A stretch of DNA of 64,000 bases from an uncultured Spartobacteria bacterium (GTDB lineage: Bacteria; Verrucomicrobiota; Verrucomicrobiia; Chthoniobacterales; Chthoniobacteraceae): positions 1 to 64,000 of the forward strand of contig CAIRYQ010000006.1 in the NCBI GenBank assembly GCA_903882875.1, written 5' to 3'. The position numbers and the translations under genes were made by a program. Under the pieces are notes generated by a model. That model had not been told where the DNA came from. It saw nothing but the letters and a program-made list of their open reading frames with translations, and did not search any database. Positions within the stretch are counted from its first letter, which is position 1. Every line of letters starts with the position of its first letter. This document shows, in pieces, positions 1 to 64,000 of the stretch.

Positions 1-130
1 TCCACGCCGAAACGCGCGCGGAGCGACGCGCTCCACCGGCATTGCCCCTCCATGCCGCCGTGCCCTATCGCTTCCCCCCGTGAGCCAGCTATTCGACGGC
101 GACTATCTCCCGTTCAAGACCCCAAAGGCA

Positions 131-1465
131 TCACGCCTTGTAGCCGAGCGCGCGCAGTTTCGCATGGAACCAGCCGAGGAGGACAAAGCCCGCGGCAAAA
201 AGCGCGACGAAGAAGACGATGCCGCCGACGGAGACTTTCTTTCCCATGGCCCGGCGCTGCTCGGCCATGCGCTCCGCCATGCGCACGAGATCCTTGCCGA
301 AGATGACCATCATTGAGCTAAGGACGGCAAAGAGTGGCAGGAGGAGGATGGGTTTTCCCGAGTAGCTGACAGAGCCCGGATGCTCGGTCTCGGCCTGATG
401 CAGCGGCGCGAGGATGTTCATTTCCACGATCGTCCCCGCGACGGCCACGAGGAGCAGGCCGAGCAGGCGGATTTGAAGGTCCGACTTATTGGCGAGTTCG
501 GCGAGCAGCCGGCTCTGCGGTTCCGCGGGCGCGGGCGCGTCGGCGGCTCCGGGATCCTTCGAGAGCACCTTGATCCGCCAGAATGCAAAAACGATTCCCG
601 CCACACAGAAACCGATGAACAAGAGCGACCCTGTGGACGAGAAGGGTGCGGGGCCTGTCAACGGCACAGCCATCAAGCCCAAAAAAAACGCAGCGAGCGC
701 GCCGTAGCGGCCGGTCCTCGAGAGCGAAATGATTTGCCGGAAGCGGACATAGAGCACCAGCGGCACGAGGCTCCCGCCCACGATGATCGCAGCCCAGAAG
801 CCCCAGTCGCGCGGTGGCGTCTCCGGCTTTTTCACCTCTGGCTGCTCGGCGGGCACGGGAGGCTTTGGCCTGGCCGTCTGCGTCGTCAGCGACTTCACTT
901 CTGCGGGCCTGGGCGCTGGCGCGGGGACGGCGACGGGCTTCCAGTCCGTCGGGCCGTCGAGCGTGGAAAGGACGGTCTGCAGCGCGTTGCGGACTTTCTT
1001 TTCCTGCGCCGCCGGGCCGCTCGCGCAGATGCGCATGGCCTCGGGTGACAGCGGGACACTCACTTGGAATGTAATCGCGGCCTCGCCATTTTCGCCGCCG
1101 TCCTTCCGCTCGACTGGAAGGCGGAATGTCTTCCATGCGACGGTGCCATCCTGCGCGGGTGCGCCGGACGGCTGGGCGAGCGGAGCGTGAAGCCGTTCGA
1201 CGACCACGGCCACGGCCGGCTGCCCGCGAAAGGCGGGCCCCGCATGGCTCTGCACCACGTCGGCGGCTTTGTGGCCGGGCACGTTTTTGTCCGCCTCCTT
1301 GAAGCCCACCGGCAGCTCATACGAAAAGCCAAACTGCGAATCCTTCACCGCGACTTTCGCGCGGGCGCAAGGGAGGAAAAGGCAGAGCAATGCGACAATC
1401 CTGATCACGGGTCGTAACACGGTGCCAAGTTTGATGATGTAAGTCGCATCCGGCTTGATGTGCAT
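131..1465 (-). CDS. Exported multi-pass membrane protein of unknown function
   Basis: A 444-residue protein I cannot assign to a family. An N-terminal hydrophobic segment ending in CARA looks like a signal peptide. A soluble domain of about 160 residues follows, then a Pro/Ala/Lys-rich linker, then about five or six hydrophobic helices in the C-terminal half (segments beginning WGFWAAIIVGG, YGALAAFFLG, LLFIGFCVAG, IRLLGLLLVAV, ILLLPLFAVL and GIVFFVALFAAG). The layout suggests a periplasmic domain tethered to a membrane domain. The start is uncertain: ATG at 1465 is used here, but GTG at 1420 would give a more compact signal peptide and ATG at 1507 is also open. The gene stands alone. Confidence 0.75.
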   Translation of the reverse strand: MHIKPDATYIIKLGTVLRPVIRIVALLCLFLPCARAKVAVKDSQFGFSYELPVGFKEADKNVPGHKAADVVQSHAGPAFRGQPAVAVVVERLHAPLAQPSGAPAQDGTVAWKTFRLPVERKDGGENGEAAITFQVSVPLSPEAMRICASGPAAQEKKVRNALQTVLSTLDGPTDWKPVAVPAPAPRPAEVKSLTTQTARPKPPVPAEQPEVKKPETPPRDWGFWAAIIVGGSLVPLVLYVRFRQIISLSRTGRYGALAAFFLGLMAVPLTGPAPFSSTGSLLFIGFCVAGIVFAFWRIKVLSKDPGAADAPAPAEPQSRLLAELANKSDLQIRLLGLLLVAVAGTIVEMNILAPLHQAETEHPGSVSYSGKPILLLPLFAVLSSMMVIFGKDLVRMAERMAEQRRAMGKKVSVGGIVFFVALFAAGFVLLGWFHAKLRALGYKA

Positions 1466-1500
1466 GGACGGCAGGGGAATTGCCGCGGATTTTTTTCCAT

Positions 1501-1653
1501 ACCTCACAGGGCGGCAAGCACATTTTTCGAGACGTCATGGAAGATGGCGAGAACGTGGGCCTCTCGATGGTGAAGGATATCATCACCACCGTGACGCACC
1601 ATCAGGCGGAGTTCGGCCTCCTCATCACGCTGACCGAGCCCTTCAACTCATGA
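1501..1653 (+). pseudogene. Remnant of a DNA-methylase C-terminal domain
   Basis: The frame ending in TGA at 1651-1653 reads GGKHIFRDVMEDGENVGLSM and then VKDIITTVTHHQAEFGLLIT, finishing LTEPFNS. It resembles the conserved tail of adenine-specific DNA methylases with an added restriction-like domain, where K-GG-ENV-hydrophobic-MVRDL is followed by a stretch ending in GLFITL-PT. Only about 50 codons survive, and nothing upstream continues the protein. The 5' end runs into the promoter side of the membrane-protein gene on the other strand. I read it as a decayed fragment of a modification gene; the assignment is from recalled family motifs. Confidence 0.5.
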
Positions 1654-1710
1654 ACGCCGATGATCGCCGATGATCGCCGAGGCGGCGAAGGCGGGCAATA
1701 GCAGGAAAGC

Positions 1711-1836
1711 AACGCCGCGGAAGCATCCAATAACGCGGCAAAGGCATCCAACAACGCCGCATTGCTGGAAAGAAACGCCACGTCTCTCCGTAGAGATGCC
1801 GCGTTTCTACAAGGGTATGCGGTGTTTCCGGCAAGA
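1711..1836 (+). repeat. Degenerate 21-bp tandem repeat array
   Basis: Six consecutive 21-bp units start at 1711, 1732, 1753, 1774, 1795 and 1816. Each begins with a form of AAYGCCGCG, and a weaker seventh unit follows at 1837. In one frame they encode heptads NAAEASN, NAAKASN, NAALLER, NATSLRR, DAAFLQG and YAVFPAR. That frame has a TAG at 1699 and no good start, and the opposite strand is also open, so coding is not established. Confidence 0.7.
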
Positions 1837-1925
1837 GCTGCCGCAAAGGGTGTCGTGCTTCGTTCGGTTACAAGCGGTTCTTCCACAGTTCCTTACACCT
1901 CAGCCGCGGGTAGTGTCCTGATTTT

Positions 1926-1995
1926 AACCACGGAGAGCACGGAGAGCGCGGAGTTCAAAACAACCCTCTCTGTGCTCTCCGTGTTCTCCGTGGTT
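1926..1995. repeat. ACCACGGAG-type palindromic intergenic repeat
   Basis: A long imperfect palindrome. The left arm starts AACCACGGAGAGCACGGAG and the right arm ends CTCCGTGTTCTCCGTGGTT, giving a stem of about 30 bp. This sequence type is widespread between genes in Verrucomicrobiota, Planctomycetota and related phyla, and is often mistranslated as NHGEHGEH peptides. It lies 76 bp before the heavy-metal-domain gene. As RNA it would form a very stable hairpin. Confidence 0.8.
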
Positions 1996-2071
1996 CACCC
2001 CTGCGGCTTTTCTCAAACTAGGAAGGTTTTCCTCGCGCAAAGCCCGACCGGGACACAGACTCGCGAACATC

Positions 2072-2671
2072 ATGAAATCCTCCCTCGTCGTATTATTCAG
2101 CCTCGCCGCCGTCGCCATCTCCGCTCCCGTTGCCGAAAAAAAGATGCCGGAACCACATCCCACCACCGTGACGTTCTACATCGCGAACGTGGAGTGCGGC
2201 GAATGCATCGGCTCCATCACGGACTCGCTCAAGAAAGTCCGCAGCTTCACCGGGCTCACAGGCCTCACGCCGGACAGCGGGTATGCGAATGTCTCCTTCG
2301 ATTCACATGCCAACAGCTACCACGAGATCGCGAACGCCATCGCAACGGCAGCGCCAGCGCACGGAAAGGCCTACGTGCCGACCATCAAGCTCAAGGTTCC
2401 CGCTTACGCCACGGGAGACAACGCCGCCAACGTTGACAAAGTCTTCGCGAAGCAGGCCGCCAACGTGAAGGTGGATGCCACGGATCGTGCGAAGGGTGAA
2501 TTCGTCGTGCGGTTCCTCCCGCTGACGCTGGACCCCGCCAAGAACACGCCGCAGGGTTTCAACGGGGGTGCCTTTGGGCATCCGATTCACGATGCGCCGC
2601 CGAAGGGACTCGGGTTGGACTTCGCCATCGTCCGTGAAGGTGTGGCCAAGCCTGCGGCGAAGGGCAAGTAG
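2072..2671 (+). CDS. Exported heavy-metal-associated (HMA-like) domain protein
   Basis: A 199-residue protein with a signal peptide (MKSSLVVLFSLAAVAISAP) and an HMA-like fold. VTFYIANVECGECIGSI carries a CxxC at C42 and C45, placed as in the metal-binding loop of CopZ/MerP-type domains, followed by a helix and a VSFDS strand. The C-terminal half (about 100-199) is unassigned and ends in a Lys/Ala-rich tail. Periplasmic metal binding or transfer is plausible, but no transporter or sensor lies nearby. The ATG at 2072 fits the signal peptide. Confidence 0.7.
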   Translation: MKSSLVVLFSLAAVAISAPVAEKKMPEPHPTTVTFYIANVECGECIGSITDSLKKVRSFTGLTGLTPDSGYANVSFDSHANSYHEIANAIATAAPAHGKAYVPTIKLKVPAYATGDNAANVDKVFAKQAANVKVDATDRAKGEFVVRFLPLTLDPAKNTPQGFNGGAFGHPIHDAPPKGLGLDFAIVREGVAKPAAKGK

Positions 2672-2758
2672 GGCGGATTCAGCGGTCGGCGCCCCTAAAC
2701 CTTCGCATCTTCACCTCGATACACGGCTCTGCGCCTTCCCACGAAGGCGACATCATTG

Positions 2759-4135
2759 ATGAGAAAGATTCCGGCAACCTTGTTCTCGAGGCTGATTTTG
2801 TCGTGGCTGGTGGTGACAGGTACGCTCTTGATTCGGGCGCTGGGTGACGGGAATGGTGATCAGAACTGGCCGTCCTTCCGTGGTGCGCATGCCGCCGGTG
2901 TTGCGGAAGGGATGGGCCTGCCGGAGTCGTGGGATGCGGGGACGGGCAAGGGAATTCGTTTCAAGGTCGAGATCCCGGGACTGGGTCATTCGAGCCCGGT
3001 GATCTGGGGCGACCGGCTTTTCCTCACCACGGCGGTGAGCAGCGAAACGGGCGCATCGTTCAAGCCGGGTCTATACGGCTCAGGCGAGGCTTCGACGGAC
3101 CAATCGGTGCATGAATGGAAAATTCTCTGCTTCGACAAGAAGGACGGAACGATCCTCTGGAAGGAGACGGCCACGAAGGGCAAGCCGAAGGAAAAGCGCC
3201 ACATCAAATCGACCTACGCGAATGCAACCCCTGTCACGGACGGCAAACATGTCGTGGCATTCTTCGGATCCGAGGGTTTGTTCGCGTATTCTGTAGAAGG
3301 GAAATTTCTTTGGAAGGTGGATGTTGGGCGGCTGAATGTGGGCGCGTATGATCTCCCGAGCTATGAGTGGGGGTCCGCCAGTTCGCCCATCATCTACGAC
3401 GGAAAAGTAATCGTTCAGTGCGACCAGCAGAAGGGGTCATTCCTGCTCGCTGTGGATGTGAGGACGGGCGATACGGTCTGGAAGACGCAGAGGGATGAAC
3501 TTCCCTCGTGGGGAACGCCGACAATCTGTCCCGGCAAGGATCACGCAGAGATCATCACCAATGGATCCAATTTCATCCGCGCCTACGACCCAGCGAGCGG
3601 CAGGGAACTCTGGCGTCTCGGCGGGAGTTCGAAGATTACTGCGCCTACACCCGTGTTCGCGCAGGGGCTCATCGTCGTGGCGAGCGGCCGCAGTCCGGAA
3701 CGTCCCATTTTTGCCATCCGTCCGGGCGGAACCGGCGACATCACACTGCGGGATGGCGAGACCATCAACAAGCATGTGGCCTGGAGCAAGACAAGGCGTG
3801 GCGGCTACATGCCGACGCCCCTCCTTTACCAAGGCAACGTCTATGTGCTCGATAACAGCGGCCTTCTTGGGTGCTACGATTTGAGAACCGGTGATGAGCA
3901 CTACTACGCTCGGATCCCGCATCGGGGTAACGGATTCAGTGCCTCACCCGTGGCTGCCGACGGAAAAATCTATCTGGCCGGAGAGGACGGTCTGGTCTTC
4001 ACCGTCCAGGCCGGTGCCGAAATGAAGCTCCTCGCCAGCAATCCTCTCGGCGAACCGCTGATGGCCACGCCCGCGTTGTCCGATGGCATGATGTATGTCC
4101 GTGGTAGCCGGCACCTGTTCGCCGTCGGAAAATAA
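2759..4135 (+). CDS. Exported PQQ-like beta-propeller repeat protein
   Basis: A 458-residue protein with an N-terminal hydrophobic segment, then [16 protein letters not shown], the signature start of the large exported propeller family of Verrucomicrobiota and Planctomycetota. Repeats of the [29 protein letters not shown] and [11 protein letters not shown] type follow, as in PQQ_2/BamB-like propellers. No catalytic residues of quinoprotein dehydrogenases are evident, so the role is probably structural or binding. ATG at 2759 is preferred to the adjacent TTG at 2756. Its stop overlaps an ATG of the next gene (TAATG), suggesting co-transcription. Confidence 0.8.
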
Positions 4136-4176
4136 TGCGCGTTCACTGCACGGCATCCTCCGGCTACGCTGGATTC

Positions 4177-4845
4177 ATGAAACACACACCCCATCCCATT
4201 CTCTCCGCCGTTGTGATTTTGCTCGGCGGTATCTGTTCCTTCTCGCCCGCGCAGGACACGAACCCGGCAACCACCGAGAAGCTCATTTTCAATACGGAGT
4301 GGAAAGGTGAGCGCATCACGTTGCCGCCTTCATTTGCGCCGGAGATGGGCCTGAAGGGAATCGAGGAGATCCGTTTCGCGCCGGGGATGTTCGACGCGAA
4401 GTCGGATTCGTTTTTCACCTATGCGTTCGTGTTCTCTGTCTCGGCGGACCAGAAGCTGACCGAAGACGTGATCCGGAAGGAAACGCTCAACTACTATCGC
4501 GGTCTCGCCAGAGCCGTTCTGAAGGGCAAGGGCTTGGATGTGGATGCGGACAAATTTACGTTCGACCTGAAAATTGCGAATGCGGTGAAGGACGCACCGG
4601 AATCGATCGCGAAGCCGGAGACCGTCACACATTATTCCGGAAAGCTCGATTGGGTGGAGCCATTCGCCACGGCGAAGCCACAGAGCCTGCATTTCGAGAT
4701 CCAAACGTGGAGTGATACGACGACGGTGAGGAATTACCTCTTTGTCTGCGCTTCGCCGAGGAAGCCCGCTGAAGCCGATCCGATCTGGAAGGAACTGCGC
4801 AGAATCCGGCGCGGCTTCACGGCGCATGCTTCCTCGACAAAATAG
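4177..4845 (+). CDS. Small exported protein of unknown function
   Basis: A 222-residue protein starting MKHTPHPILSAVVILLGGIC, a good signal peptide. The mature part is rich in charged beta-type sequence with no motif I recognise. An upstream ATG at 4135 overlaps the stop of the propeller gene and could allow translational coupling, but it adds 14 residues ahead of the signal peptide, so 4177 is preferred. It probably forms a two-gene unit with the propeller gene. Confidence 0.65.
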   Translation: MKHTPHPILSAVVILLGGICSFSPAQDTNPATTEKLIFNTEWKGERITLPPSFAPEMGLKGIEEIRFAPGMFDAKSDSFFTYAFVFSVSADQKLTEDVIRKETLNYYRGLARAVLKGKGLDVDADKFTFDLKIANAVKDAPESIAKPETVTHYSGKLDWVEPFATAKPQSLHFEIQTWSDTTTVRNYLFVCASPRKPAEADPIWKELRRIRRGFTAHASSTK

Positions 4846-4988
4846 GCGGATCGTCGAGAAACAAGGCGTCCTGCATTGCGATAGTCGCAGGACCGGGGAT
4901 CACAGGGCGGAACCCCCGGTTAATTCGACCTCACAATGAACACTCCGAATCCTCCAACCAAGCATGAGGTCGCACGACGACGCTACCC

Positions 4989-5190
4989 CGTGGTGTCGTA
5001 GTAATAGGTGGCGGGCTGCCAGAAGCCATTGACCAATGTCCAGAGCGTGACAAAGAGCCTCCTCTCGTCCACAGGCACCGGCACCGTGTCGGACAGGCTG
5101 CCCCTCCGTTTTTTCGTAAATGTCGGAGGTAAGTGGTGCACGGCCCACATACAGTGCATACTGCGACTCTGGGTTGACGAGAAGTGAATC
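4989..5190 (-). pseudogene. Frameshifted 3' remnant of an exported protein gene
   Basis: Reading the minus strand from about 5190, one frame gives VNPESQYALYVGRAPLTSDI followed by YEKTEG. A second frame then gives GSLSDTVPVPVDERRLFVTL, WTLVNGFWQPATYYYDTTG and a stop. Removing one G from the GGGG run near 5106 joins them into a continuous beta-rich sequence reminiscent of the pre-peptidase C-terminal (PPC) domain. The gene is cut off on its 5' side exactly where the 78-bp repeat begins. Family identity is tentative; the frame change is seen directly. Confidence 0.5.
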
Positions 5191-5192
5191 CA

Positions 5193-5270
5193 GGATTATC
5201 GGCTTGACGCAACTATCAGAGAGCAATACGGCAAACTTACAGGGAAACCTTGCGTCAAGTGGATAATGCC
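5193..5270 (-). repeat. 78-bp element with terminal inverted repeats, copy 1
   Basis: The minus strand begins GGCATTATCCACTTGACGCA and ends TGCGTCAAGCCGATAATCC, so the ends are inverted repeats of about 19 bp. A second copy at 10956-11033 has the same length and about 85 percent identity (12 differences by eye). There is no coding capacity. It abuts the truncated end of the PPC-like remnant. The form is that of a MITE or REP-type element. Confidence 0.75.
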
Positions 5271-5349
5271 CAGTGAATCGCATCCAGGGCGTGCTGTTGA
5301 GCTTCGCGTTGGCAATACCCGCGCTGAGCCATAGCGTGGGCCTCAATTC

Positions 5350-7899
5350 ATGCCTGCCGCCACCGCGCTCCCGATTTGGAAAATCCACGCAGACATCTTG
5401 CGCACACTGCAAGCCGGCAATCGCATGGTGCTCGTCGCGCCCACGGGGTCGGGCAAGACCACGCAGGTGCCGCAGATGCTGCTGGATGCGGGGATCGCGG
5501 GCGACAGGATGATCGTGGTGCTGCAACCCCGACGCGTCGCTGCCCGCACCGTGGCCGCACGCGTAGCCTGGGAGCGCGGGGGCAAGCTCGGCGCTGAGGT
5601 CGGCTATCAGATCCGTTTCGACGATCACACCAGCGTCGGCACCCGCATCTGCTTTGTCACCGAAGGCATCCTGCTGCGCTGGCTCCAGGATGATCGCACG
5701 CTGGCCAACATCGGTGCCGTGGTCTTCGATGAGTTCCACGAGCGGAACTTGCTCAGCGATGTCGCCCTCGCGTTGGTGAAGCACTTGCAGCAGACCCAGC
5801 GCCCCGATTTGGTCATGCTGGTGATGTCCGCCACGCTCGATGCCGAGCCCGTCGCCGCGTATTTGCAGCCGTGCCCGATCCTCATTTCCGAAGGGCAAAG
5901 CTATCCTGTGGAAGTTGGCTATCTCTCGCTTCCGGACCAGCGTCCGATCCCCGCGCAGGCGGTGGAGGCGGTCGAGCGCATCATCAATGATGAGACGCAT
6001 GGCGACATCCTCGTCTTCATGCCAGGGCGCGGCGAGATCAACGGAACGCTGGACGCGCTGCGGGGCCTGAGAACGCGGGAGCGCGTTGCGTGCATCCCTT
6101 TGCACGGCGAACTCGAACCGCAGGAGCAGGATCGCGCCTTCGCCCCGAACGCGCTGCGCAAAGTGATCGTCGCCACCAACGTCGCGGAAACGAGCATCAC
6201 TATTGATGGCATCCGTCACGTCGTGGATAGCGGCGTCGCCCGCGTGGCTCGCTACGATGCGGATCGCGGCATCGGCACCCTCTTGCTTGAGCCCATCAGC
6301 CGGGCCAGTGCGGACCAGCGCAAAGGCCGCGCCGGCCGCACCGCGCCGGGCACCTGTCATCGCTTGTGGACGGTGATCGGGCAAAAGGATCGCGAGGAAC
6401 GCAACACGCCGGAGATCCAGCGCAGTGACCTCGCCGAGGTCGTGTTGCTGCTGCACTCGCTCGGCATCCGGGAAGCCGCCACGTTTGACTGGCTGGACAA
6501 ACCCGACCCGCAGGCCGTCGAACGCGCCGAGCGCCTGCTCACGATGCTCGGTGCCTTGCTCGAGGCAGACCTCACTCCCGTCGGTCGCCAGATGCTGCGC
6601 CTGCCCATGCACCCGCGCTACTCGCGCATGTTGATCGAGGCCAGCCAGCGCGGCTGCGTGCCCGATGCGGCCTTGTGTGCGGCCTTGGTCAGTGGTCGCG
6701 ACTTGCTCGCACGCCTGGATCGCGATGATTCGGAAACCAAAGCCGCGCGCGAGATGTTCGAGGACAGCGGGGGCTCCGACTTCCTCACGCTGATGCGTGC
6801 CTACGACTTCGCCAAGGCGAACGGCTTCAGCTTCGATCGCTGCCGCAACTACGGAATCAACGCACAGGTCGCCCGTCAGGTGGAGCAGACCTGCCAGCAG
6901 ATCCTGCTAGTCGCCCATCAGCAGCGCCTCTACGACCGCAGCGCGACAGCCGCCAGCGCGGCAAAGAGCGACGAAGCCCTGCTGCGTTGCCTCATGGCTG
7001 GCTTCGTCGATCAGCTCGCCAGACGGCGCGAACCTGGCAAGTCCGCTTGCGACCTCACCGACCTGCGCGCAGGGCAGCTCGTGCGCGAAAGCGTGGTGCA
7101 GGACGCCCCTTTTTTCGTCGCCGCCAATCTGCGGGAAGCGCCCTCGCGCGGCTCCACCCCGCTGACGCTGCTCAGTCTCGCCACCGCCGTGCAGCCCGCG
7201 TGGATCGCCGAGATGTTTCCCCAGCATCTGAGCACCACCGTGGAGCACCTTTTTGATGCCCAGAACAAGCGTGTCGCCGCGATGAAACTCGTGCGCTATC
7301 GCGATCTCGTCATCGAGCAGAAGTCGCAGCAACGCGACCTCGATCCCGTCGCCAGCGGACGATGCCTCGCCGAAGCCCACCGCACCGGAGCCTTTGAGCT
7401 GCCGCTGATGGATCATCGGGTGAAACAGTTCATCGCCCGTGTGGACCTCGTCCACGCCACGATGCCCGAACTGGAGTTTGCCCGCTTCGATGCGGACGCC
7501 ATCACCGCCTGCCTAGCCCGCGCGTTCACCGGCCTCACGCTGGTAAAAGAGGCCCAGGCCGCGCCCCTCCTCACTGCGTTCCATCAACATTTGGAATCTG
7601 GGCAAGTCAGTTGGCTTGATGAATTGGTGCCACTCTCGATTCCTTGGCCGGATGGTCACACCACGAAAGTTTCCTACCTGAACGGGTCGCCGGAAGCGCA
7701 GGTGAAGCTGCAAGAGTGCTTCGATCTCAAAGAGCATCCCAGTCTCTGTGAAGGCCGCCTCCCTGTGCTCCTCGCCCTCTGCACGCCCGATGGCAAACGT
7801 CTCGCCAGCACCACCGACTGGCCCACCTTCCGTGTCCGTGAATGGCCGAAGCATCGCCAAGCCGTGGCGAAGAAGTTCCCCAGCGTCCTGTGGCGCTGA
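5350..7899 (+). CDS. hrpB: ATP-dependent helicase HrpB
   Basis: An 849-residue DEAH/RHA-type helicase close to the usual HrpB length. Visible motifs: Walker A PTGSGKTT (about 31-38), motif II as DEFHE (D127 onward), motif III SAT, motif V VATNVAETSITIDG, and motif VI QRKGRAGRTAPG. The C-terminus ends in the HrpB-specific region (VREWPKHRQAVAKKFPSVLW). HrpB proteins unwind nucleic acid; their physiological role in most bacteria is unclear. The gene stands alone between the repeat-containing gap and thiD. ATG at 5350 leads directly into the helicase core. Confidence 0.95.
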   Translation: MPAATALPIWKIHADILRTLQAGNRMVLVAPTGSGKTTQVPQMLLDAGIAGDRMIVVLQPRRVAARTVAARVAWERGGKLGAEVGYQIRFDDHTSVGTRICFVTEGILLRWLQDDRTLANIGAVVFDEFHERNLLSDVALALVKHLQQTQRPDLVMLVMSATLDAEPVAAYLQPCPILISEGQSYPVEVGYLSLPDQRPIPAQAVEAVERIINDETHGDILVFMPGRGEINGTLDALRGLRTRERVACIPLHGELEPQEQDRAFAPNALRKVIVATNVAETSITIDGIRHVVDSGVARVARYDADRGIGTLLLEPISRASADQRKGRAGRTAPGTCHRLWTVIGQKDREERNTPEIQRSDLAEVVLLLHSLGIREAATFDWLDKPDPQAVERAERLLTMLGALLEADLTPVGRQMLRLPMHPRYSRMLIEASQRGCVPDAALCAALVSGRDLLARLDRDDSETKAAREMFEDSGGSDFLTLMRAYDFAKANGFSFDRCRNYGINAQVARQVEQTCQQILLVAHQQRLYDRSATAASAAKSDEALLRCLMAGFVDQLARRREPGKSACDLTDLRAGQLVRESVVQDAPFFVAANLREAPSRGSTPLTLLSLATAVQPAWIAEMFPQHLSTTVEHLFDAQNKRVAAMKLVRYRDLVIEQKSQQRDLDPVASGRCLAEAHRTGAFELPLMDHRVKQFIARVDLVHATMPELEFARFDADAITACLARAFTGLTLVKEAQAAPLLTAFHQHLESGQVSWLDELVPLSIPWPDGHTTKVSYLNGSPEAQVKLQECFDLKEHPSLCEGRLPVLLALCTPDGKRLASTTDWPTFRVREWPKHRQAVAKKFPSVLWR

Positions 7900-8353
7900 C
7901 CCGCTGCTTTGTCGCGAGCGCGGAGCTGTAAGGATTCGCCGCGAGGAGTGTGACGTGCAGCGTGGCGAGGGATGAAAAGATGAAACGGGGTTTGAGTTTT
8001 TCCTGCGCGGTAAATGGGCAAGCTACCGTCATGGTGAAAGCATTCCTGCAAGGAATTTGCTTTCGCGCCCGCCGCCCACGTTCAGCATTATGCGACGAAA
8101 ATAATCGCGGAATTGTTGCTGACAAAAACTGACAGCAAAACTTCGTATCAGTGCGTTTTCCTGCGCTGAGGTCAAGAAAGACACTTGCGCACAATTGCCT
8201 GAGTATGCATAGGGATGCGCAGCAAAGCGCACATACGCGAAATCTCCGCGGCGGATTCGAGCCCCGTAGGTTCCGCCATCATGTGCGACAGCGTGCGCAG
8301 CGGATCACAGGCTGGACTGGCTGTTTCCCTTTTCCGCCGCCACTTTTGGATAG
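7900..8353. other. Intergenic region with no recognised gene
   Basis: About 450 bp downstream of hrpB with stops in all frames and no convincing coding pattern. It is more AT-rich than its flanks around 8090-8160. A short dyad TTGCTG/CAGCAA lies near 8116-8138. A tRNA-like string near 8254-8278 does not fold into a tRNA. Confidence 0.5.
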
Positions 8354-8443
8354 TGGCTCAGTTTGAAAATGGATGAAGCGGGAATTCATGAACCCATGAA
8401 GGAGATTTCCTGATTTCATGGCTTCCTGCTTCAAAATGAGCCA
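8354..8443. repeat. 90-bp imperfect palindrome upstream of thiD
   Basis: The left arm begins TGGCTCAGTTTGAA and the right arm ends TTCAAAATGAGCCA. Inner portions GAAGCGGGAATTCATGAA and TTTCATGGCTTCCTGCTTC also pair imperfectly. It ends about 40 bp before the thiD start. It could be an intergenic palindromic element or a leader structure; it does not match the conserved core of a TPP riboswitch. Confidence 0.55.
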
Positions 8444-8484
8444 CCACCAACTTTTGAAATGCCCTCATTGAAAAATCGCTCCGC

Positions 8485-9315
8485 ATGAACCTCCCCGTCG
8501 TCCTCACCATCGCCGGCTCCGACAACAGCGCGGGCGCGGGCGCGCAGGCCGATCTGAAAACCATCGGCGCGCTCGGCGGCTACGGCGTCACCGCCATCAC
8601 CTGCGTCGTCGCCGAGGTGCCGGGCAAAGTGAGCGCCGTGCATCCCATCCCGCCCGCGATTGTCGCCGAGCAGATCCGCCTGCTCTTCGGTGCATTCCCC
8701 GTCGGCGCGATCAAGACCGGCATGCTTTACTCGCCCGAGATCATCGCCGTCGTCGCCGACACGCTCGCGCTATTCAGAAATCAGAATCCGACTTCCAAAA
8801 TCCCCCTCGTCGTGGACCCCGTCATGGTCGCCACCAGCGGCGACCCGCTCCTGCTCCCCGACGCCATCGCGCGCTACCGCGAGCTGCTCTTCCCCGTCGC
8901 CACCGTCGTCACGCCGAACCTCGACGAAGTTCGCACTCTCACCGGCCACACCGTCACCTCGCTCGATGACATGCGCGACGCCGGCCTCGCGCTCGCCGAG
9001 CGCCACCGCACCGCATTCCTCATCAAGGGCGGCCACCTGCGCGAAGCCGTCGCCACCGACCTCCTCGTCCTGCCCGACGGCACCATCCACGGCTACGAAG
9101 CCCCCTTCGTCCCCGGTGTGAACACCCACGGCACCGGCTGCACTTACAGCGCCGCCATCGCCACCGGCCTCGCGCGCGGACTCGATCTCCCTACCGCCGT
9201 CGGCGAGGCAAAGAAATTCGTCACAGCCGCCATCACCCATTTCCTGCGATGGGAAAAAGACGGCCGCACCACGGATGCGCTCCATCACTTCGCGGGTTCG
9301 CCGCAAGTGACATAG
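8485..9315 (+). CDS. thiD: Hydroxymethylpyrimidine/phosphomethylpyrimidine kinase
   Basis: A 276-residue ribokinase-fold enzyme that phosphorylates HMP and HMP-P in thiamine biosynthesis. It begins with the ThiD signature TIAGSDNSAGAGAQADLKT, has VVDPVMVATSG in the middle and ends with the anion-hole/catalytic motif GVNTHGTGCTYSAAIA. Length is normal. It precedes xseA on the same strand with about 110 bp between the likely starts and stops, so co-transcription is possible. No other thiamine gene is in the window. Confidence 0.93.
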   Translation: MNLPVVLTIAGSDNSAGAGAQADLKTIGALGGYGVTAITCVVAEVPGKVSAVHPIPPAIVAEQIRLLFGAFPVGAIKTGMLYSPEIIAVVADTLALFRNQNPTSKIPLVVDPVMVATSGDPLLLPDAIARYRELLFPVATVVTPNLDEVRTLTGHTVTSLDDMRDAGLALAERHRTAFLIKGGHLREAVATDLLVLPDGTIHGYEAPFVPGVNTHGTGCTYSAAIATGLARGLDLPTAVGEAKKFVTAAITHFLRWEKDGRTTDALHHFAGSPQVT

Positions 9316-9427
9316 AGTGTGTCATGCACTTCTCGATGCTGTCGGTGTCCAGAAAGTGAGCCGGTGGTCGAGCGAGGAACGCGCGAATGCTCGCGGTTCA
9401 CACGGCACACGGCATAGTCTCCGTGCG

Positions 9428-10867
9428 ATGCCAGCACACGACGTTGATCTTTTCGGAAATCCTGAGCCCCCGCCAAAGGGGCCGCGCGTCTTTTCCGTGA
9501 GCGAAGTCACGAAGGCGGTGCGCGGCGTGATCGAAAGCGCGTTCGACGAAGTGTGGATCGAGGGCGAGGTGTCGAACTTCCGGCAGCAGGCGAGCGGGCA
9601 CCAATACTTCACGCTCAAGGACGCGGGCGCGCAGCTCTCCTGCGTGCTCTTCGCGCGCGGCGGCGCGTGGCGCAAAACGGTGGCGCTGCAGGACGGCATG
9701 CTCGTGCAGGCGCGGGGCAAGCTCACCGTTTACGAGGCACGCGGGCAGTATCAGCTCAATGTGAACGTCGTGCAGGCTGCGGGTGCGGGACTGTTGCAGG
9801 CAAAATTCGAGGCGCTGAAACGCAAGCTCGCCGCGGAGGGATTGTTCGACGAGGAGCGCAAACGCGGGCTGCCGCAGTTCCCACGCGCAGTCGGAATCGT
9901 GACTTCGCCGACCGGCGCCGCGCTACACGACATGCTGAACGTCCTCACGCGCCGCGCGCCTTGGCTGCGTGTAATCGTGAGCCCCGCGCGCATGCAGGGC
10001 GAAGGCGCGGCGGCGGAAATTGCGAAGGCGCTCGATGACCTGAACCAACTCGCTGCGCACGGCATCGCGCCGGTGGATGTGATCGTGCTCGCACGCGGCG
10101 GCGGCAGCATCGAGGATCTTTGGGAGTTCAACGACGAGCCGCTCGCCCGCGCCATCGCCGCATCCGCACTGCCGGTCGTTTCCGCGGTCGGGCACGAGAT
10201 TGATTTCACGATTGCCGATTTCGTCGCCGACCTGCGCGCGCCGACTCCGAGCGCCGCGGCGGAACTCATTGTGCCCGACACTGCCGAGCTGCTCCGCATG
10301 CTCGACGAGCGCGCGGCCTTTCTCCAACGCCGCGTCTCGGCTGCGATTGGACATTTGCGCACGCACCTCGCGGGTCTTCTCCGGAGCGCGCTGTTCCGCG
10401 AACCGGCACGGAGGATCGAGGAAGCAGCCCAGCGCGTGGATCTCGCCGACCAATCACTTCAGCGATCGGCGGAATCGCGCCTTGCGGAATTTTCACTGAG
10501 AATCGAGGCGCTCGGCGCAAGCGTGCGGCAGCACAGGCCCGATCAGGTGCTCGCATTGCACAGGCAGGAAATCAGCGGCATCGCGGGTACCCTCACGGAT
10601 CGTTTCCAGCAGCGCCTCCGACGCGAAAAGGATCGCCTCACTCGAATCGCCGACATGCTGCGCCTGCTCTCGCCAGGGCAGACGATCGCACGGGGCTACA
10701 CGATCACGACGGACGCAGATGGGAAGGTGATCCGCAGCGCCGCGAGCATCGGATCCGGCAGCGAACTGCACACACGCCTCCGCGACGGAAAAATTATCTC
10801 GATCGTGCGTGCCACCAATTCGGATTCGGGCCGAACAAAACTGATCAAACGGACGGACGGCAATTGA
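9428..10867 (+). CDS. xseA: Exodeoxyribonuclease VII large subunit
   Basis: A 479-residue protein. The N-terminal OB-fold domain (FSVSEVTKAVRGVIESAF, then VWIEGEVSNFR and HQYFTLKDAGAQLSCVLF) is followed by the catalytic domain (GIVTSPTGAALHDML, VIVLARGGGSIEDLWEFNDE, SAVGHEIDFTIADF, RAPTPSAAAE) and a coiled-coil region, matching XseA throughout. It degrades single-stranded DNA together with XseB, which is not in this window. ATG at 9428 is chosen because the conserved domain starts soon after; the frame is open further upstream without conserved sequence. Confidence 0.95.
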   Translation: MPAHDVDLFGNPEPPPKGPRVFSVSEVTKAVRGVIESAFDEVWIEGEVSNFRQQASGHQYFTLKDAGAQLSCVLFARGGAWRKTVALQDGMLVQARGKLTVYEARGQYQLNVNVVQAAGAGLLQAKFEALKRKLAAEGLFDEERKRGLPQFPRAVGIVTSPTGAALHDMLNVLTRRAPWLRVIVSPARMQGEGAAAEIAKALDDLNQLAAHGIAPVDVIVLARGGGSIEDLWEFNDEPLARAIAASALPVVSAVGHEIDFTIADFVADLRAPTPSAAAELIVPDTAELLRMLDERAAFLQRRVSAAIGHLRTHLAGLLRSALFREPARRIEEAAQRVDLADQSLQRSAESRLAEFSLRIEALGASVRQHRPDQVLALHRQEISGIAGTLTDRFQQRLRREKDRLTRIADMLRLLSPGQTIARGYTITTDADGKVIRSAASIGSGSELHTRLRDGKIISIVRATNSDSGRTKLIKRTDGN

Positions 10868-10955
10868 CGCCACGCCCGCCCGCGCCCGCAAGGAAGCTGC
10901 GCGCCGGGTGAGTCAAACGCATGAACCGAAAAGCAACACCGTTGAGATTTGAGAC

Positions 10956-11033
10956 GGCATTATTCATTTGACGCAGGGTTGCCCTGTAAGCCGGCCGTGT
11001 TTCTCTCTTACAGTTGCGTCAAACCGATAATCC
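10956..11033 (+). repeat. 78-bp element with terminal inverted repeats, copy 2
   Basis: Begins GGCATTATTCATTTGACGCA and ends TGCGTCAAACCGATAATCC. It is the same length as copy 1 at 5193-5270 with 12 differences. In this copy an inner stem CTGTAAG/CTTACAG is also present. It lies 12 bp beyond the stop of the CAP/VCBS gene and about 90 bp after xseA, so it might also serve as a terminator between these convergent genes. Confidence 0.75.
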
Positions 11034-11044
11034 CGGGTCAATGG

Positions 11045-13075
11045 TCAATGGACGCGCCAGTCGCCAAGGGCGCCGCCGAAGAGAAACTTCGAGCCGGGCT
11101 TGAGTCCCGCGCCGGTCGAGAAATTGATGGGGCTCACGGTGCCGTCGAGGATCCACGCGTAGATCTGGCCGGCGCTGTTTTGGAAGACGAGATCGGGGAT
11201 GCCATCGCCATTCATATCCGTGCAGGTGACGAGCCGCCAGTCGCCGAGGCCGGCACCGTAGAGGAATTTGGATCCGGGCTTCAAGCCGACACCCGTGGCG
11301 TAATTGATGGCTGTGCCCGTGCCGTCCAGGAGCCAGACGAATAGCTGGCCGACGCTGTTTTGAAAGACGAGATCGGTGGTGCCGTCCCCGTTCATGTCTG
11401 TGCATGCCGCGATCCGCCAGTCGCCCATGCCAGCGGTGTAGAGCATTTTCGAGCCGGGCTTGAGCCCCGCGCCTGTGGCAAAATTGATCGTGTTTCCGGT
11501 GCCGTCGAGAAACCAGACGTAAATCTGGCCGGCGTTGTTTTGGAAGATGAGGTCTGCATTGCCGTCGCCATTCATGTCTGCACAGCCGACGACACGCCAG
11601 TCACCCAGGGCACCGCCGTAGAGGAAATGCGAGCCGGGCTTGAGCCCCGCGCCTGTGGCAAAATTGATCGTGTTTCCGGTGGCGTCGAGAAACCAGACGT
11701 AAATCTGGCCGGCGCTGTTTTGGAAAATGAGATCCGCGAATCCGTCGTTGTTCACGTCCGCGCGCGCGACGAGGCGCCAATCGCCTAGTGCGCCGCCGTA
11801 GAGAAAATGTGAACCGGACGTGAGACCTGCGCCTGTGGCAAAATTGATCGTATTTGCGGTGCCGTCGAGGAGCCAAGCGTAGAGCTGGCCTGCGCTATTT
11901 TGAAATAGAAAGTCGGCCTTTCCATCGCCGTTCAAATCCTTCGGTGAGGAGCTCGCTTGTGTCGTGCTTCCGCCGCCTGTGCTTCCGCCGGTGGTGGCAC
12001 CCGTGATCAGGTCGGCCTTCACGCTTTGCGAGGTGACCATGCTCATATTGTAATAGTAACCGTCCTGTCCGACGATCCGGTAATTGCGAAGCACAGGCTT
12101 CTTCATCGTGATCGTCGTGGTTCTCGGGCTTGTGAGCGGACCGCCACTCCAAGTGAGGTTCACGGTGATCGTGGGTGCGGCGGCGATCTGCTGTTGCCGG
12201 TAGGCGGCATCATAAGGCTGTACTTGCGCCCAAGTGTTGCCCGCTACATTGAAAGGCACCACGAACGAGTCGGAAACCGTCTGTACGGGGTCGATCGGGA
12301 TCGCAAATCCGCCCGATGTCGAGGTGACGGCAAACCAGTTTCCGCTATCGGGCGTCACCGTGATCCCCGCGACTCCCTCGCCTACGTCGTAGCTGCCGCT
12401 GCCGTCCGCATCATTATATGCCACGCCGAGGAAATAAATGCGTGCCGGCCCGCCAAAGTCCTGCGTGATTCGCCCACTCTGGAGCGAACCCACGACGCCG
12501 ACACCGATTTCCGTGTAGCTGGCACTGAGGATGTTGTTGCGGTGGCCGTAGAGATTCGCGGTGTCAATATTGGCGTACTCCACCATGAAGCCAAAGTGAC
12601 TCTGCTGAATGTCCGCCTCCACGGACGCGCCAGCGCCGTCAATATTTTCACCGACTCCCACATCGTAGCCCAGTGCGGCAGCGCGCCCCGTGGGATCCAC
12701 GCCCTCCGGGGTCACATGCGAGAAATAATTCCGCGTGATCATATCCTGCGAATGGGCCCGCGCCGCTGCAATGAGTTCCGGGTGAAATGCTAGCGGAGGC
12801 ACGACTGGATACGCTGCCAGTTGTGCGCGCAGATTTGTGAAAAATGATGGAAACTGGTTCTGGGCATCAATCGCGAACTGGGTGTTCTCAGAATAGAGAA
12901 TCACCCCTTCCTGCGTCGGATTGCTCCGCGCCCGGTTGATCAGTTCCAAAGACATCTGCTCCAGCGGAGTCGGGTCGCCGTGCGAATACTGCGACTGCCC
13001 GGCGAAGGCACTAGCTGCGGCAAACAGGCCGCTTGCAAAGAGGGTGGCACACCGTAGAAATGCGGTGAGAATCAT
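11045..13075 (-). CDS. Secreted CAP-domain protein with five VCBS/FG-GAP-like repeats
   Basis: A 676-residue protein. A signal peptide (MILTAFLRCATLFASGLFAA) precedes a CAP/SCP-like domain: LELINRARSNP, ARAHSQDMITRNYFSH, GENI and GHRNNILSASYTEIGVGVV. A carboxypeptidase/SdrD-like beta segment follows (YNDADGSGSYDVGEGVAGI), then a Gly/Ser/Thr linker. The C-terminal 300 residues are five 60-residue repeats starting with calcium-loop-like D-x-NGDG, each ending GDWR. Probably secreted or surface-bound, perhaps in adhesion or degradation. ATG at 13075 gives the signal peptide; longer starts at 13108 and 13189 are open. Confidence 0.85.
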   Translation of the reverse strand: MILTAFLRCATLFASGLFAAASAFAGQSQYSHGDPTPLEQMSLELINRARSNPTQEGVILYSENTQFAIDAQNQFPSFFTNLRAQLAAYPVVPPLAFHPELIAAARAHSQDMITRNYFSHVTPEGVDPTGRAAALGYDVGVGENIDGAGASVEADIQQSHFGFMVEYANIDTANLYGHRNNILSASYTEIGVGVVGSLQSGRITQDFGGPARIYFLGVAYNDADGSGSYDVGEGVAGITVTPDSGNWFAVTSTSGGFAIPIDPVQTVSDSFVVPFNVAGNTWAQVQPYDAAYRQQQIAAAPTITVNLTWSGGPLTSPRTTTITMKKPVLRNYRIVGQDGYYYNMSMVTSQSVKADLITGATTGGSTGGGSTTQASSSPKDLNGDGKADFLFQNSAGQLYAWLLDGTANTINFATGAGLTSGSHFLYGGALGDWRLVARADVNNDGFADLIFQNSAGQIYVWFLDATGNTINFATGAGLKPGSHFLYGGALGDWRVVGCADMNGDGNADLIFQNNAGQIYVWFLDGTGNTINFATGAGLKPGSKMLYTAGMGDWRIAACTDMNGDGTTDLVFQNSVGQLFVWLLDGTGTAINYATGVGLKPGSKFLYGAGLGDWRLVTCTDMNGDGIPDLVFQNSAGQIYAWILDGTVSPINFSTGAGLKPGSKFLFGGALGDWRVH
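11048..11941 (-). repeat. Five 180-bp coding tandem repeats
   Basis: The end of the CAP/VCBS gene is built of units at 11762-11941, 11582-11761, 11402-11581 and 11222-11401, with a final unit of 174 bp at 11048-11221. Each encodes 60 residues of the form DxNGDG-DLxFQN-GQxYxWxLDGT-INFATGAGL-PGS-LYGG-LGDWR. The middle units are nearly identical, which suggests recent duplication or gene conversion. Confidence 0.9.
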
Positions 13076-13545
13076 GGGCTTGTGCCTTGGTAGTGAAATT
13101 GTGGGCATATGTCGAGAAGGAATGTGCGGACTCTCGTCCATGCAGATTTTATTGATTTTCCCAGAAATTATAAGCATCCGCCATTCCACCTTCTGAAAGA
13201 ACAGTCCTGATTCACCACCCGCCCATCGTAATCACCATTCATGTGCTTCCCTGGTCAAACCAGCAAGCTCTGCAAAATGCCGTGCCCTGAGATGTTTCGC
13301 TCTCGAAATGCGCCAAACGCAAAAATGAAGAGCATATCATTCGTACGGTTAGTGGACAAGCAGCAGCCTCCATCGTGTCTCACAGGTTGAAAAAATAGTG
13401 AGCACTGATTTTCGCGGAGCTTCCCGCTCCTGAACACATCCGGTCTCCGCTCGTCGCACGCCCGTGGATCGCGTACGCAGGGCGGATTGTCCAGCTTGGA
13501 TCACGCGTCCGCCTCGGCTCGATTTTCCTCTTGCTTGGCCTCGGG
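13076..13545. other. Divergent intergenic region at the edge of the glycan locus
   Basis: 470 bp between the CAP/VCBS gene (minus) and the first glycosyltransferase (plus), presumably carrying both promoters. I see no clear RNA gene or repeat. The glycosyltransferase frame stays open back to a TGA near 13400 but has no ATG or GTG there, so it could be the decayed start of a longer protein or chance. Confidence 0.4.
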
Positions 13546-14622
13546 ATGTTGATTAGAGCCCTCGCAAAAATCGCATGTCACAGGAAGCCGCCCATTTCAG
13601 TGAGTAAGAACAGACCCGGATTCTGGAAGAGGCTGGAGCGGTCAATCAGAAAGCGAAGATACCAATTCCTCGCATTCCTCATGCCGAATCGGTTCAAACG
13701 ATCCGTCGCGCGCGTGACGTCCGACGAAGATTGCCGGACCGCGTTGCCTTGGAAGACGCCCGACCACGCCCTGCAAGCGCAAAACCTCGGCCTGAACTCC
13801 GCGCCGCCGCAGGTGCGGAAAATCATCGTCGGCATCGTGACCTTCAATCAGACCGATCTGGATCTCCGGCAGCTCGCCGCAACTGCGGCCCAGGCGCTCG
13901 CATCGCCGTCGTGTGACACAAAGTCCGAGATTCTATTCATGGACAATGGCAATGCGACCGAGCATGCCACGGATCCCGGAGGCCGTATTAGCTATCTTCC
14001 ATCCCGTGGTAACATCGGCTTTGGTGCCGCGCAGAATAGCCTGATGGATGAAGCATTCGCGAGACGGGCCGACTTATACATCGCCGCAAACCCGGATGGC
14101 CGCTTTCATCCCGAAGCCATCGAGGAACTGATCAAGATGCTCTCAGCTCACGGGGACCGCGCATTGATTGAGGCAACCCAGTTCCCTGACGAACACCCCA
14201 AGAATTTTGATCCAGAAACCTTTGATACATCCTGGGTCAGCGGAGCATGCCTCGCCGTTCCTAGGGCGGTCTATGAGAGCATCGGCGGTTTTGACGAGGC
14301 ATTCTTCATGTACTGTGAAGATGTGGATTTTTCCTGGCGGGCGCGTGCTGCCGGCTTCGCGACGAAGATATGTCCGCGCGCCCTCTTCTATCACGCCGTG
14401 ACAAACCGGCCTTATGACCGCTCCCGGCATCAGCGGTTCCTATCCTCGGGCCTGCTGCTGGCTAAAAAGTGGAGGAGTGCATCATTCGAGAATCTGGTCC
14501 TTCGCGAACTAAAGGTGGGAAGCTTTGAAACGCCGATATTAGACATTACCCAGGTCCCGGAAGCGTGGACTCACGTCTGCGATTTCACTCGTCGTTTCAG
14601 CTTTGCTCCCACTAGGTGGTAA
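13546..14622 (+). CDS. Glycosyltransferase family 2 (rhamnosyltransferase-like)
   Basis: A 358-residue GT-A enzyme. After a basic N-terminal stretch of about 80 residues the GT2 core starts with IIVGIVTFNQTDLDL. SRGNIGFGAAQN, the DxD-equivalent ANPDGRFHPEA, WVSGACLAVPRAVYESIGGF and FFMYCEDVDFSWRARAAGF match WcaA/RfbF-type transferases, which add a sugar from a nucleotide donor to a surface glycan. The next gene's frame overlaps its 3' end, so the two are probably co-transcribed. ATG at 13546 is the first good start; TTG at 13531 is possible. Confidence 0.85.
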   Translation: MLIRALAKIACHRKPPISVSKNRPGFWKRLERSIRKRRYQFLAFLMPNRFKRSVARVTSDEDCRTALPWKTPDHALQAQNLGLNSAPPQVRKIIVGIVTFNQTDLDLRQLAATAAQALASPSCDTKSEILFMDNGNATEHATDPGGRISYLPSRGNIGFGAAQNSLMDEAFARRADLYIAANPDGRFHPEAIEELIKMLSAHGDRALIEATQFPDEHPKNFDPETFDTSWVSGACLAVPRAVYESIGGFDEAFFMYCEDVDFSWRARAAGFATKICPRALFYHAVTNRPYDRSRHQRFLSSGLLLAKKWRSASFENLVLRELKVGSFETPILDITQVPEAWTHVCDFTRRFSFAPTRW

Positions 14623-14630
14623 GTTCGATC

Positions 14631-16346
14631 ATGGAACCCGCCAACAGCCTGCATGTCATCGTTCGGTTTCACGATTCCCGGCGGCTTAGGGAATTGGACC
14701 GGGCTCTCTTTTCGCTGGCGCACCAGACTTATCGTCCGATTACCGTCCACATTGTCACGCAGCGATTTTCAACGGAAGAGATCTGGTCCGTCGAGAACTG
14801 CACTGCCAAATATTCATCCCTTCCCGAGCCGGCCACCTTCGTCATATCCAATTTCGACAGCCCGAATCCGATTGATGGCCGTTCCGCTCTCATCAACATC
14901 GGACTGAGAGCATCCGACAAAGGCCGTTTTTTCGCATTTCTGGACTATGATGACGTCATCTACCCCGAGGCTTATCAGATGCTCATCGGCAAACTGCTGT
15001 CTGGCGATTCCGTGATTGCGTTTGGCGGGATTGCCTGCAAGATATGTCAGGTTTCGGACGCGGCGATTGTTGTGGCCGCCAGGGAGCGCCGCTTCAAGGG
15101 CGATTGTCTTTTGGATCTGTTCCGGGATAACTTCTGCCCGATCCATAGTTTTGTCGTGGACCGTTCAAAAACTTCCGAGGCCGATCTGTTCTTCAATGAA
15201 AGGCTGCAACGTGCCGAGGACTATGATTTTCTCCTCCGGATTTGCTCAAAATACAAGAGCAACTTCTCGCTGATAGATACTGTTATCGGCGACTATTATT
15301 TTAAGGACGATGGCAGCAACACGACGGAGCTGACACCGACCACCGAGGACAGGTCGTCGCCATGGCGCTACGCCGTCGAATATGCCAATCTGCAGAAGCG
15401 ATTCCTTACCATTTCACCCACCGCGGAAGAGTGCCTCGGGCTGGAGAAACCCGCTGGTCCTCGGACGATCGCGGATTTGCTGTCCGACCCTAACAAGGAG
15501 CTGAAGCCTGTCATGCACAGCGGCGGAGACACGCTGCGCGAATTCGTTCCGCCGGGCCATTTCTATAGTCCCATTCCATCCCGGGATGACATCTCTCTAG
15601 CCCTCCAATTTGCCGAGGGCGATCTCTCGATCAACCCGTTCGGGGCATCTCTCCAGTCGCAAGTGAGGCTGTTTGAACAGTTGTCGCCTTTTTTTCACGA
15701 CTTCCATCCTTCGGACAAGCCCGGCCCTGCATCGCTCTACTATCATCCGAACGACCAGTTCAGCCTTGAAGACGCCAGCCTGCTGCAGGCGCAGATGAGG
15801 CTTCACAAGCCAAGACGGATCGTCGAAGTAGGCTCCGGCTATTCATCCGCCGTGATGTTGGACACGGTTCGCAACCACGGGCTCACGACCGAACTGACCT
15901 TTGTCGAGCCTTACCCTGAACGGCTAAAGAGGCTGGTTTCCCAATCCACCTTGCAGAATTGCACGGTCATTGAATCCACTCTTCAGGCCGCTCCCGTTGA
16001 ATTGTTCGCGGGCTTGGAATCCGGGGACATCCTGTTTATTGATTCGTCGCATGTGCTGAAAGCCGGCAGTGACCTCCAGTTCCTTTGCTTCTCGATCCTT
16101 CCGCGGTTGAATCCCGGTGTGATTGTCCATTTCCATGACATCTTCTGGGACTGGGAATATCCCGCCGTCTGGCTCCGCGAAGGTCGAGCTTGGAATGAAT
16201 CCTATGTTGTCCGCGCGATACTCCAGTTCTCTGAACGCTTCGAGGTATTGATTCACCTGGGTTACCTCATCGCACAATCGGCCATCGCAATCGGGACAAA
16301 GGAGCCGCTCTCAACAGGGAGCCTCTGGTTGCGTTATCTCCGCTGA
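14631..16346 (+). CDS. Two-domain protein: GT2 glycosyltransferase plus SAM methyltransferase
   Basis: A 571-residue fusion. The N-terminal part (to about 260) is a GT2-like domain: LHVIVRFHDSRRL, SLAHQTYRPITVHIVTQ, FFAFLDYDDVIYPEAY with the DxD, and ERLQRAEDYDFLLRICSKY. The C-terminal part (about 390-560) resembles a Methyltransf_24 domain with motif I RRIVEVGSGYSSAVML, acidic ELTFVEPYPERL and GDILFIDSSHVLKAGSDLQ. It could transfer and methylate a sugar in one glycan step. Its 3' end overlaps the convergent next gene by 13 bp. GTG at 14616 is an alternative start. Confidence 0.82.
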   Translation: MEPANSLHVIVRFHDSRRLRELDRALFSLAHQTYRPITVHIVTQRFSTEEIWSVENCTAKYSSLPEPATFVISNFDSPNPIDGRSALINIGLRASDKGRFFAFLDYDDVIYPEAYQMLIGKLLSGDSVIAFGGIACKICQVSDAAIVVAARERRFKGDCLLDLFRDNFCPIHSFVVDRSKTSEADLFFNERLQRAEDYDFLLRICSKYKSNFSLIDTVIGDYYFKDDGSNTTELTPTTEDRSSPWRYAVEYANLQKRFLTISPTAEECLGLEKPAGPRTIADLLSDPNKELKPVMHSGGDTLREFVPPGHFYSPIPSRDDISLALQFAEGDLSINPFGASLQSQVRLFEQLSPFFHDFHPSDKPGPASLYYHPNDQFSLEDASLLQAQMRLHKPRRIVEVGSGYSSAVMLDTVRNHGLTTELTFVEPYPERLKRLVSQSTLQNCTVIESTLQAAPVELFAGLESGDILFIDSSHVLKAGSDLQFLCFSILPRLNPGVIVHFHDIFWDWEYPAVWLREGRAWNESYVVRAILQFSERFEVLIHLGYLIAQSAIAIGTKEPLSTGSLWLRYLR

Positions 16347-17281
16347 TCGCTCACGCCTTTTGGGCCCGGCGGGCGCCAGCGGTGAAAGGCGCGCGTGAAC
16401 CATGACTGCCGCTGCCAAGCCATTGCCGAATCCGCGATTTTGCCGAGGCGTTCGTTATCGATCTGAAGCGCCTCGGAATGTGTCTGAAGCGCCTCGCATT
16501 GCGTATTGAGCCGCGCACATTCCCGCCTCAGACCGGCAACGACGGGACTGCCACCGAGACCTTGCGCACCCACTGGAACATAGAGCCGGTCCCAGATGCC
16601 CTCATGCAGCCAGTGGCCGATGGCAGTTGGGTTACGCTGGACAAAGGTCTCATGGCCGCGTCTTTTCCTTATCTCGCTGTTTTGATTGGCATAAGTCTCA
16701 TCCAAGGGGATGTTCTCATCATAGTTCGGATGGTGGTGCATCAGCACGATGTCGCGCGCGTCAATCACGACGCCATGCTGATAGGCGCGGAAGCTGAACT
16801 CGTCGTCCGAATAAAGACTGAAGTAGCCGCTGTGCAACAGTTCCCCTTGCTGCAACATCCAAGGACGCGTGCAGATGGCCATGCACAGCAGATCATCCGT
16901 CCGGCGCCCATCGCTCACCCGAAGGACACCCGGCTGCCGGACATCCCGAAGACGCCGGACAAATTCCTCATCCCAGGCCTGCACAGGCGACCAGTCGTCC
17001 GACAGTTGAACTAGCACATCGCCAGTGCTGACTGACACCGCAAGATTCCACGCCGCGACACAGCCACCGCCAGCCTGCTCGACCACCCTGGGGCTGAAGT
17101 CAGCCAGTTGATGGATGGACTCCGCATCATCGGCGTCCACGGCGAAGATGTGTTCCACACGTTCGGGTTTCGTGGCCGCACGCAGCCATTTCTCACGGCA
17201 CGCCGTAGCCGTCTCGGGACGTCCGCGTGTCGCATGCAGGAGAGAAATTTTGGCCGGGGTTGAAGGCTGTGGCACGCTCAT
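16334..17281 (-). CDS. GT-A type glycosyltransferase-like protein with C-terminal coiled coil
   Basis: A 315-residue protein starting KISLLHATRGRPETATACR, the opening of a family-2-like transferase. AWNLAVSVSTGDVLVQLSDD supplies the acidic metal-binding position (SDDW), and YFSLYSDDEFSFRAYQHG resembles an acceptor or catalytic loop. The last about 60 residues (ECARLNTQCEALQTHSEALQ) form a likely coiled coil. Oriented opposite to the fusion gene and overlapping its end by 13 bp. Donor and acceptor cannot be told from sequence. Confidence 0.72.
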   Translation of the reverse strand: MSVPQPSTPAKISLLHATRGRPETATACREKWLRAATKPERVEHIFAVDADDAESIHQLADFSPRVVEQAGGGCVAAWNLAVSVSTGDVLVQLSDDWSPVQAWDEEFVRRLRDVRQPGVLRVSDGRRTDDLLCMAICTRPWMLQQGELLHSGYFSLYSDDEFSFRAYQHGVVIDARDIVLMHHHPNYDENIPLDETYANQNSEIRKRRGHETFVQRNPTAIGHWLHEGIWDRLYVPVGAQGLGGSPVVAGLRRECARLNTQCEALQTHSEALQIDNERLGKIADSAMAWQRQSWFTRAFHRWRPPGPKGVSDQRR

Positions 17282-17417
17282 GAATGTTAGCTTATTTTGG
17301 CGAACGCTCCGGAAGTCAAGTTTCTGAGAGTTTTGGGACTGGAAAGAATAACTCCTGTTAAAAAATGCAAGTATTGGCGCTTGGCTGGTGGCTGGATTGT
17401 CCTATTCTTGGCTAGCA

Positions 17418-18326
17418 TTAGTCAATGCGCTTGAACACCATCATCTGTGGCCGGGAAAAGCGGCGAAAGCGTGTATGCAGTGCATGGTTGCACCAGTCTT
17501 CGAAGCGGTGCAGTGCGACTGTCAATGAAGGCAGTTTGCGGAATATTGTGCGCCAGATTTTGCTCATCCGCTGATTCCAAGACGATCCGGGTGACGACAC
17601 ATAGGACGACAGCGCATTATTTCCCCAGCCTTGCTGCACGACGGCGGCCAACTTGAACCCAGCATATTCGATGCTGCCGACATAGTACCTGGCTGGAAAC
17701 GGAAACTCATAAACCCCGTACTTCTGGCAGTAAGGGTGGCCTGTCATGAGGGCGCGCATTTCCTCCGCGGTGTCGGCATACCATTCGCGAATCAGGACCC
17801 AGGTGCCGCCGTGCCTGACCTTCTGCCGGATTGCGGCGGCAATCATTGGGATATTGGGAAAATGGTGGACGCAGTTTCTCGTGATGATGGTGCGATAGGT
17901 CTTTTCGTCGGCATACCATGCACCGAGATCATTCCAGATGCCGAGGCGGCCCTCGAATTGCGCTATCTGCGTCTTCAGCCAGGCAGTGCCCGTGAAGAAG
18001 AGAGGATTCGGCTCCAAGAGATCGATCTGTGCAAAGCCGTCCTTCGCCAGGCTCCACGAAAGTTGTCCACTGCCACCGCCGATTTCGCAAACCGGGTCTG
18101 TGCGCGAGATGCCGAAGACATTGAGAAGGTCGGCAATCTGTGTGAAATCGAGGCTGTCGTAAAAGCGTTGGAATGCTTGGGCGCGATCCTTTTCCCAATA
18201 CATGGATTCGACGACACTCTTCGCGACGGGGTTTGTGTCGCTGGCGGCGATCTCCTCTTCAATGAGATGCTCCCAGAGAGCGGGATCCTCTTTGAGGCCG
18301 TAAAATTCAATTTTCCGTTCTGCCAT
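17418..18326 (-). CDS. SAM-dependent methyltransferase of a glycan locus
   Basis: A 302-residue protein with SAM motif I DPVCEIGGGSGQLSWSL, acidic IDLLEPNP and YRTIITRNCVHHFPNIPMI as motif II region. It resembles putative sugar O-methyltransferases in polysaccharide clusters. The C-terminal 60 residues are basic and aromatic, perhaps membrane-associated. It lies 136 bp upstream of the minus-strand GT-A gene and may form a unit with it. Substrate is unknown. Confidence 0.75.
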   Translation of the reverse strand: MAERKIEFYGLKEDPALWEHLIEEEIAASDTNPVAKSVVESMYWEKDRAQAFQRFYDSLDFTQIADLLNVFGISRTDPVCEIGGGSGQLSWSLAKDGFAQIDLLEPNPLFFTGTAWLKTQIAQFEGRLGIWNDLGAWYADEKTYRTIITRNCVHHFPNIPMIAAAIRQKVRHGGTWVLIREWYADTAEEMRALMTGHPYCQKYGVYEFPFPARYYVGSIEYAGFKLAAVVQQGWGNNALSSYVSSPGSSWNQRMSKIWRTIFRKLPSLTVALHRFEDWCNHALHTRFRRFSRPQMMVFKRID

Positions 18327-18755
18327 GGATCAATGGTGGCTTGTAAATGGAAGCGTGCGATAGATACCGGCATTCGGCGGGTCAAGAGATTCCTCTGCTT
18401 CATTGCATGACACGGGTTCTTGCAATGACGGCTGAGCGCGTCCTCTTCCGCCTGTCCCGGGCTTTCGACCGTTGAGGCGTCTGTGCGGGCGACACTGCAT
18501 GAATTCAATGCCAAACCCCCAAAGCCGCGCCTCACTACTGCGTTTTTAGGCGAGGCCTTCAGATGATTGAGATCACTCCATGATTTGCCTCATGATGTCC
18601 CCCTGCGTCCTGCACGCTTGCAGAAAGAATCTGCGCCGCCGGCAGCCCGGCACAAACCCTAGAAAGAGAGCTTGTCGCAGCCCGGATTATTTCCAAAATG
18701 ACGCGCTTCTGGTATCTCCGATGTCTCAACCTATCCCAACCGGCTGTATGCACGC
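18327..18755. other. Divergent intergenic region with no recognised gene
   Basis: About 430 bp between the divergently transcribed methyltransferase and GT4 genes. I see no conserved coding sequence, repeat or RNA fold. It should contain both promoters. Confidence 0.4.
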
Positions 18756-19961
18756 ATGAATTCCGCATGGCGACGCTCTGTGGACGACCTTGAGTCAGCA
18801 TCCGCAACGATGACTCGCCGTGGATGGTCCGACGCGCCCCCGGTTACGGTCGCCATTCCTTTCGAGTATTCCAGTGCGTGGGCCGCACAGACGAGCTTCC
18901 TGCGCGCTGTCGCGGTTTCGATGCATATGGCGAGGCATCGGCATGGGAGAGTTTTTGTCATTAACGTCTCAGGTGACGCTGGTGAGAACGCGCTTTCCAC
19001 CGATGTCCGGGAACTCTGCATCCCAGTCGAACGCGAGGTATGGTTCGATCATGCCGCCCGCAACGCCTTGCTCGCGTCGCTTGAGATTGATTGCGTGTTC
19101 AGCTTGTTTGGACTGCCGCCTGTTGTCGAGGGTTTCGGCTTGGTGGGCTGGATCGCGGATTTCCAGCACTTTCGGATGCCGGAATTCTTTTCCCAAACAG
19201 AAATAAGTGCGCGCGATGCCCATTTCGGCGACATCATCGCGCGCTGCGATCGCGTGCTGCTATCCAGCCGCGATTCGGAACGTGATTGCATCCGTTTTAG
19301 CCCGGCGGCACTAGGAAAGACGCGCGTGCATCCATTTCCTTCAGGGCTCATTTTTCAACCCACGCCGACGACAAACATTGTCGCAAAATATCATTTACCG
19401 GAAAAGTACGCTTTAGTCGCCAATCAATTTTGGGCGCACAAGAATCACCTCACCGTCATCGAGGCGGCGCGTCAGATTGCGGAACGTGGCCTGCACCTGC
19501 CCATCGTTCTGACAGGATTGCCAGCCGACTATAGGGATCCGTCGAACAGCCTCATTTCCAAAGTGCTGCAGGGTATCGCAGCCGGTGGATTGCGTGCCAG
19601 TGTGATCCCGCTCGGACAAGTGCCGTATCCGGATCTCGTGGCACTGCTGCGCTCGGCGGCGCTCATTATTCAGCCTTCGAGGTTCGAGGGCTGGAGCACC
19701 ACTGTGCAAGATGCGAAGGCGCTCGGGAGGCCGGTGGCATGTTCGTCCATCGCGGTACACCGCGAGCAAGCGCCTGAGGCGATAGGCTTCTTCCGACCGA
19801 CTGAAGCAGGAGAACTGGCCGCCTTGCTGGAACGCGAATGGCCACGCCTGTCGGCCGGGCCGGATCTGGAAACGGAACGCATTGCGCTCGCGAGGGAACG
19901 CTGCTTCGCCCTTGATTACGGGCGGGCACTCTTGCAGACCTGTGCGGAAGCCACAGGCTAA
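18756..19961 (+). CDS. Glycosyltransferase family 4-type
   Basis: A 401-residue GT-B protein. The C-terminal donor-binding half is clear: YALVANQFWAHKNHLTVIEA, GLHLPIVLTGLP, VIPLGQVPYPDLVALLRSAA and the E-x7-E type region LIIQPSRFEGWSTTVQDAKA followed by LGRPVACSSIAVHREQ. The N-terminal half is a weaker acceptor domain. The retaining transferase presumably extends the surface glycan. Start is uncertain: ATG at 18756 is used, and an internal ATG at residue 19 would remove a poorly conserved leader. Next gene follows after 12 bp. Confidence 0.85.
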   Translation: MNSAWRRSVDDLESASATMTRRGWSDAPPVTVAIPFEYSSAWAAQTSFLRAVAVSMHMARHRHGRVFVINVSGDAGENALSTDVRELCIPVEREVWFDHAARNALLASLEIDCVFSLFGLPPVVEGFGLVGWIADFQHFRMPEFFSQTEISARDAHFGDIIARCDRVLLSSRDSERDCIRFSPAALGKTRVHPFPSGLIFQPTPTTNIVAKYHLPEKYALVANQFWAHKNHLTVIEAARQIAERGLHLPIVLTGLPADYRDPSNSLISKVLQGIAAGGLRASVIPLGQVPYPDLVALLRSAALIIQPSRFEGWSTTVQDAKALGRPVACSSIAVHREQAPEAIGFFRPTEAGELAALLEREWPRLSAGPDLETERIALARERCFALDYGRALLQTCAEATG

Positions 19962-19973
19962 CCTTTCAAGATC

Positions 19974-20990
19974 ATGTCGCGAATCCTAAAAAAACTCTTC
20001 GGAACCGAGCGTCTCACCAAGTCCGTGGGCGAATTGGAAAAGGCGTCCACACGCACGCAGCACGATATCGGCTCGCTTCGAGTGCAGGGCGAGCTTCTGG
20101 CGCGTGATGTCGAGTCGCTGAAATTGCTCTGCGGCCAAATCGCGGCGCAGCAAGTGCGGACTCTGCCGGCGGGGGCCGCACTTCGCGAGTCCGAGTTTCA
20201 AGTATTCTCGCAATGGGGTGAGGACGGCATCATTCAATTCCTGCTCGCACATGTGCCGGTGGCAAATGAAGTGTTTGTTGAGTTCGGCGTGCAAGATTAC
20301 GTTGAAAGCAATACACGCTTCCTGCTGATGAACAACCTCTGGTCAGGATTGATCATGGATGGTTCGGAAGAATGGATGGCCGCCGTACGCAAGTCCAATC
20401 TCTCTTGGCGGCACACCTTGCACGCAAAGGCTGCGTGGGTCACCTCTGAGAATGTCAACGATCTCATCTCGAGTGCCGGGATCAGCGGAGACATCGGCAT
20501 TTTGAGCGTGGATATCGACGGCATGGATTACTGGGTATGGAAGGCGATCAATATCGTCCAGCCGCGCATCATCATCGTCGAATACAACGCGCTGTTTGGC
20601 CCCGACATCAAGGTCACCCCGCCGTACAATCCCGGCTTCGAACGAGCGAAATCACATCACAGCCATCTCTTCTATGGAATCTCGCTATCAGCCATCGGGC
20701 AGCTCGGCTCCGAGAAAGGCTACACGCTCGTCGGAACCAACACGGCAGGCAATAATGCATTCCTTGTGCGCAAAGATCTCGCTTCTGTATTTCCGAAGCG
20801 CAATGTGTCTGAATTGTACAGGGCCGCGCGCTTCAGGGAAGCGCGGGGAACGGATGGTCAACTCGCATTTCCGACTTTTGCGGAAGCCCAAGCGATGATA
20901 GCCGATTGCATTGTGCAAGATTTGAGCACGGGCACCCAGCTCATGCTCAAGGATGTGAATGGATGGAGGATTGGCATCGGGACGACGTAG
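19974..20990 (+). CDS. FkbM-like protein of a glycan locus, function unassigned
   Basis: A 338-residue protein. The first about 60 residues are coiled-coil-like. The core begins SQWGEDGIIQFLLAHVPVAN with EVFVEFGVQDYVESNTRFLL, then ILSVDIDGMDYWVWKAINIV and PRIIIVEYNALFGPDIKVTP. The FVEFG and DIDG elements recall motifs I and II of FkbM-type methyltransferases, but the sequence is distinct from typical FkbM. It is found next to glycosyltransferases, and the 12-bp gap from the GT4 gene indicates co-transcription. Methyl transfer is inference. Confidence 0.6.
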   Translation: MSRILKKLFGTERLTKSVGELEKASTRTQHDIGSLRVQGELLARDVESLKLLCGQIAAQQVRTLPAGAALRESEFQVFSQWGEDGIIQFLLAHVPVANEVFVEFGVQDYVESNTRFLLMNNLWSGLIMDGSEEWMAAVRKSNLSWRHTLHAKAAWVTSENVNDLISSAGISGDIGILSVDIDGMDYWVWKAINIVQPRIIIVEYNALFGPDIKVTPPYNPGFERAKSHHSHLFYGISLSAIGQLGSEKGYTLVGTNTAGNNAFLVRKDLASVFPKRNVSELYRAARFREARGTDGQLAFPTFAEAQAMIADCIVQDLSTGTQLMLKDVNGWRIGIGTT

Positions 20991-21097
20991 CTGCAGAATA
21001 ACATCAGCAGGATCGCCTGCGAAGCTTCAATTGGCGAGAAACACCGAGAAAACTGGAGAATCGGTGAATCGCCTCAATTTGTTCATCATTCCGTATT

Positions 21098-22264
21098 TCA
21101 CGGCACAACCACGGCATCGTTCGTTTCCGAAGCATCCCTTTCCTTGCGGAGATAGGATCGGCGCATTTCGATGAATGGCCGCTCAATAATCTGGAATGTC
21201 AGCCAGGAGAAGGCTGAAAGAAAAGGCAGGATGACAAAGGTGAAGGTCAGGGCGGCGTTAGTCGTGAGGCTTTGCGCAAATTGCGGTAGATAGCGATATG
21301 CCGGGAAGTCGTGAACAAACAGCCAGTGGTTCACGTAGATGGAAAAGCTGAGCATGCCGAGCCAGGCAAAGAGCCTTGAGACTTTATTAGGCCAGTCAAT
21401 TTCACATTTCACATAGGCGATGACAAAGATCGCCCACCCTAGAGCCTCCAGATCAGGCCAGTAAATCCAGAGGGAAGCCCCGTCCCTGATATGCCAATAA
21501 CCCCCTTTGCGGTGGAAGAAATAGATGCATCCTAACGGAACAGAGAACAAGAGTGTTGCCGAGCTCCAGTGTTTGAGCCATGAGGGAAACGTCAGATTCG
21601 ATCGGCCCGAATAGATGCAGCCCGCTAACATTCCAATGACAAATTGATCGAGTCGTCCGAGAATGGTCCAATACGTGATGTTCTTAAGTTGCGCCGCTTC
21701 CGAAGACCACCAGACCATACCCCTGACCGAGAGCGTGATTGCGAGCAAACCCAATGCATAGCGCATCCCATATCGCCCTACGAACATGATCAGGAATGGG
21801 AATAGCAAGTAAAATTGGAATTCGGTCCTGATTGTCCAGAGATGAGGTGTGATCGGCACATAGTCAACCCCACCCGCCGTCCCAAGGCCGGCGATAGGAA
21901 ACAGGAAAGAGGTCACGAAAGCTCGCGGGCCTTGCGGAGAGAGCGTTGCCGCAACGAAAATCGCGACTCCGAACAGTGGCACGATGCGAAGGATGCGATT
22001 GACCACAAAATCCTTGTACACTATTTGGCGTTTGTAGCCGATAGCGGAAAATATGAATCCGCTTAACACCATAAACAAGGCGACACCCGTGTGTCCTTCG
22101 ACAATAAGGGCGGAAAAAAGGTGCTTCGTCCTGATCGTTGATTCGTGTCCCCCGTTGAATCCCGGTGTCTGAAAATGGTAAAAATGGTAAATTCCGACGA
22201 GAAGCGCGGCAAAGAAGCGGAGATGATCCAACTTCCGGATATAACCGATATTCTTACTAATCAT
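21098..22264 (-). CDS. Acyltransferase 3 (OafA-type) membrane protein
   Basis: A 388-residue multi-pass protein with family features: LDHLRFFAALLVGIYHFYHF with the conserved R and catalytic-type H, GHTGVALFMVLSGFIF, FVVNRILRIVPLF, HLWTIRTEFQFYLLFP and FSIYVNHWLFVH. About ten hydrophobic helices. OafA-family proteins O-acylate surface sugars from a cytoplasmic acyl donor. It is the last gene of the nine-gene operon, and its ATG overlaps the stop of the preceding gene as ATGA at 22261-22264. Confidence 0.9.
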   Translation of the reverse strand: MISKNIGYIRKLDHLRFFAALLVGIYHFYHFQTPGFNGGHESTIRTKHLFSALIVEGHTGVALFMVLSGFIFSAIGYKRQIVYKDFVVNRILRIVPLFGVAIFVAATLSPQGPRAFVTSFLFPIAGLGTAGGVDYVPITPHLWTIRTEFQFYLLFPFLIMFVGRYGMRYALGLLAITLSVRGMVWWSSEAAQLKNITYWTILGRLDQFVIGMLAGCIYSGRSNLTFPSWLKHWSSATLLFSVPLGCIYFFHRKGGYWHIRDGASLWIYWPDLEALGWAIFVIAYVKCEIDWPNKVSRLFAWLGMLSFSIYVNHWLFVHDFPAYRYLPQFAQSLTTNAALTFTFVILPFLSAFSWLTFQIIERPFIEMRRSYLRKERDASETNDAVVVP

Positions 22265-24441
22265 GGTTGTTCCGACGACTTAGCGCACACGACAATGATC
22301 TCATCCCGATGGGCAACGGTTTCCAGCGTTGTCAGATGGTGACGGCGCAGAAGAGCGGGCAGCGAACGGGAATCGAACAACTGACAATGATGCGGCAGGA
22401 TGAAGCCCCACCAATCCCATCCTTGGGCTTTGGCGGCATCACAACGGAGATTCGGAGTCGAGAGGATCAATTTCCCCTTATTAGTCAGGACTGCAACGAT
22501 GTCTTTTAGAAATGCGTCGAGATCCCAGATATGTTCAATCACGTCGCTGCAATAGATGATGTCATATTTCCTCTCGAGACGGACAGAACCGATCGGGCCG
22601 CGATAAAGGGTGAGTGATGGATACCTGAGCAAAAATTCATCGCAGTAATATGCGGTGATTTCACATCCGGCGACGTGGCTTGCTTTGTCTGAGAGGGCGA
22701 TCATTGCGGCGAATCCGCCCATATTGCAACCGAGGTCGAGAAATGCATCAGCGGGCGATTTCCTAGCAAGGACAAACTCCAAAAGGTATCGGTGATGTTG
22801 TTCGAAAGGTGTGAGATTCGAAGCCTGCGAGCACATGAGCCTGTCCAGCCATGCCTTAGTTACGATTGGCTGGGACTCCGCCAAATACCTACTGACGACT
22901 AGCGAGAAAAACTTCGGATCGTTCTCCAGGGAATCAATCAAACCTTCCGGGCGCTCTGGAACAAAATACAGACCACACGCGCGGCATTCGGCGATCGGAA
23001 TCGAAGGGTCGCCACATCGGGGCATGATGTCCGATTTGTGGAATGACGGAACACCCCATTTTACGAACGTCTGTGAATATGGACGGGAGGCAAGGTGAAC
23101 CACGTCTTGCGAGTCACACCCGGGACAGCGACCGCGGCGGGATCGGTACTCCAATGTGAGCGGAGTCGGAGGCGGTTCCACCGAGAATTGGCGTTCGCGT
23201 GCAAAAGGATCTGTCTGAAGGCTCTCGGGCTTCTGTGGAATTACCATATGATTTCCCGGACGGGGGAAAATTGCCCGCGTGAGACGTTTCAGTGAAGCAG
23301 AGATTCGTTTTCGCAATGTCGGTTTCCTGATTTTATTGTTCCTCCCGGCCGCCACTTTGCTTGTTGAATCCAAAGTTCGGCGGATAATTTCTTCAAAGTC
23401 CCTGGCACGCCGTTCCATGCTGTAGTCACGGAAACAACGATCCTGGCCGCGTTTCGCTATTGTCCGGCGCTCATCAGGATGATCGAGGTAATAAAAAATC
23501 TTCTCCATCAGTTCTTCCTTGCTACGGTAAGTCTCGATTTCCACACCGGGATCAAAGTAGGGAGCATTGTTATGGTGCTCCATAAGTTGAAACGATCCAG
23601 TCCCAGCTATCTCAAAGAGGCGCATGTTCGCCGACTGGCCCTGTCCGATGTCGATCACGCCGTTGAGGCAGATGCGGCTGCGTTTCAATGCACGGTGCAT
23701 TTCCAATCCGAATCTGGCGCCATGATTAACCATCGCGATGGCTGCGGGCAACTGGGCGCGAGATTGTGCCAGAAGGTAATAATCGAGCTTGAAATCCCTC
23801 GGCTGCGTGTGGGTGGCCTTTGCAAGATCCAACCATTGCTTGTTTCGAGTGTCATGCGATGCGCTCCATTGACCGCAGAAAGTGACATCCGTGGTTTCGG
23901 GTTCATCCTTTACAGCCTCGGCCAAGAATGCCGGGAAGCCAGGATGGAAGCGTTCACTGGATCGCGCTCCGCGCTCGATTGCGAGCTTTAGCGTTGCCTC
24001 GTGATTGGAGATCATCACATCAAAAAGGCTCCAATCCGTTGTCGGCAATACCGGAGCAGCCCGCCAGCCGAGAACAAGGCGGGGCCGCTTTGGAAGGCTG
24101 CGGATAAAGGCGCTGTCATAGATCACCGGATCACTAAGATACAGGACATCCGGATCAAACTCCGCGACCTGCCTTCTGAGTATGTCGTCTGCGCTTTCCA
24201 AAGGATTGACTCCGAATTGCCTGCACCAGGCGTCTTGTCCTTCGATGAAGTTGGGAATCAGCAAGCGACTGTCGAATTGCCGCGGATTCAAGTGCGATGC
24301 AAGGAGGTGGCAGGCGCCAAAGCCATCTGCCAATAATGTCTTCATGGCTGCCTGATGGCTGCAGAGTTCCAGCTCCGGATGGTGGACCGCGAAACCCTGG
24401 AGATACGGTCCATAAAAAGTATGTATCTGAAGAAATTTCAT
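22261..24441 (-). CDS. Fusion of CgeB-like glycosyltransferase and Zn-ribbon SAM methyltransferase
   Basis: A 726-residue protein. Residues about 1-350 resemble GT-B transferases of the CgeB/Glyco_trans_1_2 type (RICLNGVIDIGQGQSANMRL, FEIAGTGSFQLMEHHNN, YFDPGVEIETYRSKEELMEK). A basic linker follows. From about 430, RGRCPGCDSQDV and IAECRACGLYFVP form a two-CxxC zinc-ribbon as in Methyltransf_13, followed by a Methyltransf_23 core with AFLDLGCNMGGFAAMIAL and YDIIYCSDVIEHIWDLDAFL. It probably transfers and modifies a sugar. ATGA overlaps join it to both neighbours. Confidence 0.82.
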   Translation of the reverse strand: MKFLQIHTFYGPYLQGFAVHHPELELCSHQAAMKTLLADGFGACHLLASHLNPRQFDSRLLIPNFIEGQDAWCRQFGVNPLESADDILRRQVAEFDPDVLYLSDPVIYDSAFIRSLPKRPRLVLGWRAAPVLPTTDWSLFDVMISNHEATLKLAIERGARSSERFHPGFPAFLAEAVKDEPETTDVTFCGQWSASHDTRNKQWLDLAKATHTQPRDFKLDYYLLAQSRAQLPAAIAMVNHGARFGLEMHRALKRSRICLNGVIDIGQGQSANMRLFEIAGTGSFQLMEHHNNAPYFDPGVEIETYRSKEELMEKIFYYLDHPDERRTIAKRGQDRCFRDYSMERRARDFEEIIRRTLDSTSKVAAGRNNKIRKPTLRKRISASLKRLTRAIFPRPGNHMVIPQKPESLQTDPFARERQFSVEPPPTPLTLEYRSRRGRCPGCDSQDVVHLASRPYSQTFVKWGVPSFHKSDIMPRCGDPSIPIAECRACGLYFVPERPEGLIDSLENDPKFFSLVVSRYLAESQPIVTKAWLDRLMCSQASNLTPFEQHHRYLLEFVLARKSPADAFLDLGCNMGGFAAMIALSDKASHVAGCEITAYYCDEFLLRYPSLTLYRGPIGSVRLERKYDIIYCSDVIEHIWDLDAFLKDIVAVLTNKGKLILSTPNLRCDAAKAQGWDWWGFILPHHCQLFDSRSLPALLRRHHLTTLETVAHRDEIIVVCAKSSEQP

Positions 24442-26183
24442 TGGAAAACCCTGTCTAGCCGGGCCGGTGCGTCACCAGTTAAGTTAAGGATGAAAGGCAT
24501 CCTGTTTCCCGCAAGGAACATCTCCTGCCAAATCACTAAGTTCATCTTGGACCAAAGACCGAGGAGCGTGTCCCAGTCCGAATGCTTCCAACCGCGGGAG
24601 GCTGATCGGGAGAGGAGCAGTTCCCCCGCCTTTTTCGCATCCCAAGAAGTGGTGCTGCGCCAAAAGTCGGACTGGATGATCCGGTCCAGAAATCCGCCGA
24701 GGCCGCTGTTGAACCAATGGATCATCGGCGAGTTAAATCCGATTTTCGCCCGGCGCCACCGCAGTGGGTCGGGCAGGATGCCTTCCATGGCATCGCGAAA
24801 AATGCGTTTGGTATAGCCTGCTCCGACTTTGCTGTCAGCAGGCAGGCTGAAGGTAAGGCAGACGAGGCGCCAGTCCATGAGCGGCATCCGTACTTCCACG
24901 CCGCTGGCCATGGAGGTGCGATCATAGTTGCGCAAGATCGAGGGAAGAAGCGAACGGTGGAACTGGTCGTATAGCCGTCCGTTCAGTTCGCCGATGGACC
25001 AGTCGAGCCATGAAGGGTAGCCGCAGAGCATCTCATCTGCGCCGTGGCCGTCGAGCGAGACTACCACTCCGTGCCGCCGCATCTGTCTGTAGTTCAGGAC
25101 GGCGGGCACGGCGATGCCTGGATAGACGTCCTCCATGCACCACACGGATTCTATGACATCTTCTGCCTGAACATTGTCACCGAATTCGGTGATGTGCATG
25201 TGCGCACCTGCAGCTTCGGATGCGAGGCGGGCGTGATGTGTTTCATCCAGTGGTGTTCCGGGGAAGGAGGCGGTAAAGGCATGGCGCCAGTCACCAGTCT
25301 CGCGTTCATGCGAGCGATCCTGCCGGGCTGACCATGCCATCGCGCAGGCCACCGCGCTGGAGTCCAGGCCACCGCTGAGACTGGTGCCGATCGGGACGTC
25401 GCTCCTCATCCGGATGGCCACGGCATCCAGAAACAATTCACGCCATAGCGTCACCTGATCTTCGTAACGCAGAGGCGGGGCGGCAAGATGATCGGCGGTG
25501 TTCCACCAGCGCCGCACCCGTGCTCCATGCGAGTCCACAGTCATGCAGTGCCCGGGGAGAAGTTTGTTCACTCCGCTGAGGAGTGTCTGTTCCTGCGTCC
25601 CTTCGCAGGCCTGCGGGCTGTTCAGCGCAGTCTCCACGATGGCATCATTGAGTTTGGGCGTGAAGCCTTCGAGTGCGAGGAATGCCTTCATTTCCGACGC
25701 GAAGGCAAAGCGCGAATCCTGGATGTAGTAGAGCGGCTTTACTCCAAAGCGGTCACGGGCGATAAATAGCTTCTGCGACTCCGCATCCCAGATGGCGCAA
25801 GCCCACATCCCGTTAAAACGGAGAAGGCAGTCCTCGCCCCATTCGGCATAGGCGGCGACCACGACCTCGGTGTCGGTTTCGCTGCGGAACTTATGGCCCA
25901 GCGCCGACAACTCACGGCGCAGTTCGATGAAGTTATAAACCTCACCATTGAAAGTAATCCAATAGCGTGCTCCAGTACCCGGCAGGCCGTATGGCATCGG
26001 ACAGCGGCCGGCTTCGGTGGGATCGAGGATGGCCAGCCGCCGGTGGCCGAGCCCGACGGGGCCGTCCACATGCACCCCCCAGCCATCGGGCCCGCGATGA
26101 CTCAGTGTATGGGTGAACCGCTCGACCGTCGGCGCTGAAACCGGATCACCGTCATAATGGAAGATACCAGCAATTCCGCACAT
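24438..26183 (-). CDS. asnB: Asparagine synthase-type amidotransferase
   Basis: A 581-residue AsnB homologue. Cys2 (MCGIAGIFHYDGD) is the glutaminase nucleophile, with HRGPDGWGVHVDG, FNGEVYNFIELRREL and RDRFGVKPLYY in the class II domain. The synthetase domain carries the PP-loop TSLSGGLDSSAVACAM and SLDGHGADEMLCGYPSW. Length is typical. In a sugar operon, such enzymes often amidate a uronic acid or amino-acid substituent rather than make free asparagine (for example WbpS in Pseudomonas O-antigen); which applies here is inference. Eight bp separate it from the aminotransferase gene. Confidence 0.88.
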   Translation of the reverse strand: MCGIAGIFHYDGDPVSAPTVERFTHTLSHRGPDGWGVHVDGPVGLGHRRLAILDPTEAGRCPMPYGLPGTGARYWITFNGEVYNFIELRRELSALGHKFRSETDTEVVVAAYAEWGEDCLLRFNGMWACAIWDAESQKLFIARDRFGVKPLYYIQDSRFAFASEMKAFLALEGFTPKLNDAIVETALNSPQACEGTQEQTLLSGVNKLLPGHCMTVDSHGARVRRWWNTADHLAAPPLRYEDQVTLWRELFLDAVAIRMRSDVPIGTSLSGGLDSSAVACAMAWSARQDRSHERETGDWRHAFTASFPGTPLDETHHARLASEAAGAHMHITEFGDNVQAEDVIESVWCMEDVYPGIAVPAVLNYRQMRRHGVVVSLDGHGADEMLCGYPSWLDWSIGELNGRLYDQFHRSLLPSILRNYDRTSMASGVEVRMPLMDWRLVCLTFSLPADSKVGAGYTKRIFRDAMEGILPDPLRWRRAKIGFNSPMIHWFNSGLGGFLDRIIQSDFWRSTTSWDAKKAGELLLSRSASRGWKHSDWDTLLGLWSKMNLVIWQEMFLAGNRMPFILNLTGDAPARLDRVFQ

Positions 26184-26190
26184 GGTGTCA

Positions 26191-27309
26191 TTAGGGCTCC
26201 CGCACCGCTGCCTCTAAGTGGTTCGCGACATACGAAACCGTATCTTCGGACATCTCCGGATAGATGGGCAGAGACAGCATTTCCCGGCTGTGCCTCTCCG
26301 CGCAGGGAAAGTCACCGGGGCGGCTGCCGAGATATTGATAAGCCTTCAAAAATGGCAGGGGCGTGGGGTAATGCTGCGTGGTGGCGATGCCTGCCTCCAC
26401 GAGCTTTTTCTGCACTGCTTTTGCCTGCGCCACACGCACGCTGTAAACATGCCACACATGCTCGCAGCCGGAACGTGTCGCGGGCAACCGAATGCCTTCG
26501 ACGCCGGACAGGGCGGAATCATAGGCGGCTGCGATGCGACGGCGGGCCTGCGTCCATTCACGGATATGCGGCAGCTTGGCCAGCAGCACTGCAGCCTGCA
26601 ACCCGTCCATCCGGCTGTTGATGCCTTCCATGACGTGATCGTGCTTGTCTGTGGGGCTGGAGCCGTGGCGCGCAAAGGAACGGCACCTGGCAGCCAGTTC
26701 ATCATCATTGGTCACAATGGCGCCGGCATCACCGTAAGCGCCGAGATTCTTGCCGGGGTAAAAGCTAAATGTGGCGGCGGTGCCAAACGTTCCGACACGC
26801 TGTCCTTGGTAAGTTGCATAATGCGCCTGCGCGCAGTCTTCGATAAGATGCAGGCCGTGCATCTTGCAAAGCGATTGCAGAGGATGAAGATCCGCTGCCT
26901 GGCCCAGCAGGTGAACTGCAAGGATGGCCTTGGTCCGAGGAGTGATTCTCGCTGCGACGATCGCGGGATCGAGTGTGTAGTAGGCGTCCTCAGTGTCGGC
27001 GAACACGACGCGGGCACCGGTCTGAGTGATCGTCTCGGAACTCGCGATCCAGGAGTTTGCCGTGGTGATCACTTCGTCGCCCGCGCCGATTCCGAGCTGC
27101 TTGAGGACGATGTAAATCGAGTCGGTGCCGTTCGCGCAGGAGATGCAATGCTTCACGCCATAATCGGCTGCATAGGTCTTTTCGAAATTCTCCACAAACC
27201 GCCCACGGATGAAGGCGGACTCGGCGATCACTGCGGCGATGGCTTCATCAATCTGCGGCTTAATGGCCAGATACTGGGCGTGGAGGTCGAAAAGTGGAAC
27301 GCGTTTCAC
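26191..27309 (-). CDS. DegT/DnrJ/EryC1-type sugar aminotransferase
   Basis: A 372-residue PLP enzyme: VPLFDLHAQYLAIKPQID, GVKHCISCANGTDSIYIVLK, IEDCAQAHYATYQGQRVGTF and the Schiff-base lysine K187 in FSFYPGKNLGAYGDAGAIV. The family transaminates keto-sugars on nucleotide carriers. Together with the Gfo/Idh dehydrogenase at the head of the operon this is the WbpB-WbpE/WlbA-WlbC pairing that makes 3-amino-3-deoxy uronic sugars, a likely but unproven role. The start is GTG at 27309, 30 bp after the HAD gene. Confidence 0.92.
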   Translation of the reverse strand: MKRVPLFDLHAQYLAIKPQIDEAIAAVIAESAFIRGRFVENFEKTYAADYGVKHCISCANGTDSIYIVLKQLGIGAGDEVITTANSWIASSETITQTGARVVFADTEDAYYTLDPAIVAARITPRTKAILAVHLLGQAADLHPLQSLCKMHGLHLIEDCAQAHYATYQGQRVGTFGTAATFSFYPGKNLGAYGDAGAIVTNDDELAARCRSFARHGSSPTDKHDHVMEGINSRMDGLQAAVLLAKLPHIREWTQARRRIAAAYDSALSGVEGIRLPATRSGCEHVWHVYSVRVAQAKAVQKKLVEAGIATTQHYPTPLPFLKAYQYLGSRPGDFPCAERHSREMLSLPIYPEMSEDTVSYVANHLEAAVREP

Positions 27310-27339
27310 GATTTCAGGATGCGGTGGGAAGGAGACATC

Positions 27340-27981
27340 TCAGAGGCCGACTGTCGTGGCAACATCATTGATACCCGCGAGGATGAAATCCGGTTCGAGC
27401 AGCCGCAGCGAATCTTCCACGCCCATTCCGGTGAGCACGGCTGCGGTGCGGCATCCGAGCGCCTTCCCCGCGCGGATGTCGGTGGCCATGTCGCCGATGA
27501 ACCAAGAGGCTGAAAAATCACAGTCCGGTAGAGCTTCACGGACGAGTCCTACCTTCACCTGCCACGCCTCACGCTGCGGATCATGCCCGGACAATACCAA
27601 GTCCAAATGCTCCGCCAGCCCGGTGTGGGACAGTTGCCAGGCGAGCGCATGCGGATCGCGGCGCAAAGTCACGAGCACCACTCGGCCAGCGTTGCGTACC
27701 CTTCGCAGAAGGCCCGGCACGCCGTCGAAAATTGTATCGAAGGCCAGCCATTCAGGATGCTCCACCCGTTCCAGGAATCCTGATTCATAGCGGGCGAGCA
27801 GAGATTCCGCGCCGGTCCAGGAAAGAATGTCGCAAGTCTTGAGGCCGCCGCGGCGCAATCGCCAGTAATCGTCCTTTCCCATCGGCTTGTGGCCGTTTTC
27901 ACGGAGGAGATGGCTGTAGATCCGGTGAAACTTCTCCGACACATCGAGCAGTGTGCCATCCAGATCACAGAAGACGGTCAC
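27340..27981 (-). CDS. HAD-superfamily phosphatase
   Basis: A 213-residue protein. HAD motif I is FCDLDGTLLD (nucleophile D6, acid D8), motif II VLVTLRRD, motif III lysine in AWQVKVGLVR and motif IV FIGDMATDIRAGKALGC. The GTG at 27981 is chosen because it overlaps the stop of the preceding gene as GTGA at 27978-27981, the same coupling seen elsewhere in the operon; the frame is open further to 28011. It probably dephosphorylates a sugar phosphate or a phosphorylated intermediate of the pathway. Confidence 0.85.
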   Translation of the reverse strand: MTVFCDLDGTLLDVSEKFHRIYSHLLRENGHKPMGKDDYWRLRRGGLKTCDILSWTGAESLLARYESGFLERVEHPEWLAFDTIFDGVPGLLRRVRNAGRVVLVTLRRDPHALAWQLSHTGLAEHLDLVLSGHDPQREAWQVKVGLVREALPDCDFSASWFIGDMATDIRAGKALGCRTAAVLTGMGVEDSLRLLEPDFILAGINDVATTVGL

Positions 27982-28730
27982 TTTCGACAAATGGCGAAAA
28001 GATTGGAGCAAAGGCCGGCGTCAGCCTCCAAGCTTACCTCAAAAATGGCGTCCAACAGCTCACGTGGCCAGCCTTTCATCTGCGCCTGGGAAACGAGCTT
28101 GATCATGAAGCCGCCGAGCTTCTCGATGGTGAAGCCTGCGGCGCGCAGATCGGCGGTGAATTCCGGGATGGAATACACGCGGCGGTGTCCCACGGTGATG
28201 TCCTGTTTGTTCAGCGCATTGGTTGCCTGGAGGAGTCCCATCTTTACACCGATGCGGCGGTGCAGCGAGCCACAGTGGGGCACAGTTACGAATGCGGTGC
28301 CGCCGACCTTCAGCCACTGCCACGCCTGCCTCATCACCTCCACCGGATGTTCGACGTGTTCCAGCACATGCGTGGCGATGGCCACGTCCACAGGCTGGGC
28401 GGGTGTGAATGCTTCGAAAAGTGAATGCACCGCATTGACATTTTCAGGCGCGATTTTGCAGAAGTCCTTCGTAAGGGCGGCGGATCCTTCGACGACCGTG
28501 AGGTGGGCGACGTGCGGCGCGAGACCGGAGGCAGCGGCACCCTCGCCGACACCCATCATCACCGCATGGGCATTACTCAGGCCGAGCTCTCCGCGATGCT
28601 TCAGGATGGTCTGGAGGTCATAGTAAGCCGTGATATCTCGGTTTAGCTCCCCGGCCTCGGTTCGATACAGCTTTGCCGCCTCGTCGAGCCGCTGCGCTTC
28701 ACTGTTCGTGGATTGAGTGTCGGGATTCAT
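27978..28730 (-). CDS. SAM-dependent methyltransferase (Methyltransf_11/23-like)
   Basis: A 250-residue protein. AVMMGVGEGAAASGLAPHVA is a variant motif I, HLTVVEGSAALTKDF the acidic strand, and VDVAIATHVLEHVEHPVEVM with LKVGGTAFVTVPHCGSLHRR the post-motifs typical of class I methyltransferases and some glycan-locus homologues. It lies 5 bp after the epimerase stop and overlaps the HAD gene by 4 bp. Likely methylates the sugar product or a related group; target unknown. Confidence 0.82.
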   Translation of the reverse strand: MNPDTQSTNSEAQRLDEAAKLYRTEAGELNRDITAYYDLQTILKHRGELGLSNAHAVMMGVGEGAAASGLAPHVAHLTVVEGSAALTKDFCKIAPENVNAVHSLFEAFTPAQPVDVAIATHVLEHVEHPVEVMRQAWQWLKVGGTAFVTVPHCGSLHRRIGVKMGLLQATNALNKQDITVGHRRVYSIPEFTADLRAAGFTIEKLGGFMIKLVSQAQMKGWPRELLDAIFEVSLEADAGLCSNLFAICRK

Positions 28731-28735
28731 GGTCT

Positions 28736-29671
28736 CTACTTATCGAAACTGCGTGCCGAAGAGGGCGGCAAGCAAAAATTGGCCAAGCCGCGCAGGGTCC
28801 GTTCAAGGGCGGTAGTAAAATTTGAAAGCGGTGTGTCGTGCGTAGCGGCATTCAGTTTTTCAATGTTAAAGCGGTAGTTCACCAAAGCTTTCCTGCGCGG
28901 ACGGTGCTCAACGACGAATTCACGACCTGTAATGCCGGACAAAGTGCGAATGACATCGTTCAACGACCTGCTCGTTCCTGACGCCACATTGAACACACCG
29001 CAGGCGTTCCCGTTCTCGATGAGAGCTGCAAGCAGCGCGGCTGCATCCTCCACAAACAGAAAGTCACGCAGGTCGCTGCCATCTCCGTACAATTCGATGC
29101 GCGAGCCGGCTCCGATACTCCGGAGCACATTGGGAATGAACTTTTGCGATGAATCCCCGGGGCCAAAGACCTGTGTGAGCCTAGCAGTAATGCAGGGCAC
29201 CGCATGACTCTGAGCCCATTCGCGACAAAGCTCCTCTGTCTTCAGTTTGGATCGCGCATACAGGCTAAGAGGAGCGATTGGCGATGTCTCGCTTAGTATG
29301 GCATCGCCTGTGGGCGGCGCATAGACATCCAGGGTGCTAAGGTGAATGATGCGTCCCGGGAGCGCGTCTAGGGCGTTCAGGAGGTTAAAGGTGAGGGTGA
29401 TGTTCGATTCAAAGACTTGAGGCTGTTGTATGCCAACGGTCGCGGCCGGTGTTACTGCAGCAGCGTGGACGACTGCGCCAAAGCATTCGTCGCGCAGAGT
29501 GTCGGCGGTAGCAGACAGGTCTAGCAGGTCTGCCACCAAAGTTCTGACCTTCGGCGACGGCGATGGTGAGGCATCTCGTGCCAAGGCAGTTACCTCATGG
29601 TTATGACCCGCAAGTTTCGCAATAAGTGCCCGACCTGCGAATCCGGTTGCGCCGGTGACAAGAATCTTCAT
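28736..29671 (-). CDS. NAD-dependent epimerase/dehydratase (extended SDR)
   Basis: A 311-residue extended SDR. It has the Rossmann motif KILVTGATGFAGRALIAKL (GxxGxxG), VVHAAAVTPAA, an active-site Ser in HLSTLDVYAPP, and YARSK (YxxxK), with SDLRDFLFVEDAAALLAALI and FNVASGTSRSLNDVI in the substrate domain. It acts on nucleotide sugars, as in GalE/RmlD relatives; the exact reaction is not clear. ATG at 29671 overlaps the stop of the ATP-grasp gene as ATGA, which fixes the start. Confidence 0.88.
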   Translation of the reverse strand: MKILVTGATGFAGRALIAKLAGHNHEVTALARDASPSPSPKVRTLVADLLDLSATADTLRDECFGAVVHAAAVTPAATVGIQQPQVFESNITLTFNLLNALDALPGRIIHLSTLDVYAPPTGDAILSETSPIAPLSLYARSKLKTEELCREWAQSHAVPCITARLTQVFGPGDSSQKFIPNVLRSIGAGSRIELYGDGSDLRDFLFVEDAAALLAALIENGNACGVFNVASGTSRSLNDVIRTLSGITGREFVVEHRPRRKALVNYRFNIEKLNAATHDTPLSNFTTALERTLRGLANFCLPPSSARSFDK

Positions 29672-30759
29672 CCTTGCCTCGCGATACGCGCCCATAATGC
29701 TTGTTCGCAGGCGTCTATCTCGCTCATCGTGATGAGCACGGGCTTGCAGTCCATCCCGCGCACCCACGCGAGCCCCGGCGGTAGCGGATTGATTCTTTTT
29801 TCCAGCGGCGGCAGGGGCTCGCCATAGCCGAGCTTTACATAGATATAAGGCATGTTCAGTCCCGCGGCGGTGAAAAAATAATGCGTGGTGAAGAACCGGC
29901 CAATGTTAATCTCGGTCAGGTTCGGCATGCCTTTCTGATCAAAGGTCAGATCCACGCCAAAGATTCCATTTGGCTTGTCCGCGACTGCGCGGACTGCCCG
30001 TTGTGCGAGATCATCAAGCACCGGATCGGAGACTGTCACTCCGGTGCCGGTGATGCCGGTGACGCCGGAGGGAGCGCGGTTTCCAAATTCCCAATAGAGC
30101 CGTTTCCTGCCCTGGGCCACGACGAGTTCACCATCATGCCAAATAGACTGCCAGGTGATGCTCTCCGGCCTTAGGCACTCTGCGGCGGTGAAATTTCCCC
30201 AGCCTTTGTGCAAATCAATCCAGCGGACAGATGTTTCAAAGTCGTCCGTGGGGAGCGAGCCGCGGCCTGCCGAACCGCGGATCTCCCGCAGCCATAGTTT
30301 CGGACCAACACGGCGGAAGGCTTCCTTTAAGTCCTCCGCATTGTGCAGCATCATCGTCGCGGGCACAGGGACGCCGGCCTGGCTCCATCGCTCATAGCTC
30401 AGGAACTTGTTCTCACAGATATCAATGCTTTCGTGAGAGGGGAGAAAAGTGCGCACGCCGAGCTTGTCGCGCAGGGCGGAGATGGTGAGCATTTCATAGC
30501 TCATCTGGCAGTGGATGAACTCGACGCCCGTTTCCTTTACGATGTCCTGAAGCACACCAATGTAGGCTGGATCCTTGGCCTTTGGGACCAGGAATTTTTG
30601 ATCGGTCTCGGCACGCTGGAGCGTGAACTTATTGGCATCTATGCCGACAAGGTGGAATGGCTCGGGGGCATCGCGAAGTGAACGGACGAAATTGGTGGCC
30701 GGCGAACCGCCTGCGGAGGTGACGAGGATGCGTTTCACGGTCGTATCAAGCTTGCTCAT
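29668..30759 (-). CDS. ATP-grasp enzyme (carbamoyl-phosphate-synthase-like)
   Basis: A 363-residue protein. The N-terminal domain starts VKRILVTSAGGSPATNFVRS. The ATP-grasp core includes ENKFLSYERWSQAGVPVPAT, PKLWLREIRGSAGRGSLPTD and the metal site GIFGVDLTFDQKGMPNLTEI with NIGRFF. ATP-grasp ligases activate a carboxylate and join it to an amine or thiol. In this operon it could attach an amino acid or other acid to an amino sugar. ATG at 30759 overlaps the dehydrogenase gene by 14 bp; GTG at 30738 is an alternative. Confidence 0.85.
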   Translation of the reverse strand: MSKLDTTVKRILVTSAGGSPATNFVRSLRDAPEPFHLVGIDANKFTLQRAETDQKFLVPKAKDPAYIGVLQDIVKETGVEFIHCQMSYEMLTISALRDKLGVRTFLPSHESIDICENKFLSYERWSQAGVPVPATMMLHNAEDLKEAFRRVGPKLWLREIRGSAGRGSLPTDDFETSVRWIDLHKGWGNFTAAECLRPESITWQSIWHDGELVVAQGRKRLYWEFGNRAPSGVTGITGTGVTVSDPVLDDLAQRAVRAVADKPNGIFGVDLTFDQKGMPNLTEINIGRFFTTHYFFTAAGLNMPYIYVKLGYGEPLPPLEKRINPLPPGLAWVRGMDCKPVLITMSEIDACEQALWARIARQG

Positions 30760-31789
30760 CCGCAACACACTGGATGCGCTGGCCGCCGCTGCGCTGGCTC
30801 CGGTCAACGGCATCGAGCACTGCCACGGTGTCGCGGGCATGCCATCCATCAGTGAGCGGCCTTGCGCCTTTGAGGATACAGTCTATAAAATGTTCACACT
30901 CCACGCGCAGGGGCTCCCTGCGCTCAAAGGCGGGCATGATGACGTCGCCGTGCTGGGGTTTCCACGCATGGATCGGCTGATCAAAAGGGAGGCCGTCGCG
31001 CTTCACCTTTTCAAAGCCTTTGTTGTAGATCGTGATAGGGTTCTCCGAGATATCGTCATAGACAATCATCTTTCGTGACCCCACGACGGTTAGCCTGCGC
31101 ACCTTATTAGGATCCAGCCAGCTAACATGGATGGTGCCGGTGACTCGGTTGGCCCATTCCAATGTTGCGAAGGTGACATCCTCGATGCCCGGCTGGAGGT
31201 AATCCACGCCGCGTGCCGACACGGCGGCAGGCAAAAGGCCGTTCATCAGGTAAAGCATGATGCTCACGTCGTGCGGCGCGAGGTTCCACCACGCGTTCAC
31301 ATCCTGGCGGAGCTGTCCCAGATTGAGCCGCTGGCTGTAGCAGTAATAGACATCGCCGATGTCGCCGATGTCGATCGCGGCCTTCATGTAGCGCACCGAC
31401 GCGTTATAGAGGAAGGTGTGGCCGACCATGAGCACTTTGCCCTTATTGTCTGCAAGCGCCGCGAGGCGATTTGCATCGGCGACGTTGGTGGTCAGCGGTT
31501 TTTCCACAAGGACGTGTTTCCCGGCATTCAGGAACCGCTCAACCAATCCGGCATGGGTCGCCGCCGGTGTCGCGATGACCGCTGCGTCCACAGCCGGATC
31601 GTTGAGGACGGCCTCGACATCCGCGCAGGTTTTTGTGTTCGGAAAGTTTGCCTCGACGAAGGTACGCCGGGCCGGACTCGCGTCCGCCACCCACTTTACC
31701 GAGCAGTTCGACAGGGATGAAAATACCCGCAACAAATTCGGCCCCCAATAGCCGCAGCCCACTTGGGCAACTGTGATTGATTTGTTCAT
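30746..31789 (-). CDS. Gfo/Idh/MocA sugar dehydrogenase (WlbA/WbpB-like)
   Basis: A 347-residue NAD-dependent oxidoreductase: Rossmann motif VAQVGCGYWGPNLLRVFSSL, the catalytic EKP in GKHVLVEKPLTTNVADAN, and HTFLYNASVRYMKAAI with WWNLAPHDVSIMLYLM placing the family histidine. It is similar in layout to UDP-GlcNAcA 3-dehydrogenases. As first gene of the nine-gene operon it probably makes the keto-sugar used by the DegT aminotransferase. No signal peptide, so cytoplasmic, unlike the two Tat-exported relatives further on. Confidence 0.9.
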   Translation of the reverse strand: MNKSITVAQVGCGYWGPNLLRVFSSLSNCSVKWVADASPARRTFVEANFPNTKTCADVEAVLNDPAVDAAVIATPAATHAGLVERFLNAGKHVLVEKPLTTNVADANRLAALADNKGKVLMVGHTFLYNASVRYMKAAIDIGDIGDVYYCYSQRLNLGQLRQDVNAWWNLAPHDVSIMLYLMNGLLPAAVSARGVDYLQPGIEDVTFATLEWANRVTGTIHVSWLDPNKVRRLTVVGSRKMIVYDDISENPITIYNKGFEKVKRDGLPFDQPIHAWKPQHGDVIMPAFERREPLRVECEHFIDCILKGARPLTDGWHARDTVAVLDAVDRSQRSGGQRIQCVADEQA

Positions 31790-31896
31790 CGGGCACCCCT
31801 ACTAGGGAAATCACCCGCGTCAAAGCCCGAATTGACCGAGTGTGGCCCATGACGGATGGCGTCAACCTTTGGCCTTAGGCTCAAGAGCCCGGCGTC

Positions 31897-32643
31897 CTAA
31901 AAATCGCTGCACCCCGTCGGCCAGCTTTCCTGGGGCACGTAACCGAGCAGCTTCTCCGCGGAGGATAGATCAAACTTCGCCTGCACGAGCGCGCGGCTCA
32001 CGCCGTACACGATTGCGTGGCGCACGCTTTCCGGCGCTTCGACGGCGCACGCAAAGAAACGCCCCACGTCGCCGGGGCTGAAATACACGTCGCGGAAATG
32101 CTCGCTCGCCGCGATTTCCGAGACCTGCTCCGGCGTGCGGGGGCACCAGCCGAGCCGCGCGGTGATCACGCTCATGCCGTGCATTTCCACAAACGTCCGG
32201 CCGATGGATTCCATGAACATTTTCGTCGCGGCGTACCACGCCTTCGGGCTCACGGGATCCTCGGGCCGGATCGGAAAGGGCCCCGTGAACTGCTGCCACC
32301 AGTTCACCTGCCCGGAACTTGCAAGCACCATGCGCTTCACGCCCGCGCAGCGCGCCGCTTCCATCGTGTGGAAGAGGCCCGTGATGTTGTTCGGCAGCAG
32401 GCTCGCGAGAAAGTCGTCGTCGTCCGGCGTCGCCGCGAGGTGGATGACGCACTCGATTTTTTCCATCGCGCGATCCAGCGCGGCGCGATCGGCGAGCGTG
32501 CCGATCACGCAATCGTCGAGCCCGCGTGTCGGCGTGAGATCAAAGCCGCGCACGATGTGGCCGCGGCGCAGCAGTTCCGCGACGGCGGCGCGGCCGACTC
32601 TTCCCGATGAACCGGTGACAAGGACGCGGACAGGTTTGTTCAT
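31897..32643 (-). CDS. NAD(P)-dependent SDR epimerase/dehydrogenase
   Basis: A 248-residue SDR with VRVLVTGSSGRVGRAAVAEL, CVIHLAATPDDDDF, a serine in MVLASSGQVN, and YAATK (YxxxK). The short length and SSGRVG form recall uronate-dehydrogenase-like and NAD-dependent epimerase proteins. It lies just upstream (107 bp) of the nine-gene operon on the same strand, so it could belong to it or be a separate carbohydrate enzyme. Ends YVPQESWPTGCSDF. Confidence 0.85.
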   Translation of the reverse strand: MNKPVRVLVTGSSGRVGRAAVAELLRRGHIVRGFDLTPTRGLDDCVIGTLADRAALDRAMEKIECVIHLAATPDDDDFLASLLPNNITGLFHTMEAARCAGVKRMVLASSGQVNWWQQFTGPFPIRPEDPVSPKAWYAATKMFMESIGRTFVEMHGMSVITARLGWCPRTPEQVSEIAASEHFRDVYFSPGDVGRFFACAVEAPESVRHAIVYGVSRALVQAKFDLSSAEKLLGYVPQESWPTGCSDF

Positions 32644-32693
32644 GCGACAGCGGATACGCGGATGACACGGCGCGCGCGATTTTTTTCGGCGCG

Positions 32694-33583
32694 CTACTTT
32701 TTCTCCGGCACCGCGAGCCAGCGCACGGCATTCTCCACGACGCGCAACGGTTCGGCCTGCTGATACACGGGATATGTTTCGTGGCCGGGGCGGAAAAGAT
32801 CACGCGGCCCTTGCCCACCCGCCACACGCAGCCGCTGCGGAAGTGCTCGCCCTTGTCCCATTTTTCCTCGAAGACGACCGCGTCCGGCGAGGGGACGTGG
32901 AAGGGCTCGGTGTACATTTCCGTCTGCTTCACGTCCCACATGCGCGGCAGTCCGGCGGCGAGCGGATGCTCGGGCAGCAGCGTCGTCATGTGGCTTGGCG
33001 CACCGTCCGCGCGCCACGCGGGGAAGACGCACTGCGGCAACGTGAGCCGCCATTTGCCTACGTCCATTTTTTCGAGGAAAGGCGTGAGCTCTGTGTCGGC
33101 CTTCACCAGGCGGCCGATGGGGGCGGCGTTCGCGAATTCGATCAGTGCGTCCGTGCGTTCGGCGGCGGGAATCTGCGCGAGCGCATCGGCCTTCGCGCGC
33201 TCCTGCATGAGCCGCACGAACGGCTTTGCCCAGTGCGCGGAGTGCAGCGCGACGAGGCCGAGCCTGCCGTCCTGCACACGCTGCACCACGCGTTCGGCAA
33301 ATTCGTCCTTCACGTCGCGGTGCTTCTGGTGGCCCCACCAGATCACGACATCCGTCGCGTCGAGCGTCGCTGCGTCGAGCCCCTGTTCGGGCGACGCGGG
33401 ATTCACGGGATTCACGGAAATGCCGGGCAATTTTTCAAGATGCGCGCCGATCGTTTCGCCGAGGAATTTTCCGCCGTAGGCCGTCTTTTGCGTCGGCTGC
33501 TGCTCGTCCCAGACGAGCACGCGGATCGGATCGGCGGCGAATGCGGACGCGGAGAAAAATGCGGCGAGGAGCGTGAGTTTCAT
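32694..33583 (-). pseudogene. ThuA-domain protein gene with a one-base frameshift
   Basis: The gene starts with a signal peptide (MKLTLLAAFFSASAFAADPI) and continues as a ThuA/trehalose-utilisation-like glutamine-amidotransferase-fold protein (VVIWWGHQKHRDVKDEF, LGLVALHSAHWAKPF, VVFEEKWDKGEHFRSGCVWR). After GKGRVIF the frame breaks at an A4 run at 32794-32797 (T4 in the coding strand). The expected family ending RPGHETYPVYQQAEPLRVVE, NAVRWLAVPEKK continues in another frame to 32694. Restoring one T rejoins them into 296 residues. It may be a real indel, a sequencing error, or slippage. Confidence 0.8.
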
Positions 33584-33603
33584 TGGGAGAAAAATGGATG
33601 CGC

Positions 33604-34095
33604 TCAGTCGCGGAAATTCCCGAACTGCAAGCCCACCTCGAATTCCGAGGAGCGGCAAAATGCGATCACTTCCTGCAATTCGTCGCGGCTCTTTCCTGTC
33701 ACGCGGATCTGCCGATCCTGCAGCGCGCTCTGCACTTTCAGCCCGCGCTCCTTGATGGCCCGGATGATCTCCTTCGCCTTTTCGCCATCGAGCCCCTGCT
33801 TGATCACGAGATCCTGCGTGGCGTGGCCGAGCGGCGAGATTGCGGGATCCTTGCGTTCGACATTGCGGAGATCCACGCCGCGCTTCGAGAGCTTGCCGAC
33901 GACGATGTCGTGCAGACTTTTCAGCCGGCTCGCGTCCTCGGCGGAGAGTTTGATTTTCGATTCCTTCTCATCAAGTTCGATCGCGGCTTTTGATCCTTTG
34001 AAATCGAACCGGTTCGCGAGTTCCTTGCGGGCCTGGTTGATGGCGTTGTCGAGTTCCTGCTTGTCCACTTCCGAAGTGATGTCGAATGAAGGCAT
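33604..34095 (-). CDS. yajQ: YajQ-family cyclic-di-GMP/nucleotide-binding protein
   Basis: A 163-residue protein, exactly the usual YajQ length: MPSFDITSEVDKQELDNAIN, ELANRFDFKGSKAAIEL, KIKLSAEDASRLKSLHDI, ERKDPAISPLG and KEIIRAIKERGLKVQSALQD. YajQ proteins bind nucleotides, in some species c-di-GMP. The conserved start MPSFDI at 34095 is preferred to the ATG at 34110. It lies 20 bp upstream of the ThuA gene and diverges from amt. Confidence 0.93.
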   Translation of the reverse strand: MPSFDITSEVDKQELDNAINQARKELANRFDFKGSKAAIELDEKESKIKLSAEDASRLKSLHDIVVGKLSKRGVDLRNVERKDPAISPLGHATQDLVIKQGLDGEKAKEIIRAIKERGLKVQSALQDRQIRVTGKSRDELQEVIAFCRSSEFEVGLQFGNFRD

Positions 34096-34295
34096 GGCTG
34101 GAATGAACATCAGTCGCCGGATGAATGGAACTCCGAACCGCAGGGCGTGCGCCGGAAATCTGCGCGGGATCTTTCGCGTGCTTCTCTCGGATTCCCGGCA
34201 AATCCGTCACGATGAGCATCTGATCATTTTCCTGATTCGTCCGGGTGTCGCAATTTGCGCATATCCAGAAAAGATGGGCGTTTTTAGCCAGTCTG

Positions 34296-34375
34296 AAAGT
34301 GGGGTAAAAGTGGGGTTCTGAAGTATTTTCCCCTGTTGGTTGGCCTCGTTCGCATGGTTTGGCACAGGCGTTGCT
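34296..34375 (+). promoter_or_regulatory. Sigma-54 promoter of amt with upstream direct repeat
   Basis: TTGGCACaggcgTTGCT at 34359-34375 matches the sigma-54 consensus TGGCAC-N5-TTGCW, with GG at 34361-34362 and GC at 34373-34374 separated by 10 nt. Transcription would begin near 34386, about 105 nt before the amt start. About 45 bp upstream, AAAGTGGGGT occurs twice (34296 and 34307) with 11-bp spacing, one helical turn, a possible activator site. Nitrogen control through an NtrC-type activator is inferred. Confidence 0.8.
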
Positions 34376-34492
34376 AGTGGCCGACTGCCAGGCGACCGCC
34401 CCTGCTATCGCGCCAGTGTCCACCCTGTGGACGCTTTCACACAGCAAGGATGGAAGGCGGCATCAACAAACCAACATTATCCCACAACAAGC

Positions 34493-36211
34493 ATGAAACT
34501 GACCAAGATCATCTCCAGCCTCGCCATCGCGGCCGTCGTCGCGCTCGGCTCGCTCGGAGCACCAACCCTGCGCGCGCAGGATCCGGCGGCCCCCGCCGCC
34601 CCTGCTGCGACCGCACCCGCTCCGGGCGCGCCTGCTGCGACTGAGGAAAAGAAAGAAGAAAAGAAAGAAGAGGCGCCAGCAGCAGCACCGAAGAAGCTGC
34701 CGGAAGATCCGGCCCAACTCATCAACGAGCGTCTCACGGCGGTCGAACTCTACCTCACGAACGGCGATCCCAGTACGGCGTTCAATGACTTCAAGATCAA
34801 GGACAAGGACGGCAACTTGGTCCTGCCCACCAAGGAGACTGGTGCGACTGAGAAGCAGCTCGCCGTGATCGGGACGACCGCCACCTCCGGCCCCGGCCAC
34901 AATGGCTTTATGATGATCTGCGCGGCCCTCGTGCTCTTCATGACGCTTCCCGGCCTTGCGCTTTTCTACGGCGGCCTCGTGCGTCGGAAAAATGTGCTCT
35001 CCGTGTGCGCCCAATGTCTCGGCTGCGCGGGCCTCGTCACCGTGCTCTGGTGGGCATTTGGTTACTCGCTTGTCTTCGGTAAAAATTTCGACGGCACGAT
35101 CTGGGGTAAATTCTTCGGCGGCTCCGAATTCTTCTTCCTCAAGGGCGTGGATTCCGCACCGAACACCGACTACTCCTTCTGGGTCTCGCAGAACGTGTTC
35201 TCGATGTATCAGCTCATGTTCGCGATCATCACCCCGGCGCTCATCGTCGGCGCGATTGCGGAGCGCATGAAATACACCTCCATCATGACTTTCATCGGCA
35301 TCTGGATGTTCCTGATCTACTTCCCGCTCGCGCATCACGTGTGGGGCGTCACCGGCTTCATGAACGGTGTCTGGAACAAGGCGGCCACGGGCATTCACGC
35401 GATGGACTTTGCGGGCGGCACAGTCGTCCACATGTCCTCGGGCTGGAGCGCGCTCATCCTCTGCATCCTGCTCGGTAAGCGCCTCGGATTCGGCAAAGAC
35501 AAAATGTCCCCGCACAGCATGGTGCTCTGCATGGTCGGCACCGGAATGCTCTGGGTCGGCTGGTACGGCTTCAACGCCGGCTCCGCGGTCGCCGCTGACG
35601 GCGTCGCCGCGAATGCCTTCATGACCACCACGCTCGCCGCGGCCACCGCCGGCTTCGTGTGGGCGCTCATTGAAAAAGTGCTCAAGGGCCACGCCTCGAT
35701 CCTCGGCTTCTGCTCGGGCATCGTCGCCGGCCTGGTCGTCATCACGCCCGCGTGCGGCTTTGTGAATGCGACCGGAGCGATGATCATCGGCGTCCTCGCC
35801 GCGGTCGTCCCGTACATCTTCGTGATGTTTGTGAAGGCCAAGCTCGGCTACGATGATGCGCTCGACACCTTCGGCGTCCACGCCATCGGCGGCACCATGG
35901 GCGCGCTGCTCACTGGCATCCTCGCGGATCCCGCTGTGAACAGCAACGTCGCCAGCAACCTTGCCGCAGTCAGCGGCAAGATCGCGGACGCGAATCCTGC
36001 CTCGCAGAACGGCCTCGCGAACGCCATCGTCGGCCACACCGCGTGGATCGACCAGGTGAAGGCCATCGGGGTCACGCTCGTGCTCGCCATCGTCGGCACA
36101 TTCATCATCACCTTCATCGTGAAGGCCATCATCGGTCTGCGCCCGACGCCGGAGGAAGAAACCGTCGGCCTCGACCTCACCGATCACCAGGAGGAAGGCT
36201 ACACCGCCTAA
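34493..36211 (+). CDS. amt: Ammonium transporter
   Basis: A 572-residue Amt/MEP/Rh protein. A signal peptide (MKLTKIISSLAIAAVVALGS) is followed by a Pro/Ala- and Lys/Glu-rich stretch and an extra domain to about residue 135. Then come about eleven helices with LALFYGGLVRRKNVLS, the first pore histidine in GGTVVHMSSGWSALIL and the second in DTFGVHAIGGTMGALLTG, and the tail LRPTPEEETVGLDLTDHQEE. It brings in ammonium and is controlled by the PII protein encoded 85 bp downstream. The 130-residue N-terminal extension is longer than in classical AmtB. Confidence 0.95.
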   Translation: MKLTKIISSLAIAAVVALGSLGAPTLRAQDPAAPAAPAATAPAPGAPAATEEKKEEKKEEAPAAAPKKLPEDPAQLINERLTAVELYLTNGDPSTAFNDFKIKDKDGNLVLPTKETGATEKQLAVIGTTATSGPGHNGFMMICAALVLFMTLPGLALFYGGLVRRKNVLSVCAQCLGCAGLVTVLWWAFGYSLVFGKNFDGTIWGKFFGGSEFFFLKGVDSAPNTDYSFWVSQNVFSMYQLMFAIITPALIVGAIAERMKYTSIMTFIGIWMFLIYFPLAHHVWGVTGFMNGVWNKAATGIHAMDFAGGTVVHMSSGWSALILCILLGKRLGFGKDKMSPHSMVLCMVGTGMLWVGWYGFNAGSAVAADGVAANAFMTTTLAAATAGFVWALIEKVLKGHASILGFCSGIVAGLVVITPACGFVNATGAMIIGVLAAVVPYIFVMFVKAKLGYDDALDTFGVHAIGGTMGALLTGILADPAVNSNVASNLAAVSGKIADANPASQNGLANAIVGHTAWIDQVKAIGVTLVLAIVGTFIITFIVKAIIGLRPTPEEETVGLDLTDHQEEGYTA

Positions 36212-36228
36212 ATTCATGCAGGGGAAAC

Positions 36229-36265
36229 GCGGCCCGGCTATCCAAAGCTGGGCAGACCGGGCCGC
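36229..36265 (+). promoter_or_regulatory. Hairpin between amt and glnB
   Basis: GCGGCCCGG at 36229-36237 pairs perfectly with CCGGGCCGC at 36257-36265, loop of 19 nt, no T-run after it. Placed between two co-transcribed genes, it may stabilise or partly terminate the transcript and so set the amt:glnB ratio. Confidence 0.6.
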
Positions 36266-36275
36266 ACTCCGCTAA

Positions 36276-36635
<360 letters not shown>

Positions 36636-36673
36636 CCTCGCACCTCACGCGGGCAGCCGCAAAAAATCAGTGC

Positions 36674-36714
36674 AACGCCGATCCGGGGCAACGCGGGTCG
36701 GCGTTCGCTTTTTT
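36674..36714 (+). terminator. Rho-independent terminator of the amt-glnB operon
   Basis: AACGCCGATCC at 36674-36684 pairs with GGGTCGGCGTT at 36695-36705 (one G-T pair), followed by CGC and six T at 36709-36714. It lies about 40 bp after the glnB stop. Confidence 0.8.
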
Positions 36715-36800
36715 GAAGAATCCGCGATGTGTGCGGACGTCCGCATTTGTGCTGCGCCGACGGGCATGGGCCGACGAAATTTTCCACGTCAACTCCGCGC

Positions 36801-36829
36801 TTGCCAGTCCGCGCGCCCGTGTGGATATT
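36801..36829 (+). promoter_or_regulatory. Candidate sigma-70 promoter of efp
   Basis: TTGCCA at 36801-36806 and GATATT at 36824-36829 with a 17-bp spacer, about 50 bp ahead of the efp start. Spacing is ideal and both boxes match four of six consensus positions. Confidence 0.45.
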
Positions 36830-36878
36830 CCGCGCCCTTTTTCCACCCGCAAAGAAACACCACCGACCCACCGACATC

Positions 36879-37436
36879 ATGGCCAACGCCAACGACCTCC
36901 GCAAAGGAATGTGCATCCGCTATAACAGCAACCCCGCGATCGTGCTGGAGATCATGCACCGCACGCCGGGCAACCTGCGCGCGTTCGTGCAGGTGATCAT
37001 CCGCTACATCGGCACGGGCAAGAGCGCGGACATCCGCTTCGGCTCGACGGACAAGGTGGAGCAGGTCGAGGTGGAGCGGAAGAAGCTGGATTTTTCCTAC
37101 AAGGATCACGGCGGCTACCAGTTCATGGACCCGGAGACTTTCGAGACGATCACGTTCGACGAGTCGTTTGTGGGCGGCGCGAAGGATTACCTCTCGGAAA
37201 ACCAGCGTGTGGAAGTGCTCTACGTCGAGGGCAAGGCGGCGAACATCGAGCTGCCATCCACCGTCTTCCTCACGGTGACGGAATCCGCCGACGGCGTGAA
37301 GGGCGACAGCGCGAACAACGTGCAGAAACCCGCGGTGCTGGAGACTGGCAAGACGGTCACCGTACCTCTCTTCATCAAGGAGGGCGAGAAGGTGAAAATC
37401 TCGACGGAGAACGGCGAGTATCTCGGCCGGGCTTAG
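36879..37436 (+). CDS. efp: Elongation factor P
   Basis: A 185-residue EF-P with all three domains: LRKGMCIRYNSNPAIVLE in domain I, EVLYVEGKAANIELPSTV in domain II and PAVLETGKTVTVPLFIKEGE and VKISTENGEYLGR in domain III. It relieves ribosome stalling at polyproline. The loop tip that carries the modified Lys34 (PGK) in E. coli or Arg32 in Pseudomonas reads HRTPGNLRAF here, with Asn32 at the tip, so neither classical modification is possible at that position. ATG at 36879 begins the conserved domain. Confidence 0.95.
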   Translation: MANANDLRKGMCIRYNSNPAIVLEIMHRTPGNLRAFVQVIIRYIGTGKSADIRFGSTDKVEQVEVERKKLDFSYKDHGGYQFMDPETFETITFDESFVGGAKDYLSENQRVEVLYVEGKAANIELPSTVFLTVTESADGVKGDSANNVQKPAVLETGKTVTVPLFIKEGEKVKISTENGEYLGRA

Positions 37437-37490
37437 GCTGCTTCATTTCGCTCGCCTCGCGGCGCGATTCGTTGCGATGGTTTGCGCCTT

Positions 37491-39353
37491 ATGCGCCTCC
37501 TCCTTTCTGCATCCCTCGCACTTTTCACCGTTACGTCGGCGCCGTTCGTTTTTGCTGCGGATGATTTTGTCGAATCGCCCGACCATCGGGTGAACGAGAA
37601 TATCCCGCACGGGACGGTGACGCAGATGCCGCAGTGTGAGTCGAAGATTTTCCCGAACACCACGCGCGACTGGTGGGTGTATGTGCCGGCGCAGTTCAAG
37701 CCGGATGGCTCGGCAGCGGTGATGATCTTCCAGGACGGCGGCGGCTACAAGAACACGACTGGCGACTGGCGGATCCCGACGGTGTTCGACAATCTGATCG
37801 CGAAGGGCGACATGCCGACGACGGTTGCGATTTTCATCAATCCCGGCACTGCGCCGATGAAGCCCGGCGAGCCGCCGCGCAAGCGCCCCGATGGCCGTCC
37901 GGCGGGCGCGACGAACCGCAGCTTTGAATACGATTCGCTCGGCGACCGCTACGCGAAGTTTTTGCTCGAGGAGATTTTGCCCGAGGTGGAGAAAAAGTGG
38001 CCGCTGACGAAGGATCCGGAGATGCGCGCGATTTGCGGATCTTCGAGCGGCGGCATCTGCTCGTTCACGGTCGCGTGGGAGCATCCCGAGGCGTTTCGCA
38101 AGGTGCTCTCGACCATCGGCAGCTTCACGAATATCCGCGGCGGGAACGCGTATCCGTCGCTCATCCGCAAGACGGAGCGCAAGCCGATCCGCGTCTTCCA
38201 GCAGGACTCGTCGGGCGATCTCGACAACCAGTTCGGCAACTGGCCCATCGCGAACCAGCAGATGCACGCGGCGCTGAAATACATGGGCTACGACACGAAG
38301 TTCGATTTCGTCGAGGGCTTCGGGCATAACTCGAAGCGCGGCGGCAGCATCATGCCCGACGCACTGCGCTGGCTGTGGCGAAAGGAAAAATACACGCCGG
38401 TGATTGATACGAAAGGCGACCTCGGCGGCGACATGACGCTGCACCGCCTGCTCATCGAGGGCGAAGGCTGGCAGCCAGTCGTCGAGGGCCTCGCGTTTTG
38501 CGACGGGCCGACGAGCGACACGGAGGGCAATCTCTATTTCTCCGACATGAAGGGCGACGCCGCGGGCATCTACAAAATCGCGACCGACGGCAAAAAGACG
38601 AAGCTCTCCGGCGAGGCTGTGAGCGGACTGAAGTTCGGCCCCGATAGCCGACTCTATGCGTGCCAGGGATCGAAGAAGCGGCTCATCGCGATCGATCTGA
38701 AGACCGGCGCAATTGACGAACTCGCGACCGGCGTGTCGCCGAACGATCTCGTCGTGGACTCGAAGGGCCACATCTTTTTCACCGAGACGGGGAAGAAGCA
38801 GATCGTCTTCGTGGATGCGAAGACGAAGGAGGCGCGCGTGGCGGATCAGACGGTGAATGCAAAAGGCGAAACCGCGACGAAAGCGGACACCGTCGTGAAT
38901 GGCGTCAACGCCCCGAACGGCATCACACTTTCACCCGACCAAGGCACGCTCGCCGTGAGTGACTACCGCGGCGGCAATGTGTGGACGTTCCGCGTGAACG
39001 CCGACGGCACGCTCGACGCGAAGGCACCCACCATGACGATGCGCCTGCCGATCGATCCGAAGGGCGAGTTCAAGCAGGCCGAGCCGCCGCCTTACAATCC
39101 CGCGAGCGGCGGCGACGGCATGGCGACCGACGAGCAAGGCCGCTTCTACGTCGCGACCACGCTCGGCGTGCAGGTCTTCGATCCCACGAGCCGCCTGTGC
39201 GGAGTCATCACGCGTCCGCAACTCGACAAGCCGCTCACGAGCTGCGCTATCAGCGGCGCAGGCCGCGCGTATCTCTACGTGACAAACGGCGACAAGATTT
39301 TCCGCCGCAAGGTGCAGGCGACGGGGGCGGTGTTCTACGTCGGGAAAAAGTAG
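37491..39353 (+). CDS. Exported fusion: esterase-like alpha/beta hydrolase plus SMP-30/gluconolactonase
   Basis: A 620-residue protein with a signal peptide (MRLMRLLLSASLALFTVTSA in the longer form). Residues about 30-310 resemble enterochelin-esterase-like hydrolases: DWWVYVPAQFKPDGSAAVMI and the nucleophile elbow ICGSSSGGICSFTVAWEHPE, with a His in FGHNSKRGG. Residues about 335-615 are an SMP-30/gluconolactonase beta-propeller (EGLAFCDGPTSDTEGNLYFS, GVNAPNGITLSPDQGTLAVS, GGDGMATDEQGRFYVAT). It could cleave a sugar ester and then a lactone in the periplasm. ATG at 37491 is chosen over TTG at 37482. Confidence 0.85.
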   Translation: MRLLLSASLALFTVTSAPFVFAADDFVESPDHRVNENIPHGTVTQMPQCESKIFPNTTRDWWVYVPAQFKPDGSAAVMIFQDGGGYKNTTGDWRIPTVFDNLIAKGDMPTTVAIFINPGTAPMKPGEPPRKRPDGRPAGATNRSFEYDSLGDRYAKFLLEEILPEVEKKWPLTKDPEMRAICGSSSGGICSFTVAWEHPEAFRKVLSTIGSFTNIRGGNAYPSLIRKTERKPIRVFQQDSSGDLDNQFGNWPIANQQMHAALKYMGYDTKFDFVEGFGHNSKRGGSIMPDALRWLWRKEKYTPVIDTKGDLGGDMTLHRLLIEGEGWQPVVEGLAFCDGPTSDTEGNLYFSDMKGDAAGIYKIATDGKKTKLSGEAVSGLKFGPDSRLYACQGSKKRLIAIDLKTGAIDELATGVSPNDLVVDSKGHIFFTETGKKQIVFVDAKTKEARVADQTVNAKGETATKADTVVNGVNAPNGITLSPDQGTLAVSDYRGGNVWTFRVNADGTLDAKAPTMTMRLPIDPKGEFKQAEPPPYNPASGGDGMATDEQGRFYVATTLGVQVFDPTSRLCGVITRPQLDKPLTSCAISGAGRAYLYVTNGDKIFRRKVQATGAVFYVGKK

Positions 39354-39483
39354 CGCCGACGGCAGGAGGCGGGCACTTCGAGACGCGGAACTCGGAGCCC
39401 GGTAAAAATCAGCCCGCCTCGTTCCCTCGGCGGCTACAGATTCAGGCCGCGCCTTCGGTGCAGATACTTTCCGCGTTCCGCGC

Positions 39484-39687
39484 TTATCCCCGCCGCTTCG
39501 GCCGGTTCATCGAGAGGATGCTCGTGCCGCGCGTGATGAGGCTGCCGCCGATGATCAGGCGTCGCACGGGCTCGCCCGTTTTCGGATCATGCGTGAGCGC
39601 GGGGTCGCTCATTTTCTGTTCAATTTCAAACTGCCGCGGCTTCTGGCCGGGCTTCTGCGGGATCGTTTCATAGACGTAGGTGGCCAT
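39484..39687 (-). CDS. Cysteine-free FmdB-like small protein
   Basis: 67 residues. MATYVYETIP, EIEQKMSDPALTHDPKTGEP and VRRLIIGGSLITRG align in order with FmdB zinc-ribbon proteins (normally PTYEYRC-C, ISDPPLTECPxCG, VRRLISGG). All four zinc-ligand cysteines are absent: the first pair falls in TIPQKPGQ and the second in THDPKTGE. FmdB proteins are small putative regulators. The tail is basic. Alone between the esterase fusion (convergent) and the haem-protein gene. Confidence 0.75.
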   Translation of the reverse strand: MATYVYETIPQKPGQKPRQFEIEQKMSDPALTHDPKTGEPVRRLIIGGSLITRGTSILSMNRPKRRG

Positions 39688-39735
39688 GCGTGGATGATAG
39701 CGGACTCTGCGCGGAATTTTGCAAACGATTTCCGT

Positions 39736-41358
39736 TCAGTGCGACCTGCCGATGCGCTCGCGCAGCACCGCTCGGAGATCCTCCATGCGTTTCAAGTCCG
39801 TCCGGTCGAGCAGCGCCGCGAAGATCGCCGCGCGCTCTTCCATCTCTCGGAACTCAACCTTTTGTCCGGACGCCTTGTCGTACACGTGATGGGGCGTGCC
39901 GTCCATCCGCAGGAATGCCGAGAGCACCGCGTAGGAGCCTTCCTGTCGTGGGGCGACGTGCAGGCCCGAGCAATCCGTCTCGCCGGCGTGGCAGCCCGTG
40001 CAAGTGTTCAGTGAAAAGACACGCCTTACCACAGATGGCACGCCCTGCCTTGGGTTCCATTGGAAGGCGGGATTCTCCGCAGGGATAATCGCGTTGCCGC
40101 CCAGGACGGGCGTTTTGCCGTCTCGGAGTGCGAACGCTTCTGGAATGATGTGGATGCCAGAACGGATCAGCGGTGCGCCTTCGCGCAAAAACTGAGTGAG
40201 CACCCGCGTCTCAGGCCCGTCTTTTTTTGCAAACTCCGCCGCAGGCGTCTGCGCAAGCGGCGAGAGTTTGAACCGGTCCTGATCAAGCGTGAACTGGCGG
40301 AACTCGCGCCCCGCTCCGAAGGCCGCCTCGCTCGTGCGGAGCTGGCCGAGTGGTGGCGTGTCGTTCCATGGGGCTTTGTGCGTGAACTCCCGTGTGAGGT
40401 TCTCGAGCCGCGAGTTGAACACGACGTTGCCCGTTTACTCCGAGGCGAGCATGTGCCACTGAGTCACCCATTCGCGCAGTGTGCGACTGCGGACGGGATT
40501 TTGGACGGGATTCTGGACAGGCACCTTTGGGTTTGGGTTCTCCGCAGGTTTCGGCACAGCGGTTTTCTTCGGATCCTTCATGCCCGGCAGGCGGTATTCA
40601 AAAATGACGGTCCATCCGCCTTCGAGCGGACGTCCCTTTTCATCCACAGCGCCGAAAATGAAACGGCCTTCGCCGAAAGCAAGTTCCTGCCCGGCCGGGC
40701 CAGAGTGAAAACCATAGGGTCCGAAGGAACCGGCATGTGGACGCTTGATCCCCATCCTTAGATCGAAGGCTGCAGGATCGATCGGCAAGAGGGCAGGAAT
40801 GGTGATCTTCTTGCGCGTGTCGTCTTTTGGTATCGCAGTAGATTGCGTGGCCCTGTCCAGCAGCGCCTCGAAGATTGGAAGCTTGCCCTCCTTGCTCCAC
40901 AGCGCGCGTGTGTTGCCCAGCACATCCGCGACCTGGCTCGCGCAGAGGTCCATGCGGTTCACGATCGCGAGCAGGCGGAATGGCGCGTTCTCGACCTTTG
41001 GCAACCACGGCTTGCCGGACTTGGGATCAAAGCCGTCGCGCTTCTGCCAGGGCTCGATCACTTTCGTCATGATGCCCGGCCGTGCGGGCACCTCAAAGCC
41101 GTTCACCGTCTGCTTTAACACCCATGTCTCCAGCCACGTGCGCATGCACTCGGCAGCCTTGTCCTCGCCGACGAGTTCATTCACCAGCCCGCCAAATGAC
41201 CACGGCCCCGGATATTTGGCGCGGGCGTCGTCCACGACTTTCGGATTCGTGATGAACAGTTCGCGCTCGGGCCGGATGCCGCTCAACGGTTCTGCGCATT
41301 GCGCGTTCCAAGCTGTGAGGAAAAGGCCGAGCGATGCCGTGTGGATCCGTAATTTCAT
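39736..41358 (-). pseudogene. Exported c-type-haem-motif protein gene interrupted by an in-frame TAA
   Basis: The first part (41358 to 40435) has a signal peptide (MKLRIHTASLGLFLTAWNAQ) and ends LREWVTQWHMLASE at TAA 40435-40437. The same frame continues TGNVVFNSRLENLTREFTHK and on to a haem-binding motif CTGCH (VFSLNTCTGCHAGETDCSG) and a stop at 39736. Both halves read as one 540-codon protein, since the break falls inside a conserved-looking helix. A PVQNPVQNP repeat precedes the break. A nonsense mutation is most likely; suppression cannot be excluded. Function unknown. Confidence 0.75.
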
Positions 41359-41483
41359 AAGGGGTGAAAACCGCGTTTATGGACGGCGAGCCTCGGCAGA
41401 TAGGCAAGAACAATGCTGCGTTCCGCGAACGCGCCCGGGCGGTCTGTAGTGCTGCCTTTCGTCGTCCATCGCCCCCGTACGCA

Positions 41484-41520
41484 TCAACGGCATCCTCCGC
41501 ATTGCGAAGGATGCCGTTGA
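41484..41520 (-). terminator. Strong hairpin downstream of the first Tat Gfo/Idh gene
   Basis: TCAACGGCATCCT (41484-41496) and AGGATGCCGTTGA (41508-41520) form a perfect 13-bp stem with an 11-nt loop, about 35 bp past the gene's stop. There is no T-run, so it may act as a 3' stabiliser or a Rho-assisted terminator. Confidence 0.6.
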
Positions 41521-41553
41521 AAATGGAGCCTGCGCGGATTCCGCGCGGTGCGG

Positions 41554-42960
41554 TCAGATGCTGTCCGCCGAGTATTCGTAGCCCTTGCGATAAGCCTTGC
41601 GCTTGATGTATGCATTCGCCGCCTCGTTGTTGCCGACTTTGAGCGCCTTCGAGTCCCACTCGAGGCGCGTGCCGGGGAAGCGCATGGCGAGACCGCCGAT
41701 GAGCGTCACTTCCGTGAGCGGCACGGAGTAGTCGAAGTGGCCCGCCCACGGGTCTTCCTTCCCGGCCTTGATGCACTCCGTCCATTCCTGTTGCGGATTG
41801 CCGGGAGTGCGGCTGCGGGGCAGCGTCTTCGCCGGCGGCTTTGCGAGGAATTCATCGCGGCGCTTTTCGGGCCAGAGCTGCGGATCTTTCGCCTGATCGC
41901 TCTTGTTCAAAATGAGACCCTCGCTGCCGATGATCATCCAGCCGCCGGGCGTGACGGTGCCGTTCTTCGCCGCATCCTTGTAAGCGAATGCCTCGTTCAT
42001 GTTCACGATGCTCGGGAACTCGGGCAGGTACGGTTTGCCGTCAGGCTTCTTGCCCTCGTACCAAGTCAGCGCGATCTCGCCGTATTGTGCGCTGATGAAT
42101 TCCATCTTCACGATCGAGCCGGTCGGCCATGCGATCTCGGTGAGGTCGTCCACCTGCGAAGCGGTGACGTGGTGCGGAGTGACGAGGCCGAGCGAGACGC
42201 ACGGCGCATCGAGCAGATGGCAGCCCATGTCGCCGAACGCACCCGCGCCGTATTCGAGGAAGCCGCGCCATTTGAAAGGATGGATCGTGTCCGAGTATGG
42301 CGCGTCGGGCGTGGCGGCGAGCCAGTGCTCCCAGTCGAGCGACTCGGGCGGCGTCTGGCCGGGCTTGATGATTGCGCTCTTACCCTGCGGCCAGATCGGG
42401 CGGTTCGTCCAGACGTGGACTTCCTTCACCTTGCCGATCGCGCCCGCCGCGATCCACTCGGCCACCGTGCGGTTGTCCTCGTAAGTGTGGCCCTGGTTGC
42501 CCATCTGCGTGATGACGCCCTTCTTGCGCGCGCCGAGATGGAGCTGGCGGTTTTCCCAGAGCGTGTTCGTGAGCGGCTTCTGAATGAAGATGTGCTTGCC
42601 GTGGCTGAGCGCGTGCATCGCGGCAGGGTAATGCGCGTGGTCGGGGGTGCTGATGGTGACAGCGTCAATGCCCTTCACCTCATCGAGCATCTTGCGAAAA
42701 TCGGTGAACACTTTCGCGTTCGGATATTTCTCCTGCGCCTTCGCGAGGCGCGTGCGGTCCACATCGCAAAGGGCGACGATCTCGTTGTTCGCCGCGACGC
42801 CCGAGAGATCCGACGCGCCCTTGCCCTCGACGCCGATGCCTGCGATGGCGACCTTTTTCAGCGCGCCCTGCGCGCGGAGGAGATTTGGGAACATGCCGGA
42901 CGCCGTGATGGCGCCGATGCCCTTGATGAAAGAACGACGGGAGGTGCGTGGATAGGTCAT
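41554..42960 (-). CDS. Tat-exported Gfo/Idh/MocA-family oxidoreductase
   Basis: A 468-residue protein beginning MTYPRTSRRSFIKGIGAITA, a twin-arginine signal (SRRSFIKG). The Rossmann domain has KVAIAGIGVEGKGASDLSGV and EIVALCDVD, followed by DAVTISTPDHAHYPAAMHAL and the EKP-equivalent GKHIFIQKPLTNTLWE (Gln replaces Glu). The C-terminal domain includes GAGAFGDMGCHLLDAPC. This is the large exported branch typical of Verrucomicrobiota and Planctomycetota, presumably acting on sugars or glycosides in the periplasm with a pre-bound NAD(P). Single gene. Confidence 0.9.
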   Translation of the reverse strand: MTYPRTSRRSFIKGIGAITASGMFPNLLRAQGALKKVAIAGIGVEGKGASDLSGVAANNEIVALCDVDRTRLAKAQEKYPNAKVFTDFRKMLDEVKGIDAVTISTPDHAHYPAAMHALSHGKHIFIQKPLTNTLWENRQLHLGARKKGVITQMGNQGHTYEDNRTVAEWIAAGAIGKVKEVHVWTNRPIWPQGKSAIIKPGQTPPESLDWEHWLAATPDAPYSDTIHPFKWRGFLEYGAGAFGDMGCHLLDAPCVSLGLVTPHHVTASQVDDLTEIAWPTGSIVKMEFISAQYGEIALTWYEGKKPDGKPYLPEFPSIVNMNEAFAYKDAAKNGTVTPGGWMIIGSEGLILNKSDQAKDPQLWPEKRRDEFLAKPPAKTLPRSRTPGNPQQEWTECIKAGKEDPWAGHFDYSVPLTEVTLIGGLAMRFPGTRLEWDSKALKVGNNEAANAYIKRKAYRKGYEYSADSI

Positions 42961-43043
42961 GGGTTGGTGTGGAGGTGAATTGGCAAAGCATCATCATCCC
43001 GCGCGCATGGGAAGCTTAGATCGCGATCCGCGGATGACGTTCT

Positions 43044-44414
43044 CTACAGCTTCACGCCGATTTTTTTGAAACCCTCGCGGATTTCTTTTTCGAGCGTCGC
43101 CGCGTCGCGTCCGTCGAAAAGGATGCTGAGCTTTTCGATCCCAAAGTCCTCGCCCTGCTTTGCTTTCGGCCGGGGCAGATTGTTGGGAAAAGTGTAGCTG
43201 CCGTCCCCGTTCATCTTCACGAGCGGATTCCTGAAGAACTGCTCCCACTCGTCGCGCGCCTCGCCGATCGCATCGAGATACTTCATCCAGCGCGTGCCTT
43301 TGCCATCGCCGTCGAGGTGGCAGAAAAAATAGACAAGCACGTAGGACTGGAAATACAGCAGGTGCTGCGAGTGCGAATTTGCCGAGAGGCTCTCCCAGTT
43401 GTCGCGCTTCATCGAGATGTGCTCGCCGAACGGACGGAACTCAGAGGTGAGCGTGCGGTGCGATGAGGCCTTCGCGACGTATTCCTTCAGTCCGCGCGCG
43501 TGCGAGCCGGCGAGGAAGCGGCCCGCATTGTACGGCAGGCTCTCGGTGTATTCGGCCGTGCCCTCGATGATCCACTTCGGCAGGAACGGCAGGAAGTCGT
43601 GCATCATCTGGTGCGTCACCTCATGCACGAGCGTGTCGCCGTGGTAGTCCGCCTTTTTGAACCACGTCTTGCCTTGCAGTTGCAGCCCGAGGCTCGGGAA
43701 GGGGATTCGGAAAATGCGATCGTTTGAAAAATACACGCCGCCGGAATTCTGCGGTCCTCCGTCGGCGAAGTAATCCTCGCGTGTCACGAAAAGCTTCGCC
43801 TGATAGAAACCGAGATCCGCGGGCGGCTTCGGTGCGATGCCCCACGGCAGCGCGGAGACGAGCGAACGCGTGGCCTCGAAGGTGCGCGCGACCTCCTTCA
43901 TCACGCTGCCTGCGAGCTTGTCCTGCGAGACGAATTCAAACGACTGCGACTTGTAAACATAGCGGCGCTTCGCGGCGTCCTGCTCGCCGATCGTGATCTC
44001 GATGGAATTCGGCGGCACCTCGACTGTCGCCGGCCATGTGCGCGTCTTGGCCGTGGAGGGCGCACCGGGTTTGCCGTTCGTCGCGCTCGGCGGAGCGGCA
44101 GGCTTTCCGCCATTCGCTGCCGGTGCGGTGTTTGGCATCGCGGGCACGGACGGGGCGGCAGCAGCGCCGCGGATCGCCGCCTGATCAGCAGCCGAGAGGA
44201 GATTCAGCGCAAACTTCGAGGTCTGCCCGTTCGCGAGCAGGAGTGTCACATTTTCGCCCTCTATGCCGACGAGCTTTGCCTGAAACTTCTGCCCGTTCGC
44301 AGAAGTCCACACGCGCATCGCCTGTGCCGGAGCGGGCTGCTGCGCGAACGCGCAGAGTGAAAATGCCGCGACAAAAACGGGCGCTCCGAAGCAACGCACA
44401 ATCTGAGGGATCAT
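43044..44414 (-). CDS. Exported HExxH metallopeptidase-like protein with SHD1-type domain
   Basis: A 456-residue protein. A signal peptide (MIPQIVRCFGAPVFVAAFSL) is followed by an SHD1-like domain (RVWTSANGQKFQAKLVGIEG, VTLLLANGQTSKFALNLLSA, DQAAI), a Pro/Ala/Gly-rich linker and a C-terminal domain with the zinc motif HEVTH in GDTLVHEVTHQMMHDFLPF, then KWIIEGTAEYTESLPY, where the Glu of EGTAEY is the likely third ligand, as in gluzincin peptidase-MA-like proteins. Likely a secreted or periplasmic peptidase. ATG at 44414 gives the signal peptide. Confidence 0.8.
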   Translation of the reverse strand: MIPQIVRCFGAPVFVAAFSLCAFAQQPAPAQAMRVWTSANGQKFQAKLVGIEGENVTLLLANGQTSKFALNLLSAADQAAIRGAAAAPSVPAMPNTAPAANGGKPAAPPSATNGKPGAPSTAKTRTWPATVEVPPNSIEITIGEQDAAKRRYVYKSQSFEFVSQDKLAGSVMKEVARTFEATRSLVSALPWGIAPKPPADLGFYQAKLFVTREDYFADGGPQNSGGVYFSNDRIFRIPFPSLGLQLQGKTWFKKADYHGDTLVHEVTHQMMHDFLPFLPKWIIEGTAEYTESLPYNAGRFLAGSHARGLKEYVAKASSHRTLTSEFRPFGEHISMKRDNWESLSANSHSQHLLYFQSYVLVYFFCHLDGDGKGTRWMKYLDAIGEARDEWEQFFRNPLVKMNGDGSYTFPNNLPRPKAKQGEDFGIEKLSILFDGRDAATLEKEIREGFKKIGVKL

Positions 44415-44830
44415 GGCGGCATGGTTAACGAACAGCCATGCATGGGTCAATCGAACGGCGGCTCGTTTCGGAAAATCCGGCAGCCGCACCCCGCAATGTC
44501 GCATGTGACAATCACGCCGGCCAACGCACCGAAAACGTAACGCCGACGACATCACACCGCCATTTGGTTGGTGTGATGTCGCCGCTCAGTCCACACCGCC
44601 ACATTCTTCATCCATACCGTGAAAATCATCCGAGCCTCATATCGCGCGTTTGCCGCATGGACGATGCTGGCCCTGTCGAAGGCGATTGACGTCGTGTTCC
44701 AGCCGTTCTCGGAGTGAACGCTGCGGCAAAGCAGGCGGGAGTGCAGACCTCGCCCGCCTTTGCCGCCGCTCACCGCCGCCGCTTAAGCCTCACGGCACTT
44801 CAGGAACGGCCGCTGTTATTGATGATGCCT
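44415..44830. other. Intergenic region with two hairpins and one possible small ORF
   Basis: Contains an inverted repeat GACATCACACC/GGTGTGATGTC at 44548-44580 (perfect 11-bp stem) and a second dyad at 44723-44766. Between them GTG 44619 to TGA 44717 would encode 32 residues (MKIIRASYRAFAAWTMLALS then KAIDVVFQPFSE), amphipathic but unsupported by any family. Confidence 0.45.
44723..44766 (-). terminator. Hairpin downstream of lpdA
   Basis: GCGGCAAAGCAGGCGGG (44723-44739) pairs with CCCGCCTTTGCCGC (44753-44766) with a small bulge. It lies about 65 bp beyond the lpdA stop; no T-run follows. Confidence 0.5.
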
Positions 44831-46219
44831 CTAAACGTGGATCGCGTGACCCGCGGCGACCTCCGCCGCTTCCTTCACGCCCTCACCGAGCGTCGGGTGC
44901 GCGTGAATCGTCGCCTCGATTTCGTCAATCGTCGCCTCGAGCGTGATGGCGAGTCCGAGTTCCGCGATCATCTCAGTCGCCTCGGAACCGATGATGTGCG
45001 CGCCGAGGATTTCGCCGTGCGGCTCGCCGACGATGAGCTTCACGAAGCCCTCGCTTTCACCGATCGCACGAGCCTTGCCACTCGCCATGAACGGGAACTT
45101 GCCGATCTTGAATTTCTTCCCCGCCTCCTTCGCCGCCCGCTCGGTGAGGCCGACGCTCGCCACCTGCGGCTGGCAATACGTGCATCCGGGGAAAATCGTC
45201 ACCTTCTTCGGCTTGAACTTCGGCTCGAACATTCCCTCGACCGCCTGCACCGCCTCGAAGCTCGCGACGTGCGCGAGCCACGGCGGCCCGATGATGTCGC
45301 CCGCGGCGAACACGCCCTTCACACTGGTTTCGTAGCGGTCGCTCGTCTTGAGGTAGCCCTTCACGAGTTCAAATTTCAGCGCGCCCGCAGGCAGCAGCGG
45401 CTGGATGCCGATGGCCACGAGCACCATGTCGGCCTCGATCGTCTTCTCCGCGCCCGCCGCATCCGCGACGGTGATTTTCACGCCGCTGTCGCTCACTTCG
45501 GTCTTCGTCGTCTTGTGTCCGAGCAGCGACGTGATGCCCTGCTTTGCAAAAGATTTCTCCAGCGCCTGCGACACCTCGGTGTCCTCGACCGGCAGCAGAT
45601 TCGGCAGCATCTCGACGATCGTCACCTTCGTCCCAAATGCATTGAAAAAATACGCGAACTCCACGCCAATCGCTCCCGCGCCGATGATCACGATGCTCTT
45701 CGGCTGCGCCGGAAGTGCGAGCGCCTCTTTGCTTCCGATCACCGTCTTGCCGTTGAACTCCAGCCCCGGCAACGGACGCGACACGCAGCCTGTGCCGATG
45801 AGGATTTTCGCCGCCGTGTGCGTCTCCTCCTTGCCGTCCGCTGACTTCACGCGCACCTCGCCCGCCTTGTCGAGCGACGCCTCGCCCTTGATCGAATCAA
45901 TCTTGTTCTTCTTGAAAAGGTAATCCACGCCAGCAGCACCTTTGTCCGAGACGACGCGTGAGCGCTTGATGATCGCCGGCCAGTCGTAGCTCAGCCCCTC
46001 GATCTTGAATCCGAACTCCGCCGCGCGGTGCTTCATCGTGTGGAAAAGCTCCGCGTTTTTCAGCAGCGCCTTCGTCGGGATGCAGCCCCAGTTGTTGCAG
46101 GTGCCGCCGCCGCGTTCCTTCTCGACGCACGCGACCTTCTTGCCGAGTTGCGCCGCCTTGATTGCCGCGACGTAGCCCGCGGGTCCTGCTCCGATGACGA
46201 TGAGATCGTAGTTGGCCAT
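44831..46219 (-). CDS. lpdA: Dihydrolipoyl dehydrogenase
   Basis: A 462-residue flavoprotein: FAD motif DLIVIGAGPAGYVAAIKAAQ, redox-active disulfide C41/C46 in GGTCNNWGCIPTKALL, NAD motif SIVIIGAGAIGVEFAYFFNA, FAD-binding GVFAAGDIIGPPWLAHVASF and the catalytic His-Glu in TIHAHPTLGEGVKEA. It reoxidises lipoyl groups of the 2-oxoacid dehydrogenases and of GcvH, which is encoded 16 kb further on. No E1/E2 genes adjoin it. Confidence 0.95.
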   Translation of the reverse strand: MANYDLIVIGAGPAGYVAAIKAAQLGKKVACVEKERGGGTCNNWGCIPTKALLKNAELFHTMKHRAAEFGFKIEGLSYDWPAIIKRSRVVSDKGAAGVDYLFKKNKIDSIKGEASLDKAGEVRVKSADGKEETHTAAKILIGTGCVSRPLPGLEFNGKTVIGSKEALALPAQPKSIVIIGAGAIGVEFAYFFNAFGTKVTIVEMLPNLLPVEDTEVSQALEKSFAKQGITSLLGHKTTKTEVSDSGVKITVADAAGAEKTIEADMVLVAIGIQPLLPAGALKFELVKGYLKTSDRYETSVKGVFAAGDIIGPPWLAHVASFEAVQAVEGMFEPKFKPKKVTIFPGCTYCQPQVASVGLTERAAKEAGKKFKIGKFPFMASGKARAIGESEGFVKLIVGEPHGEILGAHIIGSEATEMIAELGLAITLEATIDEIEATIHAHPTLGEGVKEAAEVAAGHAIHV

Positions 46220-46334
46220 AAAAATTGAGAGCGGCCAACATGCGGGCGCGGGCGCTCATGCGTCAAACGGCTTTTTGCGCGCGCCTCACGCGAATACGCC
46301 CGCGCTACGAATCGCCGCCGTGCCTCGAAAGCGT

Positions 46335-46943
46335 TCAGCCGTTTCGTTCATCCGACACGTCGTCGGCAGCGCCGCGGGACTTGTAAGATTTGCAGTAGCT
46401 GTCCGATTCCTCGACGCGACGCCTGTCCTGCAAGTCCACATCATTCGCGCTCTTTCCCGCGCCCCATGCAAACAGCCGCTCAAACAGCGGCATCAGCCGA
46501 TCCTTTCGGATCTGCTCGAGGAAATACACCTCGTGCTCCTTTTCCTTCATCCCCATCTCGTAGAGCATCGCGTCGTGCTCGCGGATGCCGAGCGCGTGGA
46601 AGTGCCGCATCATCACGAAATACTCGCACACATTTCCGCTCTCCAGTTTCCCCGCGAAAAAGAACGGCATGAAGCGCCCGATCACATGGCAGCTCGCCGA
46701 GATGATTTTTCCGATGAGGTAAAACCGCACCTCATACCAACGCGAAACCGGCACGCCGTACCGCTGCATCAGGCCGAGAATGTTTTCGCGGTGTTTCCAT
46801 TCGTCGTCCTCAATTTGCTTCACCGCCGCCTTCGCATCCGGATTTTTCAGCGAGGCCGCATGGCCGATGTATGCAAAGGCCGCGGCCCGTTCGGCCGAAT
46901 AGGCTTTCTGCAAAAGTTTTTCGAGCGCGGGATGCGCGAGCAT
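46335..46943 (-). CDS. Ferritin-like diiron protein (COQ7/rubrerythrin-like)
   Basis: A 202-residue four-helix protein with two diiron half-sites: E18 in AYSAERAAAFAYIGHA and EDDEWKHREN (E48, H51), then a later pair in GNVCEYFVMMRHFHALG and EMGMKEKEHEVYFLEQI. Spacing is that of ferritin-like demethoxyubiquinone-hydroxylase/rubrerythrin proteins. The C-terminal 40 residues are basic and unconserved. ATG at 46943 is used because conserved sequence starts at once; a longer start at 46991 is open. Exact reaction unknown. Confidence 0.7.
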   Translation of the reverse strand: MLAHPALEKLLQKAYSAERAAAFAYIGHAASLKNPDAKAAVKQIEDDEWKHRENILGLMQRYGVPVSRWYEVRFYLIGKIISASCHVIGRFMPFFFAGKLESGNVCEYFVMMRHFHALGIREHDAMLYEMGMKEKEHEVYFLEQIRKDRLMPLFERLFAWGAGKSANDVDLQDRRRVEESDSYCKSYKSRGAADDVSDERNG

Positions 46944-47050
46944 CCCGCAAGGATATCCTTTGCGGTCTCGCCGTAAACATCCGCGAGCCACATGTCGTGG
47001 CCGCTGAGAATGAAGGTGAACCCCGTGTGATTGACGCCGGGCTCAGACAC
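46847..47050 (-). CDS. Doubtful short ORF overlapping the diiron-protein start
   Basis: GTG at 47050 opens a 67-residue frame whose first about 35 residues (MSEPGVNHTGFTFILSGHDM then WLADVYGETAKDILAG) look protein-like with coding-type codons. It then runs into the diiron gene in another frame, where the sequence becomes basic. It may be a truncated leftover of another gene. No family recognised. Confidence 0.25.
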   Translation of the reverse strand: MSEPGVNHTGFTFILSGHDMWLADVYGETAKDILAGCSRIPRSKNFCRKPIRPNGPRPLHTSAMRPR

Positions 47051-47081
47051 GCATCAGGGCGGGACTTGCAATCGAAGCCGA

Positions 47082-47114
47082 CATTGCCTCCGCACGATTC
47101 GTGCGGAGGCAATG
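47082..47114 (-). terminator. Perfect hairpin downstream of the second Tat Gfo/Idh gene
   Basis: CATTGCCTCCGCAC (47082-47095) and GTGCGGAGGCAATG (47101-47114) make a 14-bp perfect stem with a 5-nt loop, about 40 bp beyond the stop. No T-run. The design matches the hairpin after the other Tat Gfo/Idh gene. Confidence 0.65.
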
Positions 47115-47154
47115 CCATCAAACCAGTCTGCGGGAATCAAGAACCCGGGCCGCT

Positions 47155-48498
47155 CTACACCTTCCAAGGCCCGCGGTATTCGCGCGTGAGCCAATCGGCC
47201 TTGCCGGTGCCGCCGGCGAAGTCGAGCTTCGCGGGATCCCACTGGATCGTCTGGCCGTAACGGTAGGCGAGGTTCACAAGGTGGCACGTCGTCACGGTGC
47301 GCGCGCCGATGGCGACGTCGGCGATGGGGCGCTTCCGCGAGCGCACGCATTCCATGAAGTTGTCCTTGTGGCCGGTCGTGGCCTCGAGCTTCACCTTCGC
47401 GGTGGCGAGATATTCCTTCTCGACGAGATCGAGCTGATCCTTGAGCGACGGCTTGCTGTCGTTCTTGCTGAAGTTCGCGATTTCCTTGTCGCCGATTTTC
47501 AGGATGAAGCGTCCGCGGTTCACGAAGATGAATCCGTTCTCGCCGTGGAAGGTCACGCCGTTTTCCGAGATGTGATCCACCTCGACGCCGCTCGCGTATT
47601 TCAGCTTCACGCCCTTCTGCGCGTCCTTCTCGCCCGGCGGGATGATTTCCACCGGGCCGCGCTCGTCTTCGCCGAGTCCCCACTGGCAGATGTCGAAATG
47701 ATGCGCGCCCCAGTCCGTCACCATGCCGCCGCCGTATTCCCAATATTTGCGCCAGTCCGGGAAATGCGTATGCACGCCGCGCGGCGAGAGGATGCTGTTG
47801 TAGGGGCGCATCGGCGCGGGCCCGAGCCAGCGATCCCAGTCGAGGCCGGGTTCCATCGCTTCCTCGGGAAGATCGCACGGCTTGCCGGGACCGCCGACAC
47901 CGACGGATGCGTGGTAAATTTTTCCGACGATGTTGTTGCGCGCGAGTTCGCACGCGACGCGGAACTCGCGCGAGCTGCGCTGCTGCGAGCCGGTCTGGAA
48001 CACGCGGCTCGTGTCGCGGATCGTCTTCACGAGCGTCCACGCCTCGTGGATCGTCTCGGTCATCGGCTTCTCCGCGTAGATGTCCTTGCCGGCCTTCGCC
48101 GCGGCGATGTCAATCAGCGCGTGCCAGTGGTCGGGAGTCGCGACGCACACGAGGTCAATGTCCTTCCGCGCGAGCAGGTCTTCGAAATTTGTGAACGATG
48201 CGCAGCCCTTGTAGTTCGAGCCGGTCTGCTTCGCGTAAAAATCCTCGGCGGTCTTCTTCGCATTTTCGCGGCGTGTCGTGTCCACGTCGCACACGGCGAC
48301 GACCTGCGTGTCCGCGCGGCGCAGCCAGTCGCCGAGGTGGCCGGAGTTCATCTTGCCGTTGCCGATGAGGCCGATGGAAAGTTTGTCGTTCGGTTTCACA
48401 TCCGCGGCCCAGATGCGGCCTGGCAGAAACATCGGCGCGACGCCGGCTGCGAGTGTGGTGCGGAGGAAGGAACGGCGGGAGGTGCGAGGGATGTTCAT
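47155..48498 (-). CDS. Tat-exported Gfo/Idh/MocA-family oxidoreductase
   Basis: A 447-residue protein beginning MNIPRTSRRSFLRTTLAAGV (Tat motif SRRSFLR). Rossmann motif LSIGLIGNGKMNSGHLGDWL, QVVAVCDVD, DLVCVATPDHWHALIDIAAA and the EKP in GKDIYAEKPMTETIHEAWTL are intact. The C-terminal domain has EYGGGMVTDWGAHHFDICQW. It is related to, but clearly distinct from, the Tat protein at 41554-42960, where the EKP is changed. A LacI-type regulator gene lies 126 bp upstream on the same strand and may control it. Confidence 0.9.
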   Translation of the reverse strand: MNIPRTSRRSFLRTTLAAGVAPMFLPGRIWAADVKPNDKLSIGLIGNGKMNSGHLGDWLRRADTQVVAVCDVDTTRRENAKKTAEDFYAKQTGSNYKGCASFTNFEDLLARKDIDLVCVATPDHWHALIDIAAAKAGKDIYAEKPMTETIHEAWTLVKTIRDTSRVFQTGSQQRSSREFRVACELARNNIVGKIYHASVGVGGPGKPCDLPEEAMEPGLDWDRWLGPAPMRPYNSILSPRGVHTHFPDWRKYWEYGGGMVTDWGAHHFDICQWGLGEDERGPVEIIPPGEKDAQKGVKLKYASGVEVDHISENGVTFHGENGFIFVNRGRFILKIGDKEIANFSKNDSKPSLKDQLDLVEKEYLATAKVKLEATTGHKDNFMECVRSRKRPIADVAIGARTVTTCHLVNLAYRYGQTIQWDPAKLDFAGGTGKADWLTREYRGPWKV

Positions 48499-48624
48499 GG
48501 TGTGTGGAGTTGGTGAGGTTAGTATCCGCGCGGCGTGGCGGCCTTGGCAAAAAAGAAATCGCGTGTGGCTGCGAATGACCGGCTGCGGAGTGTGCGGACT
48601 TTTTTCCCGTGAAAAATATCGCGC

Positions 48625-49761
48625 CTACCTTGCGACGGGACCGGAACTGCTGCGCTCGATGAGGCGCACGCCCACGGTGATCTTCGCAGCGTCCGCCGGG
48701 ATTCCCTCGCGGATCTGCCGGTCGGCTTCGCGCACCGCAGCGGATGCGATTTCGTCCACCGGCAGCACGACGGCGGTGATCGGCACGCTGGATTCAATAG
48801 GGCCGGCGTGATCCGCAAAGGTGACGACGCTGAGATGGCCGGGCACCCGCACGCCGTGCGAATGCGCGACGGCAATGGCTCCCGCGGCGACGCTCGCCGA
48901 GAGGCAGAGCAGGGCGGTGGGCCGCGATGGGCGCGCCCGCATTTGCTCGATGGCGGCGATGCCCGTTTCGAAATTCAGGTCGCCCGAAAAGACGTCATCC
49001 GGCCGGATAGTGAGCCCGAGTTGCGCCGCCGCATCGCCGATGGCGACACTCATTTCCGCCAGCCGCGGGTCGTGGCTGCCGAACGGCCCGCCGACGATTC
49101 CGATTTGGCGGTGCCCGTGCTGGACGAAATGCGCGAGCGCGAGCCGGGCCGCGGCATGGTGGTCAGGCGCGATGCTCGTCACGCCCGGCATCGGATGCGT
49201 GTGGCCGAGCACGAGGGTGGGAAGCCGGCGCTCGTGGACGACGCGGCAGATGGACTCATTTCCCGCACCGACAAAGAGAATTTTGGACGCGGTGCCGTGA
49301 TGCAGCGGGCTTGGCAGCGTCGCGGCGGCACCGTAGTCGAGCGTCTCGTCGTAGAGGATCACGGAAATGCTCGAAGGCTGCCGCGGGATGTGCGCCATGA
49401 GCGATGCGGCAAGCCATGCGACGAACGGATTCGCGATCCTGCCGGAGATGCGATCCGAGACGAGGAGGCAGGTCTCGCCAAGCTCGGGATAGATGCGGAC
49501 GAATGCGCGGAGATCATTCGGCACGTAGCCGAGATCCTTGCACGTCTTGAAGACGCGCTCGCGTGTCTTCGGGCTCACGCGGATGCCGTAGTCGCGGTCA
49601 TTCAGCAGCGAGGAAATCGCGCCTTGCGAAACGCCCGCGACACGCGCCACCGCAGCCATCGTGACGGTCTTGCCCGTGACATCGCTGCGGGGAGGGGAAG
49701 CTTCCCTGTTCGGCTCCTCGCCTGCGTCACCGTTGGTAAGACCTTCGCTGGGCACACTCAT
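48625..49761 (-). CDS. LacI-family transcriptional regulator
   Basis: A 378-residue regulator. After a 30-residue leader the HTH reads VTMAAVARVAGVSQGAISSL with LNDRDYGIRVSPKTRERVFK, the LacI hinge/HTH pattern. The effector domain is periplasmic-binding-protein-like (PTLVLGHTHPMPGVTSIAPD, GHRQIGIVGGPFGSHDPRLA, PTALLCLSASVAAGAIAVAH, GVRVPGHLSVVTFADHAG). It probably senses a sugar and controls the Gfo/Idh gene immediately downstream. Confidence 0.9.
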   Translation of the reverse strand: MSVPSEGLTNGDAGEEPNREASPPRSDVTGKTVTMAAVARVAGVSQGAISSLLNDRDYGIRVSPKTRERVFKTCKDLGYVPNDLRAFVRIYPELGETCLLVSDRISGRIANPFVAWLAASLMAHIPRQPSSISVILYDETLDYGAAATLPSPLHHGTASKILFVGAGNESICRVVHERRLPTLVLGHTHPMPGVTSIAPDHHAAARLALAHFVQHGHRQIGIVGGPFGSHDPRLAEMSVAIGDAAAQLGLTIRPDDVFSGDLNFETGIAAIEQMRARPSRPTALLCLSASVAAGAIAVAHSHGVRVPGHLSVVTFADHAGPIESSVPITAVVLPVDEIASAAVREADRQIREGIPADAAKITVGVRLIERSSSGPVAR

Positions 49762-49837
49762 GGTACGGTCTTAATTTCGCCCCGTCATTTTCCCAAGCAC
49801 AAAATTTCAAGGTGACATTACTGCCACCCGAATTCCG

Positions 49838-51715
49838 TCACTCTTCCGGTAACACGAGCTTCACCAGACGCGCGACGCCGTCGCGGGCGAAGTCGCTCGC
49901 GGGATACATTTTTTGCGCCTTGAGATAATGTGCGAGGCTGGAGCCGACCTGCTCGTGCTTCTCGAGATCCTCGGCCGTGTGGATCACTTTCACAAAGTCG
50001 CTCGCCCGCGTCGTCATGTCCGCGCGCTGCTGATTGAGCTTCCCGTCGTCGGGGAAATCCGTGTACGCGCGCTCCAGGCTCTCCCACGCGCCGGCGTGGT
50101 TGCCGGTGCGCGACATCTCCTCGGCGCGCATCAGCGAGGCCTCGATCGTCTCGATGTTTTTCATCACCTTCTCGAGCGTCTGCTTGCGCTCGGGGTTCAC
50201 TGCGACGGCGGCGATGAAGCGCACCTTGTCGTTCCAAATCCCGCGGTAATCGCGCTTGCCGACGAGGCCGTCGAACTCCCGCAGCGCGTCCTGCAGCACG
50301 TCCGTCTGCTTGAAGATTTTCTCCGTCGCTTCCTTGAATTCCGGGTTGTTCGGCCACACCTCCGCGGCGTCGGCGAGCGCCTTTTCCATCGTCGCCTTGT
50401 CGTCGCGGGACAACGCGTCGCGCGCCTTTGCCAGCAGCATCCGCGACTGGATGCGCGCGGCCTCGATCGCCTGCGTGGGCTTCGAGTCGTCGAAGTCGTT
50501 CGCGACCTTTTTCAAGTCCTTCACGAGTCCCTCGGCGCGGCCGTAGTCATGCACATCAATCGCCGAGACGAGCTGGTAGCTCTTCTGCGCAAAATCGAGG
50601 CACTTCCGTTTTTTGTCGCGCGGCACGAGGCGCACCTCGGGCATGTATTCGCCGGTCACGAAGACTTCCTGCATCCGCATCGTCGCGCCCTGCATCTCGT
50701 TTTTTTCGAGGAGAAAGTCGAACGCCTTCACGCCTTCGCGCACGTCGCGCATCATCTCATTGGCCATCGAGTCAATGATGCTCACGGTCGGCGGCATGCC
50801 GGTGCTCTTTGCAAAGAGATCCTGCGCGTCCTTGCCGAGGTTCAGCTTCGTGTCGCCATCCGTGAAAAGCGCTCGGTAGAAGCGCGTGGCCATGAGCACG
50901 TGCTGGAAGCGGCGCTGCAGGAAAAACTGCACCATCATCGCCTGAAATTCGACCTTCGCCTGAATCTCCGAGAGCTCCTTCTTCACCTGGTTCGCCTTGA
51001 TGGCCGCGAGATTTTCCGCGAGCCGGCGCGAGTAGCTCGCGGTCTGCGTGTCGGTCTGGTTGACCGGGTTCACCGCCGAGCCGCCCTTCTGCGTGCCGCC
51101 GCCATTCTTGCCGGTCTGCTGCTGGTTCGGTTTGCTCATCGCCTTGTCGGCATTCACCACGCCGATGTTCCATTCGAGCTTCCGTGCGGCCTCCTCGAGC
51201 GAATCGTTTGCATTCGCGAGGCGTGATACGTTCCGCTGCGCCTGCCACACGGAATACACCGCGTCCGCGAGCGAATTGCACAGCCGCGCATCAATGTCGT
51301 AACGACCCGCGTACGGCAGCAGGCGGAATGCGCCGTCAATGTTCTGCACCGTCGCATTTCCCGGCGCGAGGAGGATCAGGATGCGGTCAATGATCTGCCG
51401 GTAGGCCGCCTCGTCGCCCGTCGTCGCCTCGGGGGCGTTCAGGAATTTCTCGAACCGCGCCTGGAAGACCCGGTTGTTGGTGACGTTCCAGTTCTTGCCA
51501 TTGAAAGTCATCACCTCCGAGCCGGGATCGAGCACGGGAATTTCCTGGCCGAATGGTGAGCCGCCCGCCTTCGGTTTCGCCGCGCCGCCGCCTCCGGCAG
51601 CCGGTGCGGCGGCAGGCGCACCGGCGGGTGCGGGCGCATCCGGCACCTGCGCGGAAGTGGTGCAGAGGCACAATGCTGAGACGGCGAATATTCGGAGCGA
51701 GGTGTGAGTGATCAT
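49838..51715 (-). CDS. Large exported helical protein of unknown function
   Basis: A 625-residue protein with a signal peptide (MITHTSLRIFAVSALCLCTT) and a Pro/Ala/Gly-rich stretch to about 60. The rest is mostly charged helix. The C-terminal third resembles TPR-like helical repeats (AGAWESLERAYTDFPDDGKL, SSLAHYLKAQKMYPASDFAR). A Gln/Asn/Gly-rich insert (KPNQQQTGKNGGGTQKGG) occurs near 190. I recognise no enzyme motif. Codon usage and length support a real gene. The stop lies 76 bp before the start-side region of the LacI gene, same strand. Confidence 0.75.
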   Translation of the reverse strand: MITHTSLRIFAVSALCLCTTSAQVPDAPAPAGAPAAAPAAGGGGAAKPKAGGSPFGQEIPVLDPGSEVMTFNGKNWNVTNNRVFQARFEKFLNAPEATTGDEAAYRQIIDRILILLAPGNATVQNIDGAFRLLPYAGRYDIDARLCNSLADAVYSVWQAQRNVSRLANANDSLEEAARKLEWNIGVVNADKAMSKPNQQQTGKNGGGTQKGGSAVNPVNQTDTQTASYSRRLAENLAAIKANQVKKELSEIQAKVEFQAMMVQFFLQRRFQHVLMATRFYRALFTDGDTKLNLGKDAQDLFAKSTGMPPTVSIIDSMANEMMRDVREGVKAFDFLLEKNEMQGATMRMQEVFVTGEYMPEVRLVPRDKKRKCLDFAQKSYQLVSAIDVHDYGRAEGLVKDLKKVANDFDDSKPTQAIEAARIQSRMLLAKARDALSRDDKATMEKALADAAEVWPNNPEFKEATEKIFKQTDVLQDALREFDGLVGKRDYRGIWNDKVRFIAAVAVNPERKQTLEKVMKNIETIEASLMRAEEMSRTGNHAGAWESLERAYTDFPDDGKLNQQRADMTTRASDFVKVIHTAEDLEKHEQVGSSLAHYLKAQKMYPASDFARDGVARLVKLVLPEE

Positions 51716-51822
51716 AGGAGGATGCGCAAAAGGATAGCCAGCCCTGTGCCGCGATGCAACGGCGGCGAAGATGACAGCTCTGTTCGTTCAGGACGCCCGC
51801 TCGGGGCGGCCTTGCCCGCGTG

Positions 51823-52212
51823 TCAAACTTTTTTCAGCTCGATCGCGTTCAGCTTGCCCTTGTCGCCGACCTTCACGCGGATGAGCAGTCGCTGGCCCTT
51901 CTGCACGTTCACATCGCGCAGCTCGGAAGGGATCACCACGGGCACCGGCTCGCCGTTCACCTCGATGGAAAAAAGGCGCGCGCTCTTTGAATAGTGGAGC
52001 TGCTCGCCGACCACGCCTTCCAGCTTGTATTCGTTCAGGTGCAGCGAATTCGCATTCTGCAGATAGTCCGCGACGGGAAACGCCTCGAGCTTGCTGAACG
52101 GATCCGCGAACCGGCCCTTGAACAAATAAAGCCCGACGCTCACCGCAACAATGACGACGGCCGCGATGGCGAACCACGCGGGATTGACGGATGAACTTGC
52201 TCTGCGGGCCAT
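51823..52212 (-). CDS. Single-pass membrane protein with small beta domain
   Basis: A 129-residue protein. One transmembrane helix (AWFAIAAVVIVAVSVGLYLF, about 12-31) is followed by a beta-rich domain (YKLEGVVGEQLHYSKSARLF, VVIPSELRDVNVQKGQRLLI, RVKVGDKGKLNAIELKK) that reads like an OB-fold. It lies 107 bp upstream of the large exported protein on the same strand and may work with it. Its start region is divergent from the phosphorylase-like gene. Confidence 0.7.
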   Translation of the reverse strand: MARRASSSVNPAWFAIAAVVIVAVSVGLYLFKGRFADPFSKLEAFPVADYLQNANSLHLNEYKLEGVVGEQLHYSKSARLFSIEVNGEPVPVVIPSELRDVNVQKGQRLLIRVKVGDKGKLNAIELKKV

Positions 52213-52283
52213 CCAGTCACGCTAGGAAACGATGCCCGAGTTGGCAAAGGCTTTCGCAAAATCGCACACTGATCGCCGCGCGA

Positions 52284-53027
52284 ATGAAGTCCTGCAAACG
52301 GGTCTTGAGTTCCATCCTCCCGCTGCGGGAATGTCGCCGCTTGCCCGACAAATCCACACCCGACTCCGCCGCACCCGTGGCGGTGACCTTTGCGCGCCCC
52401 GAGGAGAGCGGCGCATTCCGCCGCAGGCTCGACGGCGTGCGAAAGGAAAATTGCGGCGCGCTCACGGCGTGGCGCGGACGCGTCGGAGGAATCAACGTGC
52501 TCGTGATTCACACCGGCATCGGTCCCGCCTCGGCGCAGCGCGCGATCGGCGAACTGCTCGCACACGGAAAACCGCGCAGGGTGATCTGCGCCGGATTCGC
52601 CGGGGGCCTCGACCCCGCGCTGCGCGTGGGCGACACGCTCACCGCGGATTTTCCCGGCGCGCCGATCCTCTCCCGCGCGCTGCCGATCGAGACGCCCGCG
52701 GAAAAGGTCGCCGCATTCCGCGAGACCGGCGCGCGCCTCGTGGACATGGAGACGGCCACGCTCGCCGAAGCGTGCGCACTCGCAAACATGCCGCTCAGCG
52801 CCGTGCGCGCCGTGAGCGACTCCGCCGATCAGTTTTTGCCCGTGCCGTTCGACGCGTGGTTCGACACGCGGCGCCAGCGCGCGCGGCCAGTCGCGCTCGT
52901 GCTGCACCTGTTCCGCCACCCGTCCCACATCGCGCCTTTTGTGCGCTTCCTCTCGCGGCTCCCGAGTGTCGCCAGGGCGCTCGCCGCGGCTGTGGAGGAG
53001 GCTTTGAAAATGACGGATGAAAGATGA
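52284..53027 (+). CDS. Nucleoside-phosphorylase-superfamily protein
   Basis: A 247-residue protein of the PNP/MTA-nucleosidase fold: INVLVIHTGIGPASAQRAIG, RVICAGFAGGLDPALRVGDT and the purine/ribose site VDMETATLAEACALANMPLS with AVRAVSDSAD. It may cleave a nucleoside such as methylthioadenosine or futalosine, or be the hopanoid-associated HpnG type. The N-terminus is uncertain; ATG at 52284 is used, and the conserved part starts at VAVTFARPEESGAF. It precedes waaA by 69 bp on the same strand. Confidence 0.75.
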   Translation: MKSCKRVLSSILPLRECRRLPDKSTPDSAAPVAVTFARPEESGAFRRRLDGVRKENCGALTAWRGRVGGINVLVIHTGIGPASAQRAIGELLAHGKPRRVICAGFAGGLDPALRVGDTLTADFPGAPILSRALPIETPAEKVAAFRETGARLVDMETATLAEACALANMPLSAVRAVSDSADQFLPVPFDAWFDTRRQRARPVALVLHLFRHPSHIAPFVRFLSRLPSVARALAAAVEEALKMTDER

Positions 53028-53062
53028 CGCATTGAATCATCCGCCGGGATTTCACGCTCGCT

Positions 53063-53090
53063 TTCGTCATTCGTCATTCGTCATTCGTCA
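53063..53090 (+). repeat. Four 7-bp tandem repeats
   Basis: TTCGTCA occurs four times without interruption just before the waaA start. It looks like a slippage-prone spacer; copy number could change spacing of the waaA leader. Confidence 0.8.
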
Positions 53091-53096
53091 TCCCTC

Positions 53097-54419
53097 ATGG
53101 CGCTCCTGCTCTACCGCCTGTTTTTTCCGGTCGCGTTTCTTTTCGCGCTGCCGTTCTACGCGCTGCGCCTCGTGCGCCGCGAACGCGGGCGCGCCTCGCA
53201 GGAAAAGCCGCCCGGCTACGGCGTCGGCCTCGGCCAGCGATTCGGGCGGTATTCGGAGGAAATCCGCGCACGTCTCGCGGAGCGGCCCGCGCCGGTGTGG
53301 ATCTGTTCGATCAGCGTCGGCGAGACGCTCGTCGCGCTGAAAATCGCGCGCGCAATCCGCGCACGCGATCCGCAGGCGCGAGTCGTCCTCTCCGTCACCA
53401 CAAGCACCGGCTACGAGCTGCTGCTGCGCGAGTCGGCCGCGCTGGGCTGGCTCTTGCCGCTCTACAATCCGGTTGATTTTTCTTTTGCCGCGCGCGCCGC
53501 CATCGCCGCGATCCGGCCGCGTGTGCTCGTGCTCACCGAGGGCGGCATCTGGCCGAACCTGCTCTGCGCCGCGCGCGCCGCGGGCATCCGCATCGTCCTC
53601 GCCGCCGCGCGCCTCTCGCCGCGCAGCGAACGGCGCTGGCGGCGATTTGGAAAAATCGTGCGCAGCGTGTGGGGGCTCTTCGATCTCGTGTGCGTGCCGG
53701 AGGCGGCGGATGTTGCGCGTTTCGAGGGCATCGGTGTCGCGCGGGATCGCATCCGGCACACGGGCGGTGTGAAATTTGACAACGCTGCGAAGGACGCGCC
53801 GTCACGCGAGGCCGAGTTCCGCGCGCTCGCGCAGCCGCTGGGATTTTCCGGGCCGATCATCGTCGGTGGCAGCACATGGGCGCCGGAGGAGCAGGCGCTC
53901 GCCGAGGTGCTGAAAAATTTGCGCACTGAATTTCCAGCTCTGCGCCTCATCCTCGTCCCGCGCCACGTCGAGCGCGCCGCCGCGATTGCGGATGAACTGA
54001 CGCGCGCCGGCCTGCGCGTCGCGCTGCGCAGCAAACTCCCGCACACCGGCGAGGCCGACGTGCTGCTCGTGGACACGACCGGCGAACTCCGCGACTGGTA
54101 CGCGCTCGCCACGGTCGTCTTCGTCGGCAAGAGTCTGCCCGGCATCGCCGAGATCGGCGGACAAAATGCGGGCGAACCCGCCGCGCTCGGCCTGCCCGTG
54201 ATCTTCGGCCCGCACATGGAAAACTTCGCGCCGCTCGTCGCGCACCTTTTGAATGACAACGCAGCCGTGCAGATCGCCGAGGCCGCGGATCTGGCATCCG
54301 CGCTGCGCTCGCTGCTCGCCGATGCGGAGAAGCGCGCTGCGATCGGCACCCGCGCGCGCGCGGCGCTCGTGCCGCATCAGGGAGCGACCGCACGCACTGC
54401 GGAGTGCATCGGGGAGTGA
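53097..54419 (+). CDS. waaA: 3-deoxy-D-manno-octulosonic acid (Kdo) transferase
   Basis: A 440-residue GT30 protein. An N-terminal membrane anchor (LLLYRLFFPVAFLFALPFYA) precedes the catalytic acid/base region WICSISVGETLVALKIARAI, LTEGGIWPNLL, GGVKFDNAAKD, GSTWAPEEQALAEVLKNL, LVPRHVERAAAI, VDTTGELRDWYALATVVFVG and IGGQNAGEPAALGLPVIFGP with HMENF. It adds Kdo to lipid A, so the cell makes LPS. Two motifs differ from E. coli (GSTHEGEE becomes GSTWAPEE; ETELWPN becomes TEGGIWPN). Confidence 0.92.
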   Translation: MALLLYRLFFPVAFLFALPFYALRLVRRERGRASQEKPPGYGVGLGQRFGRYSEEIRARLAERPAPVWICSISVGETLVALKIARAIRARDPQARVVLSVTTSTGYELLLRESAALGWLLPLYNPVDFSFAARAAIAAIRPRVLVLTEGGIWPNLLCAARAAGIRIVLAAARLSPRSERRWRRFGKIVRSVWGLFDLVCVPEAADVARFEGIGVARDRIRHTGGVKFDNAAKDAPSREAEFRALAQPLGFSGPIIVGGSTWAPEEQALAEVLKNLRTEFPALRLILVPRHVERAAAIADELTRAGLRVALRSKLPHTGEADVLLVDTTGELRDWYALATVVFVGKSLPGIAEIGGQNAGEPAALGLPVIFGPHMENFAPLVAHLLNDNAAVQIAEAADLASALRSLLADAEKRAAIGTRARAALVPHQGATARTAECIGE

Positions 54420-54434
54420 TGCCGGAAAACGAAA

Positions 54435-54462
54435 AATGCCGGGGCTTTCCAGCCCCGGCATT
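54435..54462. terminator. Bidirectional hairpin terminator between waaA and the lipoprotein gene
   Basis: AATGCCGGGGCT (54435-54446) and AGCCCCGGCATT (54451-54462) make a perfect 12-bp stem with a TTCC loop between convergent genes. On the minus strand it is followed by TTTTCGTTTTC, making a good intrinsic terminator for the lipoprotein gene. Confidence 0.85.
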
Positions 54463-54503
54463 CGTCGTGTGAGCCGTGTGTGAGCGCCGTTCGGGCGCCG
54501 GGT

Positions 54504-56750
54504 TTATTTGATGTCCTCGAGCTTGAGGTAGATGCCGTTGTGGGTCTCGCTGCCTTCGCTGGAGACGCGCCATTCGATGGACTGGATGGAGCGGAAGAGG
54601 CGGATGACGTCGCCGACGATCGCCCGGGTCTGCGCGCCATCGCTGCGGGTGAACGGGCCGTGCGGATCCTTTTCCGCGAGCTTCACCCATGCGTCGGCGA
54701 AATCGCAGAGCGCGGGGAGCTGGATGCGGCCCTCGGCTCCGAGCGGTGCGCCGGAGGCGGGGGAGCTCGATGCGATTTCCTTTGAGAAGCTCGGCGAGGT
54801 GCTGAGGATCCAGCGGTCCTTCGAGATGGCGATGTGCGGCAGGAAATCCTCCGTGGGGAGCGGCAGCTCGATGTAGTGGATTTCCAAGTCGCCGTCCTTT
54901 TTCAGCACGGGATCGGGAATTGCGCCTGCGGGCGCGAGGGCGGCGAGCTGCTTGGTGACTTTCTCAAAGCCTTTCCACGCTTCGCTCACGCCGGCGCGAT
55001 CCTTCAGTTCGGCGACCAGCGCGAACCGCGGGATTTTGCCATCGGCAATTTCGGCGGGAATCATCGGGAGCTTGGGCAGCGTGCCGTTGAGGTCGAGGAT
55101 GAATGCGGATTCCTCGCCGAGGGCCTTGCCGAGTTTGCGTGCGGAATTCCACACATCTTTCACCATCGGGACGGCGAGACTTTCCACCATCGTGGCTTGG
55201 GCGCGCTCTTCCTCGGGGACCATCGTCTTGCCGAATTTCTCGTACCAGCCCCAGAGGATTGCCGCGCCGTCCTCGACGAGGTCAGCGAGCTTGCCCTTGT
55301 TTGCGGGGTTGCTGCGCCCGCCTGCGAAAAGGAAGACGGTTTTCGTGAGGAGCGATGAGAAGCCGAGCGGCTTGGAAGTGTCGAACTGCGTCTGCCGTGC
55401 GCCGCCGAATGCCTCGCCGCGGATGCCGGAGTCCCAGTAGCCGATGCCGACGAGCGGGTCGAATTTCGTGTTCACGAGCGCCTGCACCTTGCCCTCGAAT
55501 TTCTTCACGTCGGCCTGCATCGCGGCGATGTGCTCGGGCTTGAGCAGGGTGGCGAGTTCGTCGGAGAGCTTCTTGAATTTGTCGGCAAATTCGATCTTGC
55601 CGTTCAGTTTTTCCAAGAGCGCGGTCCCGGCGTAGGAGATGCCGATCGGCTTCTTGTCGGCAAACTGCGAGGCGCGGCGTGCGACTGCGGCGATGGCGAG
55701 CGCACTGTCGGCGGGGCTGCCCGCGAATTTCACGTGCGCGTGATCGGTGCCGAAGGAAATGACGAGGTAGTCGCCGACCCAGCCCCACGCGATTTCGATC
55801 CGCTTTTTCTTCAGCGACTCGACGGCCTGTTTGGCCTTGGCCTCGTCGCCGAGCAATTCGGCGAGCTGGCCGCGGATCATTTCCTCCTGGAGGGCCACGA
55901 CGAGCTTCTCCGCGTTCACGGTGACGTTCTGAAATTCGTATTTGTCCGCGACTGAGAATTTGCCGATCTCCACGCCGGGCGGGAGCTTCGCGCCGAGCTG
56001 AGCGAGGACCATTCCGAATCCGCCGTCAATGTCTGCCTTCGCATTGATCGCCTTGGCGGCGATGAGCACCGGCGGGAAGTCGCACTTGAGGAGCGCCGGA
56101 ATGAGTTCGGGCGCCGCGTCGCGGAAGACTTTTTTCGAGTCCGGCGGCTGTCCTCCGCTCATCGCGGTCATGAACGCCTGCTGAATCTGGATGCCCTGGA
56201 ATTCGCCGATGAGATCCACCCACGGCACGAATTTTTCCCCGAAGCCCGCGGGCTGCGCAAAGGCGATCTCATTGCCGAGGAGCGCCTCGACGATGTCCTT
56301 GCCCTTCGCGGCCACGGGCGAATTCCACTGTTCGAGCAGCTCCTTGATTTTCGGATCGTCCTTCAGTCCGGGCAGGTTCAGCAGCGTCTTCGCCCAGTTG
56401 CTTTCACTGAGCTTCACCCACAGTTCGTGCAGGCGGAAGTGAGTGGAAAATGCCTCCACGTCCTTCGGCAGCACCGCGGCGAAACCGTATGCGGCGCTGA
56501 TCGCGGAGACATCTGCGGACGGCTGCGAGCCCTCGGAGATCGTGGTCTTGGTCGTCAGCGTCGCTTCGGGCGTCTTCGCGGGCTCGGCGGGCTTGCCTGC
56601 GTCGGTCGTCTTCGCCGGCGCGGGTGTCGCGGAGGTGCCGGTGTCAGGCTTCGCGGGTGGATTCGATGTTTGGTCGGGTTTCTTGTCACACGCGACAAAG
56701 GATGTGGCGATGGCGAGTGCGAGCAGTGCGTGGATTGGACGGCGTTTCAT
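54504..56750 (-). CDS. Large predicted lipoprotein of unknown function
   Basis: A 748-residue protein whose signal peptide ends in a lipobox-like FVAC (IATSFVACDKKPDQ; Cys21). A Pro/Thr/Ala-rich stretch to about 75 is followed by a long globular region (VSAISAAYGFAAVLPKDVEA, DFPPVLIAAKAINAKADIDG, GDYLVISFGTDHAHVKFAGS, PRFALVAELKDRAGVSEAWK). Repeated hydrophobic beta segments recall DUF3352-type proteins, but I cannot assign a family. Likely anchored in a membrane and facing the periplasm or outside. Single gene with its own terminator. Confidence 0.78.
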   Translation of the reverse strand: MKRRPIHALLALAIATSFVACDKKPDQTSNPPAKPDTGTSATPAPAKTTDAGKPAEPAKTPEATLTTKTTISEGSQPSADVSAISAAYGFAAVLPKDVEAFSTHFRLHELWVKLSESNWAKTLLNLPGLKDDPKIKELLEQWNSPVAAKGKDIVEALLGNEIAFAQPAGFGEKFVPWVDLIGEFQGIQIQQAFMTAMSGGQPPDSKKVFRDAAPELIPALLKCDFPPVLIAAKAINAKADIDGGFGMVLAQLGAKLPPGVEIGKFSVADKYEFQNVTVNAEKLVVALQEEMIRGQLAELLGDEAKAKQAVESLKKKRIEIAWGWVGDYLVISFGTDHAHVKFAGSPADSALAIAAVARRASQFADKKPIGISYAGTALLEKLNGKIEFADKFKKLSDELATLLKPEHIAAMQADVKKFEGKVQALVNTKFDPLVGIGYWDSGIRGEAFGGARQTQFDTSKPLGFSSLLTKTVFLFAGGRSNPANKGKLADLVEDGAAILWGWYEKFGKTMVPEEERAQATMVESLAVPMVKDVWNSARKLGKALGEESAFILDLNGTLPKLPMIPAEIADGKIPRFALVAELKDRAGVSEAWKGFEKVTKQLAALAPAGAIPDPVLKKDGDLEIHYIELPLPTEDFLPHIAISKDRWILSTSPSFSKEIASSSPASGAPLGAEGRIQLPALCDFADAWVKLAEKDPHGPFTRSDGAQTRAIVGDVIRLFRSIQSIEWRVSSEGSETHNGIYLKLEDIK

Positions 56751-56987
56751 GGCTGTGTGGTTCCTTGTTTTGGTAAAAAATGAGCGCGGAAGGGACGCGC
56801 CGGGAGCGGTTCTTATGCCGCGCGCGCCTCGACTTGCACGAAAAAAAACAGGCCGGACTTTTTGCCCGTGGCGGAATCCTGCGGGGAAAATGGTGCGCTC
56901 ACGGCGGGCACAGACGCGGCGTGTGCGGCGGAGGTTTCAGAATCTTCGCTTGCCGGAACGCGTCCAATGCCGTTCCACTTCCGGGTC

Positions 56988-57956
56988 ATGATCGTCACAA
57001 CTGCACAGCTATACAGGGTCGCTTACGGCAAGTTCGCGATAGGGGCTTACAACATCAACAACGCCGAGCAGACCATGGGGCTGTTCCGGGGGTGCATCGA
57101 GAGCCAGGCTCCGTTCATCATCCAGATCTCCAAGGGCGCGCGGAAATATACGGACAAGCGGATGCTCGAGGCGATCATCCGCAGCGCCGGGGAAATTTTT
57201 CCGGATGCGATTTTCGCGGTGCATCTCGATCACGGCGACGAGGAGACGTGCTACGATTGCATTGACTCCGGCTTCTACAGCTCGGTGATGATTGATGCGT
57301 CGCACGATCCGTTCGAGAAGAACATCGAGATCACCAAGCGCGTCTGCGACCGCGCGCATGCGAAGGGCATCAGCGTCGAGGCGGAACTCGGCATGCTCGG
57401 CGGTGTCGAGGAAGACATCGTGGTCGAGGAAGGCAACGAGTGCCTCACGAATCCCGACGAGGCGCTGGAGTTCATCCAGAAGACCGGCTGCGACGCGCTC
57501 GCCGCGGCCATCGGCACGAGCCACGGCGCATACAAATTCAAGGGCCAGCAGTCGCTGCACTTCGACGTGATCGAAAAGATCGCCGCGATCCTGAAAGCTG
57601 CGGGACATGCGCCCGTGCCAATCGTCATGCACGGTTCGTCGTCCGTGCCGAAGGAGGAAGTCGCGCGCATCAACGCCGCCGGCGGCAAGCTCGATCCGAG
57701 CGCGTGCGGCGTGAATGAAAACGAATACCTGCCCGCCGCGAAGCTCGGTGTGACGAAGGTGAACATTGACACCGACGGACGCCTCGTGTGGACGCGCGTG
57801 CACCGCGAATACTTCCGCGACAAGCCCGGCGATTTCGATTTCCGCCCGCCGGGAATCATCTTCCAAAACGAATACGCCAAGTTCATCGCCGGACGTAACA
57901 AGCTCCTCGGCAGTGCGGGCACGATTCCCGAAATCAGAAAATCCCTCGGCCTGTGA
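56988..57956 (+). CDS. fba: Class II fructose-bisphosphate aldolase
   Basis: A 322-residue zinc aldolase: GKFAIGAYNINNAEQTMGLF, the zinc-binding FAVHLDHGDEETCYDCIDSG, SVMIDASHDPFEKNIEIT, VEAELGMLGGVEEDI, AIGTSHGAYKFKGQ, IVMHGSSSVPKEEVARINAA and GVTKVNIDTDGRLVWTRVHR. It splits fructose-1,6-bisphosphate in glycolysis and runs in reverse in gluconeogenesis. The frame is open upstream of ATG 56988 but unconserved there. The next gene starts with GTG overlapping its stop (GTGA). Confidence 0.95.
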   Translation: MIVTTAQLYRVAYGKFAIGAYNINNAEQTMGLFRGCIESQAPFIIQISKGARKYTDKRMLEAIIRSAGEIFPDAIFAVHLDHGDEETCYDCIDSGFYSSVMIDASHDPFEKNIEITKRVCDRAHAKGISVEAELGMLGGVEEDIVVEEGNECLTNPDEALEFIQKTGCDALAAAIGTSHGAYKFKGQQSLHFDVIEKIAAILKAAGHAPVPIVMHGSSSVPKEEVARINAAGGKLDPSACGVNENEYLPAAKLGVTKVNIDTDGRLVWTRVHREYFRDKPGDFDFRPPGIIFQNEYAKFIAGRNKLLGSAGTIPEIRKSLGL

Positions 57957-58318
57957 AAACCGCATCCCCCGTGTGCCGCGGCCTCGCGCTGTGCGCAGCC
58001 ATCGCTCTCATCGCGTCCGCCTTTTTGCAAAGCGCCCGTTCGGCCGACACGCCGCGCATTGACGCGCTCCACGTCGCAAAGGTCGCCACCGACTACCTCG
58101 CGACCCAAGGCAGGAACGCGCCGCACATCGTTTCCATCTCGCTTGAGTCCGACGCACTCTTTGGCGGCAAGAATTCGTGGATCGTCCGCTTTTCCCACGC
58201 ACTGCTCACCGACGGCAACCGCGAGATCGGGATGCGCGTGAGGCTCGACGGCTCCGTCTCTTACCTCACCGAAGACAAGCCCGGCACGAAAAAGCGCAAT
58301 TTCCCGCTGAAGTCGTAG
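57953..58318 (+). CDS. Small exported protein of unknown function
   Basis: A 121-residue protein starting at GTG 57953, which overlaps the fba stop. The signal peptide (KTASPVCRGLALCAAIALIA) is followed by a PepSY-like beta/alpha segment (ALHVAKVATDYLATQGRNAP, WIVRFSHALLTDGNREIGMR, VRLDGSVSYLTED). The family link is weak. Translational coupling to fba and close spacing to the rhodanese-like gene indicate an operon. Confidence 0.65.
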   Translation: MKTASPVCRGLALCAAIALIASAFLQSARSADTPRIDALHVAKVATDYLATQGRNAPHIVSISLESDALFGGKNSWIVRFSHALLTDGNREIGMRVRLDGSVSYLTEDKPGTKKRNFPLKS

Positions 58319-58321
58319 GTG

Positions 58322-58888
58322 ATGAAAAAAGCCGGATCCGGCCAGCGTTTCACGCCGTTCGGGATCATGGTGCTGGTCCTGCTCGCGGTCACCGGCATCG
58401 CGCTTTGGCTCGCATACCTGCCGTGGCGATGGGAGCAGACGAAAAGCGATTTCCGCAAACGGTTCCCCGGCGTGCGGCGCATTGATGCCGACGGCACCGA
58501 GAGCCTGCGGACTTGGTATGCGAGAAAGGATGGCGCGAAGCCCGTGGTGATTGATGTGCGCACGCAGGCCGAGTACGACTACAGCCACCTGCCCGGCGCA
58601 AAGCACATGGCGCTCGCGGACACGCCCGTGTCGCTCGGCATCCCCGAAGACACGAACGAATCGCTCGTGCTCTACGACGCCGGCGGCGCGGACGCGTTCC
58701 CCGTCGCCGAGAGCCTGATGAAGCGCGGCTACGCCCGCGTGCAGGTGCTCGAGGGCGGCATCTACGAATGGGCCAACCGCGGCCTTCCGCTCGCCGGCCC
58801 GAAGGGGCCCGTGTCGCGCGTGCTGCCGGGCAAATCGCTCTTCGCCCCGCTGCTCAAGCGCCGCGCCACGGCGTCCGCCGCACCGTAG
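58322..58888 (+). CDS. Membrane-anchored rhodanese-like protein lacking the active-site cysteine
   Basis: A 188-residue protein. One N-terminal helix (FGIMVLVLLAVTGIALWLAY) anchors a rhodanese domain: KPVVIDVRTQAEYDYSHLPG, AKHMALADTP and ESLVLYDAGGADAFPVAESL, then GYARVQVLEGGIYEWANRGL. The loop that normally reads YC-x-G-R has Asp in place of the catalytic Cys (LYDAGGADA), so sulfur transfer is not expected; a binding role is likelier. ATG at 58322 follows the previous stop by a few bases. Confidence 0.8.
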   Translation: MKKAGSGQRFTPFGIMVLVLLAVTGIALWLAYLPWRWEQTKSDFRKRFPGVRRIDADGTESLRTWYARKDGAKPVVIDVRTQAEYDYSHLPGAKHMALADTPVSLGIPEDTNESLVLYDAGGADAFPVAESLMKRGYARVQVLEGGIYEWANRGLPLAGPKGPVSRVLPGKSLFAPLLKRRATASAAP

Positions 58889-58891
58889 CCC

Positions 58892-59728
58892 ATGCGCTTT
58901 TTCGCCCCTGCAAAAATCAACCTCTCGCTCCGTGTCGTACGTCGGCGCGAGGACGGCTTCCATGAAATTGAGACGCTCATGGTGCCGCTCGCGATCCGCG
59001 ACACGCTGGAGATCGAGCGCGGCGGCGGCGGGCTCGAATTCACATGCAGCGACACGACGCTCCCCGCGGACGGCACGAATCTCGTCGTGCGCGCCGCGCG
59101 CGGATTTTTCGACGCGACGCGGATCACGCAAGGCGCCCGCATTTTTCTGCAAAAGGAAATCCCGCACGGCGCGGGACTCGGCGGCGGAAGCTCCGACGCC
59201 GCGACGACGCTGCTCGCGCTCGACGAGATTTTTGAATCGCGTCTGCCGCTCGCCGAACTGTCTCGCATCGCCGCGGCCATCGGCAGCGACATCCCGTTCT
59301 TCCTCGCGCGCGGCGCCGCGTGGTGCCGCGGGCGCGGCGAGATCGTCGAGCTCTGCGCGCCGCACGAATCGCCGCCGTCGCTCCCGCTGCTGATGATGAA
59401 GCCATCCTTCGGCGTACCCACGCCGTGGGCCTACCGGCGCTGGCGCGACTCGCTCGAAATCCCCGGCGTGCATTACGCGCCGCAGACGCTCGGCGGCATC
59501 ACGCTTGTGAACGATCTCGAGCGGCCCGTGTTTGAAAAATTCATCCAGCTTGCCGAGATGAAACGCTGGCTGATCGAACAGCCCGAGACCGCCGCCGCGC
59601 TCATGTCCGGCAGCGGCAGCACGATGTTCGCAGTGCTCTGCGACGAGTCGTGCGGCCCCGCGCTCGAGGGGCGGGCGCGCGCGCAGTTCGGCCCGCACAC
59701 GTGGTTCGCGCGGACGCGGACGGCGTAG
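58892..59728 (+). CDS. ispE: 4-diphosphocytidyl-2-C-methyl-D-erythritol kinase
   Basis: A 278-residue GHMP kinase of the MEP isoprenoid pathway. Substrate motif FFAPAKINLSLRVVRRREDG and FHEIETLMVPLAI, ATP-binding EIPHGAGLGGGSSDAATTLL, and the third motif ALMSGSGSTMFAVL are all present. It phosphorylates CDP-methylerythritol. It lies 3 bp after the rhodanese-like gene, so it is in the same transcription unit. Length is normal. Confidence 0.94.
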   Translation: MRFFAPAKINLSLRVVRRREDGFHEIETLMVPLAIRDTLEIERGGGGLEFTCSDTTLPADGTNLVVRAARGFFDATRITQGARIFLQKEIPHGAGLGGGSSDAATTLLALDEIFESRLPLAELSRIAAAIGSDIPFFLARGAAWCRGRGEIVELCAPHESPPSLPLLMMKPSFGVPTPWAYRRWRDSLEIPGVHYAPQTLGGITLVNDLERPVFEKFIQLAEMKRWLIEQPETAAALMSGSGSTMFAVLCDESCGPALEGRARAQFGPHTWFARTRTA

Positions 59729-59748
59729 AAATTTCCACGCTGCGCGCG

Positions 59749-60237
59749 ATGCACATCCGCCCCGCCGTCGAAGCCGACATCCCGCTGCTCCGCGATCTCG
59801 CGCAGCGCATTTGGCGGGAGTGTTACCCCGGCATCATCACGGACGAGCAGATCGAATTCATGCTTGGCTGGATGTACTCCGAGGAGGAAATCCGCCGCCA
59901 GCTCGCCGCAGGCATCCCTTGGGAAATCGCAGAGATCGAAGGCACGCCCGCCGGCTACCTCTCGTGGCAGCGCGAGGACGACGGGCGAGTGAAAATCAGC
60001 AAACTTTACGTGCTCCCGCAGCACCAGCGGCGCGGGTTTGGCAGGCAGATGGTCGAGCACATCGCCGCACACGCATGCGCGCTCGGCGCACACGCGACGT
60101 GGTTGCAGGTGAACAAACGCAATGGGCGCGCAATCGCCGCGTATCTCAAAGCCGGCTTCCACATCGAAAAGGAAGCCGTGTTCGACATCGGCGGCGGCTT
60201 CGTGATGGACGACTACCTGATGGCGCGAGCCGTGTGA
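59749..60237 (+). CDS. GNAT-family N-acetyltransferase
   Basis: A 162-residue protein: MHIRPAVEADIPLLRDLAQR at the start, WEIAEIEGTPAGYLSW in the middle, and the acetyl-CoA site VKISKLYVLPQHQRRGFGRQ (V-x3-Q-RGFG) with NKRNGRAIAAYLKAGFHIEK. Substrate unknown. ATG at 59749 lies 20 bp after the ispE stop; an open frame extends into ispE but is not conserved. Confidence 0.88.
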   Translation: MHIRPAVEADIPLLRDLAQRIWRECYPGIITDEQIEFMLGWMYSEEEIRRQLAAGIPWEIAEIEGTPAGYLSWQREDDGRVKISKLYVLPQHQRRGFGRQMVEHIAAHACALGAHATWLQVNKRNGRAIAAYLKAGFHIEKEAVFDIGGGFVMDDYLMARAV

Positions 60238-60304
60238 CGCCGCGCGCGGGAACAAATCTCTCGCGCAACTTGTGCCGCCGGGGATGCGCTGCTAAACGGT
60301 GCGG

Positions 60305-61243
60305 ATGCGAAGAGTCGGAGAATTACAGGGCGAAACTGATGCGCGCACGTTTCACGACGTGCTCGTGTCGCGCGGCATCGCGAACAACACGGAGCAGGAG
60401 GACGACGGCACATTTTCGATCTGGGTGCATGATGATGATCAGATCGCCGGGGCCGCGCGGCTCTTCGCGCTTTTCCGCACGTCGCCGGATGCGCCGGAAT
60501 TCCGTGAGGCGACTGCGCAGGCAAAGGCCATCCGTGCGCAGCTCGTGAAGTCCGAGAGCCGCCGCCGCTCGACGGTGACGGACGAGGCGCGCGTCGGTTA
60601 CGAGCGGAATTTTGCAGGCGGCGGCATGATGACGATGCTGCTCGTCGTGCTCACGATCGCGATCACCGTTTACGTGGGATTCATGCGTTCGCCGTCCGCG
60701 GATCGCGCGATGATTGACCGGCTGCACATCTCGCAGTTGCCGTTCGTCCATGTGGAGGGTGGCGGCGCGGCGCATTTCCTGCCCGAAGTCCGCGACGGCG
60801 AGGTTTGGCGGCTCATCACGCCGATTTTTCTGCACGGCGATTTCATGCACATCATTTTCAACATGATGTGGCTCGCGCAATTCGGGCGTTTCATCGAGTC
60901 GCGCTTCGGCGGGGCGAAACTTCTCGCGCTCGTATTGGCCATCGGCGTCGGGTCAAACCTCGCGCAATACGTGTGGTCGAAGAGCCCGTACTTCGGCGGC
61001 ATGTCCGGCGTGAACTACGGGCTGTTCGGCTTCCTGTGGATGAAGGGAAAATATGGACGCGATCAGAACTGGCAGATGCACCCTCAGACCGTGCAGCTCA
61101 TGCTCATGTGGATGGTGCTCTGCTTCACCGGCCTGCTCGGCCCGGTCGCCAACGGCGCACACGTCGGCGGCCTGGTGATCGGCGCACTCCTCGGCCTTGC
61201 CGCCGCGCGCCTCGTGCCGTGGCTGGAGCGCCAGTCGCGGTAG
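60305..61243 (+). CDS. glpG: Rhomboid-family intramembrane serine protease (GlpG-like)
   Basis: A 312-residue protein. The cytoplasmic N-terminal domain begins MRRVGELQGETDARTFHDVL, as in GlpG. The membrane domain has EVWRLITPIFLHGDFMHIIF with NMMWLAQFGRFIESRFG, then the catalytic Ser (about 234) in GGMSGVNYGLFGFLW and the catalytic His (about 286) in NGAHVGGLVIGALLG. It cleaves membrane proteins. ATG at 60305 matches the GlpG start; GTG at 60299 is two codons upstream. Confidence 0.92.
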   Translation: MRRVGELQGETDARTFHDVLVSRGIANNTEQEDDGTFSIWVHDDDQIAGAARLFALFRTSPDAPEFREATAQAKAIRAQLVKSESRRRSTVTDEARVGYERNFAGGGMMTMLLVVLTIAITVYVGFMRSPSADRAMIDRLHISQLPFVHVEGGGAAHFLPEVRDGEVWRLITPIFLHGDFMHIIFNMMWLAQFGRFIESRFGGAKLLALVLAIGVGSNLAQYVWSKSPYFGGMSGVNYGLFGFLWMKGKYGRDQNWQMHPQTVQLMLMWMVLCFTGLLGPVANGAHVGGLVIGALLGLAAARLVPWLERQSR

Positions 61244-61263
61244 AGGTCAATATCCGCACGGCG

Positions 61264-61291
61264 TTGACACACCGGGGCCTCGTCTTACTCT
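61264..61291 (+). promoter_or_regulatory. Candidate sigma-70 promoter of gcvT
   Basis: TTGACA at 61264-61269 and TACTCT at 61286-61291 with a 16-bp spacer. The ATG of gcvT is at 61301, so a start site about 7-10 nt after the second box would give a leaderless or nearly leaderless mRNA. Confidence 0.45.
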
Positions 61292-61300
61292 GCCCGCCCC

Positions 61301-62410
61301 ATGTCCGATCCCGCTGATTTGAAACGCACGCCACTCCACGCCGAGCATGTCCGGCTCGGCGGAAAAATGATCGGCTTCGGCGGGTGGGACATGCCGGTGC
61401 AATACACGGGAATCATGGATGAGCACCGCGCGGTGCGAACGGCACTCGGCGTCTTCGACATCTCGCACATGGGGCAGTTTTTCGCGAAGGGCACGGGCGC
61501 GGCGGCGTGGCTGAACGGCGTGCTCACAAACAACGTGAACAAGCTCGCGCCCGGCCACGGCCAATACACGCTGATGCTGAACGAGCGCGGCGGCGTGATT
61601 GACGACCTCATCATCTACCGCATCGCCGACGCCGAGTGGCTGCTCGTCGTGAACGCGGCGAAAATCGGCGAGGACTTTGCATGGCTCAGCCCGCGCGTGC
61701 CCGCGGGTGTGACTTTGGAAAACCGCAGCGACGAGTTTTTCGGCCTCGCCGTGCAAGGGCCGCGCGCGGCGGAGTGGTTCGGGAAATTCACCGGTGGGAA
61801 AACTGTGCCAGTTCGCAATGGCGTCGCGCAGATCGAAGTCGGCGGCGTCCCGCTCATCGTCTGTCGCACGGGCTACACGGGCGAGGATGGAGTGGAGCTT
61901 TTCGGCCCTGGATCGAATGCAGTCGCAGTGCTGAATGCCGTGCTCGCAGCGGGCGGGGAATTTGGAATCAAGCCCTGCGGACTCGGCGCGCGCGACACGC
62001 TGCGCATGGAGATGTGCTATCCGTTGAATGGAAACGATCTCTCGCCCGAGCGCACCCCGATCGAAGCCGGGCTCGGATTTTTTGTGGACTTGGAAAAGGG
62101 CGACTTCACCGGTCGCGCCGTGCTCGCGGAGCAAAAGGCCGCGGGCGTGAAACAGCGCCTCGCCGCCTTCAAAATGATCGGCGCGACCCCGCCGCCGCGC
62201 AGCCACTACGGGGTGTGGAAGGACGGCGCGCAGATCGGCGAGACGTGCAGCGGCGGACTTTCGCCGACGCTAGGCTGCGGCATCGGCCTCGCGTATCTGC
62301 CCGTCGAATTTGCGAAGCCGGGCACCGCGATTGAAATTGACATCCGCGGCAGGCGCTTTCCCGCGCAGGTGGAAAAGAAACCGCTTCACCGCGGCGGCAC
62401 CGCCGGTTAG
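61301..62410 (+). CDS. gcvT: Aminomethyltransferase, T-protein of glycine cleavage
   Basis: A 369-residue T-protein: [106 protein letters not shown] and the C-terminal barrel [20 protein letters not shown]. It transfers the methylene group from the lipoyl arm of GcvH to tetrahydrofolate. gcvH follows after 14 bp. GcvP is not in the window. Confidence 0.95.
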
Positions 62411-62424
62411 CAACGCACGCTCTC

Positions 62425-62796
62425 ATGAATGTCCCTGACGATCTCCGCTACGCAAAATCCCACGAATGGCTTCGGGCCGACGGCACCGTCGGCATCACCG
62501 ACCACGCCCAGCACGAACTGACCGATGTGGTCTTCGTGGACCTGCCCGCCGTCGGCAAGGTCGTGAAGGCCGGCGAAGTCGTCTGCGTCGTCGAGAGCGT
62601 GAAGGCCGCGAGCGACATCTACGCGCCCGCCTCGGGAAAAGTCGTCGCGACAAATCCCGGCCTCACCGCAAACCCCGCGCTCGTGAACACCGATCCCTAC
62701 GGCGAAGGCTGGATGTTCAAACTCGAACTCGCGAATCCCGCCGAGCGCGACGCGCTGCAGGACGCCGCTGCGTATAGTGCGGCGACGGGCGCGTAG
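62425..62796 (+). CDS. gcvH: Glycine cleavage system H-protein
   Basis: A 123-residue lipoyl carrier: [40 protein letters not shown] and the lipoylation site Lys60 in [17 protein letters not shown], then [15 protein letters not shown]. It shuttles the aminomethyl group between P-, T- and L-proteins. Directly after gcvT, same operon; lpdA elsewhere in this window is the likely L-protein. Confidence 0.96.
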
Positions 62797-62842
62797 CCAA
62801 ACGCCACCTGTTGAACTTCACAGGCTGACACTCCATCGTTGG

Positions 62843-63208
62843 CTAAAGTCTTTGTCCTTCGGGACGATAGTTTTCGAACTCCCAATCGAACTTTGTTCGT
62901 AGCTGTTCGGCTATCGTGACCCAATCTGCGCCTTCGATTGATCGCAAAATTTGTTCCACCGCTGCAATCACAGATGACCACGAATACGACTCCACAATGA
63001 TCTTTTTCCTTCGAGCAAATTCTTCTTCCGAGAGTGTCCGAGCTGCTGACTCCGAGAGGATATTCACATAGAATAAATCAGCGCCTTCACTCTCTTCGAG
63101 GCCGATGTGAAGACAAAGCTCGTAATCCACTTCGGTAGGATTGGCTGGTGACCACGATTTGATAGGGTCGTGGTCAAAGCAGTCGCAGGCTTTCAACTGA
63201 GGTTTCAT
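62843..63208 (-). CDS. Imm8-like immunity-type protein, orphan
   Basis: A 121-residue acidic protein. EVDYELCLHIGLEESEGADL, FYVNILS, a region KKIIVESYSWSSVIAAVEQI, and GADWVTIAEQLRTKFDWEFE with NY correspond to the Imm8 family pattern (F-V near a P-L loop, then W-x-E-L-x-F-W-E-F-E-Y). The gene is visibly AT-richer than its neighbours, suggesting acquisition. No toxin gene is nearby. It sits convergently after gcvH. Confidence 0.65.
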   Translation of the reverse strand: MKPQLKACDCFDHDPIKSWSPANPTEVDYELCLHIGLEESEGADLFYVNILSESAARTLSEEEFARRKKIIVESYSWSSVIAAVEQILRSIEGADWVTIAEQLRTKFDWEFENYRPEGQRL

Positions 63209-63214
63209 TTATTT

Positions 63215-63541
63215 TCACCCTCGCAGCGCGTCGCACTTCCAGCATGAGCCGAAATTTCCCGGCACCGTCTCGCCGCACTGCGGGCATTTCCACTCGTCGG
63301 AATTTTCCTCCGCCTCGATCTGCTTCTCGGCGGCGCTGAAGTCGCGCAGCAGTTCCATCGCGCGTGGCGCGTCGGCGTCCTCGGTCACGCACAGCACGGG
63401 CTGCGCGGCGGTGTCGGGCAGGCCGGCGAGCAGGTTCTGCGTGCTCTCGTTGCGGATGAAGCACGCGATTCCCGCTTCCTCGAGAATCGCCTGGCAGTGC
63501 CCGACGCGCGTGAAATCCGGGTGGGTGAAGAGGACTTTCAT
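63215..63541 (-). CDS. DUF2007-type protein with C-terminal zinc ribbon
   Basis: A 108-residue protein. MKVLFTHPDFTRVGHCQAIL, EEAGIACFIRNE and AQPVLCVTEDADAPRAMELL follow the DUF2007 (GlnB-fold-like putative signal transducer) pattern. The C-terminus adds CPQCGETVPGNFGSCWKCDA, a CxxC-x10-CxxC zinc ribbon. ATG at 63541 begins the conserved domain. It is 6 bp upstream of the Imm8-like gene on the same strand and could be co-transcribed with it. Confidence 0.8.
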   Translation of the reverse strand: MKVLFTHPDFTRVGHCQAILEEAGIACFIRNESTQNLLAGLPDTAAQPVLCVTEDADAPRAMELLRDFSAAEKQIEAEENSDEWKCPQCGETVPGNFGSCWKCDALRG

Positions 63542-63580
63542 GAGGTTAGTGGAAGACTGGGCGCCGACGTGGGTGCGAGG

Positions 63581-63653
63581 CTGTGATTGGTGACTGGTGA
63601 ATAGTGAATGGTGTGGGCGGAACCAGTCACCATACACCAGTCACTAGTCACAG
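63581..63653. repeat. 73-bp intergenic palindrome
   Basis: The left arm CTGTGATTGGTGACTGGTG and right arm CACCAGTCACTAGTCACAG pair over about 32 positions with few mismatches, with a short GC-rich loop near 63615-63621. It lies between two minus-strand genes, 40 bp upstream of the DUF2007 start. The form resembles the ACCACGGAG palindrome at 1926-1995 but the sequence differs. Confidence 0.7.
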
Positions 63654-63694
63654 ATGTGTTTCTCACTTGTCCGCGCCTTCAAAAATAGCGCCCG

Positions 63695-64000
63695 CTACTT
63701 CCGCGGGATGAAATCCACGACGAGCGGCTTTTCCAGCACCGCGCCGAGCGTCGTCACGAACGCCTTGTGCGCGGGGTGGACGAGATACGCGTCGCGATCC
63801 TTTTCGTTTTTGAACGTGAGCACCCAGCAGTGAGTGAAGCCGTCGCCGAGCTTTTCGGGCGAGACGTCCGTGCCCCATTCGAGCGACTGCACCACGTCAA
63901 TCTTCGCCTTCAGTTCGGCAAAATCCTTTTCCACCTGCGCGATCTGCGCGGGCGTGGCGGCGGCCTTGAACTTGAAGTGGACAACGTGGAAGACGGGGCC
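63695..64000 (-). CDS. Dabb-family (stress-responsive alpha/beta barrel) protein, 5' end cut by window
   Basis: About 101 residues are visible, reading GPVFHVVHFKFKAAATPAQI at the window edge, then AQVEKDFAELKAKIDVVQSL, EWGTDVSPEKLGDGFTHCWV and AYLVHPAHKAFVTTLGAVLE. This is the Dabb ferredoxin-like fold (H-V-F-K start, G-F-THCWV core, HPAH near the end). Only a few N-terminal residues should be missing. Members are small dimeric proteins of unclear role. Confidence 0.88.
   Translation of the reverse strand, partial: GPVFHVVHFKFKAAATPAQIAQVEKDFAELKAKIDVVQSLEWGTDVSPEKLGDGFTHCWVLTFKNEKDRDAYLVHPAHKAFVTTLGAVLEKPLVVDFIPRK

Follow-up and report, generated by a model that had tools for sequence, protein, structure and literature searches.

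Bacterial glycans are commonly decorated with amides of amino acids and hydroxy acids on their amino sugars (PMC10609480). The 64,000-nucleotide stretch of uncultured Spartobacteria DNA analysed here, called the window below, carries an operon in which an ATP-grasp enzyme is encoded together with enzymes of amino-sugar synthesis, and it raises the question of which sugar is made and how its amine is capped. To our knowledge, no attaching enzyme has been identified for many such amide decorations. The operon is real and conserved, and very probably builds a surface sugar aminated at carbon 3. We read it, with a probability of about 0.52, as making and transferring an N-acylated 3-amino sugar whose amine is capped by the ATP-grasp ligase with the help of a HAD phosphatase and probably of a methyltransferase. 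The point of interest is the recurrence of the ATP-grasp/HAD/methyltransferase cassette on several amino-sugar pathways; there is known precedent for the type of product, not for this enzyme set. A portable ligase/phosphatase/methyltransferase set that is recognisable by its gene order would provide a testable candidate for attaching such decorations and would also serve as a genomic marker predicting them.

Operon layout and the sister species

Nine co-directional ORFs lie on the minus strand from 31789 to 21098, each matching the family for which it is named. In the order of transcription, they encode a Gfo/Idh/MocA dehydrogenase, predicted to be an NDP-sugar 3-dehydrogenase (30746..31789; PF01408, 4.7e-27); an ATP-grasp ligase, the predicted acylating enzyme for the 3-amine (29668..30738; PylC-like_N and PRK12767-type matches); an SDR epimerase/reductase with YxxxK in its sequence (28736..29671; PF01370, 2.4e-50); a class I SAM methyltransferase of the PDB 2p7h family (27978..28730; PF13489, 6.2e-14; 2p7h, 7e-20); a HAD phosphatase (27340..27981; HAD_2, 1.3e-10); a DegT aminotransferase of the nucleotide-sugar 3-aminotransferase group (26191..27309; PF01041, 4.7e-112); an AsnB-type glutamine amidotransferase (24438..26183; PF00733, 3e-60, and GATase_7; asn_synth_AEB, 390 bits); a fusion of a glycosyltransferase (residues ~1-390; Glyco_trans_1_2, 1.7e-25) to a methyltransferase (residues ~550-706; Methyltransf_23, 9e-16) (22261..24441); and a membrane O-acyltransferase (21098..22264; Acyl_transf_3, PF01757, 1.8e-26). 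Exact 4-bp overlaps of the form ATGA couple ATP-grasp to SDR, AsnB to the glycosyltransferase gene and the latter to the acyltransferase gene, and a GTGA overlap of the same length couples the methyltransferase to HAD, provided that HAD starts at GTG 27981; the remaining four junctions are gaps of 7, 5, 30 and 7 bp. The start of ATP-grasp is most likely GTG 30738, because conservation in the sister species does not cover the longer reading. The nine-gene minus-strand operon with four 4-bp overlaps and a final acyltransferase, as described in an earlier sequence-only reading, is thus borne out by ORFs, family matches and junctions. The annotated genes of the island include no Wzx, Wzy or initiating transferase, again as that reading had it; genes of the flippase family are located elsewhere in the genome (C89, C47). 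Beyond the acyltransferase gene, adjacent glycan genes (13531..20990) comprise two GT2-type genes, one of them fused to Methyltransf_24, a possible further glycosyltransferase gene, a methyltransferase gene, a GT4-type gene and one ORF of unassigned family. Another minus-strand SDR gene, 107 bp before Gfo/Idh (31897..32643; PF01370, 7.6e-20), is probably not part of the pathway, and no match to it was found in locus L016 of the sister species.

Of the named relatives that have the operon, the MAG 'Verrucomicrobiota bacterium LBMAG_Verrucomicrobia_hypo.bin3' is the nearest. In the sister species (congener G004, locus L016/L021), a core of six genes is kept in the same order, at identities of 91% for Gfo/Idh, 93% for ATP-grasp, 73% for the methyltransferase, 84% for HAD and 94% for DegT; of the fusion, only the glycosyltransferase part is present there, with 68% identity over residues 1-391. 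Since these six genes are conserved at dN/dS values of 0.04-0.18 (Gfo/Idh, 0.064; ATP-grasp, 0.044), the coding signal is real and the genes are under purifying selection. No collinear match to SDR, AsnB, the C-terminal methyltransferase or the acyltransferase was found at the sister locus. In G004, the 81-bp gap between DegT and the glycosyltransferase gene can be aligned to the final ~62 nt of the window AsnB, collinear with the glycosyltransferase start, and its opening bases also resemble the AsnB start; none of 300 shuffles reached the score of this remnant under more permissive scoring, and 3/300 did so under stricter scoring. Because a remnant of the AsnB 3' end sits in that gap, AsnB was part of the ancestral operon and was deleted in the sister species, being ancestral yet dispensable. 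A 19-nt collinear match considered as an SDR remnant was not significant (32/300 shuffles) and is not claimed. AsnB and SDR, once counted among the pathway components, do not belong to the core, the former lost and the latter absent in the sister species. The operon is a convenient test case, its core being short and a variant with AsnB deleted occurring naturally.

The sugar and its probable amination at C3

Judging from its family, Gfo/Idh would first oxidise a UDP-sugar at C3, the most likely substrate being UDP-GlcNAc and a less likely one UDP-GlcA; the best NCBIfam match of the enzyme, at 154 bits and below the cut-off of 450, is the archaeal UDP-GlcNAc 3-dehydrogenase NF040723. DegT would then aminate this carbon. 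Strong family evidence groups it with enzymes aminating C3 of nucleotide sugars, its best solved relatives being DesV (302 bits), 7b0d, QdtB (295 bits) and WbpE (271 bits), whereas NtdA, which acts on a sugar phosphate, reaches only 158 bits. In the synthesis of UDP-GlcNAc3N for lipid A, a pair of Gfo/Idh and DegT enzymes, GnnA/GnnB, places an amine on C3 of a UDP-HexNAc. The window pair resembles it in general enzyme type, but its amine would next be acylated by ATP-grasp and the sugar passed to a glycosyltransferase, in place of lipid A acyltransfer.

Porphyromonas gingivalis makes a seryl-acylated glucuronamide linking sugar (2-N-seryl, 3-N-acetylglucuronamide) with WbpB/WbpE/WbpS (PMC7468200), and the product type proposed here is therefore not without precedent. 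This Wbp/Vim system (WbpA, B, E, D, S, VimA, VimE; PMC7468200) shares Gfo/Idh, DegT and an AsnB-type amidotransferase with the window, and its amino-acylated, amidated amino sugar is a further likeness; in the window, ATP-grasp, HAD and the methyltransferase stand in place of VimA/VimE. We regard it as unlikely, if worth serious consideration, that the window operon follows the same route, forming a Wbp-like UDP-GlcNAc(3N)A on which AsnB would produce the C6 uronamide and ATP-grasp would add an amino acid to the amine. The Gfo/Idh 3-dehydrogenase and the WbpE-type 3-aminotransferase are indeed present at family level (PF01408 and DegT). AsnB, which is ancestral in the operon, parallels WbpS at family level, scoring 325 bits with the WbpS family eps_aminotran_1 (TIGR03108; cut-off 816.9) and 390 bits with asn_synth_AEB, and a UDP-glucose 6-dehydrogenase-type gene in the genome could supply UDP-GlcA. 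Several observations speak against this route. First, the 96%-complete draft genome contains only two nucleotide-sugar 6-dehydrogenases (UDPG_MGDP_dh), which reach 510 and 231 bits with TuaD, 161 and 99 with the UDP-ManNAc dehydrogenase PRK11064 and 61 and 19 with TviB; both look like UDP-glucose enzymes, and a UDP-GlcNAc 6-dehydrogenase (WbpA) was not recognised in this draft, although, at 96% completeness, a missed gene is possible. As the two score best with UDP-glucose models, UDP-GlcNAc or UDP-GlcA is a likelier substrate than UDP-GlcNAcA. Second, a WbpD hexapeptide N-acetyltransferase is absent among the ten proteins scanned. Third, the sister species has kept the core after losing AsnB. 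The earlier reading as an amino-sugar modification operon is supported, as is the 3-aminotransferase with its Gfo/Idh partner; a 3-amino uronic acid derived from UDP-GlcNAcA is not supported. AsnB is thereby left with no obvious sugar carboxylate unless the substrate is UDP-GlcA, and might amidate the acyl group instead.

The ATP-grasp enzyme and its partners in other genomes

The PRK12767/PylC-type matches of the ATP-grasp enzyme fall below curated cut-offs, and its E276-I-N278 and R281, predicted to bind metal and ATP, are invariant among five homologues; by family match and binding residues, its sequence places it with the carboxylate-amine ligases. An AlphaFold model built from a two-sequence input had a pLDDT of 32 and was not used. 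Orthologues occur in 2/40 genomes of the family, namely the window genome and the sister species, and the next matches in the phylum sample are ~24-29% identical. An alignment of this pair, compared through poorly chosen patterns with the genome collection, matched only the sister species and, weakly, one Clostridia MAG, and no match was found in the phage collection. Among 22 annotated loci of a broader set of Verrucomicrobiota ATP-grasps (alignment A2), SDR and DegT genes often adjoin. A motif screen of the 22 loci detected no neighbouring HAD, and HAD is therefore not a general partner of that wider family.

When the window HAD and methyltransferase were used as separate queries against 387 genomes of the phylum, both matched adjacent genes in G348, a genome from another Verrucomicrobiota family (HAD at C20:4189, methyltransferase at C20:4934). 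The order there is RmlB-type dehydratase, flippase, RmlA, FdtA-type ketoisomerase, ATP-grasp, HAD, methyltransferase and DegT, the last being closest to solved 3-aminotransferases of the WlaRG/QdtB type (we take structure 5u1z to be WlaRG). Its congener G651 has the identical gene order, with an in-frame stop in the methyltransferase gene and, upstream of FdtA, a hexapeptide transferase that could be an acyltransferase. Plasmid p1METDI of Methylorubrum extorquens DM4 carries RfbB-RfbD-RfbA-GT-GT-ATP-grasp-HAD-FdtA/QdtA-DegT and lacks the methyltransferase; what looks like a transposase remnant follows its DegT. A Nocardia plasmid carries dTDP-glucose 4,6-dehydratase, ATP-grasp and DegT, with neither HAD nor methyltransferase. 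HAD comes immediately after ATP-grasp, or overlaps it, in G348, G651 and M. extorquens, and the DxDGT, K and GDxxxD motifs are invariant in the HADs of the window, the sister species, G348 and M. extorquens. An analogous ATP-grasp-HAD-methyltransferase run, of other subtypes than in the window, was found in Acetoanaerobium (Clostridia) at a flagellin/pseudaminic-type locus with flagellin, PF02719 dehydratase, cytidylyltransferase CTP_transf_3, NeuB and DegT, and in six alphaproteobacterial plasmid loci ATP-grasp is followed by HAD; the HADs of Acetoanaerobium and the alphaproteobacteria are of a different subtype (DxDDT) from that of the window.

ATP-grasp, HAD and methyltransferase genes thus stand close together beside an amino-sugar aminotransferase gene in the window, the sister species, G348 and G651, and the enzyme that HAD accompanies from locus to locus is ATP-grasp and not Gfo/Idh. 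A neighbourhood search had been proposed to decide whether the genes co-occur outside this genome; they do, as a core in the sister species and as cassettes on other amino-sugar loci. The ATP-grasp enzymes are not orthologous across all cassette members. That of the window bears only a remote relationship to the others, with its best direct match in Nocardia (7e-8) and no direct match to the enzyme of G348, and a shared function is therefore assigned from context and from the homology of HAD and methyltransferase.

Proposed installation of the acyl group

In dTDP-3-amino-sugar pathways, the aminotransferase step is normally followed by N-acylation by FdtC/QdtC. The dTDP-Qui3N/Fuc3N pathway (RmlA, RmlB, FdtA/QdtA, FdtB/QdtB, FdtC/QdtC) has its 3-aminotransferase group in common with the window, which differs in having Gfo/Idh and lacking RmlA, RmlB and FdtA; it is this pathway that carries the ATP-grasp-HAD(-methyltransferase) cassettes in G348, G651 and M. 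extorquens. No N-acetyltransferase is seen in the stretches examined of G348 and M. extorquens or in the visible part of the Acetoanaerobium locus. In those stretches of G348 and M. extorquens, the cassette occupies the place of an FdtC/QdtC-like enzyme, and the simplest function that the loci could share would be installation of an N-acyl group by ATP-grasp. This enzyme, taking the slot that an N-acetyltransferase has in other loci, would turn a carboxylic acid into an acyl phosphate and join it to the new amine, a step to which the conserved context points. The parts of the other two core enzymes are less firmly indicated: HAD may dephosphorylate either the acid or the acylated product, a phospho-hydroxy or phospho-amino acid being one example, and the methyltransferase may act on the acyl group or else on the sugar. 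Among the remaining genes, SDR might here serve for epimerisation, and AsnB might amidate a carboxylate, either that of the acyl group or that of a uronic sugar. The glycosyltransferase-methyltransferase fusion might serve for sugar transfer and glycan modification, and the membrane acyltransferase for O-acylation of the glycan. All these enzymatic roles are inferred, unlike the directly observed gene content, coupling, selection, AsnB scar and cassette recurrence. The earlier assignment of ATP-grasp as a carboxylate-amine ligase acting on a sugar amine is supported by family match and conserved context.

There is also a genetic precedent. In Shewanella oneidensis, whose flagellin glycan bears a 236-Da substituent that can be methylated, the ATP-grasp SfmE and the methyltransferase SfmD, encoded in sfmABCDE, are required for full flagellin modification, and the strain has no clear PseH (PMC3765264). 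An ATP-grasp enzyme and a SAM methyltransferase are thus shared with the window, but the sfm sugar is a nonulosonic acid on flagellin and the sfm operon lacks HAD, Gfo/Idh and AsnB. Flagellin was rejected as the glycan target here, no flagellin match being found in the window's genome. The HAD-like WbuN near the N-acetylseryl-Qui3N antigen of E. coli O114 was not used as evidence, because the cluster as described carries fdtC and names no ATP-grasp, and S. Pomona also has WbuN. The literature searched for ATP-grasp alongside DegT, Gfo or HAD at glycan loci yielded no description of this cassette, nor any enzyme biochemistry or structure for it; as far as that literature shows, the cassette is new and the product type already precedented. 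We tentatively extend the proposal, at odds clearly below even, to a general and undescribed acyl-installing cassette that would operate in several phyla and on different amino-sugar pathways (UDP-3-amino sugars, dTDP-3-amino-3,6-dideoxyhexoses and pseudaminic-type acids), replacing the N-acetyltransferase and using as donor a phosphorylated acid that HAD dephosphorylates later.

ATP-grasp enzymes can join carboxylates and amines in either polarity. The target could accordingly be a glycan carboxylate, an amino acid or amine being attached to a uronic acid while HAD and the methyltransferase serve other steps, and amino-acid amides of uronic acids are known in O-antigens (PMC10609480). We consider this quite unlikely, as the loci that hold the cassettes in G348, G651, M. 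extorquens and Nocardia are of the dTDP-6-deoxy-sugar kind, with no uronic-acid gene recognised in the stretches examined, and in all of them but Nocardia HAD is directly linked to ATP-grasp. That a HAD phosphatase joins the set had been taken as unfamiliar, but Gfo/Idh, a DegT-type aminotransferase and a phosphatase form the set that makes the 3-amino sugar kanosamine in the NtdCAB/KabCAB operon (PMC8788734). By analogy, the three enzymes could act on glucose-6-phosphate or UDP-glucose (as NtdC/NtdA/NtdB or in the rif pathway), and ATP-grasp could acylate free 3-amino-3-deoxyglucose as a small molecule; a weak HAD match to TIGR01454 (AHBA synthesis associated protein, 36 bits) is in line with this. 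Such a route is very improbable, since DegT is of the nucleotide-sugar group and not NtdA-type, the HAD subfamily occurs with ATP-grasp in three loci that lack Gfo/Idh and have dTDP-linked sugars, and the operon includes a glycosyltransferase and a polysaccharide-type acyltransferase. Finally, a composite glycan island with separate modifications, its common neighbourhoods reflecting general clustering of polysaccharide genes, would suit the changing partners of related ATP-grasps, which are frequent in glycan loci, and the absence of SDR, AsnB and the fusion domain from the sister species, but there is little to recommend it when independent HAD and methyltransferase searches converge on adjacent G348 genes, the cassette genes overlap and the six-gene core is conserved.

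Glycan-island genes and the sister species

The glycan island in the window encodes two glycosyltransferase-methyltransferase fusions, one within the amino-sugar operon (22261-24441) and the other at 14616-16346, the latter consisting of a Glycosyltransferase 2 domain and a Methyltransf_24 domain. The island also contains an ORF of 338 aa (19974-20990) with no Pfam matches. In the sister species, the interval between the DegT and glycosyltransferase genes (L016:2827-2908) is a scar left by deletion of the AsnB gene.

Other loci with AsnB or ATP-grasp genes

A Bradyrhizobium barranii plasmid carries a further amino-sugar locus combining AsnB and ATP-grasp, with Gfo/Idh, DegT, two AsnB genes, ATP-grasp and a methyltransferase (L133:7-8502 with L027:7896-10935). 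ATP-grasp, SDR, AsnB and DegT are consecutive in G314, a genome from a different Verrucomicrobiota family (L017:9555-15614), and each is distant from its window counterpart. On a plasmid of Ruegeria sp. B32, the ATP-grasp-HAD genes and flanking glycosyltransferases are present in two copies of inverted orientation (L015:1-3457 and 8845-13292), which carry identical protein accessions and lie on either side of a gene annotated as methionyl-tRNA formyltransferase.

The class I SAM methyltransferase family

The methyltransferase gene of G651, from another Verrucomicrobiota family (L141:7900-8630, minus strand), has a single in-frame stop where its congener G348 has Trp, and is either a pseudogene or affected by an assembly error. 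Relatives of the window methyltransferase are found on Rhizobium and Tateyamaria plasmids (L024:4533-9576 and L028:3528-8576). The gene set common to these plasmids encodes DegT, a member of the WbqC family, a pair of glycosidase-like proteins, GNAT and the methyltransferase, and is a second conserved context of this methyltransferase family. One of the glycosidase-like pair is annotated as 'glycosylase' and the other as hypothetical.
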